45,697 nt of DNA, from assembly GCA_030680835.1 (NCBI GenBank), contig JAUXUD010000092.1, forward strand, positions 1-45,697. Reading direction: 5' to 3'. This document shows, piece after piece, positions 1 to 45,697 of this stretch. The notes beneath the pieces were generated by a model. It was not told the origin of the DNA and made no database searches. It was given only the letters and a program-made list of their open reading frames with translations. The stretch comes from Bacteroidota bacterium. GTDB lineage: Bacteria > Bacteroidota > Bacteroidia > UKL13-3. The translations under genes were made by a program, and so were the position numbers. The stretch's first letter is position 1. Every line of letters starts with the position of its first letter.

Positions 1-2
1 TG

Positions 3-134
3 ATCTCTGAACAAAGCTTCAGGTCGCCACAGGAAATGATGGTAATAGGGGACGCACTGGCAAACGGAATGTATATTGCAGTAGTTAAACAAGGTGATTT
101 CAGCAGGAATGTGAAGATCCAGAAAGTCTATTAA
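3..134 (+). CDS. C-terminal end of a T9SS cargo protein (5' truncated by window edge)
   Basis: An open frame enters from the left edge and ends at TAA 132-134, giving 43 residues. It matches the last 43 residues of the next protein (541-3066) at 32 positions, including the block YIAVVKQGDFS and the ending NVKIQKV. This is the distal part of a type A T9SS sorting domain, which in Bacteroidota directs proteins across the outer membrane and is removed or anchored there. The gene is therefore the tail of a tandem paralogue. Its N-terminal passenger lies outside the window and cannot be described. A strong hairpin terminator follows about 70 bp downstream. Confidence 0.85.
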   Translation: MSEQSFRSPQEMMVIGDALANGMYIAVVKQGDFSRNVKIQKVY

Positions 135-540
135 TTATTGATAGTAATAATTGAAAATAGAGGTTGTACTTTATAGTCAATAATAATCTGATCATCACCT
201 ATTATAAAGGCCACTTGTATTGATACGAGTGGCCTTTATTTTTATATTATTGTCTAACACCAGAGTTCTTCAAATCAATGAGATTTTGCAATTAAAGTAC
301 TTATTTTCATGCAATTAAATTTCACTATTTGACAAATTTTAATCTTTTTTGAAAATAAATAGAAATAATATTATAAACTATTTGCTATTTATATTGATTT
401 ATTGACTATTTAAATTGTTTTTACTTTCATTAAAATAAAGGTACATCATCATGCACCTTATAGTTGTTATAACAAACTAAATATGTTTTCTAATATTTGG
501 GGCGGTAACACAATCTTCAACTCAACCAAACTAAATAATT
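135..540. other. 406-bp gene-free leader region upstream of the T9SS gene
   Basis: Apart from the terminator at 204-246, this stretch holds no credible gene. It is very AT-rich and has short repeated words: TGCAATTAAA occurs twice near 288 and 311, and CTATTT recurs several times between 325 and 415. A possible stem-loop lies at 438-460 (AAGGTACAT with ATGCACCTT, one mismatch). A perfect 12-bp palindrome TTGTTATAACAA lies at 464-475, about 65 bp before the start codon. These may form a regulated 5' leader or operator for the downstream surface protein. No clear TAnnTTTG promoter was found. Confidence 0.4.
204..246 (+). terminator. Rho-independent terminator of the truncated T9SS gene
   Basis: A 17-bp stem (204-220 with 223-239, one G-T pair) has a 2-base loop. 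The stem contains AAAGGCCACT pairing with AGTGGCCTTT, and it is followed by a T-rich run. It separates the truncated gene from its downstream paralogue, so the two are probably separate transcripts. Confidence 0.85.
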
Positions 541-3066
541 ATGAAAAATCAAAACTTACACAATTCGAAAGAATCGCCACAATCCCCTTTTGTGAGTGGT
601 TCAAAAAGTCTTTTCTCCATCCTTACCTTGAAAAAGAAAATGTTCTTTTTCTTGTTACTTTTTATAATTGGATTAAGTTCCACCATGGCACACGTAACAG
701 AAATACGTGTTAACCAGGCACAAAATGGTTCCCTCACCTGGTATCTGCAAACATATCATGGTGTTAATGAATGCGGGCATCAAAATGCAGGATTAACCAT
801 TAATGGAATTAATTATCCGATTGATGGCGAATTTTCAGGAAGTATTGTATCTATCAGTCCAACAATTTTTGCACAGTACTACGCTGTAGAATCATTTGGA
901 CGCAGTAGCTATGCAACTGTACACACTGCATTTTTAGGAACAAACTTAACGGTTGCCCCATACTCTAACAACGTGTGCTGGGCATTTTTAGTAGGTGGGT
1001 CAGGAAATTTCACGCCTCCTCCTCCTCCAACATGTACCACATGTCCAATATTATCCTGGAGCAATACGGTTAGTTTACCAGGCAACAACAATGGTACCGT
1101 TTGTAACCTGACAGATGATTATACAACTGCCAATATAACTGTAAATCATTTATCATGTGCAAGCATTACTGCAAATCATAGATTTAAAGTAATACTGGAT
1201 CCGGCAGGTTCAAATACTGTTTACGGATATTATAATTACTCAAGTGGTATTTCAACCAGTGTTGCTATTACAATTCCTTATGGAACCAGTAACAGCACTC
1301 AGGTATCAGTGGTTGACGACGATTTTCCATGTACCATTACGCATGGTTTATCTATTCCAAATGGGCAGTATTCGGGGGTACAATTGCCATTACCTATAAT
1401 TTCTGCAGGTGGACCCACAACCTTTTGTGCGGGGGGCTCTGTTACATTAACAGCGTCACCGGGCGTCTCCTATACCTGGTCGAATTCAGAAACAACCCAA
1501 TCGATAAATGTCACACAGTCGGGAAATTATACCGTTACTGTATTAAACAGCGGCGGATGCTCAGTAACATCTCTTCCGCTTAGTGTGACTGTTAACCCAA
1601 CACCAACTGCGCAGGTATCTGCTACACCGATTATCTGTTCAGGTGGTAACAATGGAAGTGTAATTGTAACCGGAACAGGTGGTACTACTCCCTATCAATA
1701 TTCTAACGATAATGGAGCCAGTTTCCAGTCGAGTGGAACTTATGGCTCATTGGGCGCCGGAACATATATCAGTATTGTAAAAGGAAGCAATGGCTGTTCA
1801 AGCGCTCCTGTGACCTCAGTGATATTAATTGACAATGTTCCGCCAGTTGTAAATACAAATAACATTACCGTATACTTAAATGCAAGCGGATCAGCAACAA
1901 TTACCAGCGCTCAAATTGACAATGGAAGTACTGATAATTGTTCTATTTCTTCATACAGTTTGAGCAAAACAAGTTTTGATTGTTCAAACACCGGTCCCAA
2001 TTCAGTTACCCTAACAGTTACCGATGCAAATAACAATTCAGCAAACGGCAATGCCATTGTAACGGTAATTGACAATATTGCACCAGTGGTAGTTACTCAA
2101 AATGTATCTGTTACCCTTTTGGGTGGAACTGCTTCAGTTAGCGCCGCTCAAATAAATAACGGATCCAATGATGCATGCGGAATTGCAAGTATCAGTGTTT
2201 CCCCATCTTCATTCAGCTGTGCTAATATTGGTCCAAATGTTGTAACCTTAACAGTTACGGATACAAAAGGTAACACCAATACCGGTACTGCTACAGTAAC
2301 TGTTAATGGAGTAATTCCTTCCTGTGCATTATCAGCAACTGGCAGTGGAACAGTAATTGGAACAACCACAAGCAATGCAGCCGTTAATCAGATGTTTTTA
2401 GGATACGGATATCAAAGCATGACTGTTTCATGTGCTGCTAACGGAGGTGGACCATTCACCTATAGCTGGACAGGTAGTTATTTAAGTGGTTCGGGTTCAA
2501 CTGCAACTTTTAGCCCAACAGCAGGAGGTAATTATACGCTAAGCTGTACGGTAACAAACAGCAATGGTTGTCAAACTACATGTTCGATCAGTATTTGTGT
2601 TATTGATGCCCGCTCAACAGGTGGTTCTGCATCCAATCCAAAAGTTTACTTATGTCATTTACCTCCGGGAAATCCTTCAAATGCTCAAACTTTGAGTATT
2701 AGTATAAACGCTGTACCATCGCATCTTGGACTTCATTCAGGTGACCGTTTGGGAAGCTGTGCACAAAGCTGTGGTTCACAAAAAACCAATTCTACAGTGG
2801 GTGATATTTATACAGTGGGTGATGTAGATTTAATTGTATATCCGAATCCTTCTGCATCTGCTTTCACTTTCCAATTGGAAACCCAAAGCGAAGAACCCGT
2901 ATCCATATCGGTTTACGACCTGAGCGGTAAACTTATCTCTGAACAAAACTTTAAGTCACCTCACGATTTAATGATGACAGGTGATGCACTTGTAAATGGA
3001 ATTTACATCGCTGTAGTTAAGCAAGGCGATTTCAGCAAAAACGTGAAAATTCAGAAGGTTAATTAA
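541..3066 (+). CDS. T9SS-secreted multidomain surface protein (841 aa)
   Basis: This is an exported protein with a type A T9SS C-terminal sorting domain at about residues 760-841 (VYPNPS motif, then YDLSGK, ending NVKIQKVN). The N-terminus has a long 33-residue basic region before the hydrophobic stretch MFFFLLLFIIGLSSTMA, so cleavage is likely near residue 50. A second in-frame ATG at 640 would give a conventional signal peptide. Passenger parts, in order: an unrecognised beta-rich domain (51-157), a proline run, an unrecognised Cys-containing region, an Ig/PKD-like module near 290-345 (SVTLTASPGVSYTWS), a SprB-like repeat near 350-425 (ITVKGSNGC-type ending), two roughly 85-residue HYR-like repeats (TVTDANNNSANG and TVTDTKGNTNTG), another PKD-like module near 600-690, and a conserved CHLPPGNP segment near 705. 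No catalytic motif was seen. A role in adhesion or surface coating is inferred. Its tail is nearly that of the truncated upstream gene. Confidence 0.88.
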   Translation: MKNQNLHNSKESPQSPFVSGSKSLFSILTLKKKMFFFLLLFIIGLSSTMAHVTEIRVNQAQNGSLTWYLQTYHGVNECGHQNAGLTINGINYPIDGEFSGSIVSISPTIFAQYYAVESFGRSSYATVHTAFLGTNLTVAPYSNNVCWAFLVGGSGNFTPPPPPTCTTCPILSWSNTVSLPGNNNGTVCNLTDDYTTANITVNHLSCASITANHRFKVILDPAGSNTVYGYYNYSSGISTSVAITIPYGTSNSTQVSVVDDDFPCTITHGLSIPNGQYSGVQLPLPIISAGGPTTFCAGGSVTLTASPGVSYTWSNSETTQSINVTQSGNYTVTVLNSGGCSVTSLPLSVTVNPTPTAQVSATPIICSGGNNGSVIVTGTGGTTPYQYSNDNGASFQSSGTYGSLGAGTYISIVKGSNGCSSAPVTSVILIDNVPPVVNTNNITVYLNASGSATITSAQIDNGSTDNCSISSYSLSKTSFDCSNTGPNSVTLTVTDANNNSANGNAIVTVIDNIAPVVVTQNVSVTLLGGTASVSAAQINNGSNDACGIASISVSPSSFSCANIGPNVVTLTVTDTKGNTNTGTATVTVNGVIPSCALSATGSGTVIGTTTSNAAVNQMFLGYGYQSMTVSCAANGGGPFTYSWTGSYLSGSGSTATFSPTAGGNYTLSCTVTNSNGCQTTCSISICVIDARSTGGSASNPKVYLCHLPPGNPSNAQTLSISINAVPSHLGLHSGDRLGSCAQSCGSQKTNSTVGDIYTVGDVDLIVYPNPSASAFTFQLETQSEEPVSISVYDLSGKLISEQNFKSPHDLMMTGDALVNGIYIAVVKQGDFSKNVKIQKVN

Positions 3067-3083
3067 ATATTAAATGTGTCATT

Positions 3084-3117
3084 AAAAAAGGGTGGTAAAT
3101 TTTGCCACCCTTTTTTT
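3084..3117. terminator. Bidirectional terminator between convergent genes
   Basis: The stem GGGTGG (3090-3095) pairs with CCACCC (3105-3110) and is flanked by A-run and T-run that extend the pairing. It can terminate the T9SS gene on the plus strand and the TrpF-like gene, which ends at 3159 on the minus strand. Confidence 0.85.
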
Positions 3118-3158
3118 ATTCTATTGTTGAAAAGTCGCCTGTTTTTAACATCATTTAC

Positions 3159-3773
3159 TTACCCAACCACTTCAAGAGCTTCAAGCACATTATACAACGC
3201 ATCAAAATCTTTTAATCCCGTTTTTTCTTCTGTGCCTGCCTTCAGGTTTATTGCAAAAGGTTTGAAGGTTTCAATGATCTCTTTTATCTGTTTCGGTTCA
3301 GCCGGTACCGACCAAATTATTTTATGGGTTGAACATATTTTATGCAACCACTCCTTATTTGCCTGAATATCTAAATTTCCGGTAAGAACAAATGCTTCAG
3401 CAAATGGCGAATAGGCATCAAACTCTATTTCAATTGCCGATAAATTTAATTCGCTGCAGTCAATAATTTTCATGATGGGTTTACCGATTAACATCAATTC
3501 ATCAGGTAATATCTGATTGTTTAATGCCACCATGTCCATATTTAACAATTCACTGATTTCAATAATTTCCTGTAAAGTCTGTTTGCCAAATTCTGCCACC
3601 GTTTGGCTGCCGCTGGTCCATTCAATAATTTCTTTTGCTTTAATGGGGGTTATAAAATCTGGACTTGCCGTATCAAAACAGAAACCCATATAATCAATAC
3701 CCGATGCTGCTGCAAAACGTGCATCCGCAAGATGTGTAATTGGACTTAGCTTAAGTTTGGTTAGGTATCGCAT
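3159..3773 (-). CDS. TrpF-like (phosphoribosylanthranilate isomerase fold) protein, likely pseudoenzyme
   Basis: This 204-residue protein can be aligned by eye along its full length to phosphoribosylanthranilate isomerase. KLKLSPITHLADA matches the family start KICGIT..EDA, GIDYMGFCF matches the GADALGFVF strand, and INLKAGTEEKTGLKDFDAL matches the closing DVSSGVE..PGVKD phosphate-binding segment. The residues expected for catalysis are missing. The KICG cysteine is replaced (KLSP), the arginine of the SPRYV loop is replaced (SPDFI), and the general-acid Asp of the LLD strand is replaced (FVLTG). It is therefore probably not an active tryptophan enzyme, and no other trp gene is nearby. The gene follows the DUF2480 gene with only 3 bases between stop and ATG, so the two are likely co-translated. 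A phosphate or nucleotide-ligand binding role is possible but unproven. Confidence 0.72.
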   Translation of the reverse strand: MRYLTKLKLSPITHLADARFAAASGIDYMGFCFDTASPDFITPIKAKEIIEWTSGSQTVAEFGKQTLQEIIEISELLNMDMVALNNQILPDELMLIGKPIMKIIDCSELNLSAIEIEFDAYSPFAEAFVLTGNLDIQANKEWLHKICSTHKIIWSVPAEPKQIKEIIETFKPFAINLKAGTEEKTGLKDFDALYNVLEALEVVG

Positions 3774-3776
3774 GAA

Positions 3777-4283
3777 TTATTTCTTCTTATAAACTGGTAC
3801 ATTACTGCATGCCTCACCATACATAATACTTTTTGCATAAGGCATTAATCTGGCTGTGAGTTCAACGTAGGCAGCGGCCGATATACTTATATCACCACAA
3901 CCTTTTATTATTACCCGGGCATCCTTGTACTTTTCATAATCTATTTTGGCCAATGCTTCATTAAATAAAATAAGATCCAACTGTTCCAGATTTCCAAATA
4001 TAAATCGTTTTACATAAGGTTGAACCGAAACACCCAGTAACATATAGGCCCAAATAGGAATAATGGCATCATTGCTGCAGGTAAATGCTATGTTTTTGCC
4101 TTGATATTGTTTCCAGTTGTGGGTTTTGAGATATTCACGAAAATCCTTTTCCTTGAGCACCAATCCACGAAACAACAGCGGTTCTATATCAAATAAAATC
4201 CTTTCTGCCGAATCATAATAATCTTCCAGGTTTAAGGTAACCAAATTGCTGTTTGCAACTTTATTTTCTATTAAATCTTCCAA
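3777..4283 (-). CDS. DUF2480 family protein
   Basis: This is a 168-residue cytoplasmic protein recognised as DUF2480, a Bacteroidota-restricted family of unknown function. Recognisable family features are LVTLNLEDYY near the start, the FREYLKTHNWKQYQGKNIAFTCSNDAIIP-type core (described here by its conserved KDFRE, WxxYxGK and DAIIPxWAYMLL words), a central VIIKGCGD, and a Cys-containing C-terminus. The start is TTG at 4283. An in-frame stop lies four codons upstream, no ATG exists before the conserved N-terminus, and the family start (M-E-E-I-V-N-K-V-A type) aligns exactly to this TTG. It begins 4 bases after the stop of the upstream lipoprotein and runs straight into the TrpF-like gene, which suggests a three-gene unit. 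Conserved Cys residues in CSND and KGCGD could bind metal, but this is speculation. Confidence 0.85.
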   Translation of the reverse strand: MEDLIENKVANSNLVTLNLEDYYDSAERILFDIEPLLFRGLVLKEKDFREYLKTHNWKQYQGKNIAFTCSNDAIIPIWAYMLLGVSVQPYVKRFIFGNLEQLDLILFNEALAKIDYEKYKDARVIIKGCGDISISAAAYVELTARLMPYAKSIMYGEACSNVPVYKKK

Positions 4284-4287
4284 ATTT

Positions 4288-4677
4288 TTATTTTAAATAT
4301 ACATTCCTGTTTACGGTACGTTTTCCTAAAATCTGAACCAATGCAGTATCAGTTTTAAAAGCCGATTGCGACCGGATATAATAATTGCCCTGCAATAAAT
4401 AACCAAAATCGGCTTCGGCTGATGCGCTTGTACTTTTTAAATAAAGTAAATACAGGTTTCTTTTAATATCATCGTAGTTGGTGTATAAGAATACATCTGT
4501 GCCATATAATTTAGTGCCACTAAAATAATCGTAGGTAGTAACAATCAAACGGCCATTAAAGGCAGAACTGTCTGATGTGATAATGGTGTTTGCAGGGGTT
4601 ACTTTACTGGCCTCATTTTTTGAGCAGGAACTCAATACACAAACTGAAATAATAAATGCCAAATAATTTGTTTTCAT
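4288..4677 (-). CDS. Small putative lipoprotein
   Basis: This 129-residue protein has a lipoprotein signal peptide: MKTN, then a hydrophobic segment ending VLSSC, so lipidation at Cys18 is expected. The mature part is polar and beta-rich, with no enzymatic motif; segments such as RLIVTTYDYFSGTKLYGTDV suggest a carboxypeptidase-regulatory-like or prealbumin-like beta sandwich, only loosely. I do not recognise a named family. It sits between pyk and the DUF2480 gene on the same strand and ends 4 bases before the DUF2480 TTG start. The 43-bp gap to pyk upstream shows no terminator, so it may belong to the pyk transcript. Confidence 0.75.
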   Translation of the reverse strand: MKTNYLAFIISVCVLSSCSKNEASKVTPANTIITSDSSAFNGRLIVTTYDYFSGTKLYGTDVFLYTNYDDIKRNLYLLYLKSTSASAEADFGYLLQGNYYIRSQSAFKTDTALVQILGKRTVNRNVYLK

Positions 4678-4720
4678 GGTTTCAAAAATAACTTTTGTTA
4701 ATCTTATCCAATATGCCTGT

Positions 4721-6157
4721 TCATTTTATTTCACTTATTTTAATGGTATTGGTTCTTAACCTGTCGGTAATTGGCATGCTTGCCGTGTTAATCACCAAAT
4801 CGCCCGCTTTCAGGAAACCCATTTTATGCATAGAATCATTAATATCCAAAATAGACTGATCGGTGCTTTCAAAGCCTCTGTATAAAAAGCCCCGTACGCC
4901 CCAAACCAAACTCAGGGTTTTTAATAAACGGGGATTGGTTGTAAAAATAAAAATAGCCGCTTTAGGCCGATAGGCTGCCAGGCGATAAGCCGAATAACCC
5001 GAAAAAGTCATACCCACTACCGCAGCTGCTTTCAAATGGTCGGAAATTAAAACAGCGGTATACAATATTTCATCCGATAAAAATGTGGGTGAGTGTTCCT
5101 GCGGACGTTTGCCTTTAAAATAAGGTGCATTGGTTTTTTGCTCAACTTCGGCAATTGTTTTTTGCATGGCCCGTACACACAATTTAGGGTATGCACCTAC
5201 CGAAGTTTCAGCGCTAAGCATCACCGCATCGGCACCATCCATAACCGCATTGGCCACATCATTTACTTCAGCACGGGTTGGAACCGCACTCACAATCATG
5301 CTTTCCATCATTTGCGTGGCAATAATTACAGGTTTGGCAGCCTCAATACACTTTTTTACAATCATTTTCTGCAAAACAGGTACCTGTTCCATCGGCATTT
5401 CAACGCCCAAATCACCGCGTGCCACCATAATACCATCTGCAATTTCTATAATTTTGTCAATATTTTCAATGGCTTCAGGTTTTTCAATTTTTGCAATTAT
5501 CCTGGGTTTCCATTCATTGAGATCAATAATATTTTTGATAAAAATCAAATCGGCCTCATTTCTAACAAAACTTAATGCAATCCATTCTACTTTTTGTTCC
5601 AAACCAAATTGCAGGTCATCCAAGTCCTTTTGGGTCATACTGGGAATGGTCATTTTGGTTTCAGGTAAATTAAAACCCTTTTTATTGCTCAGCCAACCTC
5701 CCACAACAATTTCAGCAGTTATCAGATTCATTCGATTGGTTTTTAACACCTTAAGTTCCAGTTTGCCATCATCCAGCAATATCCGTTCTCCTGGCATTAC
5801 ATCTTTGGGCAGGTTTTCAAAATTTACATAAATTTTTTCGGGTGAACCCAGGCACTTTTCTGTAGTTACTAAAATGGTATTCCCGGCAACCAGTTCAATC
5901 CTGCCATTTTCCATCTCTCCTACACGCAATTTTGGTCCCTGCAAATCGAGTAACATACAAACATGTGTGCCCAGGTCTGCGTTTACTTTGTGTATATTAT
6001 CTATAACAAGCTGATGATCGGCATAGGTGCCGTGCGAAAAATTGAGCCGGCATACATCCACTCCCTCTCTTATTATTGCGGTTAAATTTTCGTAACTGCT
6101 TGTTGCCGGGCCAATCGTGGCAATAATCTTGGTCCTGTTAAACTTAATCTCGCTCAT
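4721..6157 (-). CDS. pyk: Pyruvate kinase
   Basis: Catalyses phosphoenolpyruvate plus ADP to pyruvate plus ATP, the last step of glycolysis, in the cytoplasm. The N-terminus NRTKIIATIGPAT and RLNFSHG are the canonical nucleotide/substrate region. The barrel carries the IAKIEKPE lysine motif, the metal-binding VARGDLGVEMP and the ATQMMESM signature, followed by DAVMLSAETSVGAYP. The C-terminal alpha/beta domain ends in a TIKISEIK tail. Length (478 aa) is normal. I chose ATG 6157 (MSEIKFNRTK) over the ATG four codons upstream, which would overlap the preceding gene. With this start the gap to the IPExxxVDY gene is 4 bases, so the two are one operon. The same pairing of pyk with an IPExxxVDY gene near acpP-fabF-rnc is, as I recall, common in Bacteroidota. 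Confidence 0.97.
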   Translation of the reverse strand: MSEIKFNRTKIIATIGPATSSYENLTAIIREGVDVCRLNFSHGTYADHQLVIDNIHKVNADLGTHVCMLLDLQGPKLRVGEMENGRIELVAGNTILVTTEKCLGSPEKIYVNFENLPKDVMPGERILLDDGKLELKVLKTNRMNLITAEIVVGGWLSNKKGFNLPETKMTIPSMTQKDLDDLQFGLEQKVEWIALSFVRNEADLIFIKNIIDLNEWKPRIIAKIEKPEAIENIDKIIEIADGIMVARGDLGVEMPMEQVPVLQKMIVKKCIEAAKPVIIATQMMESMIVSAVPTRAEVNDVANAVMDGADAVMLSAETSVGAYPKLCVRAMQKTIAEVEQKTNAPYFKGKRPQEHSPTFLSDEILYTAVLISDHLKAAAVVGMTFSGYSAYRLAAYRPKAAIFIFTTNPRLLKTLSLVWGVRGFLYRGFESTDQSILDINDSMHKMGFLKAGDLVINTASMPITDRLRTNTIKISEIK

Positions 6158-6161
6158 ATCA

Positions 6162-6581
6162 CTATACAATCCAGCTAATTTTGGATTTTAATTTTTCGTT
6201 GTCAATAAGGGCAACCAGGTCTATGCCTGAGGCACTTCTGCATTGGGTCATAAATTTTTGCAACTCAAAAAACTCAATTCCCCCTCTAATAGTCACTAAA
6301 TAGTCAAATTGTTTTAAATCGTTAAAAAGGCACAATCCAAATTCCTTGTTTGCCAGTAAAGAATAATTCAGGTGGTTTTCTTCATCATACCATGCAAACT
6401 TAGAAAAACTGGTATTTGCCTGCGGATTATAATCCGGGAGTTTAAAATCGGCAACGCGTTCCAGATTAAGATTTGCACTTTGATTCAGGTAAAATCCAAT
6501 TTTGCTTGCTTTTTGACTTGAAACCATGCCCAAAAGCAGGAAGTCTAAATCGGATTCTACTTCAAGTTGCTGTTTTTTCAA
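6162..6581 (-). CDS. IPExxxVDY family protein
   Basis: This small cytoplasmic protein (139 aa from the chosen start) belongs to a Bacteroidota family of unknown function that usually neighbours pyk, rnc and fabF. Recognisable parts are the opening QQLEVESDLDFLLLGMVSS, the LNQSANLNLERVADF segment, FAWYDEENHLNYSLLANK, and FDYLVTIRGG near the end. The frame has no ATG before the conserved region. Possible starts are TTG at 6626 (154 aa) or TTG at 6581 (MKKQQLEVES). The latter fits the usual family start better and is given here. The first in-frame ATG (6527) would remove conserved sequence. It is divergent from acpP and 4 bases upstream of pyk. Confidence 0.75.
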   Translation of the reverse strand: MKKQQLEVESDLDFLLLGMVSSQKASKIGFYLNQSANLNLERVADFKLPDYNPQANTSFSKFAWYDEENHLNYSLLANKEFGLCLFNDLKQFDYLVTIRGGIEFFELQKFMTQCRSASGIDLVALIDNEKLKSKISWIV

Positions 6582-6684
6582 GCTACAAAGGAATAAAAAT
6601 TGTGGCAGTTTTGTGTAATTCCGCAATAATTTAATAAAACATTGTCAGTTTAATAGGGGAATAAATGCTTTAGAAATTCAAAAC

Positions 6685-6716
6685 TTGCATTTTAATAGCA
6701 AAAAGTAGTTTATTTG
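6685..6716 (+). promoter_or_regulatory. Probable promoter of acpP-fabF-rnc
   Basis: A TTG at 6685-6687 is followed after 21 bases by TTTATTTG at 6709-6716, one mismatch from the Bacteroidota -7 consensus TAnnTTTG. It lies 23 bases before the acpP start, in the only gap upstream of the operon. Confidence 0.45.
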
Positions 6717-6739
6717 CAGACTATTAAACATTAATAAAG

Positions 6740-6979
6740 ATGTCAGATATCAAAGGAAGAGTAAGAGCCATTATTATGGACAAACTTGGAGTTGAAGAAA
6801 GTGAAATCAACGACGAAGCAAGTTTTACAAACGATTTAGGTGCCGATTCATTAGACACTGTGGAATTGATTATGGAATTCGAAAAAGAATTCAACATTGC
6901 AATACCAGATGATCAAGCTGAAAAGATTGGTACAGTTGGACAGGCAATTTCTTACATCGAACAAAACGTAAAAAGCTAA
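6740..6979 (+). CDS. acpP: Acyl carrier protein
   Basis: Carries growing acyl chains on a 4'-phosphopantetheine arm during type II fatty-acid synthesis in the cytoplasm. The attachment site is Ser37 within [12 protein letters not shown]. At 79 residues it is acidic and four-helical, the standard ACP length and composition. It is the first gene of a plus-strand operon with fabF (22 bp downstream) and rnc, the classical arrangement in many bacteria. Confidence 0.98.
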
Positions 6980-7001
6980 TTAAGCATTAAATCAATTGCT
7001 A

Positions 7002-8252
7002 ATGCTTTCCCGCAGAGTTGTAGTAACAGGACTTGGTGCCCTAACACCAATCGGAAACACGTTACAGGCGTATTGGGATGGGTTGTCAAATGGGGTTAGT
7101 GGCTCAGCGCTTACTACCCAATTTGATACATCCAAATTTAAAACCCAGTTTTCCTGCGAAGTTAAAAATTTCGACCCAACCGATTTTATTGACAGAAAAG
7201 AAGCCCGGCGAATGGACCGTTTCACCCAGTTTGCTATTGTTAGCACGGATGAAGCCGTAAAAGACGCCGGATTAAACGATTCTGTGAATAAAGACCGGGT
7301 AGGGGTAATTTGGGGCACCGGTATTGGCGGTTTACATACCTTTTTAAATGAGGTAACCGCCTTTGTAAAGGGCGATGGAACACCGCGCTTTAGTCCGTTT
7401 TTTATCCCCATGATGATTGGAGATATCTCCGCGGGTTTAATCTCTATCCGCCACGGATACAGAGGTCCCAACTTTATTACCATGGCCGCATGTGCCTCAT
7501 CAACCAATGCCATTGCCGATGCTTTTAACTATATCCGCTTAAATAAAGCGGATGTTATCGTTACCGGTGGATCAGAGGCTTGCGTAAATGAAGCCGCCAT
7601 TGGTGGTTTTAATTCGATGAAAGCATTAAGCGAAAGAAATGATTCTCCGGAAACAGCCAGCAGACCGTTTGATTTAGATCGCGACGGCTTTGTTTTGGGT
7701 GAAGGCTCCGGGGCACTCATTTTGGAAGAGCTTGAGCATGCCAAAGCCCGGGGTGCAAAAATTTACGCAGAAGTAATGGGTTGCGGTCTTTCGGCCGATG
7801 CGTACCACATGACAGCTCCCCATCCTGATGGGCTGGGTGCCATAAACGTGATGAAATACGCTTTGGAAGATGCCGGCATGAAACCCGAAGACATTGATTA
7901 TATTAATGTTCACGGTACCTCAACACCTTTAGGCGATCCGCAGGAAATTAAGGCTATACTGAATGTATTTGGTGAACATGCCTTTAAGTTGAATATAAGT
8001 TCCACAAAATCAATGACCGGCCACTTATTGGGGGGCGCTGGTGCCATTGAAACCATTGCCTGTATTTTGGCAATTCACAAGGGGATTATTCCGCCAACCA
8101 TCAACCATTTTACCGATGATCCCGCGTTTGATCCGCGTTTGAACCTCACTTTTAATAAAGCGCAACACCGCGAAGTAAATGCTGCTTTGAGCAATACTTT
8201 TGGATTTGGCGGGCATAACGCTTCGGTGATTCTCAAAAAATTTGTTGAATAG
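7002..8252 (+). CDS. fabF: 3-oxoacyl-ACP synthase II
   Basis: Condenses malonyl-ACP with acyl-ACP to elongate fatty acids. The thiolase-fold catalytic triad is present: Cys at about residue 164 in TMAACASSTNA, His near 303 in NVHGTSTPLGDP, and Lys/His in SSTKSMTGHLLGGAGAIE near 336-341. The C-terminal NTFGFGGHNASVIL glycine motif is also intact. Length is 416 aa from ATG 7002 (MLSRRVVVTGLG). An in-frame TTG two codons upstream is possible but unnecessary. The gene lies between acpP and rnc, and its TAG is separated from the rnc start by only two bases, so translation of rnc is probably coupled. Confidence 0.98.
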   Translation: MLSRRVVVTGLGALTPIGNTLQAYWDGLSNGVSGSALTTQFDTSKFKTQFSCEVKNFDPTDFIDRKEARRMDRFTQFAIVSTDEAVKDAGLNDSVNKDRVGVIWGTGIGGLHTFLNEVTAFVKGDGTPRFSPFFIPMMIGDISAGLISIRHGYRGPNFITMAACASSTNAIADAFNYIRLNKADVIVTGGSEACVNEAAIGGFNSMKALSERNDSPETASRPFDLDRDGFVLGEGSGALILEELEHAKARGAKIYAEVMGCGLSADAYHMTAPHPDGLGAINVMKYALEDAGMKPEDIDYINVHGTSTPLGDPQEIKAILNVFGEHAFKLNISSTKSMTGHLLGGAGAIETIACILAIHKGIIPPTINHFTDDPAFDPRLNLTFNKAQHREVNAALSNTFGFGGHNASVILKKFVE

Positions 8253-8254
8253 CT

Positions 8255-9001
8255 TTGCTACGCAGGCTGTTAACACACATTAAACCCCGAACGGCCGAAC
8301 AGCGGGCACTCGGGCTTAAAATAAAAGCCATTACCGGTTTTTTGCCGCATAACTTAATTTGCTATGAACAGGCACTGCGTCACCATTCGGTTTCAAAAAC
8401 CATTCACAATAATGGTTCAAAAGACAGTAACGAGCGCCTGGAGTTTTTAGGAGATGCCGTTTTGAACGCAATAGTAGCAGAATATTTATTTAAAAAATAC
8501 CCCTTTAAAGATGAAGGGTTTTTAACCCAGTTGCGTTCAAAAATTGTGAGCCGCGAAAGTTTAAATGAGCTGGCCATAAAAATTCAACTGAACAAACTGG
8601 TTGAATATGACCGGAAAGCCCTGCAAAACATAAATTTACGAAACAGTATTTTTGGCAATGCACTCGAAGCTTTTTTGGGAGCCGTATTTATTGATGGCGG
8701 TTTTGATACCTGCAAGAAATTTATCGCTACAAAATTACTGCGATACCATATTGATGTTGACAAGCTGCAAATAACAGAAACAAACTTTAAAGGCCGTTTA
8801 ATTGAATTTGGCCAAAAAAATGCAAAAACAATTGAGTTTGAGGTAGGTGAACAAATTGACGGGAAAAATAAAATTTACACCATCAAGGTAATCATCGATG
8901 GTAAAGATTGCGGCCAGGCCCAGCATATCAGCAAGAAAAAAGCTGAACAAATGGCAGCGCAAAAGGCTTTCGAGCAAATGGATATTATTCCAAGCGAATA
9001 A
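8255..9001 (+). CDS. rnc: Ribonuclease III
   Basis: Cleaves double-stranded RNA in rRNA and mRNA processing. The RNase III signature ERLEFLGDAVLNAIVAEYLF lies near residues 61-80, and the second acidic cluster FGNALEAFLGAVFIDGG near 130 supplies the other metal ligands. A dsRNA-binding domain occupies the C-terminal 70 residues (FKGRLIEFGQKN, then KDCGQAQHISKKKAEQMAAQKA). Total length is 248 aa. The start is TTG at 8255: a stop lies at 8246-8248 in frame, and no ATG or GTG precedes the conserved N-terminus. Translational coupling to fabF (2-base gap) could compensate for the weak start. The 3' end overlaps the convergent truA by 17 bp. Confidence 0.95.
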   Translation: MLRRLLTHIKPRTAEQRALGLKIKAITGFLPHNLICYEQALRHHSVSKTIHNNGSKDSNERLEFLGDAVLNAIVAEYLFKKYPFKDEGFLTQLRSKIVSRESLNELAIKIQLNKLVEYDRKALQNINLRNSIFGNALEAFLGAVFIDGGFDTCKKFIATKLLRYHIDVDKLQITETNFKGRLIEFGQKNAKTIEFEVGEQIDGKNKIYTIKVIIDGKDCGQAQHISKKKAEQMAAQKAFEQMDIIPSE

Positions 9002-9731
9002 AATCATACCCAAGCCCGGTTAAAAACAAACCCTGGGCCGGTACACTAAAACCTGCCTCACTCCTGCTTTTACTTTCCAATATCCTTACAAATTGAGCTT
9101 CATTAATTTTATGGTAGCCAATATCCAATAAAGTTCCCACAATGGCCCGCACCATATTACGCAAAAAACGATCTGCCCTGATGGTAAAAACCAGCATATG
9201 ATCAGCCCGAAATTCCCAGTTAGCAGTAGAAATTTTGCAATTAAAAGTTTTTACATCGGTATGAACTTTACTAAAACACTCAAAATCGGTATGGTTCAAT
9301 AATAATTGTGCAGCGCTGTTCATGGCTTCAACATCCAGTGGTTTTGTGAATAATGCACTTAATTCAAAAAGAAAAGGATTTGGTTTTGTACTGATCCAAT
9401 ACTCATATTCACGATAAGTTGCAGAAAAACGTGCATGTTGTTCGGGCTGAACCGAAAAAATAGTATGAATAACAATGTCTTTTGGCAGCATGGCATTTAA
9501 TTGCATGCAAACTTTTTCAGGTTCAAAAATATTTTCAGTGTCAAAATGCGCATAAAATTGTTTGGCATGCACACCCGTATCCGTCCTTCCGCAACCCAGC
9601 AATTCCACCTCGGGTTTTATTAACAGAGCCAGTTTGTTTTCTATTTCGGTTTGAACACTATGCGCATTGAGCTGCTTTTGCCAGCCATGATAGTTTTTGC
9701 CATTGTATGCCAATTGAATAAAATAACGCAT
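8985..9731 (-). CDS. truA: tRNA pseudouridine synthase A
   Basis: Isomerises uridines 38-40 in the tRNA anticodon stem. The catalytic Asp sits in GCGRTDTGVHAKQF near residue 54. Other family landmarks are YNGKNYHGWQKQ at the N-terminus, FSATYREYEYWI, FECFSKVHTDVKTFNC and DRFLRNMVRAIVGTLLDIG. I selected ATG 9731 (MRYFIQLAYNG, 248 aa), the usual family start. The longer frame to 9842 adds 37 residues without similarity. A promoter-like TATCTTCG ends 4 bases before this ATG, supporting it and suggesting a nearly leaderless mRNA. The 3' end overlaps rnc. Confidence 0.96.
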   Translation of the reverse strand: MRYFIQLAYNGKNYHGWQKQLNAHSVQTEIENKLALLIKPEVELLGCGRTDTGVHAKQFYAHFDTENIFEPEKVCMQLNAMLPKDIVIHTIFSVQPEQHARFSATYREYEYWISTKPNPFLFELSALFTKPLDVEAMNSAAQLLLNHTDFECFSKVHTDVKTFNCKISTANWEFRADHMLVFTIRADRFLRNMVRAIVGTLLDIGYHKINEAQFVRILESKSRSEAGFSVPAQGLFLTGLGYDFIRLE

Positions 9732-9735
9732 GGGG

Positions 9736-9743
9736 CGAAGATA
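9736..9743 (-). promoter_or_regulatory. -7 element of truA (leaderless arrangement)
   Basis: On the minus strand TATCTTCG (one mismatch to TAnnTTTG) is followed by CCCC and then ATG. Transcription starting about 4-7 bases after the -7 element would begin at the start codon. The same layout is used by the divergent CoA-transferase gene. Confidence 0.45.
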
Positions 9744-9870
9744 GTAAGGTTTTATGAATGCCTGTTTCACATAAAATATTTTAATTCTGCACTTATTATT
9801 ATCAGGTTTATTTTTGATATATCTCAGAATTAAATATGTCATTAGACATTTAAAAAAATGAGGGTCTGCT

Positions 9871-9878
9871 TATATTTG
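9871..9878 (+). promoter_or_regulatory. -7 element of the CoA-transferase gene (leaderless arrangement)
   Basis: TATATTTG matches the Bacteroidota -7 consensus TAnnTTTG exactly and is followed by CCCC and ATG at 9883. The expected transcription start falls on or within a few bases of the ATG. No strong -33 TTTG was seen upstream, where the sequence is A-rich. Confidence 0.55.
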
Positions 9879-9882
9879 CCCC

Positions 9883-11163
9883 ATGCATAAAGTTACCAAA
9901 TTTGTATCGGCTGAAGAGGCTGTAAAACATATAAAATCGAACCATCGGGTATTTGTACACGGCAGTGCGGCAACACCCACTGTAATATTAAAGGCACTGA
10001 TTGAACGCAAAGAAGAGCTGAAAAATGTGGAATTGGTGAGTATCAGTCTCATTGGTTTTGATTTAAATGAGGAAAACCTTGCCGGACATTTTTTTATTAA
10101 TTCTTTTTTTGTTTCCGAATCGGTAAGGGTGGCTGTTAATACCAATCGTGGAGATTATATTCCGGTTTTTTTAAGTGAAATTCCAAGTTTGTTCAGAAAC
10201 GGATTTTTACCTCTTGATGTTGCCATTCTGCATGTTTCGGTACCCGATAAGCATGGTTACGTAAGTTTGGGAACTTCTGTTGATGTGGCCCGTGCTGCTT
10301 CTCAGCAATCACGTACAATTATCGCACAAATTAATCCCAATATGCCCAGAACCCATGGCGATGCATTTTTACATATGAGCAGGATTGACTACGCGGTGTA
10401 CGTGAATGAGCCTTTACCGGAAGTAAGTTATGCAGAGGGTACCAGTGAGGTGAGTGAGCAAATTGGAAAAAATGTAGCTGCCCTGGTTGATGATGGGGCG
10501 ACGCTTCAATTGGGAATTGGCAATATTCCTGACAATGTGCTTCATAACCTCAGTTCGCACCGGAATCTGGGCCTGCACTCTGAAATGTTTTCTGATGGAG
10601 TTATCCCTTTGATTGAAAGTGGGGTCATCAATAACCGGATGAAAAAGTTGGTTCAGGGTTATTGTGTAAGTGGTTTTTTATTGGGTACCCGTAAATTATA
10701 TGATTTTGTTGATGACAACCCCATTGTAAAATGCATGGATATCAGTTATGTGAACGATCCCAGGGTTTTGAGTCAGAATCCAAAAGTAACGGCCATAAAT
10801 TCTGCCATAGAAATTGATTTAACCGGACAGGTATGTGCCGATTCTATTGGAACCTATCAGTATTCAGGAATTGGAGGGCAAATGGATTTCATCAGGGGTG
10901 CGGCATTATCTGAAGGAGGAAAGCCCATTATAGCCCTGCCTTCGAGAACGGTAAAAGGAATATCGCGCATTACGCCTTACTTAAAACAGGGCGCAGGTGT
11001 GGTAACTACCCGCGGACATATTCATTGGGTTGTAACCGAATATGGTGCGGTAAATTTATATGGCAAAAACATGGAGCAAAGGGCCGAATTGCTCATTTCA
11101 ATTGCACATCCGGATGAACGGGAATTATTACAGAAAGCAGCCTTCGAAAGGTTTATGAGATAG
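9883..11163 (+). CDS. Acetyl-CoA hydrolase/transferase family protein
   Basis: A class I CoA-transferase related to acetyl-CoA hydrolase, succinyl-CoA:acetate and 4-hydroxybutyrate CoA-transferases, which move CoA between short-chain carboxylates through a glutamyl-CoA intermediate. The N-terminal domain begins KFVSAEEAVKHIKSNHRVFVHGSAATP. The C-terminal domain carries the likely catalytic Glu near residue 308 in NSAIEIDLTGQV and the glycine-rich GIGGQMDFIRGA loop that binds CoA. Length (426 aa) is typical. Substrate specificity cannot be read from sequence. It is monocistronic, divergent from truA and convergent with the peptidase, with stop codons 11 bases apart. The transcript may be leaderless. 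Confidence 0.92.
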   Translation: MHKVTKFVSAEEAVKHIKSNHRVFVHGSAATPTVILKALIERKEELKNVELVSISLIGFDLNEENLAGHFFINSFFVSESVRVAVNTNRGDYIPVFLSEIPSLFRNGFLPLDVAILHVSVPDKHGYVSLGTSVDVARAASQQSRTIIAQINPNMPRTHGDAFLHMSRIDYAVYVNEPLPEVSYAEGTSEVSEQIGKNVAALVDDGATLQLGIGNIPDNVLHNLSSHRNLGLHSEMFSDGVIPLIESGVINNRMKKLVQGYCVSGFLLGTRKLYDFVDDNPIVKCMDISYVNDPRVLSQNPKVTAINSAIEIDLTGQVCADSIGTYQYSGIGGQMDFIRGAALSEGGKPIIALPSRTVKGISRITPYLKQGAGVVTTRGHIHWVVTEYGAVNLYGKNMEQRAELLISIAHPDERELLQKAAFERFMR

Positions 11164-11179
11164 TAAAACGCGTGTTACT
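11162..11179. terminator. Weak hairpin spanning both stop codons of convergent genes
   Basis: AGTAAAACGCGTGTTACT is an 18-base palindrome with one mismatched pair. It covers most of the 11-base gap and both stop codons and is followed by a T-rich stretch on the plus side. It is AT-rich, so terminator strength is doubtful. Confidence 0.35.
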
Positions 11180-13322
11180 TTATTTCGGTAATACCCAGAT
11201 TCCACATTATAAAGCTATACATATCCGTGGCATCTTCTATAAGCTTGGTGGTGGGTTTACCCGCTCCATGTCCGGCTTTTGTATCAATTCTAATTAACAC
11301 AGGCTTGGCCTCATCAACCGGTTTTGATAATAAGGTTGCAGCAAATTTAAATGAGTGTGCAGGTACAACGCGGTCGTCATGGTCTGCTGTTAAAATCATG
11401 GTGGCCGGATAGTTTACATTGTCTTTAATATTGTGCAAAGGCGAATACTTTATCAAGTAGTCAAACTGTTCTTTTTTATCACTGCTGCCATATTCTACTG
11501 CCCAGCCCCAGCCTATTGTAAACTTGTGATAACGCAACATATCAAGCACACCTACTGCAGGTATCGCCACCTGAAACAATTCAGGCCTTTGGGTCATGCA
11601 GGTTCCCACCAGCAATCCTCCGTTTGAGCCACCATGGATAGCCAGTTTGTTACTTGATGTATATTTTTTGCTGATCAGATATTCGGCAGCTGAAATAAAA
11701 TCATCAAAAACAACCTGCTTGTTGCTGAGCATACCCGCTTTATGCCATTCTTCTCCATACTCACCACCTCCGCGCAAATTGGCAATTGCATATACTCCAC
11801 CCTGTTCCAAAAACATAATTCTCGACACACTGAATGAAGGGGTTAAACTAATATTGAATCCCCCATAACCATATAGTAGTGTTGGGTTATTCCCATCCAA
11901 TATCAATCCCTTTTTGTGTATAATAAACATGGGTATTTTGGTTCCGTCCTTAGCTGGATAAAACACCTGTTTGGTTTCAAAATCAGCCGGATTAAATTTT
12001 GCTTCGCTCGCTGTACTTTTCCAAATTTTAGAAGCCTGACTTTTTAAATCATACAAGTAAATGCTGCCCGGGTCGGTGAATGAAACATAATTGAACGAAA
12101 TCATATTCTCTCCCTTTTTGCTTCCACCGGTTCCTGCGGTTCCAATGCCCGGTAGTTCAATATCTTTAATAAATACGCCTCTATAGGTATAATGTTTCAG
12201 CCGCGAACTTGCATCGCTTAAAAATGTGGCAACCAATTGATTCCCGCCAGCACTCACCACATTTTCAAGCAGGTCTTTGGATTGCGGAATGATATCAATC
12301 CAGTTTTTGGGATCCGGGTTTTTAGGATCAACCGAAACAAGCCGGTAACGCGGGGCATCATAATCTGTTAATGCCAAAATCCGGTCCCCATCATTATTTA
12401 CGATGCCATAATTATTTTTAAATCCTTTAAACAGGGTAGAAAATACTTTTTCATTCCTACTTAAATCCTTTACTAAAATTTCTGACCCTGAGGTTCCTTC
12501 TGAAACATTTATAAACAAAAATCTTTCATCTTCTGACATCGATGCGTTAAAATAGCGCAATGGATGCTTCTTGTCGTCATAAACCAGTTCATCGGTATTT
12601 TGTGGTTTCCCGAGGGTATGGTAATAAATTTTCATAAACTCATTCTGGTTGCTGAAGCCTTTTCCCTGAGCCGGTTCATCATATCTGCTGTAATAAAATC
12701 CGTTGCCACGCCAGTTGGCTCCGCTAAACTTTACCCAATTAATCGTATCTCCGGTTTTTTGTTTGGTATTTACATCCAATACAAAAATCTGGTTCCAGTC
12801 ACTTCCTGAAGTGGCTATTCCCACTGCAGCATAATGATGATCCTTGCTAAATGTTAAACTTGCGAGTGAAATGGTTCCATCATCAGATAATTTATTCGGA
12901 TCAAGAAATATTTCAGCGTTTTCCGTTTTACTTAAATCGTTGGTTCTATATAAAATACTTTGATTTTGCAATCCGTTATTTTTTGAAAAATAATAGTATT
13001 CTCCTTCTTTAAAAGGTGCTGAGTACTTGGGGAAATTCCAAATTTCTGTGAGTCGTTTTTTGATTTGATCACGATACGGAATCTGATCTAAATAATGGTG
13101 TGTACTTTTATTTTGGTCTTTTACCCATTGAATCACTTCACGGGCTGTATCATTCTCAAGCCATCGGTACGGATCTGCTACTTTAGTTCCAAAATAATCA
13201 TCAACTACTGTATCCATGCGGGTTACAGGTGCAGCCAAAACACTTAATTGTTTTTGTTTCATGGGTTTATTATTGCAGGCAAAAACCAATGCAACAACTG
13301 CAAATAAAATAAAATTTTTCAT
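11175..13322 (-). CDS. Prolyl oligopeptidase family serine peptidase (S9A), putative lipoprotein
   Basis: Hydrolyses peptides after proline or related residues. The signal peptide ends VALVFAC (lipidation at Cys16), so it is expected in the periplasm or on a membrane. The S9A N-terminal seven-bladed propeller runs from about 45 (DPYRWLEND) to 420. The hydrolase domain carries nucleophile Ser in GGSNGG near 566, Asp in LTADHDDRVVP near 647 and His in AGHGAG near 683, so the triad is complete. At 715 aa the length is normal. It is probably a single-gene transcript: a promoter with a palindromic -7 element lies 22 bp upstream and sod's terminator stands between it and sod. Confidence 0.95.
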   Translation of the reverse strand: MKNFILFAVVALVFACNNKPMKQKQLSVLAAPVTRMDTVVDDYFGTKVADPYRWLENDTAREVIQWVKDQNKSTHHYLDQIPYRDQIKKRLTEIWNFPKYSAPFKEGEYYYFSKNNGLQNQSILYRTNDLSKTENAEIFLDPNKLSDDGTISLASLTFSKDHHYAAVGIATSGSDWNQIFVLDVNTKQKTGDTINWVKFSGANWRGNGFYYSRYDEPAQGKGFSNQNEFMKIYYHTLGKPQNTDELVYDDKKHPLRYFNASMSEDERFLFINVSEGTSGSEILVKDLSRNEKVFSTLFKGFKNNYGIVNNDGDRILALTDYDAPRYRLVSVDPKNPDPKNWIDIIPQSKDLLENVVSAGGNQLVATFLSDASSRLKHYTYRGVFIKDIELPGIGTAGTGGSKKGENMISFNYVSFTDPGSIYLYDLKSQASKIWKSTASEAKFNPADFETKQVFYPAKDGTKIPMFIIHKKGLILDGNNPTLLYGYGGFNISLTPSFSVSRIMFLEQGGVYAIANLRGGGEYGEEWHKAGMLSNKQVVFDDFISAAEYLISKKYTSSNKLAIHGGSNGGLLVGTCMTQRPELFQVAIPAVGVLDMLRYHKFTIGWGWAVEYGSSDKKEQFDYLIKYSPLHNIKDNVNYPATMILTADHDDRVVPAHSFKFAATLLSKPVDEAKPVLIRIDTKAGHGAGKPTTKLIEDATDMYSFIMWNLGITEIK

Positions 13323-13341
13323 GGGTAAAACTGGATTTAAT

Positions 13342-13372
13342 AATCAAATATATTTGATTTATTTTAATTCAA
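13342..13372 (-). promoter_or_regulatory. Promoter of the prolyl oligopeptidase gene, -7 element inside a palindrome
   Basis: On the minus strand TTG (13372-13370) is followed after 17 bases by TATATTTG (13352-13345), an exact TAnnTTTG -7 element, 22 bp before the ATG. The -7 sits in a perfect 18-bp palindrome, AATCAAATATATTTGATT (13342-13359), which could be a repressor operator. Confidence 0.5.
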
Positions 13373-13403
13373 TCTTTTAATTACATCAACGGAAAAAATT
13401 GAT

Positions 13404-13436
13404 AAAAAAAAGCCTCATCTCAAGTGTGATGAAGCT
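13404..13436 (-). terminator. Rho-independent terminator downstream of sod
   Basis: Read on the minus strand, AGCTTCATC (13436-13428) pairs with GATGAGGCT (13419-13411, one G-U pair), followed by seven Ts. It lies about 190 bp after the sod stop, beyond the inverted repeat at 13486-13623. Confidence 0.75.
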
Positions 13437-13485
13437 ATTAGAGCGTTTTTTAAAATCTTAAAATATATTGGTAATTAGCCGCAGG

Positions 13486-13623
13486 AGTCTGAGCTAGAAT
13501 GTTCTCTGGCAAGGCTTGCGAAGTTCGTAAAAAGCGCTCCCGATAGCTATCGGGATTACTTGTGTAAATGAGCATTTTTACGAATGAGCATAACACCGCC
13601 AGAGGACATTATAGACAGACTCT
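13486..13623. repeat. Large imperfect inverted repeat with a perfect 16-bp core palindrome
   Basis: The core CCCGATAGCTATCGGG lies at 13539-13554. Flanking arms pair imperfectly over about 138 bp. AGTCTGAGCTAGAATGTTCT on the left resembles the reverse complement of the right end (GGACATTATAGACAGACTCT), both arms share TCTGGC/GCCAGA, and TTCGTAAAAA pairs with TTTTTACGAA. The right arm ends inside the sod stop codon. It looks like a small non-autonomous mobile or intergenic repeat, folding to a long hairpin in the sod 3' UTR. No coding potential or target-site duplication was recognised. Confidence 0.65.
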
Positions 13624-14230
13624 AAATAGCCGCTTCGTATCTTCTGCTTACCTCATCCCAGTTAATCACATTCCAAAAGGCATTGATATAATCAGGTCGG
13701 CGGTTTTGGTAATGCAAATAATAGGCATGTTCCCAAACATCCATGCCCAGTATCGGAGTTCCTTTTACTTCGGCTATATCCATCAATGGGTTATCCTGGT
13801 TTGGCGTAGAACATACACATAGCTTTTTGCCGGCATCAACGCAAAGCCAGGCCCAGCCTGATCCAAAGCGGGTAGTTCCAGCCTTGTTAAAGTCTTCTTT
13901 AAATTTATCCCAACCCCCCAGTTCACTGTTAATGGCTTCCATTAATTTGCCTGTTGGCTGTCCGCCTTTATTTGGGCCCATTACCGACCAAAATAAACTG
14001 TGGTTATAATGCCCGCCTCCGTTGTTGCGAACGGGCATGGGATACTTGCTTATTTGTTTGCAAATGTCTTCAATGCTCAATGCTTCGGCATCGCTGCCGG
14101 CTATTGCAGCATTGAGGTTGGTAATATACGCATTGTGGTGTTTGCTATGGTGTATTTCCATAGTGCGTGCATCTATATGCGGCTCGAGGGCAGCATACTC
14201 GTAAGTTAGTTTTGGTAATTCGAATGCCAT
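13622..14230 (-). CDS. sod: Superoxide dismutase (Fe/Mn type)
   Basis: Converts superoxide to oxygen and hydrogen peroxide. All four metal ligands are visible: His27 (MEIHHSKHH), His77 ([11 protein letters not shown]), and Asp164 and His168 ([13 protein letters not shown]). Length is 202 aa with no signal peptide, so it is cytoplasmic. Iron versus manganese use cannot be settled from sequence alone. A promoter-like TATATTCG lies 22 bp upstream of the ATG on the minus strand (14259-14252). The stop codon overlaps the edge of the large inverted repeat, and a terminator follows at 13404-13436. Confidence 0.97.
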
Positions 14231-14329
14231 AATGTTTTATAATTTGATTTGCGAATATAATTTAAATACTTAAACAAGGGTATCGGACTTTTTGTTTTTT
14301 ACTTTAAACAGAAACTACAAAGCAGGATT

Positions 14330-14779
14330 TTATCTTAGTTTTTTAAAAAAAGATTTCATTAATTCAGCCGATTCATCAGCCATAATTCCATTGAGTATTT
14401 CTGTTTTTGGATGCAATAAATGCCTGCCTTCTCTCATAAATCCTCTTTTTTCATCGCTGGCACCATATATCAATTTACCCATTTGACTCCAATAAATAGC
14501 ACCTGCACACATCACGCAGGGTTCTACCGTAACATAAAGACTGCATTCTGTTAAGTATTTTGCGCCCAAATAATTGGCAGCAGCAGTTATTGCCTGCATT
14601 TCGGCATGCGCGGTTACATCATGCAATAACTCAGTTAAATTGTGTCCTTTACCAATAATCTGGTTTTCACAAACCACAACACATCCAACAGGAATTTCAC
14701 CCATATCATACGCTTTTTGCGCTTCAAGCAAGGCATGTTTCATAAAGTATTCGTCGGTATAAACAGTTATTTCATTCAT
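14330..14779 (-). CDS. tadA: tRNA-specific adenosine deaminase / nucleoside deaminase
   Basis: A cytidine/deoxycytidylate-deaminase-fold enzyme that most likely converts A34 to inosine in tRNA-Arg. The zinc site is intact: HAE near residue 58 (TAHAEMQAI) supplies the His ligand and proton-shuttle Glu, and PCVMCAGAI near 86-91 supplies the two Cys ligands. IPVGCVVV and GKGHNLTE are also typical. I chose ATG 14779 (MNEITVYTDEYFMKHAL, 149 aa); an ATG six codons upstream is possible. Some homologues are guanine deaminases, so a purine-salvage role is the alternative. It is on the same strand as sod with a 99-bp gap. Confidence 0.88.
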   Translation of the reverse strand: MNEITVYTDEYFMKHALLEAQKAYDMGEIPVGCVVVCENQIIGKGHNLTELLHDVTAHAEMQAITAAANYLGAKYLTECSLYVTVEPCVMCAGAIYWSQMGKLIYGASDEKRGFMREGRHLLHPKTEILNGIMADESAELMKSFFKKLR

Positions 14780-14840
14780 TAGGTTCAAATAGACCATTTT
14801 TTATGCATTTTATTGTAATAAATGTATTCAGTCTACAATA

Positions 14841-14860
14841 AAATCCCAAAATTGGGATTT
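14841..14860. promoter_or_regulatory. Perfect hairpin/palindrome between tadA and dinD
   Basis: AAATCCCAAAATTGGGATTT has 9-bp arms around a 2-base centre. It sits in the divergent region 62 bp upstream of tadA and about 190 bp upstream of dinD. It may be an operator. A related TACCC..GGGTA hairpin occurs at 38993-39022. Confidence 0.35.
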
Positions 14861-15017
14861 AGTTTTTACAAATATCTATTACATATACAATCTATTTATT
14901 CCTGATTGTTAATGTTTTATGAATTATAGATTTAAACACAACAAAAATACATATAAATATATTTAACAGTTTATCTGTTTACATACCGTTGGCTTATTTC
15001 TTTCAGTATTTTACAAA

Positions 15018-15025
15018 TACATTTG
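15018..15025 (+). promoter_or_regulatory. -7 element of dinD
   Basis: TACATTTG matches TAnnTTTG exactly and lies 24 bp before the ATG at 15049. It argues against the upstream TTG (14989) being the start, because that codon would precede the promoter. Confidence 0.45.
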
Positions 15026-15048
15026 GAAGTATTTTTAACGTAACGCAA

Positions 15049-15900
15049 ATGAAAAAAGAACAAATTCAACAGTTATTTGAACAATTTGAAAGGGCTTGTT
15101 ATACTGTAAATAATATTGAATGCTGGAGTGCAAGGGAGCTTCAAATTATACTTGGTTATTCGCAATGGCGTAATTTTTATAAGGTGATAGAAAAAGCCTT
15201 AGTTTCCTGCGAAGCCAGTGATATCAATACTTCTGATCATTTTGCTGATGTCAGCAAAACGATCGGAATGCCGAAGGGCGCACAAAAAGAAATTGATGAT
15301 ATTGCCCTTTCGAGATACGCATGTTATTTGGTAGCACAAAATGGTGATCCTGCCAAAACCGAAATTGCTTTTGCACAAACTTATTTTGCAGTTCAAACCA
15401 GAAAACAAGAAATTATTGAACAACGGTTGTTGGATGTGGCAAGAGTAACCGCCAGAGAAAAATTGACAAAATCAGAAAAAAAGTTATCCAGTATAATTTA
15501 TGAACGTGGTGTTGATGAAAAAGGATTTGCAACTATTCGTTCAAAAGGAGATCAAGCCTTATTTGGAGGTTATAACACGCATGATATGAAGAAGAAAATG
15601 AAAGTTCCTGAAAACAGACCACTGGCAGATTTCTTACCAACACTTACTATTAAAGCAAAAGATTTTGCAACTGAACTTACCAGCCATAATGTTAGTGAAA
15701 AGGATCTAAACGGCGAAATTCCTATATTAAAGGAACATGAAGACAATAATGTTGCGGTTAGAAAAATATTGATTAAAAGGGGGGTAAAACCTGAAGAACT
15801 TCCTGCTGCCGAGGATATCAAAAAAGTTCAGCGAAAACTAGCTGGTGAAGACAATAAATTATTAAAGGCTGGAAAAGAAAAAAAGAATTTGAAAAAATAA
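15049..15900 (+). CDS. dinD: DNA damage-inducible protein D homologue
   Basis: This 283-residue protein resembles E. coli DinD, an SOS protein reported to interfere with RecA filaments. Landmarks are the BRO-N-like opening (ECWSARELQIILGYSQWRNFYKVIEKA), the DDIALSRYACYLVAQNGDPAK segment, FAQTYFAVQTRKQE, the central GFATIRSKGDQALFGG, and the late EHEDNNVAVRKILIKRGVKPE region ending in a lysine-rich tail. The start is ATG 15049 (MKKEQIQQLF). dinD is sporadic in Bacteroidota, so horizontal acquisition is plausible, although base composition does not differ obviously from its neighbours. It is monocistronic and flanked by an upstream palindrome and a downstream long stem-loop. No LexA site could be identified with confidence. 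Confidence 0.85.
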   Translation: MKKEQIQQLFEQFERACYTVNNIECWSARELQIILGYSQWRNFYKVIEKALVSCEASDINTSDHFADVSKTIGMPKGAQKEIDDIALSRYACYLVAQNGDPAKTEIAFAQTYFAVQTRKQEIIEQRLLDVARVTAREKLTKSEKKLSSIIYERGVDEKGFATIRSKGDQALFGGYNTHDMKKKMKVPENRPLADFLPTLTIKAKDFATELTSHNVSEKDLNGEIPILKEHEDNNVAVRKILIKRGVKPEELPAAEDIKKVQRKLAGEDNKLLKAGKEKKNLKK

Positions 15901-15970
15901 AAGCTTGCAAATTGCGTTAATCCGGATTCTGGGAATTATGTTTAAAATATTGTTGCAAGCTTTTGTATTT
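15899..15970 (+). terminator. Long stem-loop after dinD, possible terminator
   Basis: AAAAGCTTGCAA (15899-15910, starting in the dinD stop codon) is perfectly complementary to TTGCAAGCTTTT (15953-15964), closing a 42-base loop, and T-rich sequence follows. The long loop makes a simple rho-independent terminator less certain. TATTTTCG at 15966-15973 just after it could be a -7 element for aspS. Confidence 0.45.
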
Positions 15971-16072
15971 TCGCGAATCGGCATTCAATTCAATTTTGAG
16001 TGCAATATTTGCTTGCAATGATATTAGACAAATGGAAATTACCTTGTAAGCTTTTGACTGAAAAGAGATAAT

Positions 16073-17851
16073 ATGTTAAGAACAAATACCTGCGGGGAGC
16101 TTCGGATTACCGATATCAATAAAACAGTTACTTTATGTGGTTGGCTGCAGCGAAGCCGGGATATGGGAGGCGTTACCTTTATAGACCTGCGCGATCGTTA
16201 TGGGTTAACGCAACTTGTGTTCAACATGGAAACCCATGCTGAACTTACTGAAAAAGCAAGAAAACTTGGAAGAGAATTTGTTTTGCAGGTAACAGGCCTC
16301 GTAAAAGAACGGTCAAGCAAAAACAACCAATTGCCAACGGGCGATATTGAAATAATAGTTGAAACCTTAACGGTTTTAAATGAATCCCAAACCCCACCTT
16401 TTACCATTGAAGAAAATACCGATGGCGGTGATGATTTGCGCATGAAATACCGTTACCTGGATTTACGCAGAACCAGTGTACGCGCCAACTTGCAATTGCG
16501 CCACAAAGTTGCACAACAAACCAGAGCTTTCCTGGATAAGCAGGAATTTATTGAAGTAGAAACTCCGGTCTTAATTAAGTCGACACCTGAGGGTGCCCGT
16601 GATTTTGTAGTGCCCAGCCGAATGAATCAGGGACAGTTTTATGCCTTGCCACAATCACCTCAAACCTTTAAGCAATTGCTGATGGTAAGTGGTTTTGACC
16701 GCTATTATCAAATTGTAAAATGTTTTAGAGACGAAGATTTGCGTGCAGACCGGCAGCCCGAATTTACGCAGATAGATTGTGAAATGAGTTTTGTGGAACA
16801 GGAAGATGTGCTCAACATGTTTGAAGGTTTGATTAAACATTTATTCCTGCATGTTAAAGGAATTGAGATTGAATCGGTTCCGCGAATTACCTATACTGAG
16901 GCGATGAAATATTATGGTTCAGACAAACCGGATACGCGCTTTGAAATGAAGTTTGTAAGCCTGTCAGATATTTATGAACCGCAAACCAGCAACCTTGTTT
17001 CCGGTAATGGGTTCAAAATTTTTGATGAGGCTGAATTGGTAGTAGGTATTTGTGCCAAAGGATGTGCAAACTATACTCGAAAACAACTGGATGAACTTAC
17101 CGACTTTGTAAAACGTCCGCAAATTGGCGCAACCGGATTGGTGTATGCACGGGTGAACCCGGATGGGAGTGTGAAATCGTCGGTTGATAAATTTTACGAT
17201 GAAGAAACTTTAAGTGCCTGGGCTAAGGCATTTGGTGCAGAACCCAACGATTTGATTCTGATAATGGCGGGCCAAAAAGAGAAAACCCGTAAAGCATTAA
17301 GTGAGTTGCGTTTAGAAATAGCCAACCGATTGGATCTGCGCGATAAAAATAAATTTTCATGCCTGTGGGTACTTGATTTTCCTTTGCTTGAGTATAATGA
17401 AGAGGAGCAAAGATATTTTGCAATGCACCATCCATTTACCGCACCAAAACCTGAAGATATTTTGCTTTTAAATGAAGGTAAATTGGGCGAAGTACGGGCC
17501 AATGCATACGACCTGGTTATAAATGGAGTAGAAGTGGGAGGCGGTTCGGTTCGAATACATAACAAACAGCTGCAGGCCAAAATGTTTGAAATACTCGGGT
17601 TTAGCTCTGAGCTGGCAATGGCTCAATTTGGTTTTTTAATGAATGCTTTCGAATTTGGTGCACCACCTCATGCAGGTATCGCCTTTGGTTTCGATCGTTT
17701 GTGTTCGGTTTTTGGAGGCGTTGATTCCATTCGCGACTTCATTGCATTTCCTAAAAACAACTCTGGAAGAGATGTTATGATTGATGCTCCGGGTGAAATA
17801 GACCAAAAGCAATTAAGTGAATTACATATTGCTTTGAATATCCAATCTTAA
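16073..17851 (+). CDS. aspS: Aspartyl-tRNA synthetase
   Basis: Attaches aspartate to tRNA-Asp. Order of domains: N-terminal OB-fold anticodon-binding domain (about 1-110; [23 protein letters not shown]), class II catalytic core with motif 2 [18 protein letters not shown] near 220, the bacterial GAD insertion domain (about 285-415; [15 protein letters not shown]), and motif 3 [15 protein letters not shown] near 540. Length is 592 aa, the normal bacterial type. Whether it also charges tRNA-Asn depends on other genes outside the window. It is followed by the DUF3127 gene after 32 bp with no visible terminator. Confidence 0.98.
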
Positions 17852-17883
17852 ATTATATTTTTAAACTTTTAAAATCAATTCAT

Positions 17884-18264
17884 ATGGCTTTAGACATTAT
17901 CGGCAAAATTATTCAAATTATGCCCACAACCACAGGTACCAGCAAAGCAGGTAAAGAATGGGTAAAACAGGAGTTTGTTATCGAAACCCAGGAACAATAT
18001 CCTAAAAAGATTTGCATCAGTGCAATGGGTGATAAAACAGATGCCCTGAAAAAATTTACCACCGGCAACGACGTAAAAGTTGCTATAAATCTTGAGTCGC
18101 GCGAGTACAATGGAAAATGGTATACCAATGTGAATGCATGGAAAATAGAATCAGCCGGGACAGGTTCTTCTACATCAAGTCCATCCGAAGACCCGTTTCA
18201 TCCCGGGGCTGAAACAGAAATTTCTCCGGATAACGGTACATCCGGTGATGATTTGCCGTTTTAG
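17884..18264 (+). CDS. DUF3127 OB-fold, SSB-like protein
   Basis: A 126-residue member of DUF3127, a Bacteroidota family resembling single-strand DNA-binding proteins. The core carries IIGKIIQIMPTTTGTSKAGKEW, KQEFVIETQEQYPKKICI and LESREYNGKWYTNVNAWKIE, an OB-fold-like pattern. A disordered Ser/Gly/Asp-rich tail ends in GDDLPF, closely resembling the acidic SSB C-terminal tip (DDDIPF) that docks repair and replication proteins. Direct DNA binding and partner recruitment are inferred. It lies between aspS and an acetyltransferase-like gene. The following gene is in the same reading frame, separated by a single TAG. Confidence 0.85.
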   Translation: MALDIIGKIIQIMPTTTGTSKAGKEWVKQEFVIETQEQYPKKICISAMGDKTDALKKFTTGNDVKVAINLESREYNGKWYTNVNAWKIESAGTGSSTSSPSEDPFHPGAETEISPDNGTSGDDLPF

Positions 18265-18294
18265 TCCAATAGCATTTCTCCTTCGCATATATCA

Positions 18295-19206
18295 TTGATT
18301 AGTTATCTTAAACATACTGAAATTGATAAATCCAAATGGGATTTATGTATTGAACAGTCGCTTAACTCAATGATATATGCGTTTTCGTGGTATCTGGATA
18401 CTGTGAGCCCCAATTGGGAAGCGCTTATTGATGGGGATTATGAAGCAGTTATGCCTCTTACCCAAAATAAAAAATACTTTATTCACTATTTAAGTCAACC
18501 TTTTTTTACCCAGCAACTGGGGGTATTTTTTAAAGAATCTTTGTCTCAAAACCAATTAAAGGATTTTATTGCTGCAATACCAAAAAAATTCAGGTTTATT
18601 GAAATTCAATTAAATGAACAAAACCAGATTTTTGATGATACCCTGACTGTAAGCAAAAGAAAAAATTATTTGCTTGATTTAAACCGGCAATATGAAAAGC
18701 TTACAAAAGATTATAGTAAGGGGGCAAAAGGAAATCTAAAAAAGGCTAAAAAGCACGAGCTTGAGCTTAAAACAATTCCTTTTACAGATGTAGTTGGTTT
18801 TTATAAATTACACAAAGCTTCTCTTACAAAAGGTGTGAAAGATAATGATTATAAGCGCTTGCTTGAAGTGATGGAACTGGCTTATAACAAAAAGAAATTA
18901 CTGGCAAAAGGCGTATATACACGCAATAATGAACTATTGGCTTGCGCTGCATTTTTAACACATAAAAACCGCATTTTGTTTTTGCTGGGTACAGCATCCG
19001 ATTTGGGAAAAGAATACGGAGCTATGTATCAGTTAATGGATTATATTATTTTTCAGTTTGCCAATCATAAAATGACACTCGATTTTGAAGGTTCTGAAAT
19101 ACCAGGTATCGCACAATTCTTTAAAAGTTTTGGAGCTGAGAAGCAACATTATTATAAACTAAAAATAAACCGCTTACCCTGGTATTTAAGAATTCTCAAA
19201 AGTTAA
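18295..19206 (+). CDS. FemAB/GNAT-like acetyltransferase family protein
   Basis: This 303-residue protein resembles the FemAB-like double-GNAT family found in Bacteroidota. Typical features are the SWYLDTVSPNWEALI opening, the basic central helix (DYSKGAKGNLKKAKKHE), and GVYTRNNELLACAAFLTHKNRILFLLGTASDLGKEYGAMYQLMDYIIFQFA followed by DFEGSEIPGIAQFFKSFGA (family words given in pieces). The substrate is unknown. The first ATG (18370) would delete conserved sequence, so TTG at 18295 is the likely start. The frame continues without a stop back to the DUF3127 TAG (18262-18264). The gap to ppx downstream is 34 bp, so aspS-DUF3127-this gene-ppx may form one transcript. Confidence 0.68.
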   Translation: MISYLKHTEIDKSKWDLCIEQSLNSMIYAFSWYLDTVSPNWEALIDGDYEAVMPLTQNKKYFIHYLSQPFFTQQLGVFFKESLSQNQLKDFIAAIPKKFRFIEIQLNEQNQIFDDTLTVSKRKNYLLDLNRQYEKLTKDYSKGAKGNLKKAKKHELELKTIPFTDVVGFYKLHKASLTKGVKDNDYKRLLEVMELAYNKKKLLAKGVYTRNNELLACAAFLTHKNRILFLLGTASDLGKEYGAMYQLMDYIIFQFANHKMTLDFEGSEIPGIAQFFKSFGAEKQHYYKLKINRLPWYLRILKS

Positions 19207-19240
19207 TTCTGCTTTATTTTCCCGATTCAAAATAAATAAA

Positions 19241-20125
19241 ATGAAACTTGCAGCAATAGATATTGGTTCAAATGCAGTACGCCTTCAAATTGTGCGTACC
19301 GTTGAAAATGATCCGCATGAAAAGTTTAAGAAAGTTGAATTTGTAAGAATTCCGGTACGCCTAGGCGATGATGCTTTTAAAGAAAAGAAAATAAGTAAAG
19401 AAAAACGAATCCTGTTTTATAAAGCAATGGAAGCGTTTAAATTATTGCTGGATGCATTTGAAGTTGACCATTATATGGCCTGTGCAACCAGTGCCATGCG
19501 AGAAGCCCGGAACGGACAAAAAATTGCGGATAAAGTTTACAAAAAATTTGGCCTGGAAATAAACGTGATTGATGGCCACCGGGAAAGTGAATTGATTTTG
19601 AAATCTATTAACACTTTTTTTGAACCCAAAAAAAATTACCTCACCGTAGATGTAGGAGGTGGCAGTACCGAAATGGCCATTATAAAAAATAAAAAACTCA
19701 TCAACTGGGTTTCATTTGATATTGGCACCGTTCGTTTAATGGATGGAGCCGTTAAAGAAAAAACATGGCAAACCATTGAAAGTTGGGTCAAGCATAAAAC
19801 AAAAGGAATTACCGATATATCTGCAGTAGTTACCAGCGGAACCATAAACCGCATTTTTAACATCATCAATGAAAACCCTGCACAAAATTATTTTACCCGT
19901 GATCAGCTCCGGAACTTTCATCGGAAAGTAATTAAAATGAGCATCCCCGAACGTATCGAACAATTAAAGCTAAATCCCGACAGAGCTGATATCATTGACG
20001 TTTCAGCCGATATCTATCTGCGAATTCTTAATTGGGCCGATATCAATAATGTATATTCTCCCAGTAATACCGGACTTAAAGACGGGATTTTAAATGAATT
20101 GTACGACATCTATTACGTAAAATAA
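19241..20125 (+). CDS. Ppx/GppA family phosphatase
   Basis: Belongs to the ASKHA-fold exopolyphosphatase/guanosine pentaphosphatase family, which removes terminal phosphates from polyphosphate or pppGpp. Phosphate-1 motif AIDIGSNAVRL is at the N-terminus, the catalytic-region ATSAMREARNG and HRESELI lie near 85-130, and the phosphate-2 motif DVGGGSTEMA is near 142. VVTSGTINRI and GLKDGIL complete the two subdomains. At 294 aa it is the short form, lacking the C-terminal HD-like domain of E. coli Ppx/GppA. Whether it acts on polyphosphate or pppGpp cannot be told. A cluster of palindromic repeats follows it. Confidence 0.9.
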   Translation: MKLAAIDIGSNAVRLQIVRTVENDPHEKFKKVEFVRIPVRLGDDAFKEKKISKEKRILFYKAMEAFKLLLDAFEVDHYMACATSAMREARNGQKIADKVYKKFGLEINVIDGHRESELILKSINTFFEPKKNYLTVDVGGGSTEMAIIKNKKLINWVSFDIGTVRLMDGAVKEKTWQTIESWVKHKTKGITDISAVVTSGTINRIFNIINENPAQNYFTRDQLRNFHRKVIKMSIPERIEQLKLNPDRADIIDVSADIYLRILNWADINNVYSPSNTGLKDGILNELYDIYYVK

Positions 20126-20140
20126 ATTCGATGGCATCCA

Positions 20141-20258
20141 CATGTAAAGACGCGATTCATCGCGTCTCCCGTTGGGCGTGGTAGTAACCCGGTAGAGACG
20201 CGATTCATCGCGTCTCAAAGATTCATCCCTGAGACGCGATGAATCGCGTCTCTACATG
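20141..20258. repeat. Cluster of three REP-like palindromes (BIME-like)
   Basis: The unit AGACGCGATTCATCGCGTCT occurs at 20148-20167 and 20196-20215, and as its reverse complement at 20232-20251. The outer copies sit in 28-bp arms (20141-20168 and 20231-20258) that are inverted complements with one mismatch. Copies 2 and 3 carry GTAG immediately outside the palindrome in opposite orientation (20192-20195 on plus, 20255-20252 on minus), the arrangement of REP pairs handled by RAYT transposases. The cluster lies between convergent ppx and FKBP genes and can form hairpins on either transcript. A fourth copy is at 23671-23690. Confidence 0.85.
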
Positions 20259-20287
20259 TTACCGTCAGGGTATCTGTTATAAAATAT

Positions 20288-21154
20288 TTATTTTACATTA
20301 AGCAATTCAACATCAAATATCAGGGTGGCATTGGGTGGAATAACCGGTCCTCTTCCTTCGGGTCCGTATGCAATATCGCTCGGTATGATGAAACGAAATT
20401 TATCACCGATTTTCATAAGTGCAATTCCTTCTTCCCAGCCTTTAATTACTGAACCCATTCCCAATGGAAAATTAAATGAGGTTCCTCTCTCAACAGACGA
20501 ATCAAATTGTTTCCCATCCATTAAATAACCGGTATAATGTACTTCAACGGTTTTTCCGTTTTCAGCCTGAATACCGCTACCATTTGCAACTTTAATATAA
20601 CGCAAACCTGATGCAGTAGTTAAGGTATCTTTACCTTTAACATCGTATGGAACCGGTTTTACCGGAGGTGCCGGTGTAGTGGCATCCATTACTTCAATAT
20701 CAAAAATTAAAGTGCTTTGTGCCGGAATCGGGCCCATATCTCTATCTCCATAACCGAGCGAAGGGGGGATTACAAAAATTGCCTTATCGCCAACTTTCAA
20801 TAACAACAATCCTTCATCCCAGCCTTTAATCACCTGGCCAACTCCTGCCTTAAATGTAATCGGCTGGTTACGGTCTTTCGAACTGTCAAATTTGGTTCCG
20901 TTTTCCAGTTTACCGGTATAATGCACCGAAACATTATCTCCACTTGTTATTTGTTTTCCTTTGCCAAATTCTGTTATGCGGTACTTCAGTCCGCTTGCGG
21001 TGGTATATTCCTTGTTCAAAATGAGTTTTGATTTAGCTGTTGTTGATTTTTTGGCCTGACTGCTTATGGGTTTTGATTTAACTTTTTGCTGGTTTTGAGC
21101 CATAACCTGAAAGCTTATAAAAGTCAAAGCCATTAAAATTAATGTTCTGTTCAT
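20288..21154 (-). CDS. Exported protein with two FKBP-type peptidyl-prolyl isomerase domains
   Basis: Catalyses cis-trans isomerisation of Xaa-Pro bonds, probably folding proteins in the periplasm. A signal peptide is present (MNRTLILMALTFISFQVMAQ, cleavage near residue 20). Two FKBP domains follow, at about 55-160 (SGLKYRITEFGKG, VSVHYTGKLENGTKFDSS, GQVIKGWDEGL, SLGYGDRD, STLIFDIEV) and about 180-288 (SGLRYIKVANGSG, VEVHYTGYLMDGKQFDSS, GSVIKGWEEGI, IAYGPEG, ATLIFDVELL). Both retain the core pocket residues. It begins 4 bp downstream of the next FKBP gene's stop, so the two are co-transcribed. Confidence 0.93.
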   Translation of the reverse strand: MNRTLILMALTFISFQVMAQNQQKVKSKPISSQAKKSTTAKSKLILNKEYTTASGLKYRITEFGKGKQITSGDNVSVHYTGKLENGTKFDSSKDRNQPITFKAGVGQVIKGWDEGLLLLKVGDKAIFVIPPSLGYGDRDMGPIPAQSTLIFDIEVMDATTPAPPVKPVPYDVKGKDTLTTASGLRYIKVANGSGIQAENGKTVEVHYTGYLMDGKQFDSSVERGTSFNFPLGMGSVIKGWEEGIALMKIGDKFRFIIPSDIAYGPEGRGPVIPPNATLIFDVELLNVK

Positions 21155-21158
21155 GCTG

Positions 21159-21989
21159 TTAGTTTACTTTTATCAGTTCCACTTCAAAAACAAGGGTAGA
21201 AAAAGGTGGAATGGGTCCACTTCCACCCGGACCATAAGCCAGTTGCCATGGGATGATAAATTTAAAAACATCTCCTTCCTTCATCAATTGCAAGCCTTCA
21301 TCCCAACCCGGAATTACTTGTTGTTTACCCACATTAAATGTAAAATCGGGTTGACCTGGTTTGGTTTCATCAAACAAAGTACCATTTAATAAAGTACCTT
21401 TATACTTTACCATTACTTTATCATCCTTTTTAACCACTTTACCTTTACCCGCTTTAATAACCATGTATTTTAAGCCACTCGATGTTGTAACCAGTCCATT
21501 GAGTCCCTCTGTATATTTTAATACTGCTAAAGAGTCCATCATAATTCCTTCCATTGCCTTTTCCTGCTGGCGGTCCTGCAGTTCCTGCTGACTGTAAATA
21601 TCTAAAATCGAAATGGTGAATTTAATTTTATCTCCTGCGTGAATTCCTGCGGGCATAGGTTGTTGCATGCTTTTTTGGTAAAAGGTATCGGCAATAATAA
21701 AAAACGTTGCGCTGTCGCCTTTTTTAAGTAATGCAAAAACACTTTTCAATGTGGGTTCATCCGAAGGAAGCGTAAAAGGTCTTTTGTTTGCATAGGTATC
21801 AAACATTACCGTGTCGTTTTCACCAACAACCGCTTTCACGTCTACCATTAACATATCTCCTTTGGCTACCATTCTGGCAGTGTCACTTGTTCTGATAATT
21901 TTGTATTCAATACCATCATCAGTTTTTTGATTTTGGTTACAGGCGGCCAACATTAAAAGGGCGGCCATACCGGCTAACATTTTTCTCAT
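21159..21989 (-). CDS. FKBP-type peptidyl-prolyl isomerase lipoprotein (GldI-like)
   Basis: A 276-residue lipoprotein with signal peptide ending LLMLAAC (Cys17 lipidated). The N-terminal half (about 25-135) is a degenerate FKBP-like domain with weak motifs. The C-terminal half (about 165-276) is a canonical FKBP domain: SSGLKYMVIKAGKG, VMVKYKGTLLNGTLFDE, QVIPGWDEGLQLM, LAYGPGGSGPIPPFSTLVFEVEL. Flavobacterial GldI, a gliding/T9SS-linked isomerase, is also an FKBP lipoprotein. This protein is longer, so I do not assign the symbol. Its place between a DHH phosphoesterase gene (11-bp gap) and a second FKBP, with T9SS cargo genes nearby, fits folding of exported proteins. Confidence 0.88.
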   Translation of the reverse strand: MRKMLAGMAALLMLAACNQNQKTDDGIEYKIIRTSDTARMVAKGDMLMVDVKAVVGENDTVMFDTYANKRPFTLPSDEPTLKSVFALLKKGDSATFFIIADTFYQKSMQQPMPAGIHAGDKIKFTISILDIYSQQELQDRQQEKAMEGIMMDSLAVLKYTEGLNGLVTTSSGLKYMVIKAGKGKVVKKDDKVMVKYKGTLLNGTLFDETKPGQPDFTFNVGKQQVIPGWDEGLQLMKEGDVFKFIIPWQLAYGPGGSGPIPPFSTLVFEVELIKVN

Positions 21990-22000
21990 TTTATTTTGTT

Positions 22001-23017
22001 TTATTTTGTTGTTAATATTTGCGTAAATTCCTTTAATGCTTCTTTAAATTTTGCTTCTACGATTTCAAGAGGCTCCTTGCTTTCTCCCCCGGCTGCGTTA
22101 TAGTGGCCCCCACCGTCAAAATATTTCCGGGCAAATTCATTGGCCGGAAATTTATCTTTGGAGCGGAAACTCATTTTCCTTGCAACCGTTCTGTCAATAA
22201 TCAATACCGAAAATTCAATATCGGTAATCGACAATCCATAATTTACCAAACCTTCGCTGTCTCCGGTTACAATTTTAAACTTTTTAAGTTCATCTGCGGT
22301 AACTACAATCAAAGCCGTTTTGTATTCCTTTAAAATTTCAAGCTTTTGCGAAAGACAAAAACCAATGAAACGGGTTCGGTCTACCGAATAGTTATCGTAT
22401 ATGGCTTCATAAATCCGGTTCGATTTTGCACCTTTTTCTAAAAGAAATCCTGCAACTCTGTGGGTTGTAGCCGTTGTGGAACCATGTTTAAATGAAGCAG
22501 TATCAGTTAAAATCCCTGCATATAAACACGATGCAATGTCTTCATCTATTAAATTTGTTTGTCCCAAAAGCTCAATAAGCCAAAATATCAACTCACAGGT
22601 ACTGCTGGCTTGTGAAGTCCATAAAAAATAATCTGCAAAATACTCAGGTTCAAGGTGGTGGTCAATCATCACTTTTTTAGCCTTTGCATTTTGAACCTGG
22701 TAACCCAATTTATTAATCCTTTTCAATGAATTAAAATCGAGGCAAAAAATGATATCTGCCTCCTGTACCAAACCTGCACTCCGCTCTTCAAACTCTTCAA
22801 AATTGATAACAGCAGACTCACCCGGCATCCATTTTAAGAAATCTCCATAGTCGGTTGGGCTGATTATATTCGGATCTAAACCCAATTTTTGCAAAAAGAG
22901 AAACAGCCCCAGAGACGAGCCCAGGGCATCAGCATCGGGCTTATGGTGCGTGGTTATTACCACTTTAGGTTTAACGGTTGCCTCCAAAAGGGGGCGTATT
23001 TGCGATATATTGTTCAA
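22001..23017 (-). CDS. DHH/DHHA1 family phosphoesterase (NrnA-like)
   Basis: Resembles bifunctional oligoribonuclease/pAp phosphatase NrnA, which degrades nanoRNA and 3'-phosphoadenosine 5'-phosphate. The metal-binding DHH domain is complete: THHKPDADALGSSLGL near 23-38, CLDFN near 93, the MIDHHLEPE motif near 117, and AGILTDTASFKH near 168. The DHHA1 domain ends with FDGGGHYNAAGG near 310. Length is 338 aa. The start is TTG at 23017: a stop lies six codons upstream and no ATG precedes the conserved N-terminus. An almost consensus -7 (ATATTTG) ends about 9 bp before this TTG, so the leader would be very short. It heads the FKBP operon and is divergent from ndk. Confidence 0.9.
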   Translation of the reverse strand: MNNISQIRPLLEATVKPKVVITTHHKPDADALGSSLGLFLFLQKLGLDPNIISPTDYGDFLKWMPGESAVINFEEFEERSAGLVQEADIIFCLDFNSLKRINKLGYQVQNAKAKKVMIDHHLEPEYFADYFLWTSQASSTCELIFWLIELLGQTNLIDEDIASCLYAGILTDTASFKHGSTTATTHRVAGFLLEKGAKSNRIYEAIYDNYSVDRTRFIGFCLSQKLEILKEYKTALIVVTADELKKFKIVTGDSEGLVNYGLSITDIEFSVLIIDRTVARKMSFRSKDKFPANEFARKYFDGGGHYNAAGGESKEPLEIVEAKFKEALKEFTQILTTK

Positions 23018-23166
23018 AGCGGGTGCAAATATCTAATAATGAATTATTTTAACGCTATCTTTTTAAAAAACTTTCGTATTTTTTTTAAGCCATGCTGAAT
23101 ATGGTCTCATTAAAACAAAAATTACGTGCCTTTTTATTCATTTAACCATAATATCACATAAGCGAT

Positions 23167-23174
23167 TAACTTTG
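23167..23174 (+). promoter_or_regulatory. -7 element of ndk
   Basis: TAACTTTG matches TAnnTTTG exactly, 23 bp before the ndk ATG, and is followed by the GC-rich start CGCCCC often seen at Bacteroidota transcription starts. A TTTA at 23141-23144 is at -33-like distance. Confidence 0.55.
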
Positions 23175-23197
23175 CGCCCCGATTTATAAACTTTAAA

Positions 23198-23614
23198 ATG
23201 AATAATATTACTTTCACCATGATTAAGCCAGATGCAGTTGCAAATGGTTACACCGGAAAAATTATTGATCAGATTATCCAGGCCGGATTTAGCATTCAGG
23301 CAATGAAATACCTCAGGTTAAGCAGAGAATCTGCGGGAGCATTTTACGAAATTCACCGGGAACGACCTTTTTTTAACGACCTGGTAGACTTTATGACCAG
23401 CGGTACTATAGTAGCTGCTATTTTGGTAAAGGAAAATGCTGTTGCCGATTTCAGGAACCTGATTGGAGCTACAGATCCACAAAAAGCAGCTCCCGGAACC
23501 ATCCGTAATTTATATGCAAAATCTATTGATGCCAACGCCATGCATGGTAGCGATAGCGACGAGAATGCTGCCATCGAAGCTGGTTTCTTCTTTTCAGCCC
23601 TGGAAAGGTTTTAA
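23198..23614 (+). CDS. ndk: Nucleoside-diphosphate kinase
   Basis: Transfers the gamma-phosphate of ATP to nucleoside diphosphates through a phospho-histidine. The active-site His is at about residue 115 in [12 protein letters not shown]. The opening [33 protein letters not shown] and [15 protein letters not shown] are diagnostic. Length is 138 aa, normal for the hexameric or tetrameric enzyme. It is monocistronic, has its own promoter, and ends before a palindromic repeat shared with the convergent OmpA-family gene. Confidence 0.98.
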
Positions 23615-23651
23615 TGAACCGTCTAAATTAATCATGCTCCAGAAATAGATG

Positions 23652-23709
23652 ATCGGTATATAACGCGTAAAGACGCGATTAATCGCGTCTCTACATGTTA
23701 TATACCGAT
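23652..23709. repeat. 58-bp palindrome containing a REP-like core
   Basis: The core AGACGCGATTAATCGCGTCT (23671-23690) matches the units at 20148-20251 except at the centre. Palindromy continues outward to ATCGGTATATAAC on the left and GTTATATACCGAT on the right, with three mismatched pairs in 29-bp arms. CTAC at 23691-23694 is the GTAG flank on the minus strand. It occupies the convergent gap between ndk and the OmpA-family gene and could act as a terminator-like structure for both, though no long T-run follows. Confidence 0.85.
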
Positions 23710-23714
23710 GTTCC

Positions 23715-26114
23715 CTATTTCACAATCTTAAACTCAACCCTCCGGTTTCTTTGTCTGCCTTCCGGGGTATCATTTAAATAAACAGGCACTTTTGATCCAA
23801 AGCCCTTAGCCAGAATCCGGGTGCCATTTATTCCCTTCGAAATCAAAAAGTTCTTTACTGCATTTGCACGGTTCTGACTTAATTTTTGATTTGCCGATTC
23901 TTTTCCTACATTATCGGTATGACCCGAAATTTCCAGTTTATAATCTGCTTTTACGGTCAACAATTCTGCCAGACCGGCTAAACTTTCCTTCGACTTATCG
24001 CTTATTTTAGCCGTTCCCGAAACAAACTCCAGGTTGCTGAATGCTTCGCTTAAAACCTTTTTCTCTTCCACACTCAGCTGAACCAGTGAAGGATCAATTT
24101 CGGGGCATCCGCCACTTTCAACGGTGCCCGCTTCGGTTGGACAATTGTCGCTTTTATCAGGTATCCCATCATTGTCGGTATCCGGGCAACCTTTTGTTGA
24201 TGCTGGGCCGGCCTCTCCAATGCAACTGTCGTTTTTATTGATAATGCCATCACCATCAGTATCCGGACATCCTTTAAGTCTTACAGGACCCGGTACGCCA
24301 GGGCATTCATCATTTTTATCAGCAACCGAATCTTTATCCATATCCGGGCATCCCCTGGTTATTTTTGAACCAAATACTTTTGGACATTCGTCATTTTTAT
24401 TTAATACTCCGTCATTATCATCATCCGGACAACCTTTGTTAATTACTGCGCCCGAATCAGATGGACATAAGTCATATTTATCAGCAACCCCGTCATGGTC
24501 TTTATCCGGACAACCATTCAGCTTCATACTTCCTTTTTCGTTTACGCATGAATCCAATACATCTTTAACTCCATCACCATCTGCATCTGGACAACCTTTT
24601 GCAATTACTGTACCTTTAATGGTAACACATTCATCCAAATGGTCGGGAACACTGTCGCCATCAATATCCGGACAACCACTAAATTTAATAAGGCCCGGAA
24701 CTTTTTTGCATTTATCTTTTCGGTTCGGTACGCCATCGTTATCACTGTCGAACCTGCCTCCGATATTTATATTCAATCCAACCCTCACATTTGTATAATG
24801 GGTTTTATTCCAATTATAAGCCCCCAGGGCATTATCACTTGATGCAAATACTACCACAGGTCCCATATGCATGGCAAAACCCAAACCGATATTCGAATAT
24901 TGAGTACCGTAGATATTATAATTTACCTTTAAATCCAATATTCGCCAAATTCTTTGCGATAATGATACACTTGCACCAGGTCTGAAATTTCCGGGGAAAA
25001 ACTCACCATATAATAATAACCCAAGGGCACTGCTATTTGTAAAATTATAATTCATCCCCAAATATACTTTAGGAACCAAGTATGACTTATAGGGGGTGGT
25101 ATTTTTTTCCGGTTCAAAAATTTTACCTACCGAATCAAGTAACCTTTCAAATTCTTTTTCTAACGAATCTATATGATTGGTTGATACCCCTTCGAAATTA
25201 AAAGTAGCATTTTTTGTAAATGGATTTGCTTCTTTCCAATTAATATAACCTAAATCAATTACACTTCCCGACACACTTAATCGATTGGTAAATTTATAAT
25301 TTACTCCCAGGTCAACTGCAAACCCTGAACCTATAGGTTCAGACTGATACTTATTAATCAAATCAGCAGCACCCATATTGCTTAATGGATTTTCTTTATC
25401 CATTATGCCTTTTATACGGTCAATCCCTGCTGCCTGTAAAGTATAATCAGCATTCGTTGTTGTTTTGAAGTAATTGTCTATACTTGTAGTATCTGTGAGT
25501 AAATATGCACTTTTCACTTTCAATTGCGCATCAAATAATCCCAGCAGATATTTTCCACGTATACCTATGGTTAGTTTATCAGTAAAATCTCTTGAATAGC
25601 CGAAATGAATTGCAGTATAAGCGTTGGCATTGAAATCAATATCACTCAGATCGACTTTCTTGCCCAAGTATTGAGGACCCGCATTTCCATATACGGCTAA
25701 ACCAAACAGATCCTTTGGCAAACCATAACCAATATTCATTTTTAATTGAAGGCCCATTGAAAAGTAATTTTTACCGGCTTTAAAACCAATAAAAATTGGG
25801 TTGATTTCATTGTTTAAACTAACATTTTTAAAGTTATATTTATTGTCGTTTAATATTTTTGAAACGGTAGTGGCTGAATCCTCATCATTTCTAAATATGT
25901 CATAGGCTGTTATACCTGGCACATATAAACTAGAGTAATAATCAAAGCCAAAAGTAAATGCTTGCCTCGAAGGTAAGGCTGGATTGAGCAATCCACCTTG
26001 TGCCACCGAACGTGAATTGTAGAAAGTTAAATTGGGCTGAGCATAAGATGTCAAACAGCTTATAACCAAAATCATCATGATGATAATTGATTTTATTGTA
26101 TTTGTAATTTTCAT
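23715..26114 (-). CDS. Outer-membrane protein: DUF5723 domain, eight thrombospondin-3 repeats, OmpA domain
   Basis: A 799-residue exported protein with a signal peptide (cleavage after SYAQ, near 26). Residues 27-450 form a beta-rich DUF5723-type region (SRSVAQGGLLNPALPSRQAF start), probably an outer-membrane barrel. From about 455 to 675 there are eight calcium-binding thrombospondin type 3 repeats of the form DxDxDGxxDxxDxC with GCPD linkers every 27-28 residues. The C-terminal OmpA domain (about 685-799) binds peptidoglycan through the SGHTDNVGKESANQKLSQNRANAV and GFGSKVPV motifs. It is the last gene of the minus-strand block and follows the 704-aa lipoprotein gene by 37 bp. A structural link between outer membrane and cell wall is inferred. 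Confidence 0.88.
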   Translation of the reverse strand: MKITNTIKSIIIMMILVISCLTSYAQPNLTFYNSRSVAQGGLLNPALPSRQAFTFGFDYYSSLYVPGITAYDIFRNDEDSATTVSKILNDNKYNFKNVSLNNEINPIFIGFKAGKNYFSMGLQLKMNIGYGLPKDLFGLAVYGNAGPQYLGKKVDLSDIDFNANAYTAIHFGYSRDFTDKLTIGIRGKYLLGLFDAQLKVKSAYLLTDTTSIDNYFKTTTNADYTLQAAGIDRIKGIMDKENPLSNMGAADLINKYQSEPIGSGFAVDLGVNYKFTNRLSVSGSVIDLGYINWKEANPFTKNATFNFEGVSTNHIDSLEKEFERLLDSVGKIFEPEKNTTPYKSYLVPKVYLGMNYNFTNSSALGLLLYGEFFPGNFRPGASVSLSQRIWRILDLKVNYNIYGTQYSNIGLGFAMHMGPVVVFASSDNALGAYNWNKTHYTNVRVGLNINIGGRFDSDNDGVPNRKDKCKKVPGLIKFSGCPDIDGDSVPDHLDECVTIKGTVIAKGCPDADGDGVKDVLDSCVNEKGSMKLNGCPDKDHDGVADKYDLCPSDSGAVINKGCPDDDNDGVLNKNDECPKVFGSKITRGCPDMDKDSVADKNDECPGVPGPVRLKGCPDTDGDGIINKNDSCIGEAGPASTKGCPDTDNDGIPDKSDNCPTEAGTVESGGCPEIDPSLVQLSVEEKKVLSEAFSNLEFVSGTAKISDKSKESLAGLAELLTVKADYKLEISGHTDNVGKESANQKLSQNRANAVKNFLISKGINGTRILAKGFGSKVPVYLNDTPEGRQRNRRVEFKIVK

Positions 26115-26151
26115 TTATGGTACGATTAAAAGTTATAATATCTGAAGATTA

Positions 26152-28266
26152 CTATTTTTTTAGTGCGATTTTTAATTTGGCTTTCGCACTCAGTCCAATT
26201 TTAATTTTGTAAGTTGAATATATGTTTACAGCTTGCGCCCCATCATTATATGTTTTAATTACAACCTTAAAATACATGCGAATAAGGTTTTTTTCCATCA
26301 TATGCCTGATCATATCTTTTGTAAACATAAAAGAAGCCATACTTAGACTAGGAGTTGTGGCACTGCCTGTTAATGGAATTGCGGATTTCAATAAGGTTTT
26401 CGACCAAACAGAATCTGAATATATTTGTCCGTTTTTATCACCAAAATACAAATAAAGTTCCGCGTCAAAAGGAATTCCGTTTTCAATTTTGGTGATCAAC
26501 TCTATATAATTAATCATAGAAGTGTCTTCTCCGAACTTAAATTTGCCAACTGTACCCGCTGTTTTGTCAATCTCAAAAAATGGATTATCTGCGGAATCTC
26601 TCAAAGCGAAATTACTCGTTTTTAAAGTTAGAGGCATAATCATTTCATAACCAACATTTATAGAACTCCCTTTAGAAACAAAGTCAGTATATGTGCCTTT
26701 AAAACCACCTGCATTAATAGTTGCTTTTCCTCCTCTCTTCATAAATTTTGGTGGCAGATTTAACAATTGGCTAATTTGAGAATTGTTTTTATTTATTTCC
26801 TTTTCAAAATGGATAGTTTGTCCTTTTTGACTAATGGTTGGATATCCAATAGTAAATGCAGGAGCATTCAATTTTTGTTTATTTGCTGAAGCAGACTCTC
26901 CTTCTATATCCATGAATACATCAATAGGAACTCCAATTGAATTATCTGTGATTATTTTTATTTTTGGATCATCCAATGGCAAACCATTGGTGAAACGATC
27001 GAAAAAATCTAAGGTGTCGAAACTCGGATCAATCAATATTTCCTTCGAGCCCATAAAACCATTTACTTCCTGGAATTTAAGTGTACCAAATGTAAAAGAC
27101 GCATCTATATAATTAGATGAATCGAAAGGCTGAATGGTATTGGATGATACCAACTGGGGTTCGACCTTTACTTTAATTTTATTATACGGCTGAGTGACGT
27201 CCTGTCCCAAATCAAAAACAACCTGGTCGATTACAATCTGACCTGTAACGGTGGAATTGTTAACGCTTATATTAACCGGGGGAAAGGGTGCGGAGTTTTT
27301 CATTGCCCCTGGAATAGAAATTTTAATTTGCAACTCTTCATGAATGGTTGAAGTAACTGAATAATCAATTACGCCACTTTCAAACTGCGCTGTTTTAATT
27401 CTTATTGTTGAGTCATCAGCAACCATATCCACATTTAAATCCTGAGCGTTAATGGCCTGATTGGGGAAAACCGCATTTCCTGAAATGGCCTGCAAATTCC
27501 GGGTAGTTACAACAAATGAAATGGAATCATTTAAATTCACCAATACCGGGCTATTGCTAGCATAAGATTTAAACTGAGGTAATGAATAGCCCAGATCGCT
27601 CGATAGGGTAACTCCTGCAAGATTCAGTGAATCCTTCTTGTTTCCTCCTGAAGGTATATTGGTAAAAACCAGTTGCCCTATTAAACTTTGAAAAGGTACC
27701 GTATTAAAAATATTAATCCGAATCACTTCAATGGTTACTTTTAAATTGTTTCTAAAATCAATGATTAAAAAACCGTTGCCAAGGGTAACATCTGTGTATT
27801 GATCACTGCCTAAGCCCAAACTTGAAACTGAACTGTTCTGGTCATTTATTGCAGGGAAAATTGTATTCTGACCGTCAGCAGCTTCTAATGCTGATTTTGT
27901 GGCTGCAGTAAAATTCTCAGTCATTTTGGTTAAAGTTCTCGATTGTGACATCGATATATTGTCAATATCAATCATACCCAAAGCGTTTTTAATCTGAACC
28001 GGTACAATAGGTGGAATATTTACGAAACTATCCACAGGGAAAGAAGCAATTGAATCTTCTCTCAAAACAAATCTGATAAGCCCATCTGTACCATATTCAA
28101 TTAGAGAGTCTTCCTTTAACAGATCTCTCATTTCCAAATTGATAACACCCAATGGAAATCCCATTTCAGGTTGTAGCGCATAATTATTGAATTTTTTTAA
28201 ATCCATATCCTTCTTACAGGAGTTGATAATAAAAATGACAAGCAGTAAGGTTAAAATTCGTTTCAT
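26152..28266 (-). CDS. Large lipoprotein of unknown function (704 aa)
   Basis: The signal peptide MKRILTLLLVIFIINSC predicts lipidation at Cys17. The residues after it, KKDMD, resemble the lysine/acidic lipoprotein export signal reported for surface lipoproteins of Bacteroidota, so surface exposure is possible. The mature chain is beta-rich with repeated strands and no enzymatic motif. I recognise no named domain. Features include VSSLGLGSDQYTDVTLGNGFLIIDFRNNL-type hydrophobic beta segments (quoted in part), many Asn and Ser residues, and a basic C-terminus. It is encoded between the 1269-aa T9SS protein and the DUF5723/OmpA protein with gaps of 52 and 37 bp, so it is probably a partner of the OmpA-like protein. 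Confidence 0.75.
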   Translation of the reverse strand: MKRILTLLLVIFIINSCKKDMDLKKFNNYALQPEMGFPLGVINLEMRDLLKEDSLIEYGTDGLIRFVLREDSIASFPVDSFVNIPPIVPVQIKNALGMIDIDNISMSQSRTLTKMTENFTAATKSALEAADGQNTIFPAINDQNSSVSSLGLGSDQYTDVTLGNGFLIIDFRNNLKVTIEVIRINIFNTVPFQSLIGQLVFTNIPSGGNKKDSLNLAGVTLSSDLGYSLPQFKSYASNSPVLVNLNDSISFVVTTRNLQAISGNAVFPNQAINAQDLNVDMVADDSTIRIKTAQFESGVIDYSVTSTIHEELQIKISIPGAMKNSAPFPPVNISVNNSTVTGQIVIDQVVFDLGQDVTQPYNKIKVKVEPQLVSSNTIQPFDSSNYIDASFTFGTLKFQEVNGFMGSKEILIDPSFDTLDFFDRFTNGLPLDDPKIKIITDNSIGVPIDVFMDIEGESASANKQKLNAPAFTIGYPTISQKGQTIHFEKEINKNNSQISQLLNLPPKFMKRGGKATINAGGFKGTYTDFVSKGSSINVGYEMIMPLTLKTSNFALRDSADNPFFEIDKTAGTVGKFKFGEDTSMINYIELITKIENGIPFDAELYLYFGDKNGQIYSDSVWSKTLLKSAIPLTGSATTPSLSMASFMFTKDMIRHMMEKNLIRMYFKVVIKTYNDGAQAVNIYSTYKIKIGLSAKAKLKIALKK

Positions 28267-28318
28267 TTTTTTAGTTAATTTATATGATGGACTTATCGTC
28301 TGTTGCTATTCTTTATAC

Positions 28319-31300
28319 TTAATTTACAAATAAGGTAACAGAAAAAATCTGGCTGGGTGAAATAAACTGCATCAGGTATTGACCTTCGCTAAGTGATCCT
28401 ACTTCAAGCTCAATCAGCTTTTGGCCCATTTCCTTTTTTCCCATTGCATTTGTATACACTGTTTTTCCAAGTAAGTCGGTAATCAATATGGTTTCATTAC
28501 CTAACAAAGCTTTATCCAGTTCTATATATAATTTCTCACCTCTTAATGGATTCGGATATACTTTTATATTGTTTTCCTTATTTATTTTTTTGATCCCCAC
28601 GTTGGGCAATGTAAAAAAACTTGACAGGGCAAATGAATCCGTTAAATAAACCGGACCCGAACCCGAGGTATTGGCTTCAAAAACGGCAATATAATACCGG
28701 GTATTGGGTGTTAAATTTGAAACTCTTATTGAGTCGTTATTTGCATAGGAAACAATCCTCGAACCATCAGCCAAAGAATCGCCTGAACCGAATACCAAAG
28801 AAGAAGCATAAAGTTTGCCCTGAACTGGTAATGCTGAAATATTTACATCTTTTTTCATTACCACCAGGCGGTTTTGTCCATCTCCTTTTGTCCATTTTAC
28901 ACGTACCGAATCTTTGGTTATTTTTGTAAATACAATACTTTTGGATGGAAGTACCGGAGGATTCACATCATTCTCGGTAGTTACATTTCCCCTTACAAAA
29001 CCAGATGCCTGATAATTGGTTGTATAGCTGTTTCCATTGTATTCCAATACCGCAATATGATATGTTGTATTTGAGTTCAACCCATTTAATGTAAATTGAT
29101 TTCCGGTTCCTATATATACAACTCTTTCATTGGCTGAAAGGTAGGATGAGTTCCCGTTAAAAGTATTATCTGTAGTATATGTTTCACCATCAGCCGGCAA
29201 AGTCACAACTGCTGCCCCTTCGCTGGCAACAACAATTCTGCCTGATCCATTTCCGTTTACCCAATTGATTTGAGTGCTTTGTTTGGTTGTATTGCTAAAG
29301 GTAACTGCTGAACTACCACTTGTAGGCTCAGTTGCCATACTTAACATTTGCCTGCTGGCTGCAGGAGCACCTGCAGCAAGTACACGCGAAAACAATCCGG
29401 TACCATTATATTCATAAACTTTAAAATAATAAGTAACGCCACCTTTTAAATTGGTAACCAGTACTGAATCTCCTGTTCCATCATAAGTAACAAAATTTGA
29501 AGCTCCAAGATCTGTGCCGGTGCCAAAATCAGCCCCACCATAATATTGGGTGCTGTCCGATGGAATTTGATTTACAGCGGCGGCTTCCCTTCCAACCAGA
29601 TACCTTTTGGTTCCATTCCCATTTGTCCATTTAACAACCATTTGCGATACCCGAACATCCGCAAATGTAATATTTGAAGCTGCAACTGTAGGTGGATTAT
29701 AGCCCATAATTGTCGTAGCGTTTCCGGTTGCAGGGTTTAAAGTAAGATAATTTGTGAATGATGCATACCCGTTAAAAGTAAAAACAGAAATATGGTAAGT
29801 GGTACCGAAGTTTAATCCTGATAAAACAAATGTTGAATCTGTCCCATTATATACCACATAATTACTCCCTATATTATTTCCAGAACCATATGTTTCATTT
29901 GCAGTATAAATCTGCCCATTGATTGGGAAACTATCAACTGCGCTTGACTCTTTTGCAAGCACAATACAACGGCTGCCATTTCCTTTGTTAAAATGCACCC
30001 GCATGGAAGTTGGCATCAACTGGCTAAAACTTACTGACGAAGCCTGAGTACCCGGCGTACTTACTGTTAGGTTAATTACTGAAAAATTGCTTTTACCCAG
30101 TGCATTATCAAGGGTATAATTTCCACCTAAAACCAGGCTATTTTCAATCTGGGATATCGAAGTAACTTGTCCATCTGAAAGTTTTACAGGAAAATTTATT
30201 TCCTGTCCGCTTGCAGTATTATAACAGGCAAAACCTGAAGCCTGAGTTGTGAATATATTTCCACCCACAAACAAAAGGCCATTATCAGCATGTAAACTCT
30301 GTACACTTCCCTGTATGGGTGCCTGCCAGCTGGCAACAGTGGCATTGCCCGAATCTACCGCCGCTAATGATGTTCTCGACTGTCCGTTTATTGTTGAAAA
30401 ATAACCTCCGACAATAATATTCGAACCTGAGGCAACGGCTGCATTAATGGTAGAATCTGCATTTACAGTCCAACTGCGCAATGCTCCGTTATTGGAAAGT
30501 TCAAAAGAGGCCATGCGTGATTTTGATACAGCTCCAACTGCAGTAAATTCGCCCATTGCGTATAATTGTGTTTGGTTCAGTAATAATTTGGAAACAGGTG
30601 CATTTATATTTGGATTCCAGCTTTGCAGAGTTCCTGTGGTAGCATTTACCATCGCCAGGTTATTTCTTACTGTTGAACCGAAATATCCAAAACTTCCGGC
30701 AAGGTACAGATTGGAACCGGCCAATACTGCATCCGAAATGTATCCATCACACTCAACGTCAAATGAGGTGGGCGTACCATCAATGGTATCAATTAGTGCC
30801 AATCCTTGTCTGAATTGCTGATTTATTGATTGGAAGTTTCCACCAACCAGTATTTCTGTTCCTATTGCTTTCATCACTTTTACCGGACCATCAATACTCA
30901 CAGGCCATGATAATTGATTGCCTGTTGTATAATCAAAGGCTGCCAGATTAAATACACTCTTGCCACCAAAACTGCTGAAATCTCCTGCGGCAAATATGGT
31001 ATCCCCCAGAAATAAAGTAGCACCCACCGGACCATTAACCAATGGAATCAATGATTGTGAAAGTGCTGAAGATATGCCGATACCGGCAAAATAATGCCTG
31101 GTATCAAAACCTATACTATTAAAAGTTCCGCCCACAAAAACCAAACCACTGTTTACTTTTAAATCTGTAACTTCTGCGTCGAGCCCGGGATCAAAAACAT
31201 CAACTATTCCGGCATAGATATTAACGGATGCAAGATTATTTCTAATCTGCGTTCCCACTTGCGAAAAACTGCCTCCGATATATACACTGTTTAAGTTTAC

Positions 31301-32128
31301 TGCGATATCATTTACAGTACCGGTAACATTCGCCTGCCAGCTTCTTACAGCCGAAGTACTTAAATTAACGGAGCCTATATTTTTTCTATAGATACCTCCC
31401 AGTGAATCGAAGCTACCTCCGGCAAAAAGCAAAGAATCTTTTACAGCCAATGCCTTGATGCTGCCATTTACCGCAATGTTTAAAGGCAGTAAAACATTTG
31501 AGCTGCTATAAGCCGCCAATGAGTTACGCGATGTTGCCGAAATAATGCCAAACAAACCTCCTACGTATAAATTTCCATTTGCCACAGCCAGAGCCGAAAC
31601 CTGACCATCAGGATTTGGAGCAAATGAGGATAAAGTATTTGTTGTTATGTCAATGGCTGCAAGCCCAAGTCTCATTTGAGTATTAACATTACTAAAATTA
31701 CCGGCTGCATATAAATTATTTCCATTGATCGCCAATTGTTTAATTTCCCCGTTAAAATTAAACTGAAATGAATTATCCAGGGTTAATGAAGATGAAAGGC
31801 GTATAACAGATTGCAGTACATTTCCATTGACGGAAAACCTTCCGGCAATATAAATCCTCCCTGAGTTATCTCTCACCATGTCGTTTACAGTACCCCGCAA
31901 TTTTACGGGCAGGCTCACTTTATTACCGGTAGCCAGGCTAAATGCGGCGAATGAACCGGTTGTTGGACCTGCATACATAAACTCCCCGCCTATGTACAAT
32001 TTATTGTTGATGCGAACACTTGAATTTACAGGACCATCTGTTTCCCAAAATTCGTTCACAATATTTTGGGCTTTACTTTGCATCAAAGTACAAAATATCG
32101 AAGCACTCAGTATTATAAGTTTTTTCAT
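28319..32128 (-). CDS. T9SS-secreted protein: beta-propeller repeats plus four Fn3-like modules (about 1269 aa)
   Basis: Signal peptide MKKLIILSASIFCTLMQSKAQ supports ATG 32128; the longer frame to 32170 adds 14 unlikely residues. Residues 20-690 are repeated YVGGxF/LFAGGSF-type units resembling delta-60 (DUF5122) propeller repeats. Four Fn3-like modules start near 703, 816, 939 and 1059, each with a W-x-x-GNG and a YHIAVxEYNG segment. A type A T9SS sorting domain occupies about 1185-1269 (VYPNPLRGEKLYIEL, then ITDLLGKTVY). No catalytic motif was seen. Its architecture is that of the upstream 2049-aa protein without the SBBP and LamG parts, indicating gene duplication. A hairpin lies between the two genes. 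Confidence 0.88.
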   Translation of the reverse strand: MKKLIILSASIFCTLMQSKAQNIVNEFWETDGPVNSSVRINNKLYIGGEFMYAGPTTGSFAAFSLATGNKVSLPVKLRGTVNDMVRDNSGRIYIAGRFSVNGNVLQSVIRLSSSLTLDNSFQFNFNGEIKQLAINGNNLYAAGNFSNVNTQMRLGLAAIDITTNTLSSFAPNPDGQVSALAVANGNLYVGGLFGIISATSRNSLAAYSSSNVLLPLNIAVNGSIKALAVKDSLLFAGGSFDSLGGIYRKNIGSVNLSTSAVRSWQANVTGTVNDIAVNLNSVYIGGSFSQVGTQIRNNLASVNIYAGIVDVFDPGLDAEVTDLKVNSGLVFVGGTFNSIGFDTRHYFAGIGISSALSQSLIPLVNGPVGATLFLGDTIFAAGDFSSFGGKSVFNLAAFDYTTGNQLSWPVSIDGPVKVMKAIGTEILVGGNFQSINQQFRQGLALIDTIDGTPTSFDVECDGYISDAVLAGSNLYLAGSFGYFGSTVRNNLAMVNATTGTLQSWNPNINAPVSKLLLNQTQLYAMGEFTAVGAVSKSRMASFELSNNGALRSWTVNADSTINAAVASGSNIIVGGYFSTINGQSRTSLAAVDSGNATVASWQAPIQGSVQSLHADNGLLFVGGNIFTTQASGFACYNTASGQEINFPVKLSDGQVTSISQIENSLVLGGNYTLDNALGKSNFSVINLTVSTPGTQASSVSFSQLMPTSMRVHFNKGNGSRCIVLAKESSAVDSFPINGQIYTANETYGSGNNIGSNYVVYNGTDSTFVLSGLNFGTTYHISVFTFNGYASFTNYLTLNPATGNATTIMGYNPPTVAASNITFADVRVSQMVVKWTNGNGTKRYLVGREAAAVNQIPSDSTQYYGGADFGTGTDLGASNFVTYDGTGDSVLVTNLKGGVTYYFKVYEYNGTGLFSRVLAAGAPAASRQMLSMATEPTSGSSAVTFSNTTKQSTQINWVNGNGSGRIVVASEGAAVVTLPADGETYTTDNTFNGNSSYLSANERVVYIGTGNQFTLNGLNSNTTYHIAVLEYNGNSYTTNYQASGFVRGNVTTENDVNPPVLPSKSIVFTKITKDSVRVKWTKGDGQNRLVVMKKDVNISALPVQGKLYASSLVFGSGDSLADGSRIVSYANNDSIRVSNLTPNTRYYIAVFEANTSGSGPVYLTDSFALSSFFTLPNVGIKKINKENNIKVYPNPLRGEKLYIELDKALLGNETILITDLLGKTVYTNAMGKKEMGQKLIELEVGSLSEGQYLMQFISPSQIFSVTLFVN

Positions 32129-32153
32129 AGCTATTAAATAAAATGTGATAAAT

Positions 32154-32178
32154 CCGGGACTGCAACGCACAGTCCCGG
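32154..32178. other. Intercistronic hairpin between the two giant T9SS genes
   Basis: CCGGGACTG (32154-32162) and CAGTCCCGG (32170-32178) form a perfect 9-bp GC-rich stem with a 7-base loop. It lies 9 bases after the stop of the 2049-aa gene and 25 bp before the next start on the minus strand. The minus-strand sequence after it lacks a T-run, so attenuation or mRNA end protection is more likely than full termination. Confidence 0.6.
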
Positions 32179-32187
32179 TATAATTTT

Positions 32188-35100
32188 TTATTTCGAAATA
32201 ATCAATTTATGAGTTGAAGTTTGCCCACCTTTTGTTACCAGTAATACGTAGTAACCACTTTGAATTTCAGCGATATTAAATGTTTTAACCAAGGCTCCGT
32301 TTTTATACCATTTTGCCGGTTCAACATATACAGATTTTCCCGAAATATCTGTAATAGCAAAACTTATTTCACCTTCCACTTCATTTTCTATTTCTAAATT
32401 TATCAGGTCAGAGCCTGGATTTGGCCATAGAACACCGGTTTTCTTATTTAAAGTAATTCCACCTGTTTCATCTTCTCTTGGCGGACTGGATAATGCTGAA
32501 GTAGCATTCATGATATCCTGAATTTGCACAGCAGTTAAGGCCCGTTTATAAATTCTCACATCATCAATTCCTCCATTCATGTTGTAATAGCTTGTAAAAA
32601 TAGAACCTATTGTAGAACCCTGCGCACCAATTGTATAACGGCGATTGCTGAGATCAAAGGTTGAATTAGTCCATGCTGAATTTGTATTAGCGATGTTCCC
32701 ATTATAAAATACCTTTGTATTTACTCCATTTTCATAAGTTAAGGCAACATGTACCCAATTTGCAAGTGGAGCATAGGTGTAATTGGGTGCAACAGCCACT
32801 CCTATTGGAGTGCCGGTATTATCATAAACAAAACCAGAGATACCTTGATCTTTATCGAGACTTACATTAAAAGACAATCCATCCGTGATATCCGTTGAGA
32901 TCAAAGCCCTGTCTACATAATTAGCCGTACCGGTAAAACTTGCTATATTCACCCAACCCATCACAGTTAATTGACTCAGGTTGTTTAAAGCAGAATTTGA
33001 AGGTATTGTAAAATCAACCCTTCCGGCACCATTAAACTGATATGCGCTGCCTGAGGTGGTGTTTCTGTCGGTAATAGAAGTTACCGTATTAGCCCCACCT
33101 GGTGATACAATGGTTCCATTATATCCGTTGCCGCTAAAATCATTGGCATTGCCGTTAAATCTATACCATGCAACCAAATCAACCGAAGGATCCGTATTAT
33201 AGGTTGCACCGATATTATGTACAAATACATCCCAATCGCCACCGGTAGAAGAAGGTGCAATTCTGGCTTTTACATCAAAGCCACCGAAATTGGCAGTACC
33301 ATTAAAATATCCGGTTATGTATGAATTATTAGCTGTTATGGCAGCTATGCCACGTGCGGCATCATCCAAAGGTCCTCCATATTTTATTGCAACATTCAGT
33401 AAGCCGTTGGAGGTATAGATTGCAGTAAAAATATCAAGATTTCCGGATGAAGTTAACGATAGTGCATCAAATGAAGCGGTACCACCAAATGAACCCACCA
33501 CAAAAATATCACCATTTGTTCCAATTCCTACTCCACCTGCTGCATCCTGAGCAAGTCCGCCTTGCTTTTTAGCCCATTGAACCGCACCTGCCGCACCGGT
33601 AATTTTTATAATAAATCCGTCGGTGATACCTCCTGAAGTAAGAGTATTGGTTCCAAAAGTTACGCTATTGCTAAATGCCCCTACAATATATACCTGGTTG
33701 TTTGCATCCACCGCAATACCATAACCCTGGTCATCGCCCGCGCTTCCGTATGCATTTGCAAACTGCACCACACCGGAGCTATTGTATTTTACAATGGCAA
33801 TATCTGCCATTGCATTATAGGTTGTAGTTACTGAACCGAATGTTGATGCTCCTTTAATTTCTCCGGTTACAAAAACATTGCTACTAAGATCGGTGGCCAC
33901 ACCAAAAGCAAAATCATATCCGGTACTTCCTCCTTTGTTTGCCCATTGCAGCGCACCACTGGAATTGTATTTTGCTACGAGAAAATCAGATTGACCATAA
34001 GATGTTAAGCTCGTAGAGGAGCCCGAAAAGCTAATTGTTCCATTAAAATATCCTGCAAGTAAAATATTCCCTGTTGCATCAATTGTTAAGCTATTTCCCA
34101 CATCCTGACCAGTTCCTCCAATTCTGTTTACCCATTGTAAATTTCCGCTGCTATTATATTTTGCTATAAAAATATCATCAGAGCCGGCTGAAATAACTGA
34201 ACTTGAACCAAAAGTAGCAGTTGAGCGGAATGACCCGGTTATATATGGATTCCCGGATGCATCAACGGCCACTGAGGATGCTGCCTCATCATCTGTACTC
34301 CCCGCACTTACAACCCATAAAAGGTCTCCGGTAGAATTATATTTTGAGAGGAAAATATCATTCCCTGCACCCGTTATTTCTGTTAATCCCCAATTTGAAT
34401 TTCCTTTAAATGTTCCGGCTACATATACGTTTCCGGATCCATCTACTGCAACACCACCTGCTGCATCCCTGTCAACACCCCCTGCGGTACGTGGCCAGTT
34501 TGGCGGTACCGTTTTGGCTATATATGTAGCTGCATTTAATGTTAAATAAGCATATTCCTGTAAACTGGTTCCATTATTAAATACTGAGTTAAACTCGTAA
34601 ATTGTGAAATAATAATTGGTATAGGCATTTAAACCTGTTATTAAAGCATTATTACCATTACCACTATAAACCACCTTATTGCCAGATCCAAGGTCTGTGG
34701 CTGTACTAAAATTTGAGTTTGCAGGATAATTAACATTTACTGCAGGGCTCCAGTTTACAAAACCTGCCTGCCGGGCAACCACCATCCTGTAATTTCCATT
34801 TCCCGATACCCAGCTTAATTTAAGTGCTGAATTTGATTCGATGGAAGTTATGTTGCTTGCATTAGTGGAAGGAGGTTGAATAGCAGGGTCGGTTTTATTA
34901 TAGCCAAAACCAACGGGGCTGTTCAGGTAATTGGCCGAAGTTGGTATTCCCGTGAGTTCATTGTATTCAACAACCACATAGGTATAAAATGTATTTGCCA
35001 ATAAGCCCGAAACGATGGCAAAATTAGCTGTTCCATTATAAACTACACGGCCTGAACCTAAATATGCAGCATTTAAGTATATAGGTATCGATCCGGGGTT

Positions 35101-38100
35101 AGGACTATATGAGCTAAAATTAGAGTTGGCAACATAAGGCAAACCATCAAAAGCATTCACATAATTCAAATTGGTTATTGCTCCCGGAATAGCTATCACA
35201 AGACGCTTGTTTCCATTTCCCGTCTGCTGCCAGTTTACCTTGGTAATACTCGAACCTAAATTTTGAAAAGTAAGATTTGATGCAGCCAATGTTGGACTCG
35301 CAGCCATCGCAATCGTGGATGCATTGCCGGTTGCAGGGCTGGTGGTTCGATACCTGAAAAGTCCGGTATTGGTATTGTATTCAAATACTGCGAAATAGTA
35401 ATTGGCACCTGATATCAGATTGGACACGGTAACACTTGTTCCGCTGCCTGTATAAACTGAAAAATTTCCATTGCCAAAATTATAACCAAAGCCTAAGGAG
35501 GCATTGGGAGCATAGTATCCATTATTGGCCGGCAAGGCATTAACGGGTGAGCCTAATTTTGCAATAACCAAACATTGGTTTCCATTTCCTCTCGTCCAGT
35601 TTACTTGCATGCTATTGGTGCCAATATTCGAAAAATTAACATTGCTGGCAGATACGGTTGGTGTAGAGTAATCGGCAGTGGAAGCCGAACCACTTAGATA
35701 GTTTGTTGCGTAGGCGGTATAAGCACCTGTTCCGTTATATTCAACAATCCGGAAATAGAAAAGTGAATTGGCAAACAAATTGGTAAGGTTAAAGGAAGTA
35801 CCCATGCCATCATAAACTACATAAGCACCACCAATATTGGAACCATAACCATAGGCTGAAGAGGCATAATAAGAATTTAAATCTGTTGGATTCGTAGTAA
35901 CCGGAGAACCATAACGAGCCAGTACAATTCTACGGCTTCCATTTCCTGCATTAAAGTTTAATGTCATCGAACCCGTGGTAATAGCAGAAAAAGTGAGACT
36001 GTTTGCTGTTATTGTTGGAGCCAGAAGCGGTGCATAATAAACAGGGGCTAAATTATTAAAAGTAGTTCCAGCATAATTAATATCTGCATAAAAAGATCCG
36101 CCCATAAAATACCAATTTCCACTGGATGAAATTGAATTTATATATGAAGCAGGATTATTGGCTGAACTTGTATACATATTAAAAAAAGAAATATTGTCAA
36201 TTTGCCCGTTTAATAATGACGTTCTAAAAAGTCCGTAACGATTTGTAAAATATACAGCATTATCTGTTACGGGTTTATAAATTGCAGAAGGTGGCAATTG
36301 AGAACCGGCCCAGCTATTTGTTTGACTCCTTAAAATCAGGTTTCCATAGGTTGCATTTAAAACGGCAAGTCCGCCATTTGTTGAAGCATTGGAAGCATAA
36401 TTTATTGTGTAAGAAGGATTATAAACAGGGGTACCAAAGCCGTAAGGGAAATTTCCACCAATTGCTATTTGTGAATAATTTATTTGTGTAATATCATTCA
36501 CTTCTACCACATCGCTTGAATTTACAACCGGGCAGTTAAATGATGGAACTACACTTCCGGTTCCATTTGCATAGTTTAAAACCGCAATTTTGTTTCGTGG
36601 GCTTGTAAAACGTCCTCCAACATATAAATAACCATTAATTGATTTAATTACATTAACCGCACGAATATCACCAACCCCTGAATAATTTAAGTTTGCATTA
36701 AATTGTGTGTTAATTTCATAATAATTTCCGGGACCATAATAAGATAACTTAACTAAAAAATTTCTGAAATGCTGCGTGAATGGGAAATAAGGGGAAGAAA
36801 CAGAGCGGAAATCACCCCCCACAAAAATCACAGATCCTGCGGTTGTAATACATCTCACAGTATTGTTAAAGTTGGCTCCAATGCTTGTATTTATCTGACC
36901 CAAACCGTTCACTGTAACAAAACGACCTTTACTGTTATAGTTTACCAAAGTAAATGATCCTCCAATAAATATGTTTCCTCCGGATGCATGAATGGCAAAA
37001 ACTTCTCCATTTTGAATATTTGGATTAAAAGCTGTTGGTAAGCCTGTTGATATATCAATTGCTGCAGCGCGATTACGTGAATATGCTAATATACTCGAGA
37101 ATGAACCACCGGCTAAAATATTTGTACCGCTTTGCAAAAATACTTTTGGCACTCCATTTGGACTGGGTGAAATTGCAGGTATCAAAACAGGAGCAGTAAA
37201 AGCTAATGAAAAACCAGCAAAGCGTTTAATTGTGTTATTTCCGGCGATTCCGCCAAAATTACCTCCAACCATTAAATAATTACTGCTTCCCACTGCAACA
37301 TTCAATGATTGTACACTTATGGGATTTACACCATCACTGGTTGGATTTGGATTCCAGGTACTAAGCTGACCTGCAGCTATATTTATCATGGCCAAACCTA
37401 CCCGGTTTAAATACGGATTGGTTCCACTCCTTGCCAGAGTATAGTACCCACCAGCAAATATATTTCCATTGTAATATGCCAGTGCTGAAACATTCCCGTT
37501 AAAACCAATATTTAAACCATTAACAGTCCCGGATAATGAAATTGCCCCAAAATTGTTTCTAGTCAAACCGCCAACTATATATATGTTGCTCCCGCCAAAA
37601 TAAATGATATTATTTACAATTAGCAAATCATTTATCGAGGCATAATTTGGGTTTGTTGGATAAGCCGAACTTCTGATAGTTGGATTCCAAAAAGTATTTA
37701 AAAGTCCATTGTTCGCTAAATCATAACTTGCTATAGCCTTATTTGGCCCACTGGATGCAATTATCGAACCTCCAACATAAAGGGTTGTACCATTAATTTC
37801 GGCATCATTAATACTAGCAGCCGGAAATTGTATGTTCCATGTATTATCAACCGTATTATTGCTTAAGTTGATTCTCAATCCGCCAAAACTGCCAAAAACA
37901 TATGCCTTATCATTATAAATAACAATTTTGTTTACTGTTCCGGGTGCCGAAATATTCATCGCATTTAAGGTAAGATCCGGATTTAATCTGGCAATTCTTA
38001 TTCTGCTTTGCCCACCAACAGATGTAAATGTACCCCCAATTAAATAACCATAGGTTGCACTGTAACAAATAGTATTTACAGATGCTCCGGTTCCCCCGAT

Positions 38101-38337
38101 AACAGGAAGTGCCAGTCCTGCTGGTAAGCCGGTAAGCATATTTATTCCAACAAGAGGACCTGTTTTTGCATCAATACCCGTAAACGCACCGCCAACATAC
38201 AATGTGTTACCAACCAAATGTTGTGCATTTACCGCACCATTAAATGATAAGGTGCCATTTAATAATGAAACCTGGGCAAATAAAAAATTTTGCAGACTTA
38301 AAATAATGAGTACTACAAAGGGTAATAGTTTTTTCAT
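32188..38337 (-). CDS. Giant T9SS-secreted protein: propeller, Fn3-like, SBBP and LamG domains (2049 aa)
   Basis: Signal peptide MKKLLPFVVLIILSLQNFLFAQ. Residues 25-760 carry delta-60-like propeller units (TLYVGGAFTG, YLIGGTFTSVGGQSR, NIFIGGSFT). Four Fn3-like modules start near 775, 895, 1015 and 1159 (NGSRRIVLAR, then FRIVEYNGTGAYT). Residues 1285-1695 hold seven SBBP repeats (GGVAVDGSGNVYVAGTF pattern), enough for one seven-bladed propeller. A LamG/concanavalin-like domain spans about 1719-1942 (VAWYRFNGNANDFSGNGYNG, GGIDDVRIYKRAL). A T9SS sorting domain closes the protein (LWPNPGSDLINLEIE, then ITDISGKSVY). No enzyme motif was seen. A sugar-binding or adhesive surface role is inferred from LamG. 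It is the first gene of the exported-protein block. Confidence 0.9.
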   Translation of the reverse strand: MKKLLPFVVLIILSLQNFLFAQVSLLNGTLSFNGAVNAQHLVGNTLYVGGAFTGIDAKTGPLVGINMLTGLPAGLALPVIGGTGASVNTICYSATYGYLIGGTFTSVGGQSRIRIARLNPDLTLNAMNISAPGTVNKIVIYNDKAYVFGSFGGLRINLSNNTVDNTWNIQFPAASINDAEINGTTLYVGGSIIASSGPNKAIASYDLANNGLLNTFWNPTIRSSAYPTNPNYASINDLLIVNNIIYFGGSNIYIVGGLTRNNFGAISLSGTVNGLNIGFNGNVSALAYYNGNIFAGGYYTLARSGTNPYLNRVGLAMINIAAGQLSTWNPNPTSDGVNPISVQSLNVAVGSSNYLMVGGNFGGIAGNNTIKRFAGFSLAFTAPVLIPAISPSPNGVPKVFLQSGTNILAGGSFSSILAYSRNRAAAIDISTGLPTAFNPNIQNGEVFAIHASGGNIFIGGSFTLVNYNSKGRFVTVNGLGQINTSIGANFNNTVRCITTAGSVIFVGGDFRSVSSPYFPFTQHFRNFLVKLSYYGPGNYYEINTQFNANLNYSGVGDIRAVNVIKSINGYLYVGGRFTSPRNKIAVLNYANGTGSVVPSFNCPVVNSSDVVEVNDITQINYSQIAIGGNFPYGFGTPVYNPSYTINYASNASTNGGLAVLNATYGNLILRSQTNSWAGSQLPPSAIYKPVTDNAVYFTNRYGLFRTSLLNGQIDNISFFNMYTSSANNPASYINSISSSGNWYFMGGSFYADINYAGTTFNNLAPVYYAPLLAPTITANSLTFSAITTGSMTLNFNAGNGSRRIVLARYGSPVTTNPTDLNSYYASSAYGYGSNIGGAYVVYDGMGTSFNLTNLFANSLFYFRIVEYNGTGAYTAYATNYLSGSASTADYSTPTVSASNVNFSNIGTNSMQVNWTRGNGNQCLVIAKLGSPVNALPANNGYYAPNASLGFGYNFGNGNFSVYTGSGTSVTVSNLISGANYYFAVFEYNTNTGLFRYRTTSPATGNASTIAMAASPTLAASNLTFQNLGSSITKVNWQQTGNGNKRLVIAIPGAITNLNYVNAFDGLPYVANSNFSSYSPNPGSIPIYLNAAYLGSGRVVYNGTANFAIVSGLLANTFYTYVVVEYNELTGIPTSANYLNSPVGFGYNKTDPAIQPPSTNASNITSIESNSALKLSWVSGNGNYRMVVARQAGFVNWSPAVNVNYPANSNFSTATDLGSGNKVVYSGNGNNALITGLNAYTNYYFTIYEFNSVFNNGTSLQEYAYLTLNAATYIAKTVPPNWPRTAGGVDRDAAGGVAVDGSGNVYVAGTFKGNSNWGLTEITGAGNDIFLSKYNSTGDLLWVVSAGSTDDEAASSVAVDASGNPYITGSFRSTATFGSSSVISAGSDDIFIAKYNSSGNLQWVNRIGGTGQDVGNSLTIDATGNILLAGYFNGTISFSGSSTSLTSYGQSDFLVAKYNSSGALQWANKGGSTGYDFAFGVATDLSSNVFVTGEIKGASTFGSVTTTYNAMADIAIVKYNSSGVVQFANAYGSAGDDQGYGIAVDANNQVYIVGAFSNSVTFGTNTLTSGGITDGFIIKITGAAGAVQWAKKQGGLAQDAAGGVGIGTNGDIFVVGSFGGTASFDALSLTSSGNLDIFTAIYTSNGLLNVAIKYGGPLDDAARGIAAITANNSYITGYFNGTANFGGFDVKARIAPSSTGGDWDVFVHNIGATYNTDPSVDLVAWYRFNGNANDFSGNGYNGTIVSPGGANTVTSITDRNTTSGSAYQFNGAGRVDFTIPSNSALNNLSQLTVMGWVNIASFTGTANYVDRALISTDITDGLSFNVSLDKDQGISGFVYDNTGTPIGVAVAPNYTYAPLANWVHVALTYENGVNTKVFYNGNIANTNSAWTNSTFDLSNRRYTIGAQGSTIGSIFTSYYNMNGGIDDVRIYKRALTAVQIQDIMNATSALSSPPREDETGGITLNKKTGVLWPNPGSDLINLEIENEVEGEISFAITDISGKSVYVEPAKWYKNGALVKTFNIAEIQSGYYVLLVTKGGQTSTHKLIISK

Positions 38338-38409
38338 GTTATAATAAAATTAAAAAAGGTTATCAGAAAGGATATTAATATGCAATGTAAGTTCTAGATT
38401 TCTCAATCA

Positions 38410-38447
38410 CAAACAATATTATAAAAAATTTACTACAAAATTTGTAG
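38410..38447 (-). promoter_or_regulatory. Possible promoter and operator of the giant T9SS gene
   Basis: On the minus strand TTTTG (38440-38436) is followed after 17 bases by TATTGTTTG (38418-38410), close to TAnnTTTG with one extra base. The -33-like part lies in a perfect palindrome CTACAAAATTTGTAG (38433-38447), a possible operator. It is about 75 bp upstream of the ATG. Confidence 0.35.
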
Positions 38448-38518
38448 TGCAAACCTGAAACTGTAAATTTCTTTTGAAAATTCAGGAAATTAGAAAAGTA
38501 AAAATTATTTTTGAAAAA

Positions 38519-38947
38519 TCAGTTAAAAACCTGAGTTAACTGCTCCTCTATTATTTTCAGGTCAAATTTAGGTTCACCCAGTGATTGGCCCGCTAAATCA
38601 ATCCATTGGTAACCATATGTCTCATCCAGCTTTTGTACCAATACCAAAACAGATCTTGTATCGGGGTTAAATTTTATACCCGGTACCTGAACGAAGGTAT
38701 TTGTTTTGTTACCCTTTTTTATACTGAACACAAAAAGTGCAATCGTATTTTGGATCATCTTATGTTGCCCGAATTCCAAAAATTCAAAAGGTTTCAGGTA
38801 ACCATCTATTAACTCCAGATTAAATACGCTGCAGTCTTTTTCCATTTCAATATTTACATAAACTTTATAGATAGAATTCCAGCTTATGGTTCGGTTTGCT
38901 TTGTTCACATATTGTGAAACGGCAGTTTGGGTGTTGTTTATTTGCAT
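38519..38947 (-). CDS. Hypothetical protein (142 aa)
   Basis: I do not recognise this protein. It has an ATG start, no signal peptide and no membrane segment, so it is probably cytoplasmic. The sequence alternates predicted strands (VYVNIEMEKDCSVFNLELIDG, IQNTIALFVFSIKKG and SVLVLVQKLDETYGYQWIDL, quoted in part) and ends in an amphipathic helix (FDLKIIEEQLTQVFN), an alpha/beta fold of modest size. It stands alone between the giant T9SS gene and the cysS terminator, with gaps of 181 bp downstream and 111 bp upstream, so it is likely transcribed separately. The coding appearance is normal: no competing frame is longer. Confidence 0.65.
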   Translation of the reverse strand: MQINNTQTAVSQYVNKANRTISWNSIYKVYVNIEMEKDCSVFNLELIDGYLKPFEFLEFGQHKMIQNTIALFVFSIKKGNKTNTFVQVPGIKFNPDTRSVLVLVQKLDETYGYQWIDLAGQSLGEPKFDLKIIEEQLTQVFN

Positions 38948-38992
38948 GGCTTGTTTAATTGAACTCCCAAAAGTAATACAACCTTATTAACT

Positions 38993-39022
38993 AAAAAATA
39001 CCCAATAATGGGTATTTTTTAA
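38993..39022. terminator. Hairpin terminator downstream of cysS
   Basis: AAAAAATACCC pairs perfectly with GGGTATTTTTT around AATAAT, and one mismatch aside the pairing extends further outward. On the minus strand the T-run follows the stem, so it terminates cysS (stop at 39059). It also sits about 50 bp upstream of the 142-aa gene and could affect it. Confidence 0.75.
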
Positions 39023-39058
39023 TTAAGTTCAAAAATTAATGTATTGAATACCTTGCAT

Positions 39059-40525
39059 TTATAAAATAGTGTATTTTGTGCCTTCTTTACTGTCCTTTAT
39101 CTCAAATCCAATTTCTTTCAAGCGTTCTCTGATCCAATCCGACTTTAAAAAATCTTTATTCGCTTTTGCTTCTGTTCTAAATTCCAAAATCATTTGCATT
39201 AATCCATCAATCTTTTCAGTTCTTTCTGATTGTTCTTCTTTCAAACCCAATACATCAAAAACAATTTCTTTAAAAAGTGTTTGTAGAAGTAATTTATCAC
39301 TAGCCGTAATGGTTTCTTTTCCATCATTAATGAGGTTAATGAAACGCACCCCTTCAAACAAACCTGCAATCGCAACAGGTGTATTAAAATCTTCATTTAA
39401 TGCTTCGTAAATATTATTTGTTAACCCTTTTATATCAACAGTACTTTTAACAGAAACATTAATATTATTAAGCAGTTTAACCGCATTCATTAATCGGTTC
39501 AAACCTTTTTCTGAAGCTTGCAATGCTTCATTGCTAAAATCAAGGGTACTGCGGTAATGTGCCTGCAGCATAAAAAACCTTACCGCCATCGGACTGTATC
39601 CTTTATCCAGTATTTGGTGGTTTCCCGAAAATAGCTCTTCAGGTAAAAATGCATTGCCCAAACTCTTGCTCATTTTTTGTCCGTTCACCGTAAGCATGTT
39701 GGTATGAACCCAATACCTGGCGGGCGTATTTTTATGGCATGCAATATTTTGTGCAATTTCATTGGTATGATGTGTAGGAATCAAATCCATTCCGCCACCA
39801 TGAATATCAAATTCATGACCCAGATATTTTGAACTCATGGCCGAACATTCAATATGCCATCCCGGAAATCCTTCACCCCACGGGCTGTTCCAGCGCATCA
39901 GGGTTTCGGGCTTTGCTTTAATCCAGAGTGCAAAATCAAGTCTGCCCTTCTTATCATTCTGCCCTTCCAGTTCCCTGGTGTTGTTTAAAAGCTCTTCTAA
40001 ATTTCTTCCGGATAATTGTGTGTATGGATACTCTTTTGAAAATTTATCTACATCAAAATAAACGGTTCCATTATTTTCATATGCATACCCATTCTCAATT
40101 ATTTTTTGGGTCATTTCAATCTGCTCAATAATATGTCCGGTTGCTGTTGGCTCAATACTTGGTGGCAATGTATTAAACAAGTTCAGCACATGGTGAAAAT
40201 CTACGGTATAACGTTGAACAATTTCCATGGGTTCAATTTGTTCAAGTATTGCTTTTTTTGCAAATTTATCATCCCCTTCATCCAAATCGCCTTCCAGATG
40301 CCCGGCATCGGTAATGTTTCGCACATACCTTACCTTGTATCCAATATGCATCAGATATCTGTATATCACATCAAAAGAAACATAGGTGCGGCAATTCCCC
40401 AGGTGTGCATTGCTGTAAACCGTTGGGCCGCAAACATACATACCCACATAACCCGGATGCAGCGGTTCAAACAATACCGTTTCTTTTTTTAACGTGTCGT
40501 ATATCTTTAGCTTTTGTACTATCAT
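39059..40525 (-). CDS. cysS: Cysteinyl-tRNA synthetase
   Basis: Attaches cysteine to tRNA-Cys. Class I signatures are present: the HIGH-type motif in CGPTVYSNAHLGNCRTY near 32-48 and KMSKSLGN near 280. Zinc ligands are visible as Cys in VCGPTV, Cys in HIECSAMS and His in FDIHGGGMDL/PTHHTNEIAQ. Length is 488 aa. The ATG at 40525 gives MIVQKLKIYDTLKKETVLFEP, the standard start. A minus-strand TATTTTTG at 40555-40548 is an exact -7 element, next to a heptanucleotide repeat tract. A strong hairpin terminator follows the gene. Confidence 0.98.
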   Translation of the reverse strand: MIVQKLKIYDTLKKETVLFEPLHPGYVGMYVCGPTVYSNAHLGNCRTYVSFDVIYRYLMHIGYKVRYVRNITDAGHLEGDLDEGDDKFAKKAILEQIEPMEIVQRYTVDFHHVLNLFNTLPPSIEPTATGHIIEQIEMTQKIIENGYAYENNGTVYFDVDKFSKEYPYTQLSGRNLEELLNNTRELEGQNDKKGRLDFALWIKAKPETLMRWNSPWGEGFPGWHIECSAMSSKYLGHEFDIHGGGMDLIPTHHTNEIAQNIACHKNTPARYWVHTNMLTVNGQKMSKSLGNAFLPEELFSGNHQILDKGYSPMAVRFFMLQAHYRSTLDFSNEALQASEKGLNRLMNAVKLLNNINVSVKSTVDIKGLTNNIYEALNEDFNTPVAIAGLFEGVRFINLINDGKETITASDKLLLQTLFKEIVFDVLGLKEEQSERTEKIDGLMQMILEFRTEAKANKDFLKSDWIRERLKEIGFEIKDSKEGTKYTIL

Positions 40526-40547
40526 CGTTTTACTTTAATACCCGTTT

Positions 40548-40555
40548 CAAAAATA
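40548..40555 (-). promoter_or_regulatory. -7 element of cysS
   Basis: TATTTTTG on the minus strand fits TAnnTTTG exactly, 22 bp upstream of the cysS ATG. The -33 position falls in the AT-rich repeated region 40556-40606, and no clear TTTG was seen there. Confidence 0.45.
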
Positions 40556-40569
40556 ATGAATTAAGAATT

Positions 40570-40639
40570 GAATTTAGAATTAAGAATGCAGAATTTAGAA
40601 TTAAGAGTTATGAGTTATGAGTTATGAGTTATGAGTTAA
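40570..40639. repeat. Tandem repeats upstream of cysS, including a heptanucleotide array
   Basis: GAGTTAT is repeated four times with a partial fifth at 40605-40639. Immediately before it, GAATTTAGAATTAAGA occurs twice, at 40570-40585 and 40591-40606. The tract fills the gap between cysS and the deacetylase-like gene. Simple repeats like these can change copy number by slippage and may alter cysS promoter upstream sequence. Confidence 0.85.
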
Positions 40640-40654
40640 GAATTTTTGATTTTT

Positions 40655-41968
40655 TTATGAAGGTTCAAACAGTGAGTTATATACCCGGTCCCAACCTGCC
40701 CAGCCTTCATTTTCATCAAAGGATGAATTGTGCCAGATACTTACAAACATTCCTCCTACCTCCTTTACAATGCTTTTCAATTCTGCAATTTTTTTAATGG
40801 CGGTAGCCGGATCCATTTTCATCGCATTTTTTAAAGTAACATCCATTAAGCAAACGGGTTGAACCCATAAAGGAGTTTGTTCATTTGCTGACAAATCAAA
40901 AAACTGAAATGGAAACGAAGCTGAAGCCCTGAAACCGGTGTGGTTTGAATAAGCCATGGTGAAATCTTTTTCAATTCCTGCCTTGCTTAATTGCAAATAA
41001 GTCTCCGGTATTTTTATTTTTAAAAAATGATTGCGCGAATCGCGGGCTCGACGGGATGTTAATTGTTCAAAAATTTCGAGTTCCTTCCTGAGTGCTTTGT
41101 TATCGATTGTGGAGCGATACGAAGGATGGATGCCGCAGGTATAATTATTGCATAAACTTTTTACAAGATTTGCAAACAAACCGGATTGTGGAGCGTGATT
41201 TTTATCGTAGGTTCCATAATCAGCCAGCAGGAAGAAAAAAATCGTTTCTATATTTTTCGCATTTGCTTGTTCTGTTAAATAATCATAGCTGTCATACGGG
41301 TCGGGTTTTGTTTTATCAAAAATACGCTGATCCCATTTCATTCTATACAAAGCACCCGCAGCTTTTTGTGCCAGTCTGAGTGTTGAATGCCCTTTGTATT
41401 TATAAATAAAATCAATATCAATGGTATTGATTTGTTTAAACCGGGTTGACTTTAATTCAATTTCAGGATATTGTTTTTTTAAAATATTCTTAAACTTCAT
41501 GATCCAAAAATCGATCAGGGGTATTTCTAAAAATCCGTTTTTAAAAGCCAGACTATTTGTTTCTTTGTAACGCTGATGTTCATCTTTAACCGAAGGTAAA
41601 TATTCTTCATACCGGCTTAGCAAATAAAACACGGCCGAAAACAAATCGAAATTTAAATAATGTGTGGGAAGCCTGAAATCAGGTATATTTTCAAAGATTT
41701 GCTGAAAAAAAAGGTATTTCCATTCTGTATCTTTTTCAACAATTATCTGCTGATCAAAAATATCTTCTTCGTACAGTAAATTATTTGCCGGAATATTTAA
41801 ACAGCCGTCTATTATTGCCGTACTGTAATTGAGTTTAATTGAATTTGATTTTTCGAAATAATCCAGACTATCCGTATGCTTAAAAGTAATCCCCAGCTGA
41901 TTTACAAAAACCTCGTTAAGTACGTATTTTAACCGGTTCGACAATAATGCGGAGTATATTAAAATCAT
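40655..41968 (-). CDS. Polysaccharide deacetylase-like family protein
   Basis: A 437-residue protein of the type annotated in Bacteroidota as polysaccharide deacetylase family with a DUF7033-like N-terminal domain. The N-terminal half (about 1-170) has FDLFSAVFYLLSRYEEYLP. The C-terminal NodB-like part has TIDIDFIYKYKG (Asp-x-Asp, metal-binding motif 1), FFFLLADYG, CGIHPSYRS (His motif) and FVSIWHNSSFDENEGWAGW near the end. Removal of acetyl groups from a cell-surface glycan is inferred, and the substrate is unknown. No signal peptide was found. It begins where the flippase gene ends (stop 41969, start 41968), so the two are translationally coupled and probably act in one surface-polysaccharide pathway. 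Confidence 0.8.
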   Translation of the reverse strand: MILIYSALLSNRLKYVLNEVFVNQLGITFKHTDSLDYFEKSNSIKLNYSTAIIDGCLNIPANNLLYEEDIFDQQIIVEKDTEWKYLFFQQIFENIPDFRLPTHYLNFDLFSAVFYLLSRYEEYLPSVKDEHQRYKETNSLAFKNGFLEIPLIDFWIMKFKNILKKQYPEIELKSTRFKQINTIDIDFIYKYKGHSTLRLAQKAAGALYRMKWDQRIFDKTKPDPYDSYDYLTEQANAKNIETIFFFLLADYGTYDKNHAPQSGLFANLVKSLCNNYTCGIHPSYRSTIDNKALRKELEIFEQLTSRRARDSRNHFLKIKIPETYLQLSKAGIEKDFTMAYSNHTGFRASASFPFQFFDLSANEQTPLWVQPVCLMDVTLKNAMKMDPATAIKKIAELKSIVKEVGGMFVSIWHNSSFDENEGWAGWDRVYNSLFEPS

Positions 41969-43279
41969 TTATGAAGCATCTTTATTTTTTGAGTATTTAA
42001 AAACTTCCCAAATATTTCGTGGGTTCAGGGCATTAATAAATAGTTGGAAACCTTGTTTGGGTTTATAGGCCAGAATCATAAAAACAAATGCAGAATAGGA
42101 GCCTAAAATCATAGAATAAGCCGCACCATTTATGCCTATTGCCGGTATCAGTATAAACTCTGAAACAAGGATAATGGTTCCATTTAATAATTGCATCCAT
42201 ACAACATATTTTTGTTTGTTTTCAGTGAGCATCCACATGCCCCATGCGGTACCCCAAAAAACAGGGATATTTACCCAGATAAATATCTTAAATACAGCAG
42301 GCGCCAGATCAAACTTATCGCCATATAAAAAATGAATTGCCCAATCGCCAAATATTGTACCCCCAATGGCAACAATTAATGCACTCCATATCATTACCGA
42401 GTAAAGCTGACCCAAACGTTTTAACTGCAGAATTTTATCATTTCTGTTATTGATAATTCCCGGAAAAACAGCTGCACACACAGCAACCGGAATTACATAG
42501 GATGCTTCACTGATTCGTACCCCCGCATCATAATTTCCAACCAATCCCCACTCATGTAAAAAACGTTCTATTAAAATACGATCGGCTTTTTGATACAGCA
42601 TTTGAAGAAACGATGATAAAATAATTGGAGATGAAAGTATCAATAAATACTTTGCTTCACTCCAGTTAAAACGCCATAATTTGATGAATTGCGAATCTTT
42701 TTTATAAAATAATATTTGAATAACTGCAACGAGGGCAGCTTCAAATGCAGCCATGCAGGCAAACCATTCGAGCGGTGCTTTGATATAAATAAAATATAAT
42801 TTAATTAATGCCGAAACAAATAATGTGATTACCTGGTTAATGGCAGTAAAACGGCCTTTTACGGTGGATTGAAAATGAAAATCGATAACCGATAAAGACT
42901 GGAAAACTATTGAAATGCTGAGCAGAAACACAATGAATGTAACATCAGCGGTATCTCTCATGGATGAATAAAAAGTTGCCCCTGCCATTACCACAAACGA
43001 CCCCCAGAAACGCAGCCAGAATGCAGTTCCCATAATGCTATGCTTCCTGTCATTACGGGTAATCAATTCGCGTACAATCAGGCCATCGAGGCCCAGTGTA
43101 GAAAATATGGTTAATATTGAAATTACACTTAAACCATATGCAATGTATCCGTATTGTTCTTTTCCCAGATACCTTACAACAAGTACCCCTACCAGAATTC
43201 CTGAAATAATCCTTGCCGACTTTTCCAATAAACCCCAAAGGGTATTGCTTACATAATTATTTTTAGGTTCAGCCTGCAT
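41969..43279 (-). CDS. Oligosaccharide flippase family protein (Wzx/MOP type)
   Basis: A polytopic inner-membrane protein of 436 residues with about 12-14 hydrophobic segments, matching the polysaccharide biosynthesis (MOP) flippases that move lipid-linked glycans outward. Typical parts are the opening NTLWGLLEKSARIISGILVGVLVVRYLG followed by EQYGYIAYGLSV (quoted in part), FQSTVKGR in the cytoplasmic loop, YQKADRILIERFL in the middle, and AAVFPGIIN. The cargo is unknown. It lies 18 bp downstream of pth and is directly contiguous with the deacetylase-like gene. No glycosyltransferases are nearby, so other pathway genes must lie elsewhere. Confidence 0.88.
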   Translation of the reverse strand: MQAEPKNNYVSNTLWGLLEKSARIISGILVGVLVVRYLGKEQYGYIAYGLSVISILTIFSTLGLDGLIVRELITRNDRKHSIMGTAFWLRFWGSFVVMAGATFYSSMRDTADVTFIVFLLSISIVFQSLSVIDFHFQSTVKGRFTAINQVITLFVSALIKLYFIYIKAPLEWFACMAAFEAALVAVIQILFYKKDSQFIKLWRFNWSEAKYLLILSSPIILSSFLQMLYQKADRILIERFLHEWGLVGNYDAGVRISEASYVIPVAVCAAVFPGIINNRNDKILQLKRLGQLYSVMIWSALIVAIGGTIFGDWAIHFLYGDKFDLAPAVFKIFIWVNIPVFWGTAWGMWMLTENKQKYVVWMQLLNGTIILVSEFILIPAIGINGAAYSMILGSYSAFVFMILAYKPKQGFQLFINALNPRNIWEVFKYSKNKDAS

Positions 43280-43296
43280 TTATAATTCTCTGTTAT

Positions 43297-43857
43297 TTAT
43301 TTGTTAAATTCACTCATGGTTGCAGCAAGCCCTTTTATTACAAAGCTTTCAATGGCCAATACCGATTTATGTATGAGTGGTTGAATTTCTTTAGCTTCTT
43401 CCAGGTTCCACTTGCCCAGCACAAAATCTATTTGTCTACCCTTCGGGTAATTGCTGCCAATGCCAAAACGCAAACGCGGATAATTTTGGGTCATTAATAA
43501 TTCGTTGATGCTTTTTAATCCGTTATGACCCGCATCGCTGCCACTTCCTCTTAAGCGTATTTTTCCGGGCTGAATAGCAAGGTCATCAACCAATACCAAA
43601 ATATTTTCAGGTTCAAGCTTCAGTTTCTGCATCCAATACCTAACGGCTTTTCCACTCAAATTCATATACGTTGTAGGTTTAATTAAAAATATTTGCCGGC
43701 CTCTTAAACTTATTTCAGCAACCTCTGCATAGCGATCGGGGGCGAAGCTAACCTTATATTTTAAAGCCAGTTCATCTATGATATCAAACCCAATATTATG
43801 CCGGGTATGTGCATATTCGTCGCCAATGTTTCCTAATCCTATTATGAGGTATTTCAT
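43297..43857 (-). CDS. pth: Aminoacyl-tRNA hydrolase
   Basis: Recycles peptidyl-tRNAs released prematurely from ribosomes. The catalytic His20 (YAHTRHNIGFDIID) and Asn10 (GLGNIGDEY) are present, with PTTYMNLSGKAV, VLVDDLAIQPGKIRLRGSGSDAGHNGLKSI (central Asp and Asn, quoted in part) and RLRFGIG typical of the family. Length is 186 aa. It lies downstream of rplY with a terminator hairpin between, a pairing of L25 and pth that is common in bacteria, and just upstream of the flippase gene. Confidence 0.97.
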   Translation of the reverse strand: MKYLIIGLGNIGDEYAHTRHNIGFDIIDELALKYKVSFAPDRYAEVAEISLRGRQIFLIKPTTYMNLSGKAVRYWMQKLKLEPENILVLVDDLAIQPGKIRLRGSGSDAGHNGLKSINELLMTQNYPRLRFGIGSNYPKGRQIDFVLGKWNLEEAKEIQPLIHKSVLAIESFVIKGLAATMSEFNK

Positions 43858-43888
43858 TTATGATGCATAATTAACCAGTAATTGGCAA

Positions 43889-43927
43889 TAAAAAAAACCC
43901 TGAGGTAAATCCTTCAGGGTTTTTTTA
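43889..43927. terminator. Terminator between rplY and pth
   Basis: AAAACCCTGAGG and CCTTCAGGGTTTT form a GC-rich stem with loop TAAAT, flanked by A-run and T-run. On the minus strand it follows rplY (stop at 43940). pth starts about 32 bp further on and may be read by read-through or its own promoter. Confidence 0.85.
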
Positions 43928-43939
43928 TGTTTGAGATTC

Positions 43940-44566
43940 TTATTTCTTTTTGGCAGGGGCTGCTGCAGGGGCTGCAGCGGCTGCGGCTGGCGCTTTCACT
44001 TCGTCTTTGGCTGCCTCCTGGGCCGCACGGGTGGTAATTACACTCACAACCGGATTGTTGGGTGAATCCAGTAAATTTAATCCCGATCCGGTTATATCTG
44101 CTACTTTTATCGATTTGCCGATTTCAAGATTATCAATATTCACTTCAATAAAATCGGGCAGTTCGGAAGGCAATGCCCGTACTCTTAATTTTTTAGATTT
44201 CACAACCAGCTTACCTCCCTGGCGAACTCCGATCGAATTTCCTATCAATTTTACAGGAATTCCTATTTCAACAGGTTTCGAATCGTCAACTTCCAAAAAG
44301 TCGGCATGTAAAATAGTGTCATTAACCGGATGAAACTGCACATCCTGTAATATGGCATTATAAATTTTACCATCAATATCCAACTGAACTTTATAGGTAT
44401 TAGGGGTATAAACCAAAATTTTAAAGTCGGGCGAATAAACCGAGAAATGCACATGCTCTGTGCCACCATACAATACACAAGGTACTTTACCTTCGTTTCT
44501 TAAAGATTTGCTTGATACTTTTCCTGTTTCAGGTCTTTTGTATCCAAAAAGCGCTACTGATTTCAT
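43940..44566 (-). CDS. rplY: 50S ribosomal protein L25 (Ctc type)
   Basis: Binds 5S rRNA in the large ribosomal subunit. The N-terminal L25 domain (about 1-95) includes KVSSKSLRNEGKVPCVLYGG and ILQDVQFHPVNDTILHADF. The C-terminal TL5-type domain (about 96-190) includes IGIPVKLIGNSIGVRQGGKL and LPSELPDFIEVNIDNLEIG. The last 30 residues are Ala/Pro/Lys-rich (a flexible tail). At 208 aa it is the longer, general-stress-like form. It lies 75 bp downstream of prs on the same strand, the usual prs-rplY-pth order, and ends in a strong terminator. Confidence 0.97.
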   Translation of the reverse strand: MKSVALFGYKRPETGKVSSKSLRNEGKVPCVLYGGTEHVHFSVYSPDFKILVYTPNTYKVQLDIDGKIYNAILQDVQFHPVNDTILHADFLEVDDSKPVEIGIPVKLIGNSIGVRQGGKLVVKSKKLRVRALPSELPDFIEVNIDNLEIGKSIKVADITGSGLNLLDSPNNPVVSVITTRAAQEAAKDEVKAPAAAAAAPAAAPAKKK

Positions 44567-44641
44567 TTTATATATTTATTTAAATTGTTTACTCAAAACT
44601 CATCCCGTCCTTAAACGAGATTATTTCCCATCAACCAGGGT

Positions 44642-45604
44642 TCAATTGCTCTGCTCGTTTTCTTTAATATCAAACAAACTGCTTATTGAACCGTGTTCGG
44701 TAATGTTGCGGATGGCATCGGCAAAAAGCGTTGCTACCGTTAATACCTTTATTTTAGAATCATGGCGTTTTAATGGAATGGTATTGCAAACCACCAGTTC
44801 ATCAATTACACTGTTTTCTATAATTTCGTATGCCTTGCCGCTTAACACAGGGTGCGTACACATAGCACGCACACTTACGGCACCTTTATCTTTTAACAAC
44901 TGCGATGCCTTGGCCAGTGTATTACCGGTATCGATAATATCATCCACCATAAATACATCCTTGCCGCTAACATCTCCAATTAAGGTCATGGATGCAATTT
45001 CATTGGCCCTTCTGCGCTCTTTATCAACAATTACCATATCGCAGCCCAAAGCCTTTGCATAGGTACGTGCCCTTGCCGATGATCCCATATCGGGCGAAGC
45101 AATGACCAGGTTCTTTCCCATATTGAGGCTGCGCATATAAGGCAAAAAGATCACCGATGGATTCAGGTGGTCAACGGGAACTTCAAAAAATCCCTGAATT
45201 TGCGGTGCATGTAAATCCATGGTAATAACCCGGCTTGCCCCTACAACGGTAAGCATATCTGCCACAACTTTTGAACCGATGGAAACACGGGGTTTGTCTT
45301 TTCTGTCCTGGCGGGCCATTCCAAAATACGGAATAACGGCAGTGATATAATGAGCCGATGCACGTTTGGCTGCATCAATCATTAACAACAGTTCCATTAA
45401 ATTATCGGTATTCGAAAAGGTTGACTGAACCAGGAACACATCACAACCGCGCACCGATTCGTTAAAGCTCGGTTGAAATTCGCCGTCACTAAACATCGTA
45501 ATGGTACAATCTCCCAACGGAATACCATATGATTTTGCTATTTCCTCTGCCAGATACCTGGAGTTGGTTCCTGAAAATATTTTTACCTGATTGTGTGACG
45601 ACAT
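44642..45604 (-). CDS. prs: Ribose-phosphate pyrophosphokinase
   Basis: Makes PRPP from ribose 5-phosphate and ATP, feeding purine, pyrimidine, His, Trp and NAD synthesis. Landmarks: FSGTNSRYLAEEIA and FSDGEFQPSFNESVRG at the N-terminus, PYFGMARQDRKDKPR (flexible ATP loop) near 105, MDLHAPQIQGFF (metal-binding His) near 135, and the PRPP-binding signature DVFMVDDIIDTGNT near 220. Length is 320 aa. A 62-bp palindrome lies 19 bp upstream of the ATG and would form a large hairpin in any leader reading through it. Confidence 0.98.
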   Translation of the reverse strand: MSSHNQVKIFSGTNSRYLAEEIAKSYGIPLGDCTITMFSDGEFQPSFNESVRGCDVFLVQSTFSNTDNLMELLLMIDAAKRASAHYITAVIPYFGMARQDRKDKPRVSIGSKVVADMLTVVGASRVITMDLHAPQIQGFFEVPVDHLNPSVIFLPYMRSLNMGKNLVIASPDMGSSARARTYAKALGCDMVIVDKERRRANEIASMTLIGDVSGKDVFMVDDIIDTGNTLAKASQLLKDKGAVSVRAMCTHPVLSGKAYEIIENSVIDELVVCNTIPLKRHDSKIKVLTVATLFADAIRNITEHGSISSLFDIKENEQSN

Positions 45605-45622
45605 TTTTATGATACAATATTA

Positions 45623-45684
45623 AAATCGCAACCGCAATCGTAGCGACAGGTCGCGACCTGTCGCTACGATTGCGATTGCGATTT
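45623..45684. repeat. 62-bp near-perfect palindrome upstream of prs (REP-like)
   Basis: Centred on TCGCGA (45651-45656), 31-bp arms pair with a single mismatch (45632 with 45675). The inner core reads GTAGCGACAGGTCG followed by its complement (45640-45667) and starts with GTAG, the tetranucleotide flanking REP elements. Outer arms consist of ATCGCAA-type repeats. It is distinct from the AGACGCG family at 20141 and 23652. Confidence 0.85.
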
Positions 45685-45697
45685 GTTATTTTGTTGA

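Follow-up and report, generated by a model that had tools for sequence, protein, structure and literature searches.

In the window, by which we mean the whole stretch of 45,697 nucleotides analysed here, five genes point in the same direction, in the order IPExxxVDY family protein, pyruvate kinase, lipoprotein-like protein, DUF2480 protein and a 204-aa TrpF-like protein (Table 1). The last of these belongs to a divergent TrpF-like family, which we name TRPFL. Its gene lies three bases behind the DUF2480 gene (3774–3776), as the earlier note had stated, and from this spacing translational coupling of the two genes is plausible. The hairpin in Table 1 is placed between TRPFL and a convergent gene (541–3066), and the scan of the window gave two terminator-like sites against 3.5 expected from shuffled sequences, which is not above chance; promoter-like sites numbered 20 against 14.6 expected, again not clearly above chance. 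A fabF-like gene is divergent from the IPExxxVDY and pyruvate kinase genes (window 6162–8252), and counterparts of all three recur near TRPFL in relatives. Elsewhere in the window (28319–38337), two very long repeat-unit proteins of 1283 and 2049 aa are encoded, both secreted-like and with a C-terminal sorting-like tail as judged by eye.

Table 1. Coordinates of genes, codons and the hairpin discussed in the text, numbered along the window
Feature	Position	Strand	Basis
TRPFL, 204-aa TrpF-derived (beta-alpha)8 barrel lacking the TrpF active site	3159–3773	minus	ORF, PF00697, model, alignment
DUF2480 protein, 168 aa, TTG start, conserved C69, C129, C159	3777–4283	minus	ORF, PF10652
Short protein without a Pfam match, lipoprotein-like start (by eye)	4288–4677	minus	upstream, counterpart in relatives
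Pyruvate kinase	4721–6169	minus	same direction as TRPFL
IPExxxVDY family protein	6162–6626	minus	first in same-direction row
Hairpin, terminator-like, 15 pairs, flanked by A and T runs	3084–3116	plus, as listed by the scan	consensus match only
Ser10 codon, position of the TrpF catalytic Cys	3744–3746	minus	C in 40/40 TrpF, 0/88 TRPFL
Thr131 codon, position of the TrpF catalytic Asp (beta6)	3381–3383	minus	D in 40/40 TrpF, 3/88 TRPFL
Asp34 codon, gained acid just past strand beta2	3672–3674	minus	D in 74/88 TRPFL, 0/40 TrpF
Glu61 codon, gained acid near C-terminal end of beta3	3591–3593	minus	E in 75/88 TRPFL, 0/40 TrpF

Fold and active-site columns of TRPFL

The 204-aa protein matches the Pfam profile PF00697 (PRAI) at 28.7 bits, above the cut-off of 22.7, and a Pfam scan up to an E-value of 1 returned PRAI alone, with no HisA/HisF match. 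Against the NCBIfam TrpF equivalog the best score was 49.9 (cut-off 215), a threshold that one motif-bearing TrpF (L119, 178.8) also fails to reach. An AlphaFold2 model, computed from the protein together with 59 aligned sequences (56 TRPFL and 3 TrpF), has a mean pLDDT of 94.2 and shows a complete barrel in which eight strands alternate with eight helices. When this model was compared with the PDB by Foldseek, the top 11 chains were all TrpF; VIA-align 2 placed 11 TrpF entries, bifunctional ones included, at Z 19.0–22.2, followed by human CutC at 16.6. Both programs thus rank TrpF first, and the TrpF fold proposed earlier is borne out by structure prediction.

To compare the active sites, we used an alignment of 129 rows, composed of 40 TrpF and 89 divergent sequences, with identical rows merged and two copies of the window (L001 and L192) left out; one divergent row of 175 aa (L063), a weak match and a stray in the tree, was excluded, leaving 88 TRPFL. 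Only three of the 40 TrpF rows are Bacteroidia TrpF. In the TrpF of Thermotoga maritima the active-site columns correspond to C7, R36, H83, D126 and D178, of which C7 and D126 are catalytic and the other three belong to the substrate site. Each of these five positions is occupied in 40/40 TrpF and both phosphate-loop glycines are invariant there, counts that for Cys and Gly are partly by construction, since the TrpF rows were selected by a Cys at or next to its column and by the two adjacent glycines of the beta7 loop; Arg, His and both Asp residues were not among the selection criteria. In TRPFL the same residues are found in 0/88 (Cys), 8/88 (Arg), 0/88 (His), 3/88 (catalytic Asp) and 1/88 (second Asp) rows, and the two glycines in 2/88 and 6/88. 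No TRPFL row keeps more than one of the five residues: 12 rows have a single one and the other 76 have none.

In the 204-aa protein itself, the cysteine of the KICG motif is replaced by Ser10, the arginine of the SPRYV-type motif by Asp39 and the aspartate of the LLD-type motif by Thr131, the three losses that had been noticed on first reading. The His column holds Asn85, the second Asp Asn176, and the SGG phosphate glycines Val156-Pro157. Nor have the catalytic residues simply shifted, the Cys being absent from its column in every divergent row, and the losses recur throughout the relatives. From these replacements we infer that TrpF activity has been lost. As far as sequence can tell, the term pseudoenzyme is therefore right with respect to TrpF activity, while leaving room for some other enzymatic activity, and TRPFL is by its aligned residues a family distinct from TrpF.

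Besides the two acids listed in Table 1, TRPFL has acquired Glu48 on alpha2 (76/88 rows against 1/40 in TrpF) and Cys32 (66/88 against 0/40). By eye, Glu61 is present in 12 and Asp34 in 7 of 13 further TRPFL sequences outside the alignment. At the beta8 loop, E182 and G186 are kept in 87/88 TRPFL as in 40/40 TrpF, and because of this part of the anion site may be retained. Mean pairwise identity among 52 TRPFL representatives is 47% in the segment from beta1 to beta3, 19% over the middle segment and 30% over the last one, compared to 60%, 46% and 44% for the same segments among 20 TrpF representatives. In 37 of 40 close TRPFL pairs, which are not independent of one another, dN/dS lies between 0.038 and 0.238, the other three being saturated, and no stop codon was found inside any match in a search of 98 genomes. 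TRPFL is thus under purifying selection, with its constraint displaced towards the N-terminal portion of the barrel. One genus of the window's family (g14) carries short TRPFL of 154–163 aa in all five of its genomes (L052, L056, L057, L059 and L061), which retain the opening strands and the final strand-helix, while the middle of the barrel is missing.

Distribution of TRPFL and the tryptophan genes

TRPFL was found in 56/59 genomes of the window's family. Two of the three genomes in which it is missing (G006 and G045; the third is G048) also lack DUF2480, as if the locus had fallen in an assembly gap. Among the 39 other genomes of the class it was read in six (G059, G071, G073, G074, G095 and G096), and 13 further TRPFL loci lie in other families of the class. 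A profile scan of genome contigs, for which 80 loci were kept of 119 relatives, gave TRPFL in 70, including records from Cytophagales, Saprospiraceae, Chitinophagales and Sphingobacteriaceae; many of these assemblies also belong to the 98-genome set, and counts from the two are therefore not independent of each other. A phylum scan with profile A1 matched 287/395 genomes, a figure that we do not take as the frequency of TRPFL because the profile also catches true TrpF. We picked 20 extra loci from the matches listed in that scan, of which 13 proved to be TRPFL, the further loci already mentioned, and five TrpF with adjoining TrpB and TrpC genes; at the remaining two (L242 and L255) the frame choice yielded neither, though the scan had matched there. 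The family thus spans several orders of Bacteroidota, sometimes alongside real TrpF, and is present in a cultured strain, Cytophaga aurantiaca DSM 3654 (L139).

In a tree of 85 rows, a branch supported by an SH-aLRT value of 100 sets 52 of the 53 TRPFL apart; the remaining row is the excluded L063, which sits on a very long branch and is not counted as a sure member. The tree also contains twelve Bacteroidia loci that are not part of the alignment, among which L228 duplicates L064. The tree is of a quick type, with SH-aLRT as its sole support and five long end branches, and it does not settle where TRPFL attaches among TrpF. On this point we rely on the signature DAR..W..G, whose R19 and W52 are found in 88/88 TRPFL and 37/40 TrpF rows and are absent from the three Bacteroidia TrpF of the alignment. 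As TRPFL and the Balneola-type TrpF have this signature in common, it suggests that TRPFL descended from the Balneolaceae/Rhodothermales subtype.

The window's genome is 99.84% complete and contains a single PF00697 match, the 204-aa protein; a separate intact trpF was searched for in this genome and none was found. TrpA gave no match there either, and the remaining 58 family genomes yielded nothing beyond short partial TrpA matches, two above the cut-off and none full-length. TrpC was found in 0/59 genomes of the family, the window's own included, some of these assemblies being incomplete, and in 14/39 genomes of the class outside it. With no TrpA or TrpC in the genome and no TrpC in the family, TRPFL serves no tryptophan pathway here. 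Two genomes that do have TrpC (G071 and G059) encode both proteins, TRPFL and a true TrpF, at separate places, the G059 copy being very divergent. Together with the pathway-free family, this coexistence indicates that TRPFL neither requires nor replaces the pathway. In agreement with the first reading, TRPFL does not lie in a trp operon in the window, nor does it in any of the loci counted; its neighbours in the window are DUF2480, pyruvate kinase and other genes. TRPFL probably does some job other than tryptophan synthesis, since selection keeps it without the TrpF active site even in bacteria free of tryptophan genes. In three loci a kynureninase-type gene lies 3 to 5 kb from TRPFL (L095:11988–13268, L109:13358–14623 and L110:13335–14600); the first protein is a kynureninase by NCBIfam and the other two are similar by eye.

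The DUF2480 neighbour and the suf genes

The 168-aa neighbour matches PF10652 (DUF2480) at 240.9 bits, the cut-off being 25. DUF2480 occurs in 91/98 genomes and has cysteines at three places, in 39/41, 41/41 and 41/41 rows. A PDB search for its fold gave no relative close enough for a fold class (best Foldseek E 0.045, best Z 4.6), and our literature search found no publications on DUF2480 or PF10652. In 20 of 34 DUF2480 loci (34 other families), a gene of SufE, SufT or SufS type is encoded on the same strand no more than five genes upstream, and in 18 of those loci the SufT type is directly upstream; these calls come from a Pfam scan of one representative per cluster. No suf genes were found upstream of DUF2480 in six loci of the window's own family. 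The window's genome does have a suf row, in the order B-C-D-S-E-T, on another contig and without DUF2480 behind it; as the single DUF2480 match of this genome is the one in the window, DUF2480 is not part of that row. Based on gene order and the three conserved cysteines, we read DUF2480 most readily as a protein associated with suf, which possibly binds metal or sulfur, and as having come to lie beside TRPFL in one lineage.

DUF2480 lies near TRPFL in 30/56 loci of the window's family (flanks read over 1.5 or 3 kb), in five of its 14 genera (g1, g5, g6, g7 and g10). Of 29 genome-contig loci in which both genes are within 750 bases of each other, 19 show a spacing of –4 to +20 bases, with start codons chosen by a rule of our own. 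Outside the family no DUF2480 was seen near TRPFL in six class loci, in 13 further loci, or in 24 TRPFL loci among L118–L151. The pairing is real but local to the window's family. A general partnership of DUF2480 and TRPFL was looked for outside the family and was not seen. Furthermore, the genes surrounding the two are syntenic as well in the family loci, so common descent of the gene order may suffice to explain the pairing and a shared job is not implied.

In other lineages the gene next to TRPFL is MGMT-like, trmB, MgtC or a permease of the FtsX type, the last of which it closely follows in six loci. The 80 genome-contig loci contained no SufB, SufD, SufE or SufT; their SufS and SufC matches are wider homologues, for instance a PvdN/SufS-like enzyme (scanned in L072). 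This PvdN/SufS-type PLP enzyme, convergent to TRPFL at L072:8662–9948 and at 21 other loci, occurs near TRPFL with or without DUF2480 and has a twin-arginine start by eye, the L072 protein being the one scanned.

Possible roles of TRPFL and known systems

Taking these results together, we think it rather likely that TRPFL is a TrpF paralogue without isomerase ability that has been repurposed, most probably to bind a small ligand or another protein as its partner. Following the loss of phosphoribosylanthranilate isomerase activity, the working surface would have been transferred to the N-terminal strands, from beta1 to beta3, together with the beta8 loop. This part would have gained and kept residues of its own, while the region that once held the phosphate glycines and the catalytic Asp would have drifted, to the point of going missing in some lineages, and the repurposed barrel would now bind its ligand or partner. 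In the window's lineage we further infer that TRPFL is probably on one transcript with pyruvate kinase and DUF2480. The earlier note had suggested a new binding or regulatory role, possibly shared with DUF2480; such a role fits a lost site in a kept fold, but the sharing is a hypothesis at most, the pairing having been found in five genera of one family.

One point that speaks against a pure binding role is where the gained acids lie, close to the C-terminal ends of strands beta2 and beta3, which would suit a new catalysis equally well. The retained E182 and G186, which may preserve part of an anion site, and the presence of Asp34 in no more than 7 of the 13 further sequences also weigh against the preferred reading. 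TIM-barrel enzymes have their active sites at the C-terminal end of the barrel strands, and TIM barrels often change reaction. The main rival to the binding reading is accordingly a new enzyme in which Asp34 and Glu61, on beta2 and beta3, have replaced the Cys/Asp pair. The two acids are conserved on adjoining strands, and Glu61 returns in nearly all of the further sequences; Asp34, however, returns in about half of them, the short forms of the g14 genus retain the N-terminal motif without much of the barrel, and TRPFL has no constant operon partner that would hint at a pathway. We regard this alternative as possible, though clearly the less likely of the two.

A functional pair of TRPFL and DUF2480, for example as an accessory of Fe–S cluster assembly or delivery, appears doubtful. 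The close spacing within the family, the position of DUF2480 behind suf genes in more than half of the loci from other families and its near-invariant cysteines are what one would expect of such a pair, but it is difficult to reconcile with the lack of DUF2480 at all TRPFL loci read outside the family, the missing Suf genes around TRPFL, the unrelated genes, such as the FtsX-type permease, behind which other lineages place TRPFL, and the surrounding synteny, for which descent may account. The more specific form of this idea, in which TRPFL is a working partner of the three-cysteine DUF2480 and both are accessory factors of suf Fe–S assembly or its regulation, is slightly more doubtful still; if true, the fold of a tryptophan enzyme would now serve Fe–S cluster assembly or its regulation.

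That the 204-aa protein could still be the TrpF of its genome, with shifted catalytic residues, is very improbable: although it is the only PRAI match there and scores above the Pfam cut-off, the missing TrpC and TrpA leave no pathway for it, and on these missing genes together with the loss of all five columns we reject the reading. Decay of a TrpF pseudogene, to which the fast-evolving middle segment might point, is the least credible of all and is rejected on dN/dS values well under 1, intact frames and presence in 56/59 family genomes.

Our preferred reading of TRPFL as a repurposed, most likely binding, barrel bears on annotation. Pfam PRAI matches 48/60 rows of alignment A2, and 3 of the 60 are true TrpF; a widespread Bacteroidota group is therefore labelled PRAI though TrpF activity is not to be expected of it, and automatic pathway calls may score TRPFL as a tryptophan gene. 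The family also offers a clear natural case of a TIM barrel in which the constraint has changed sides, and it includes short relatives. For DUF2480, gene order and conserved cysteines tie the family to the suf system, and both families become testable.

Finally, we compared the locus with known systems. Among the matches listed we found no published TrpF pseudoenzyme family of the TRPFL kind. TRPFL resembles TrpF (PF00697), and in particular the Balneolaceae/Rhodothermales subtype, in the whole fold of its model and in R19, W52, E182 and G186; it differs in lacking the catalytic Cys/Asp, the three substrate-site residues (Arg, His, second Asp) and the glycines of the phosphate loop, in its new D34, E61, E48 and C32, and in lying outside trp operons in the loci counted. 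The DUF2480 neighbour is a clear member of PF10652, but the window copy stands apart from the suf genes that accompany the family in 20/34 loci elsewhere. A parallel is provided by TSB-like of eudicots, a paralogue of tryptophan synthase beta that is reported to be noncatalytic and to activate a tryptophan synthase partner (PMC12727527). TSB-like and TRPFL are alike in being paralogues of tryptophan enzymes that have lost key residues and are kept for another role, whereas TSB-like has a tryptophan synthase partner and the TRPFL genome of the window has neither TrpA nor TrpC.
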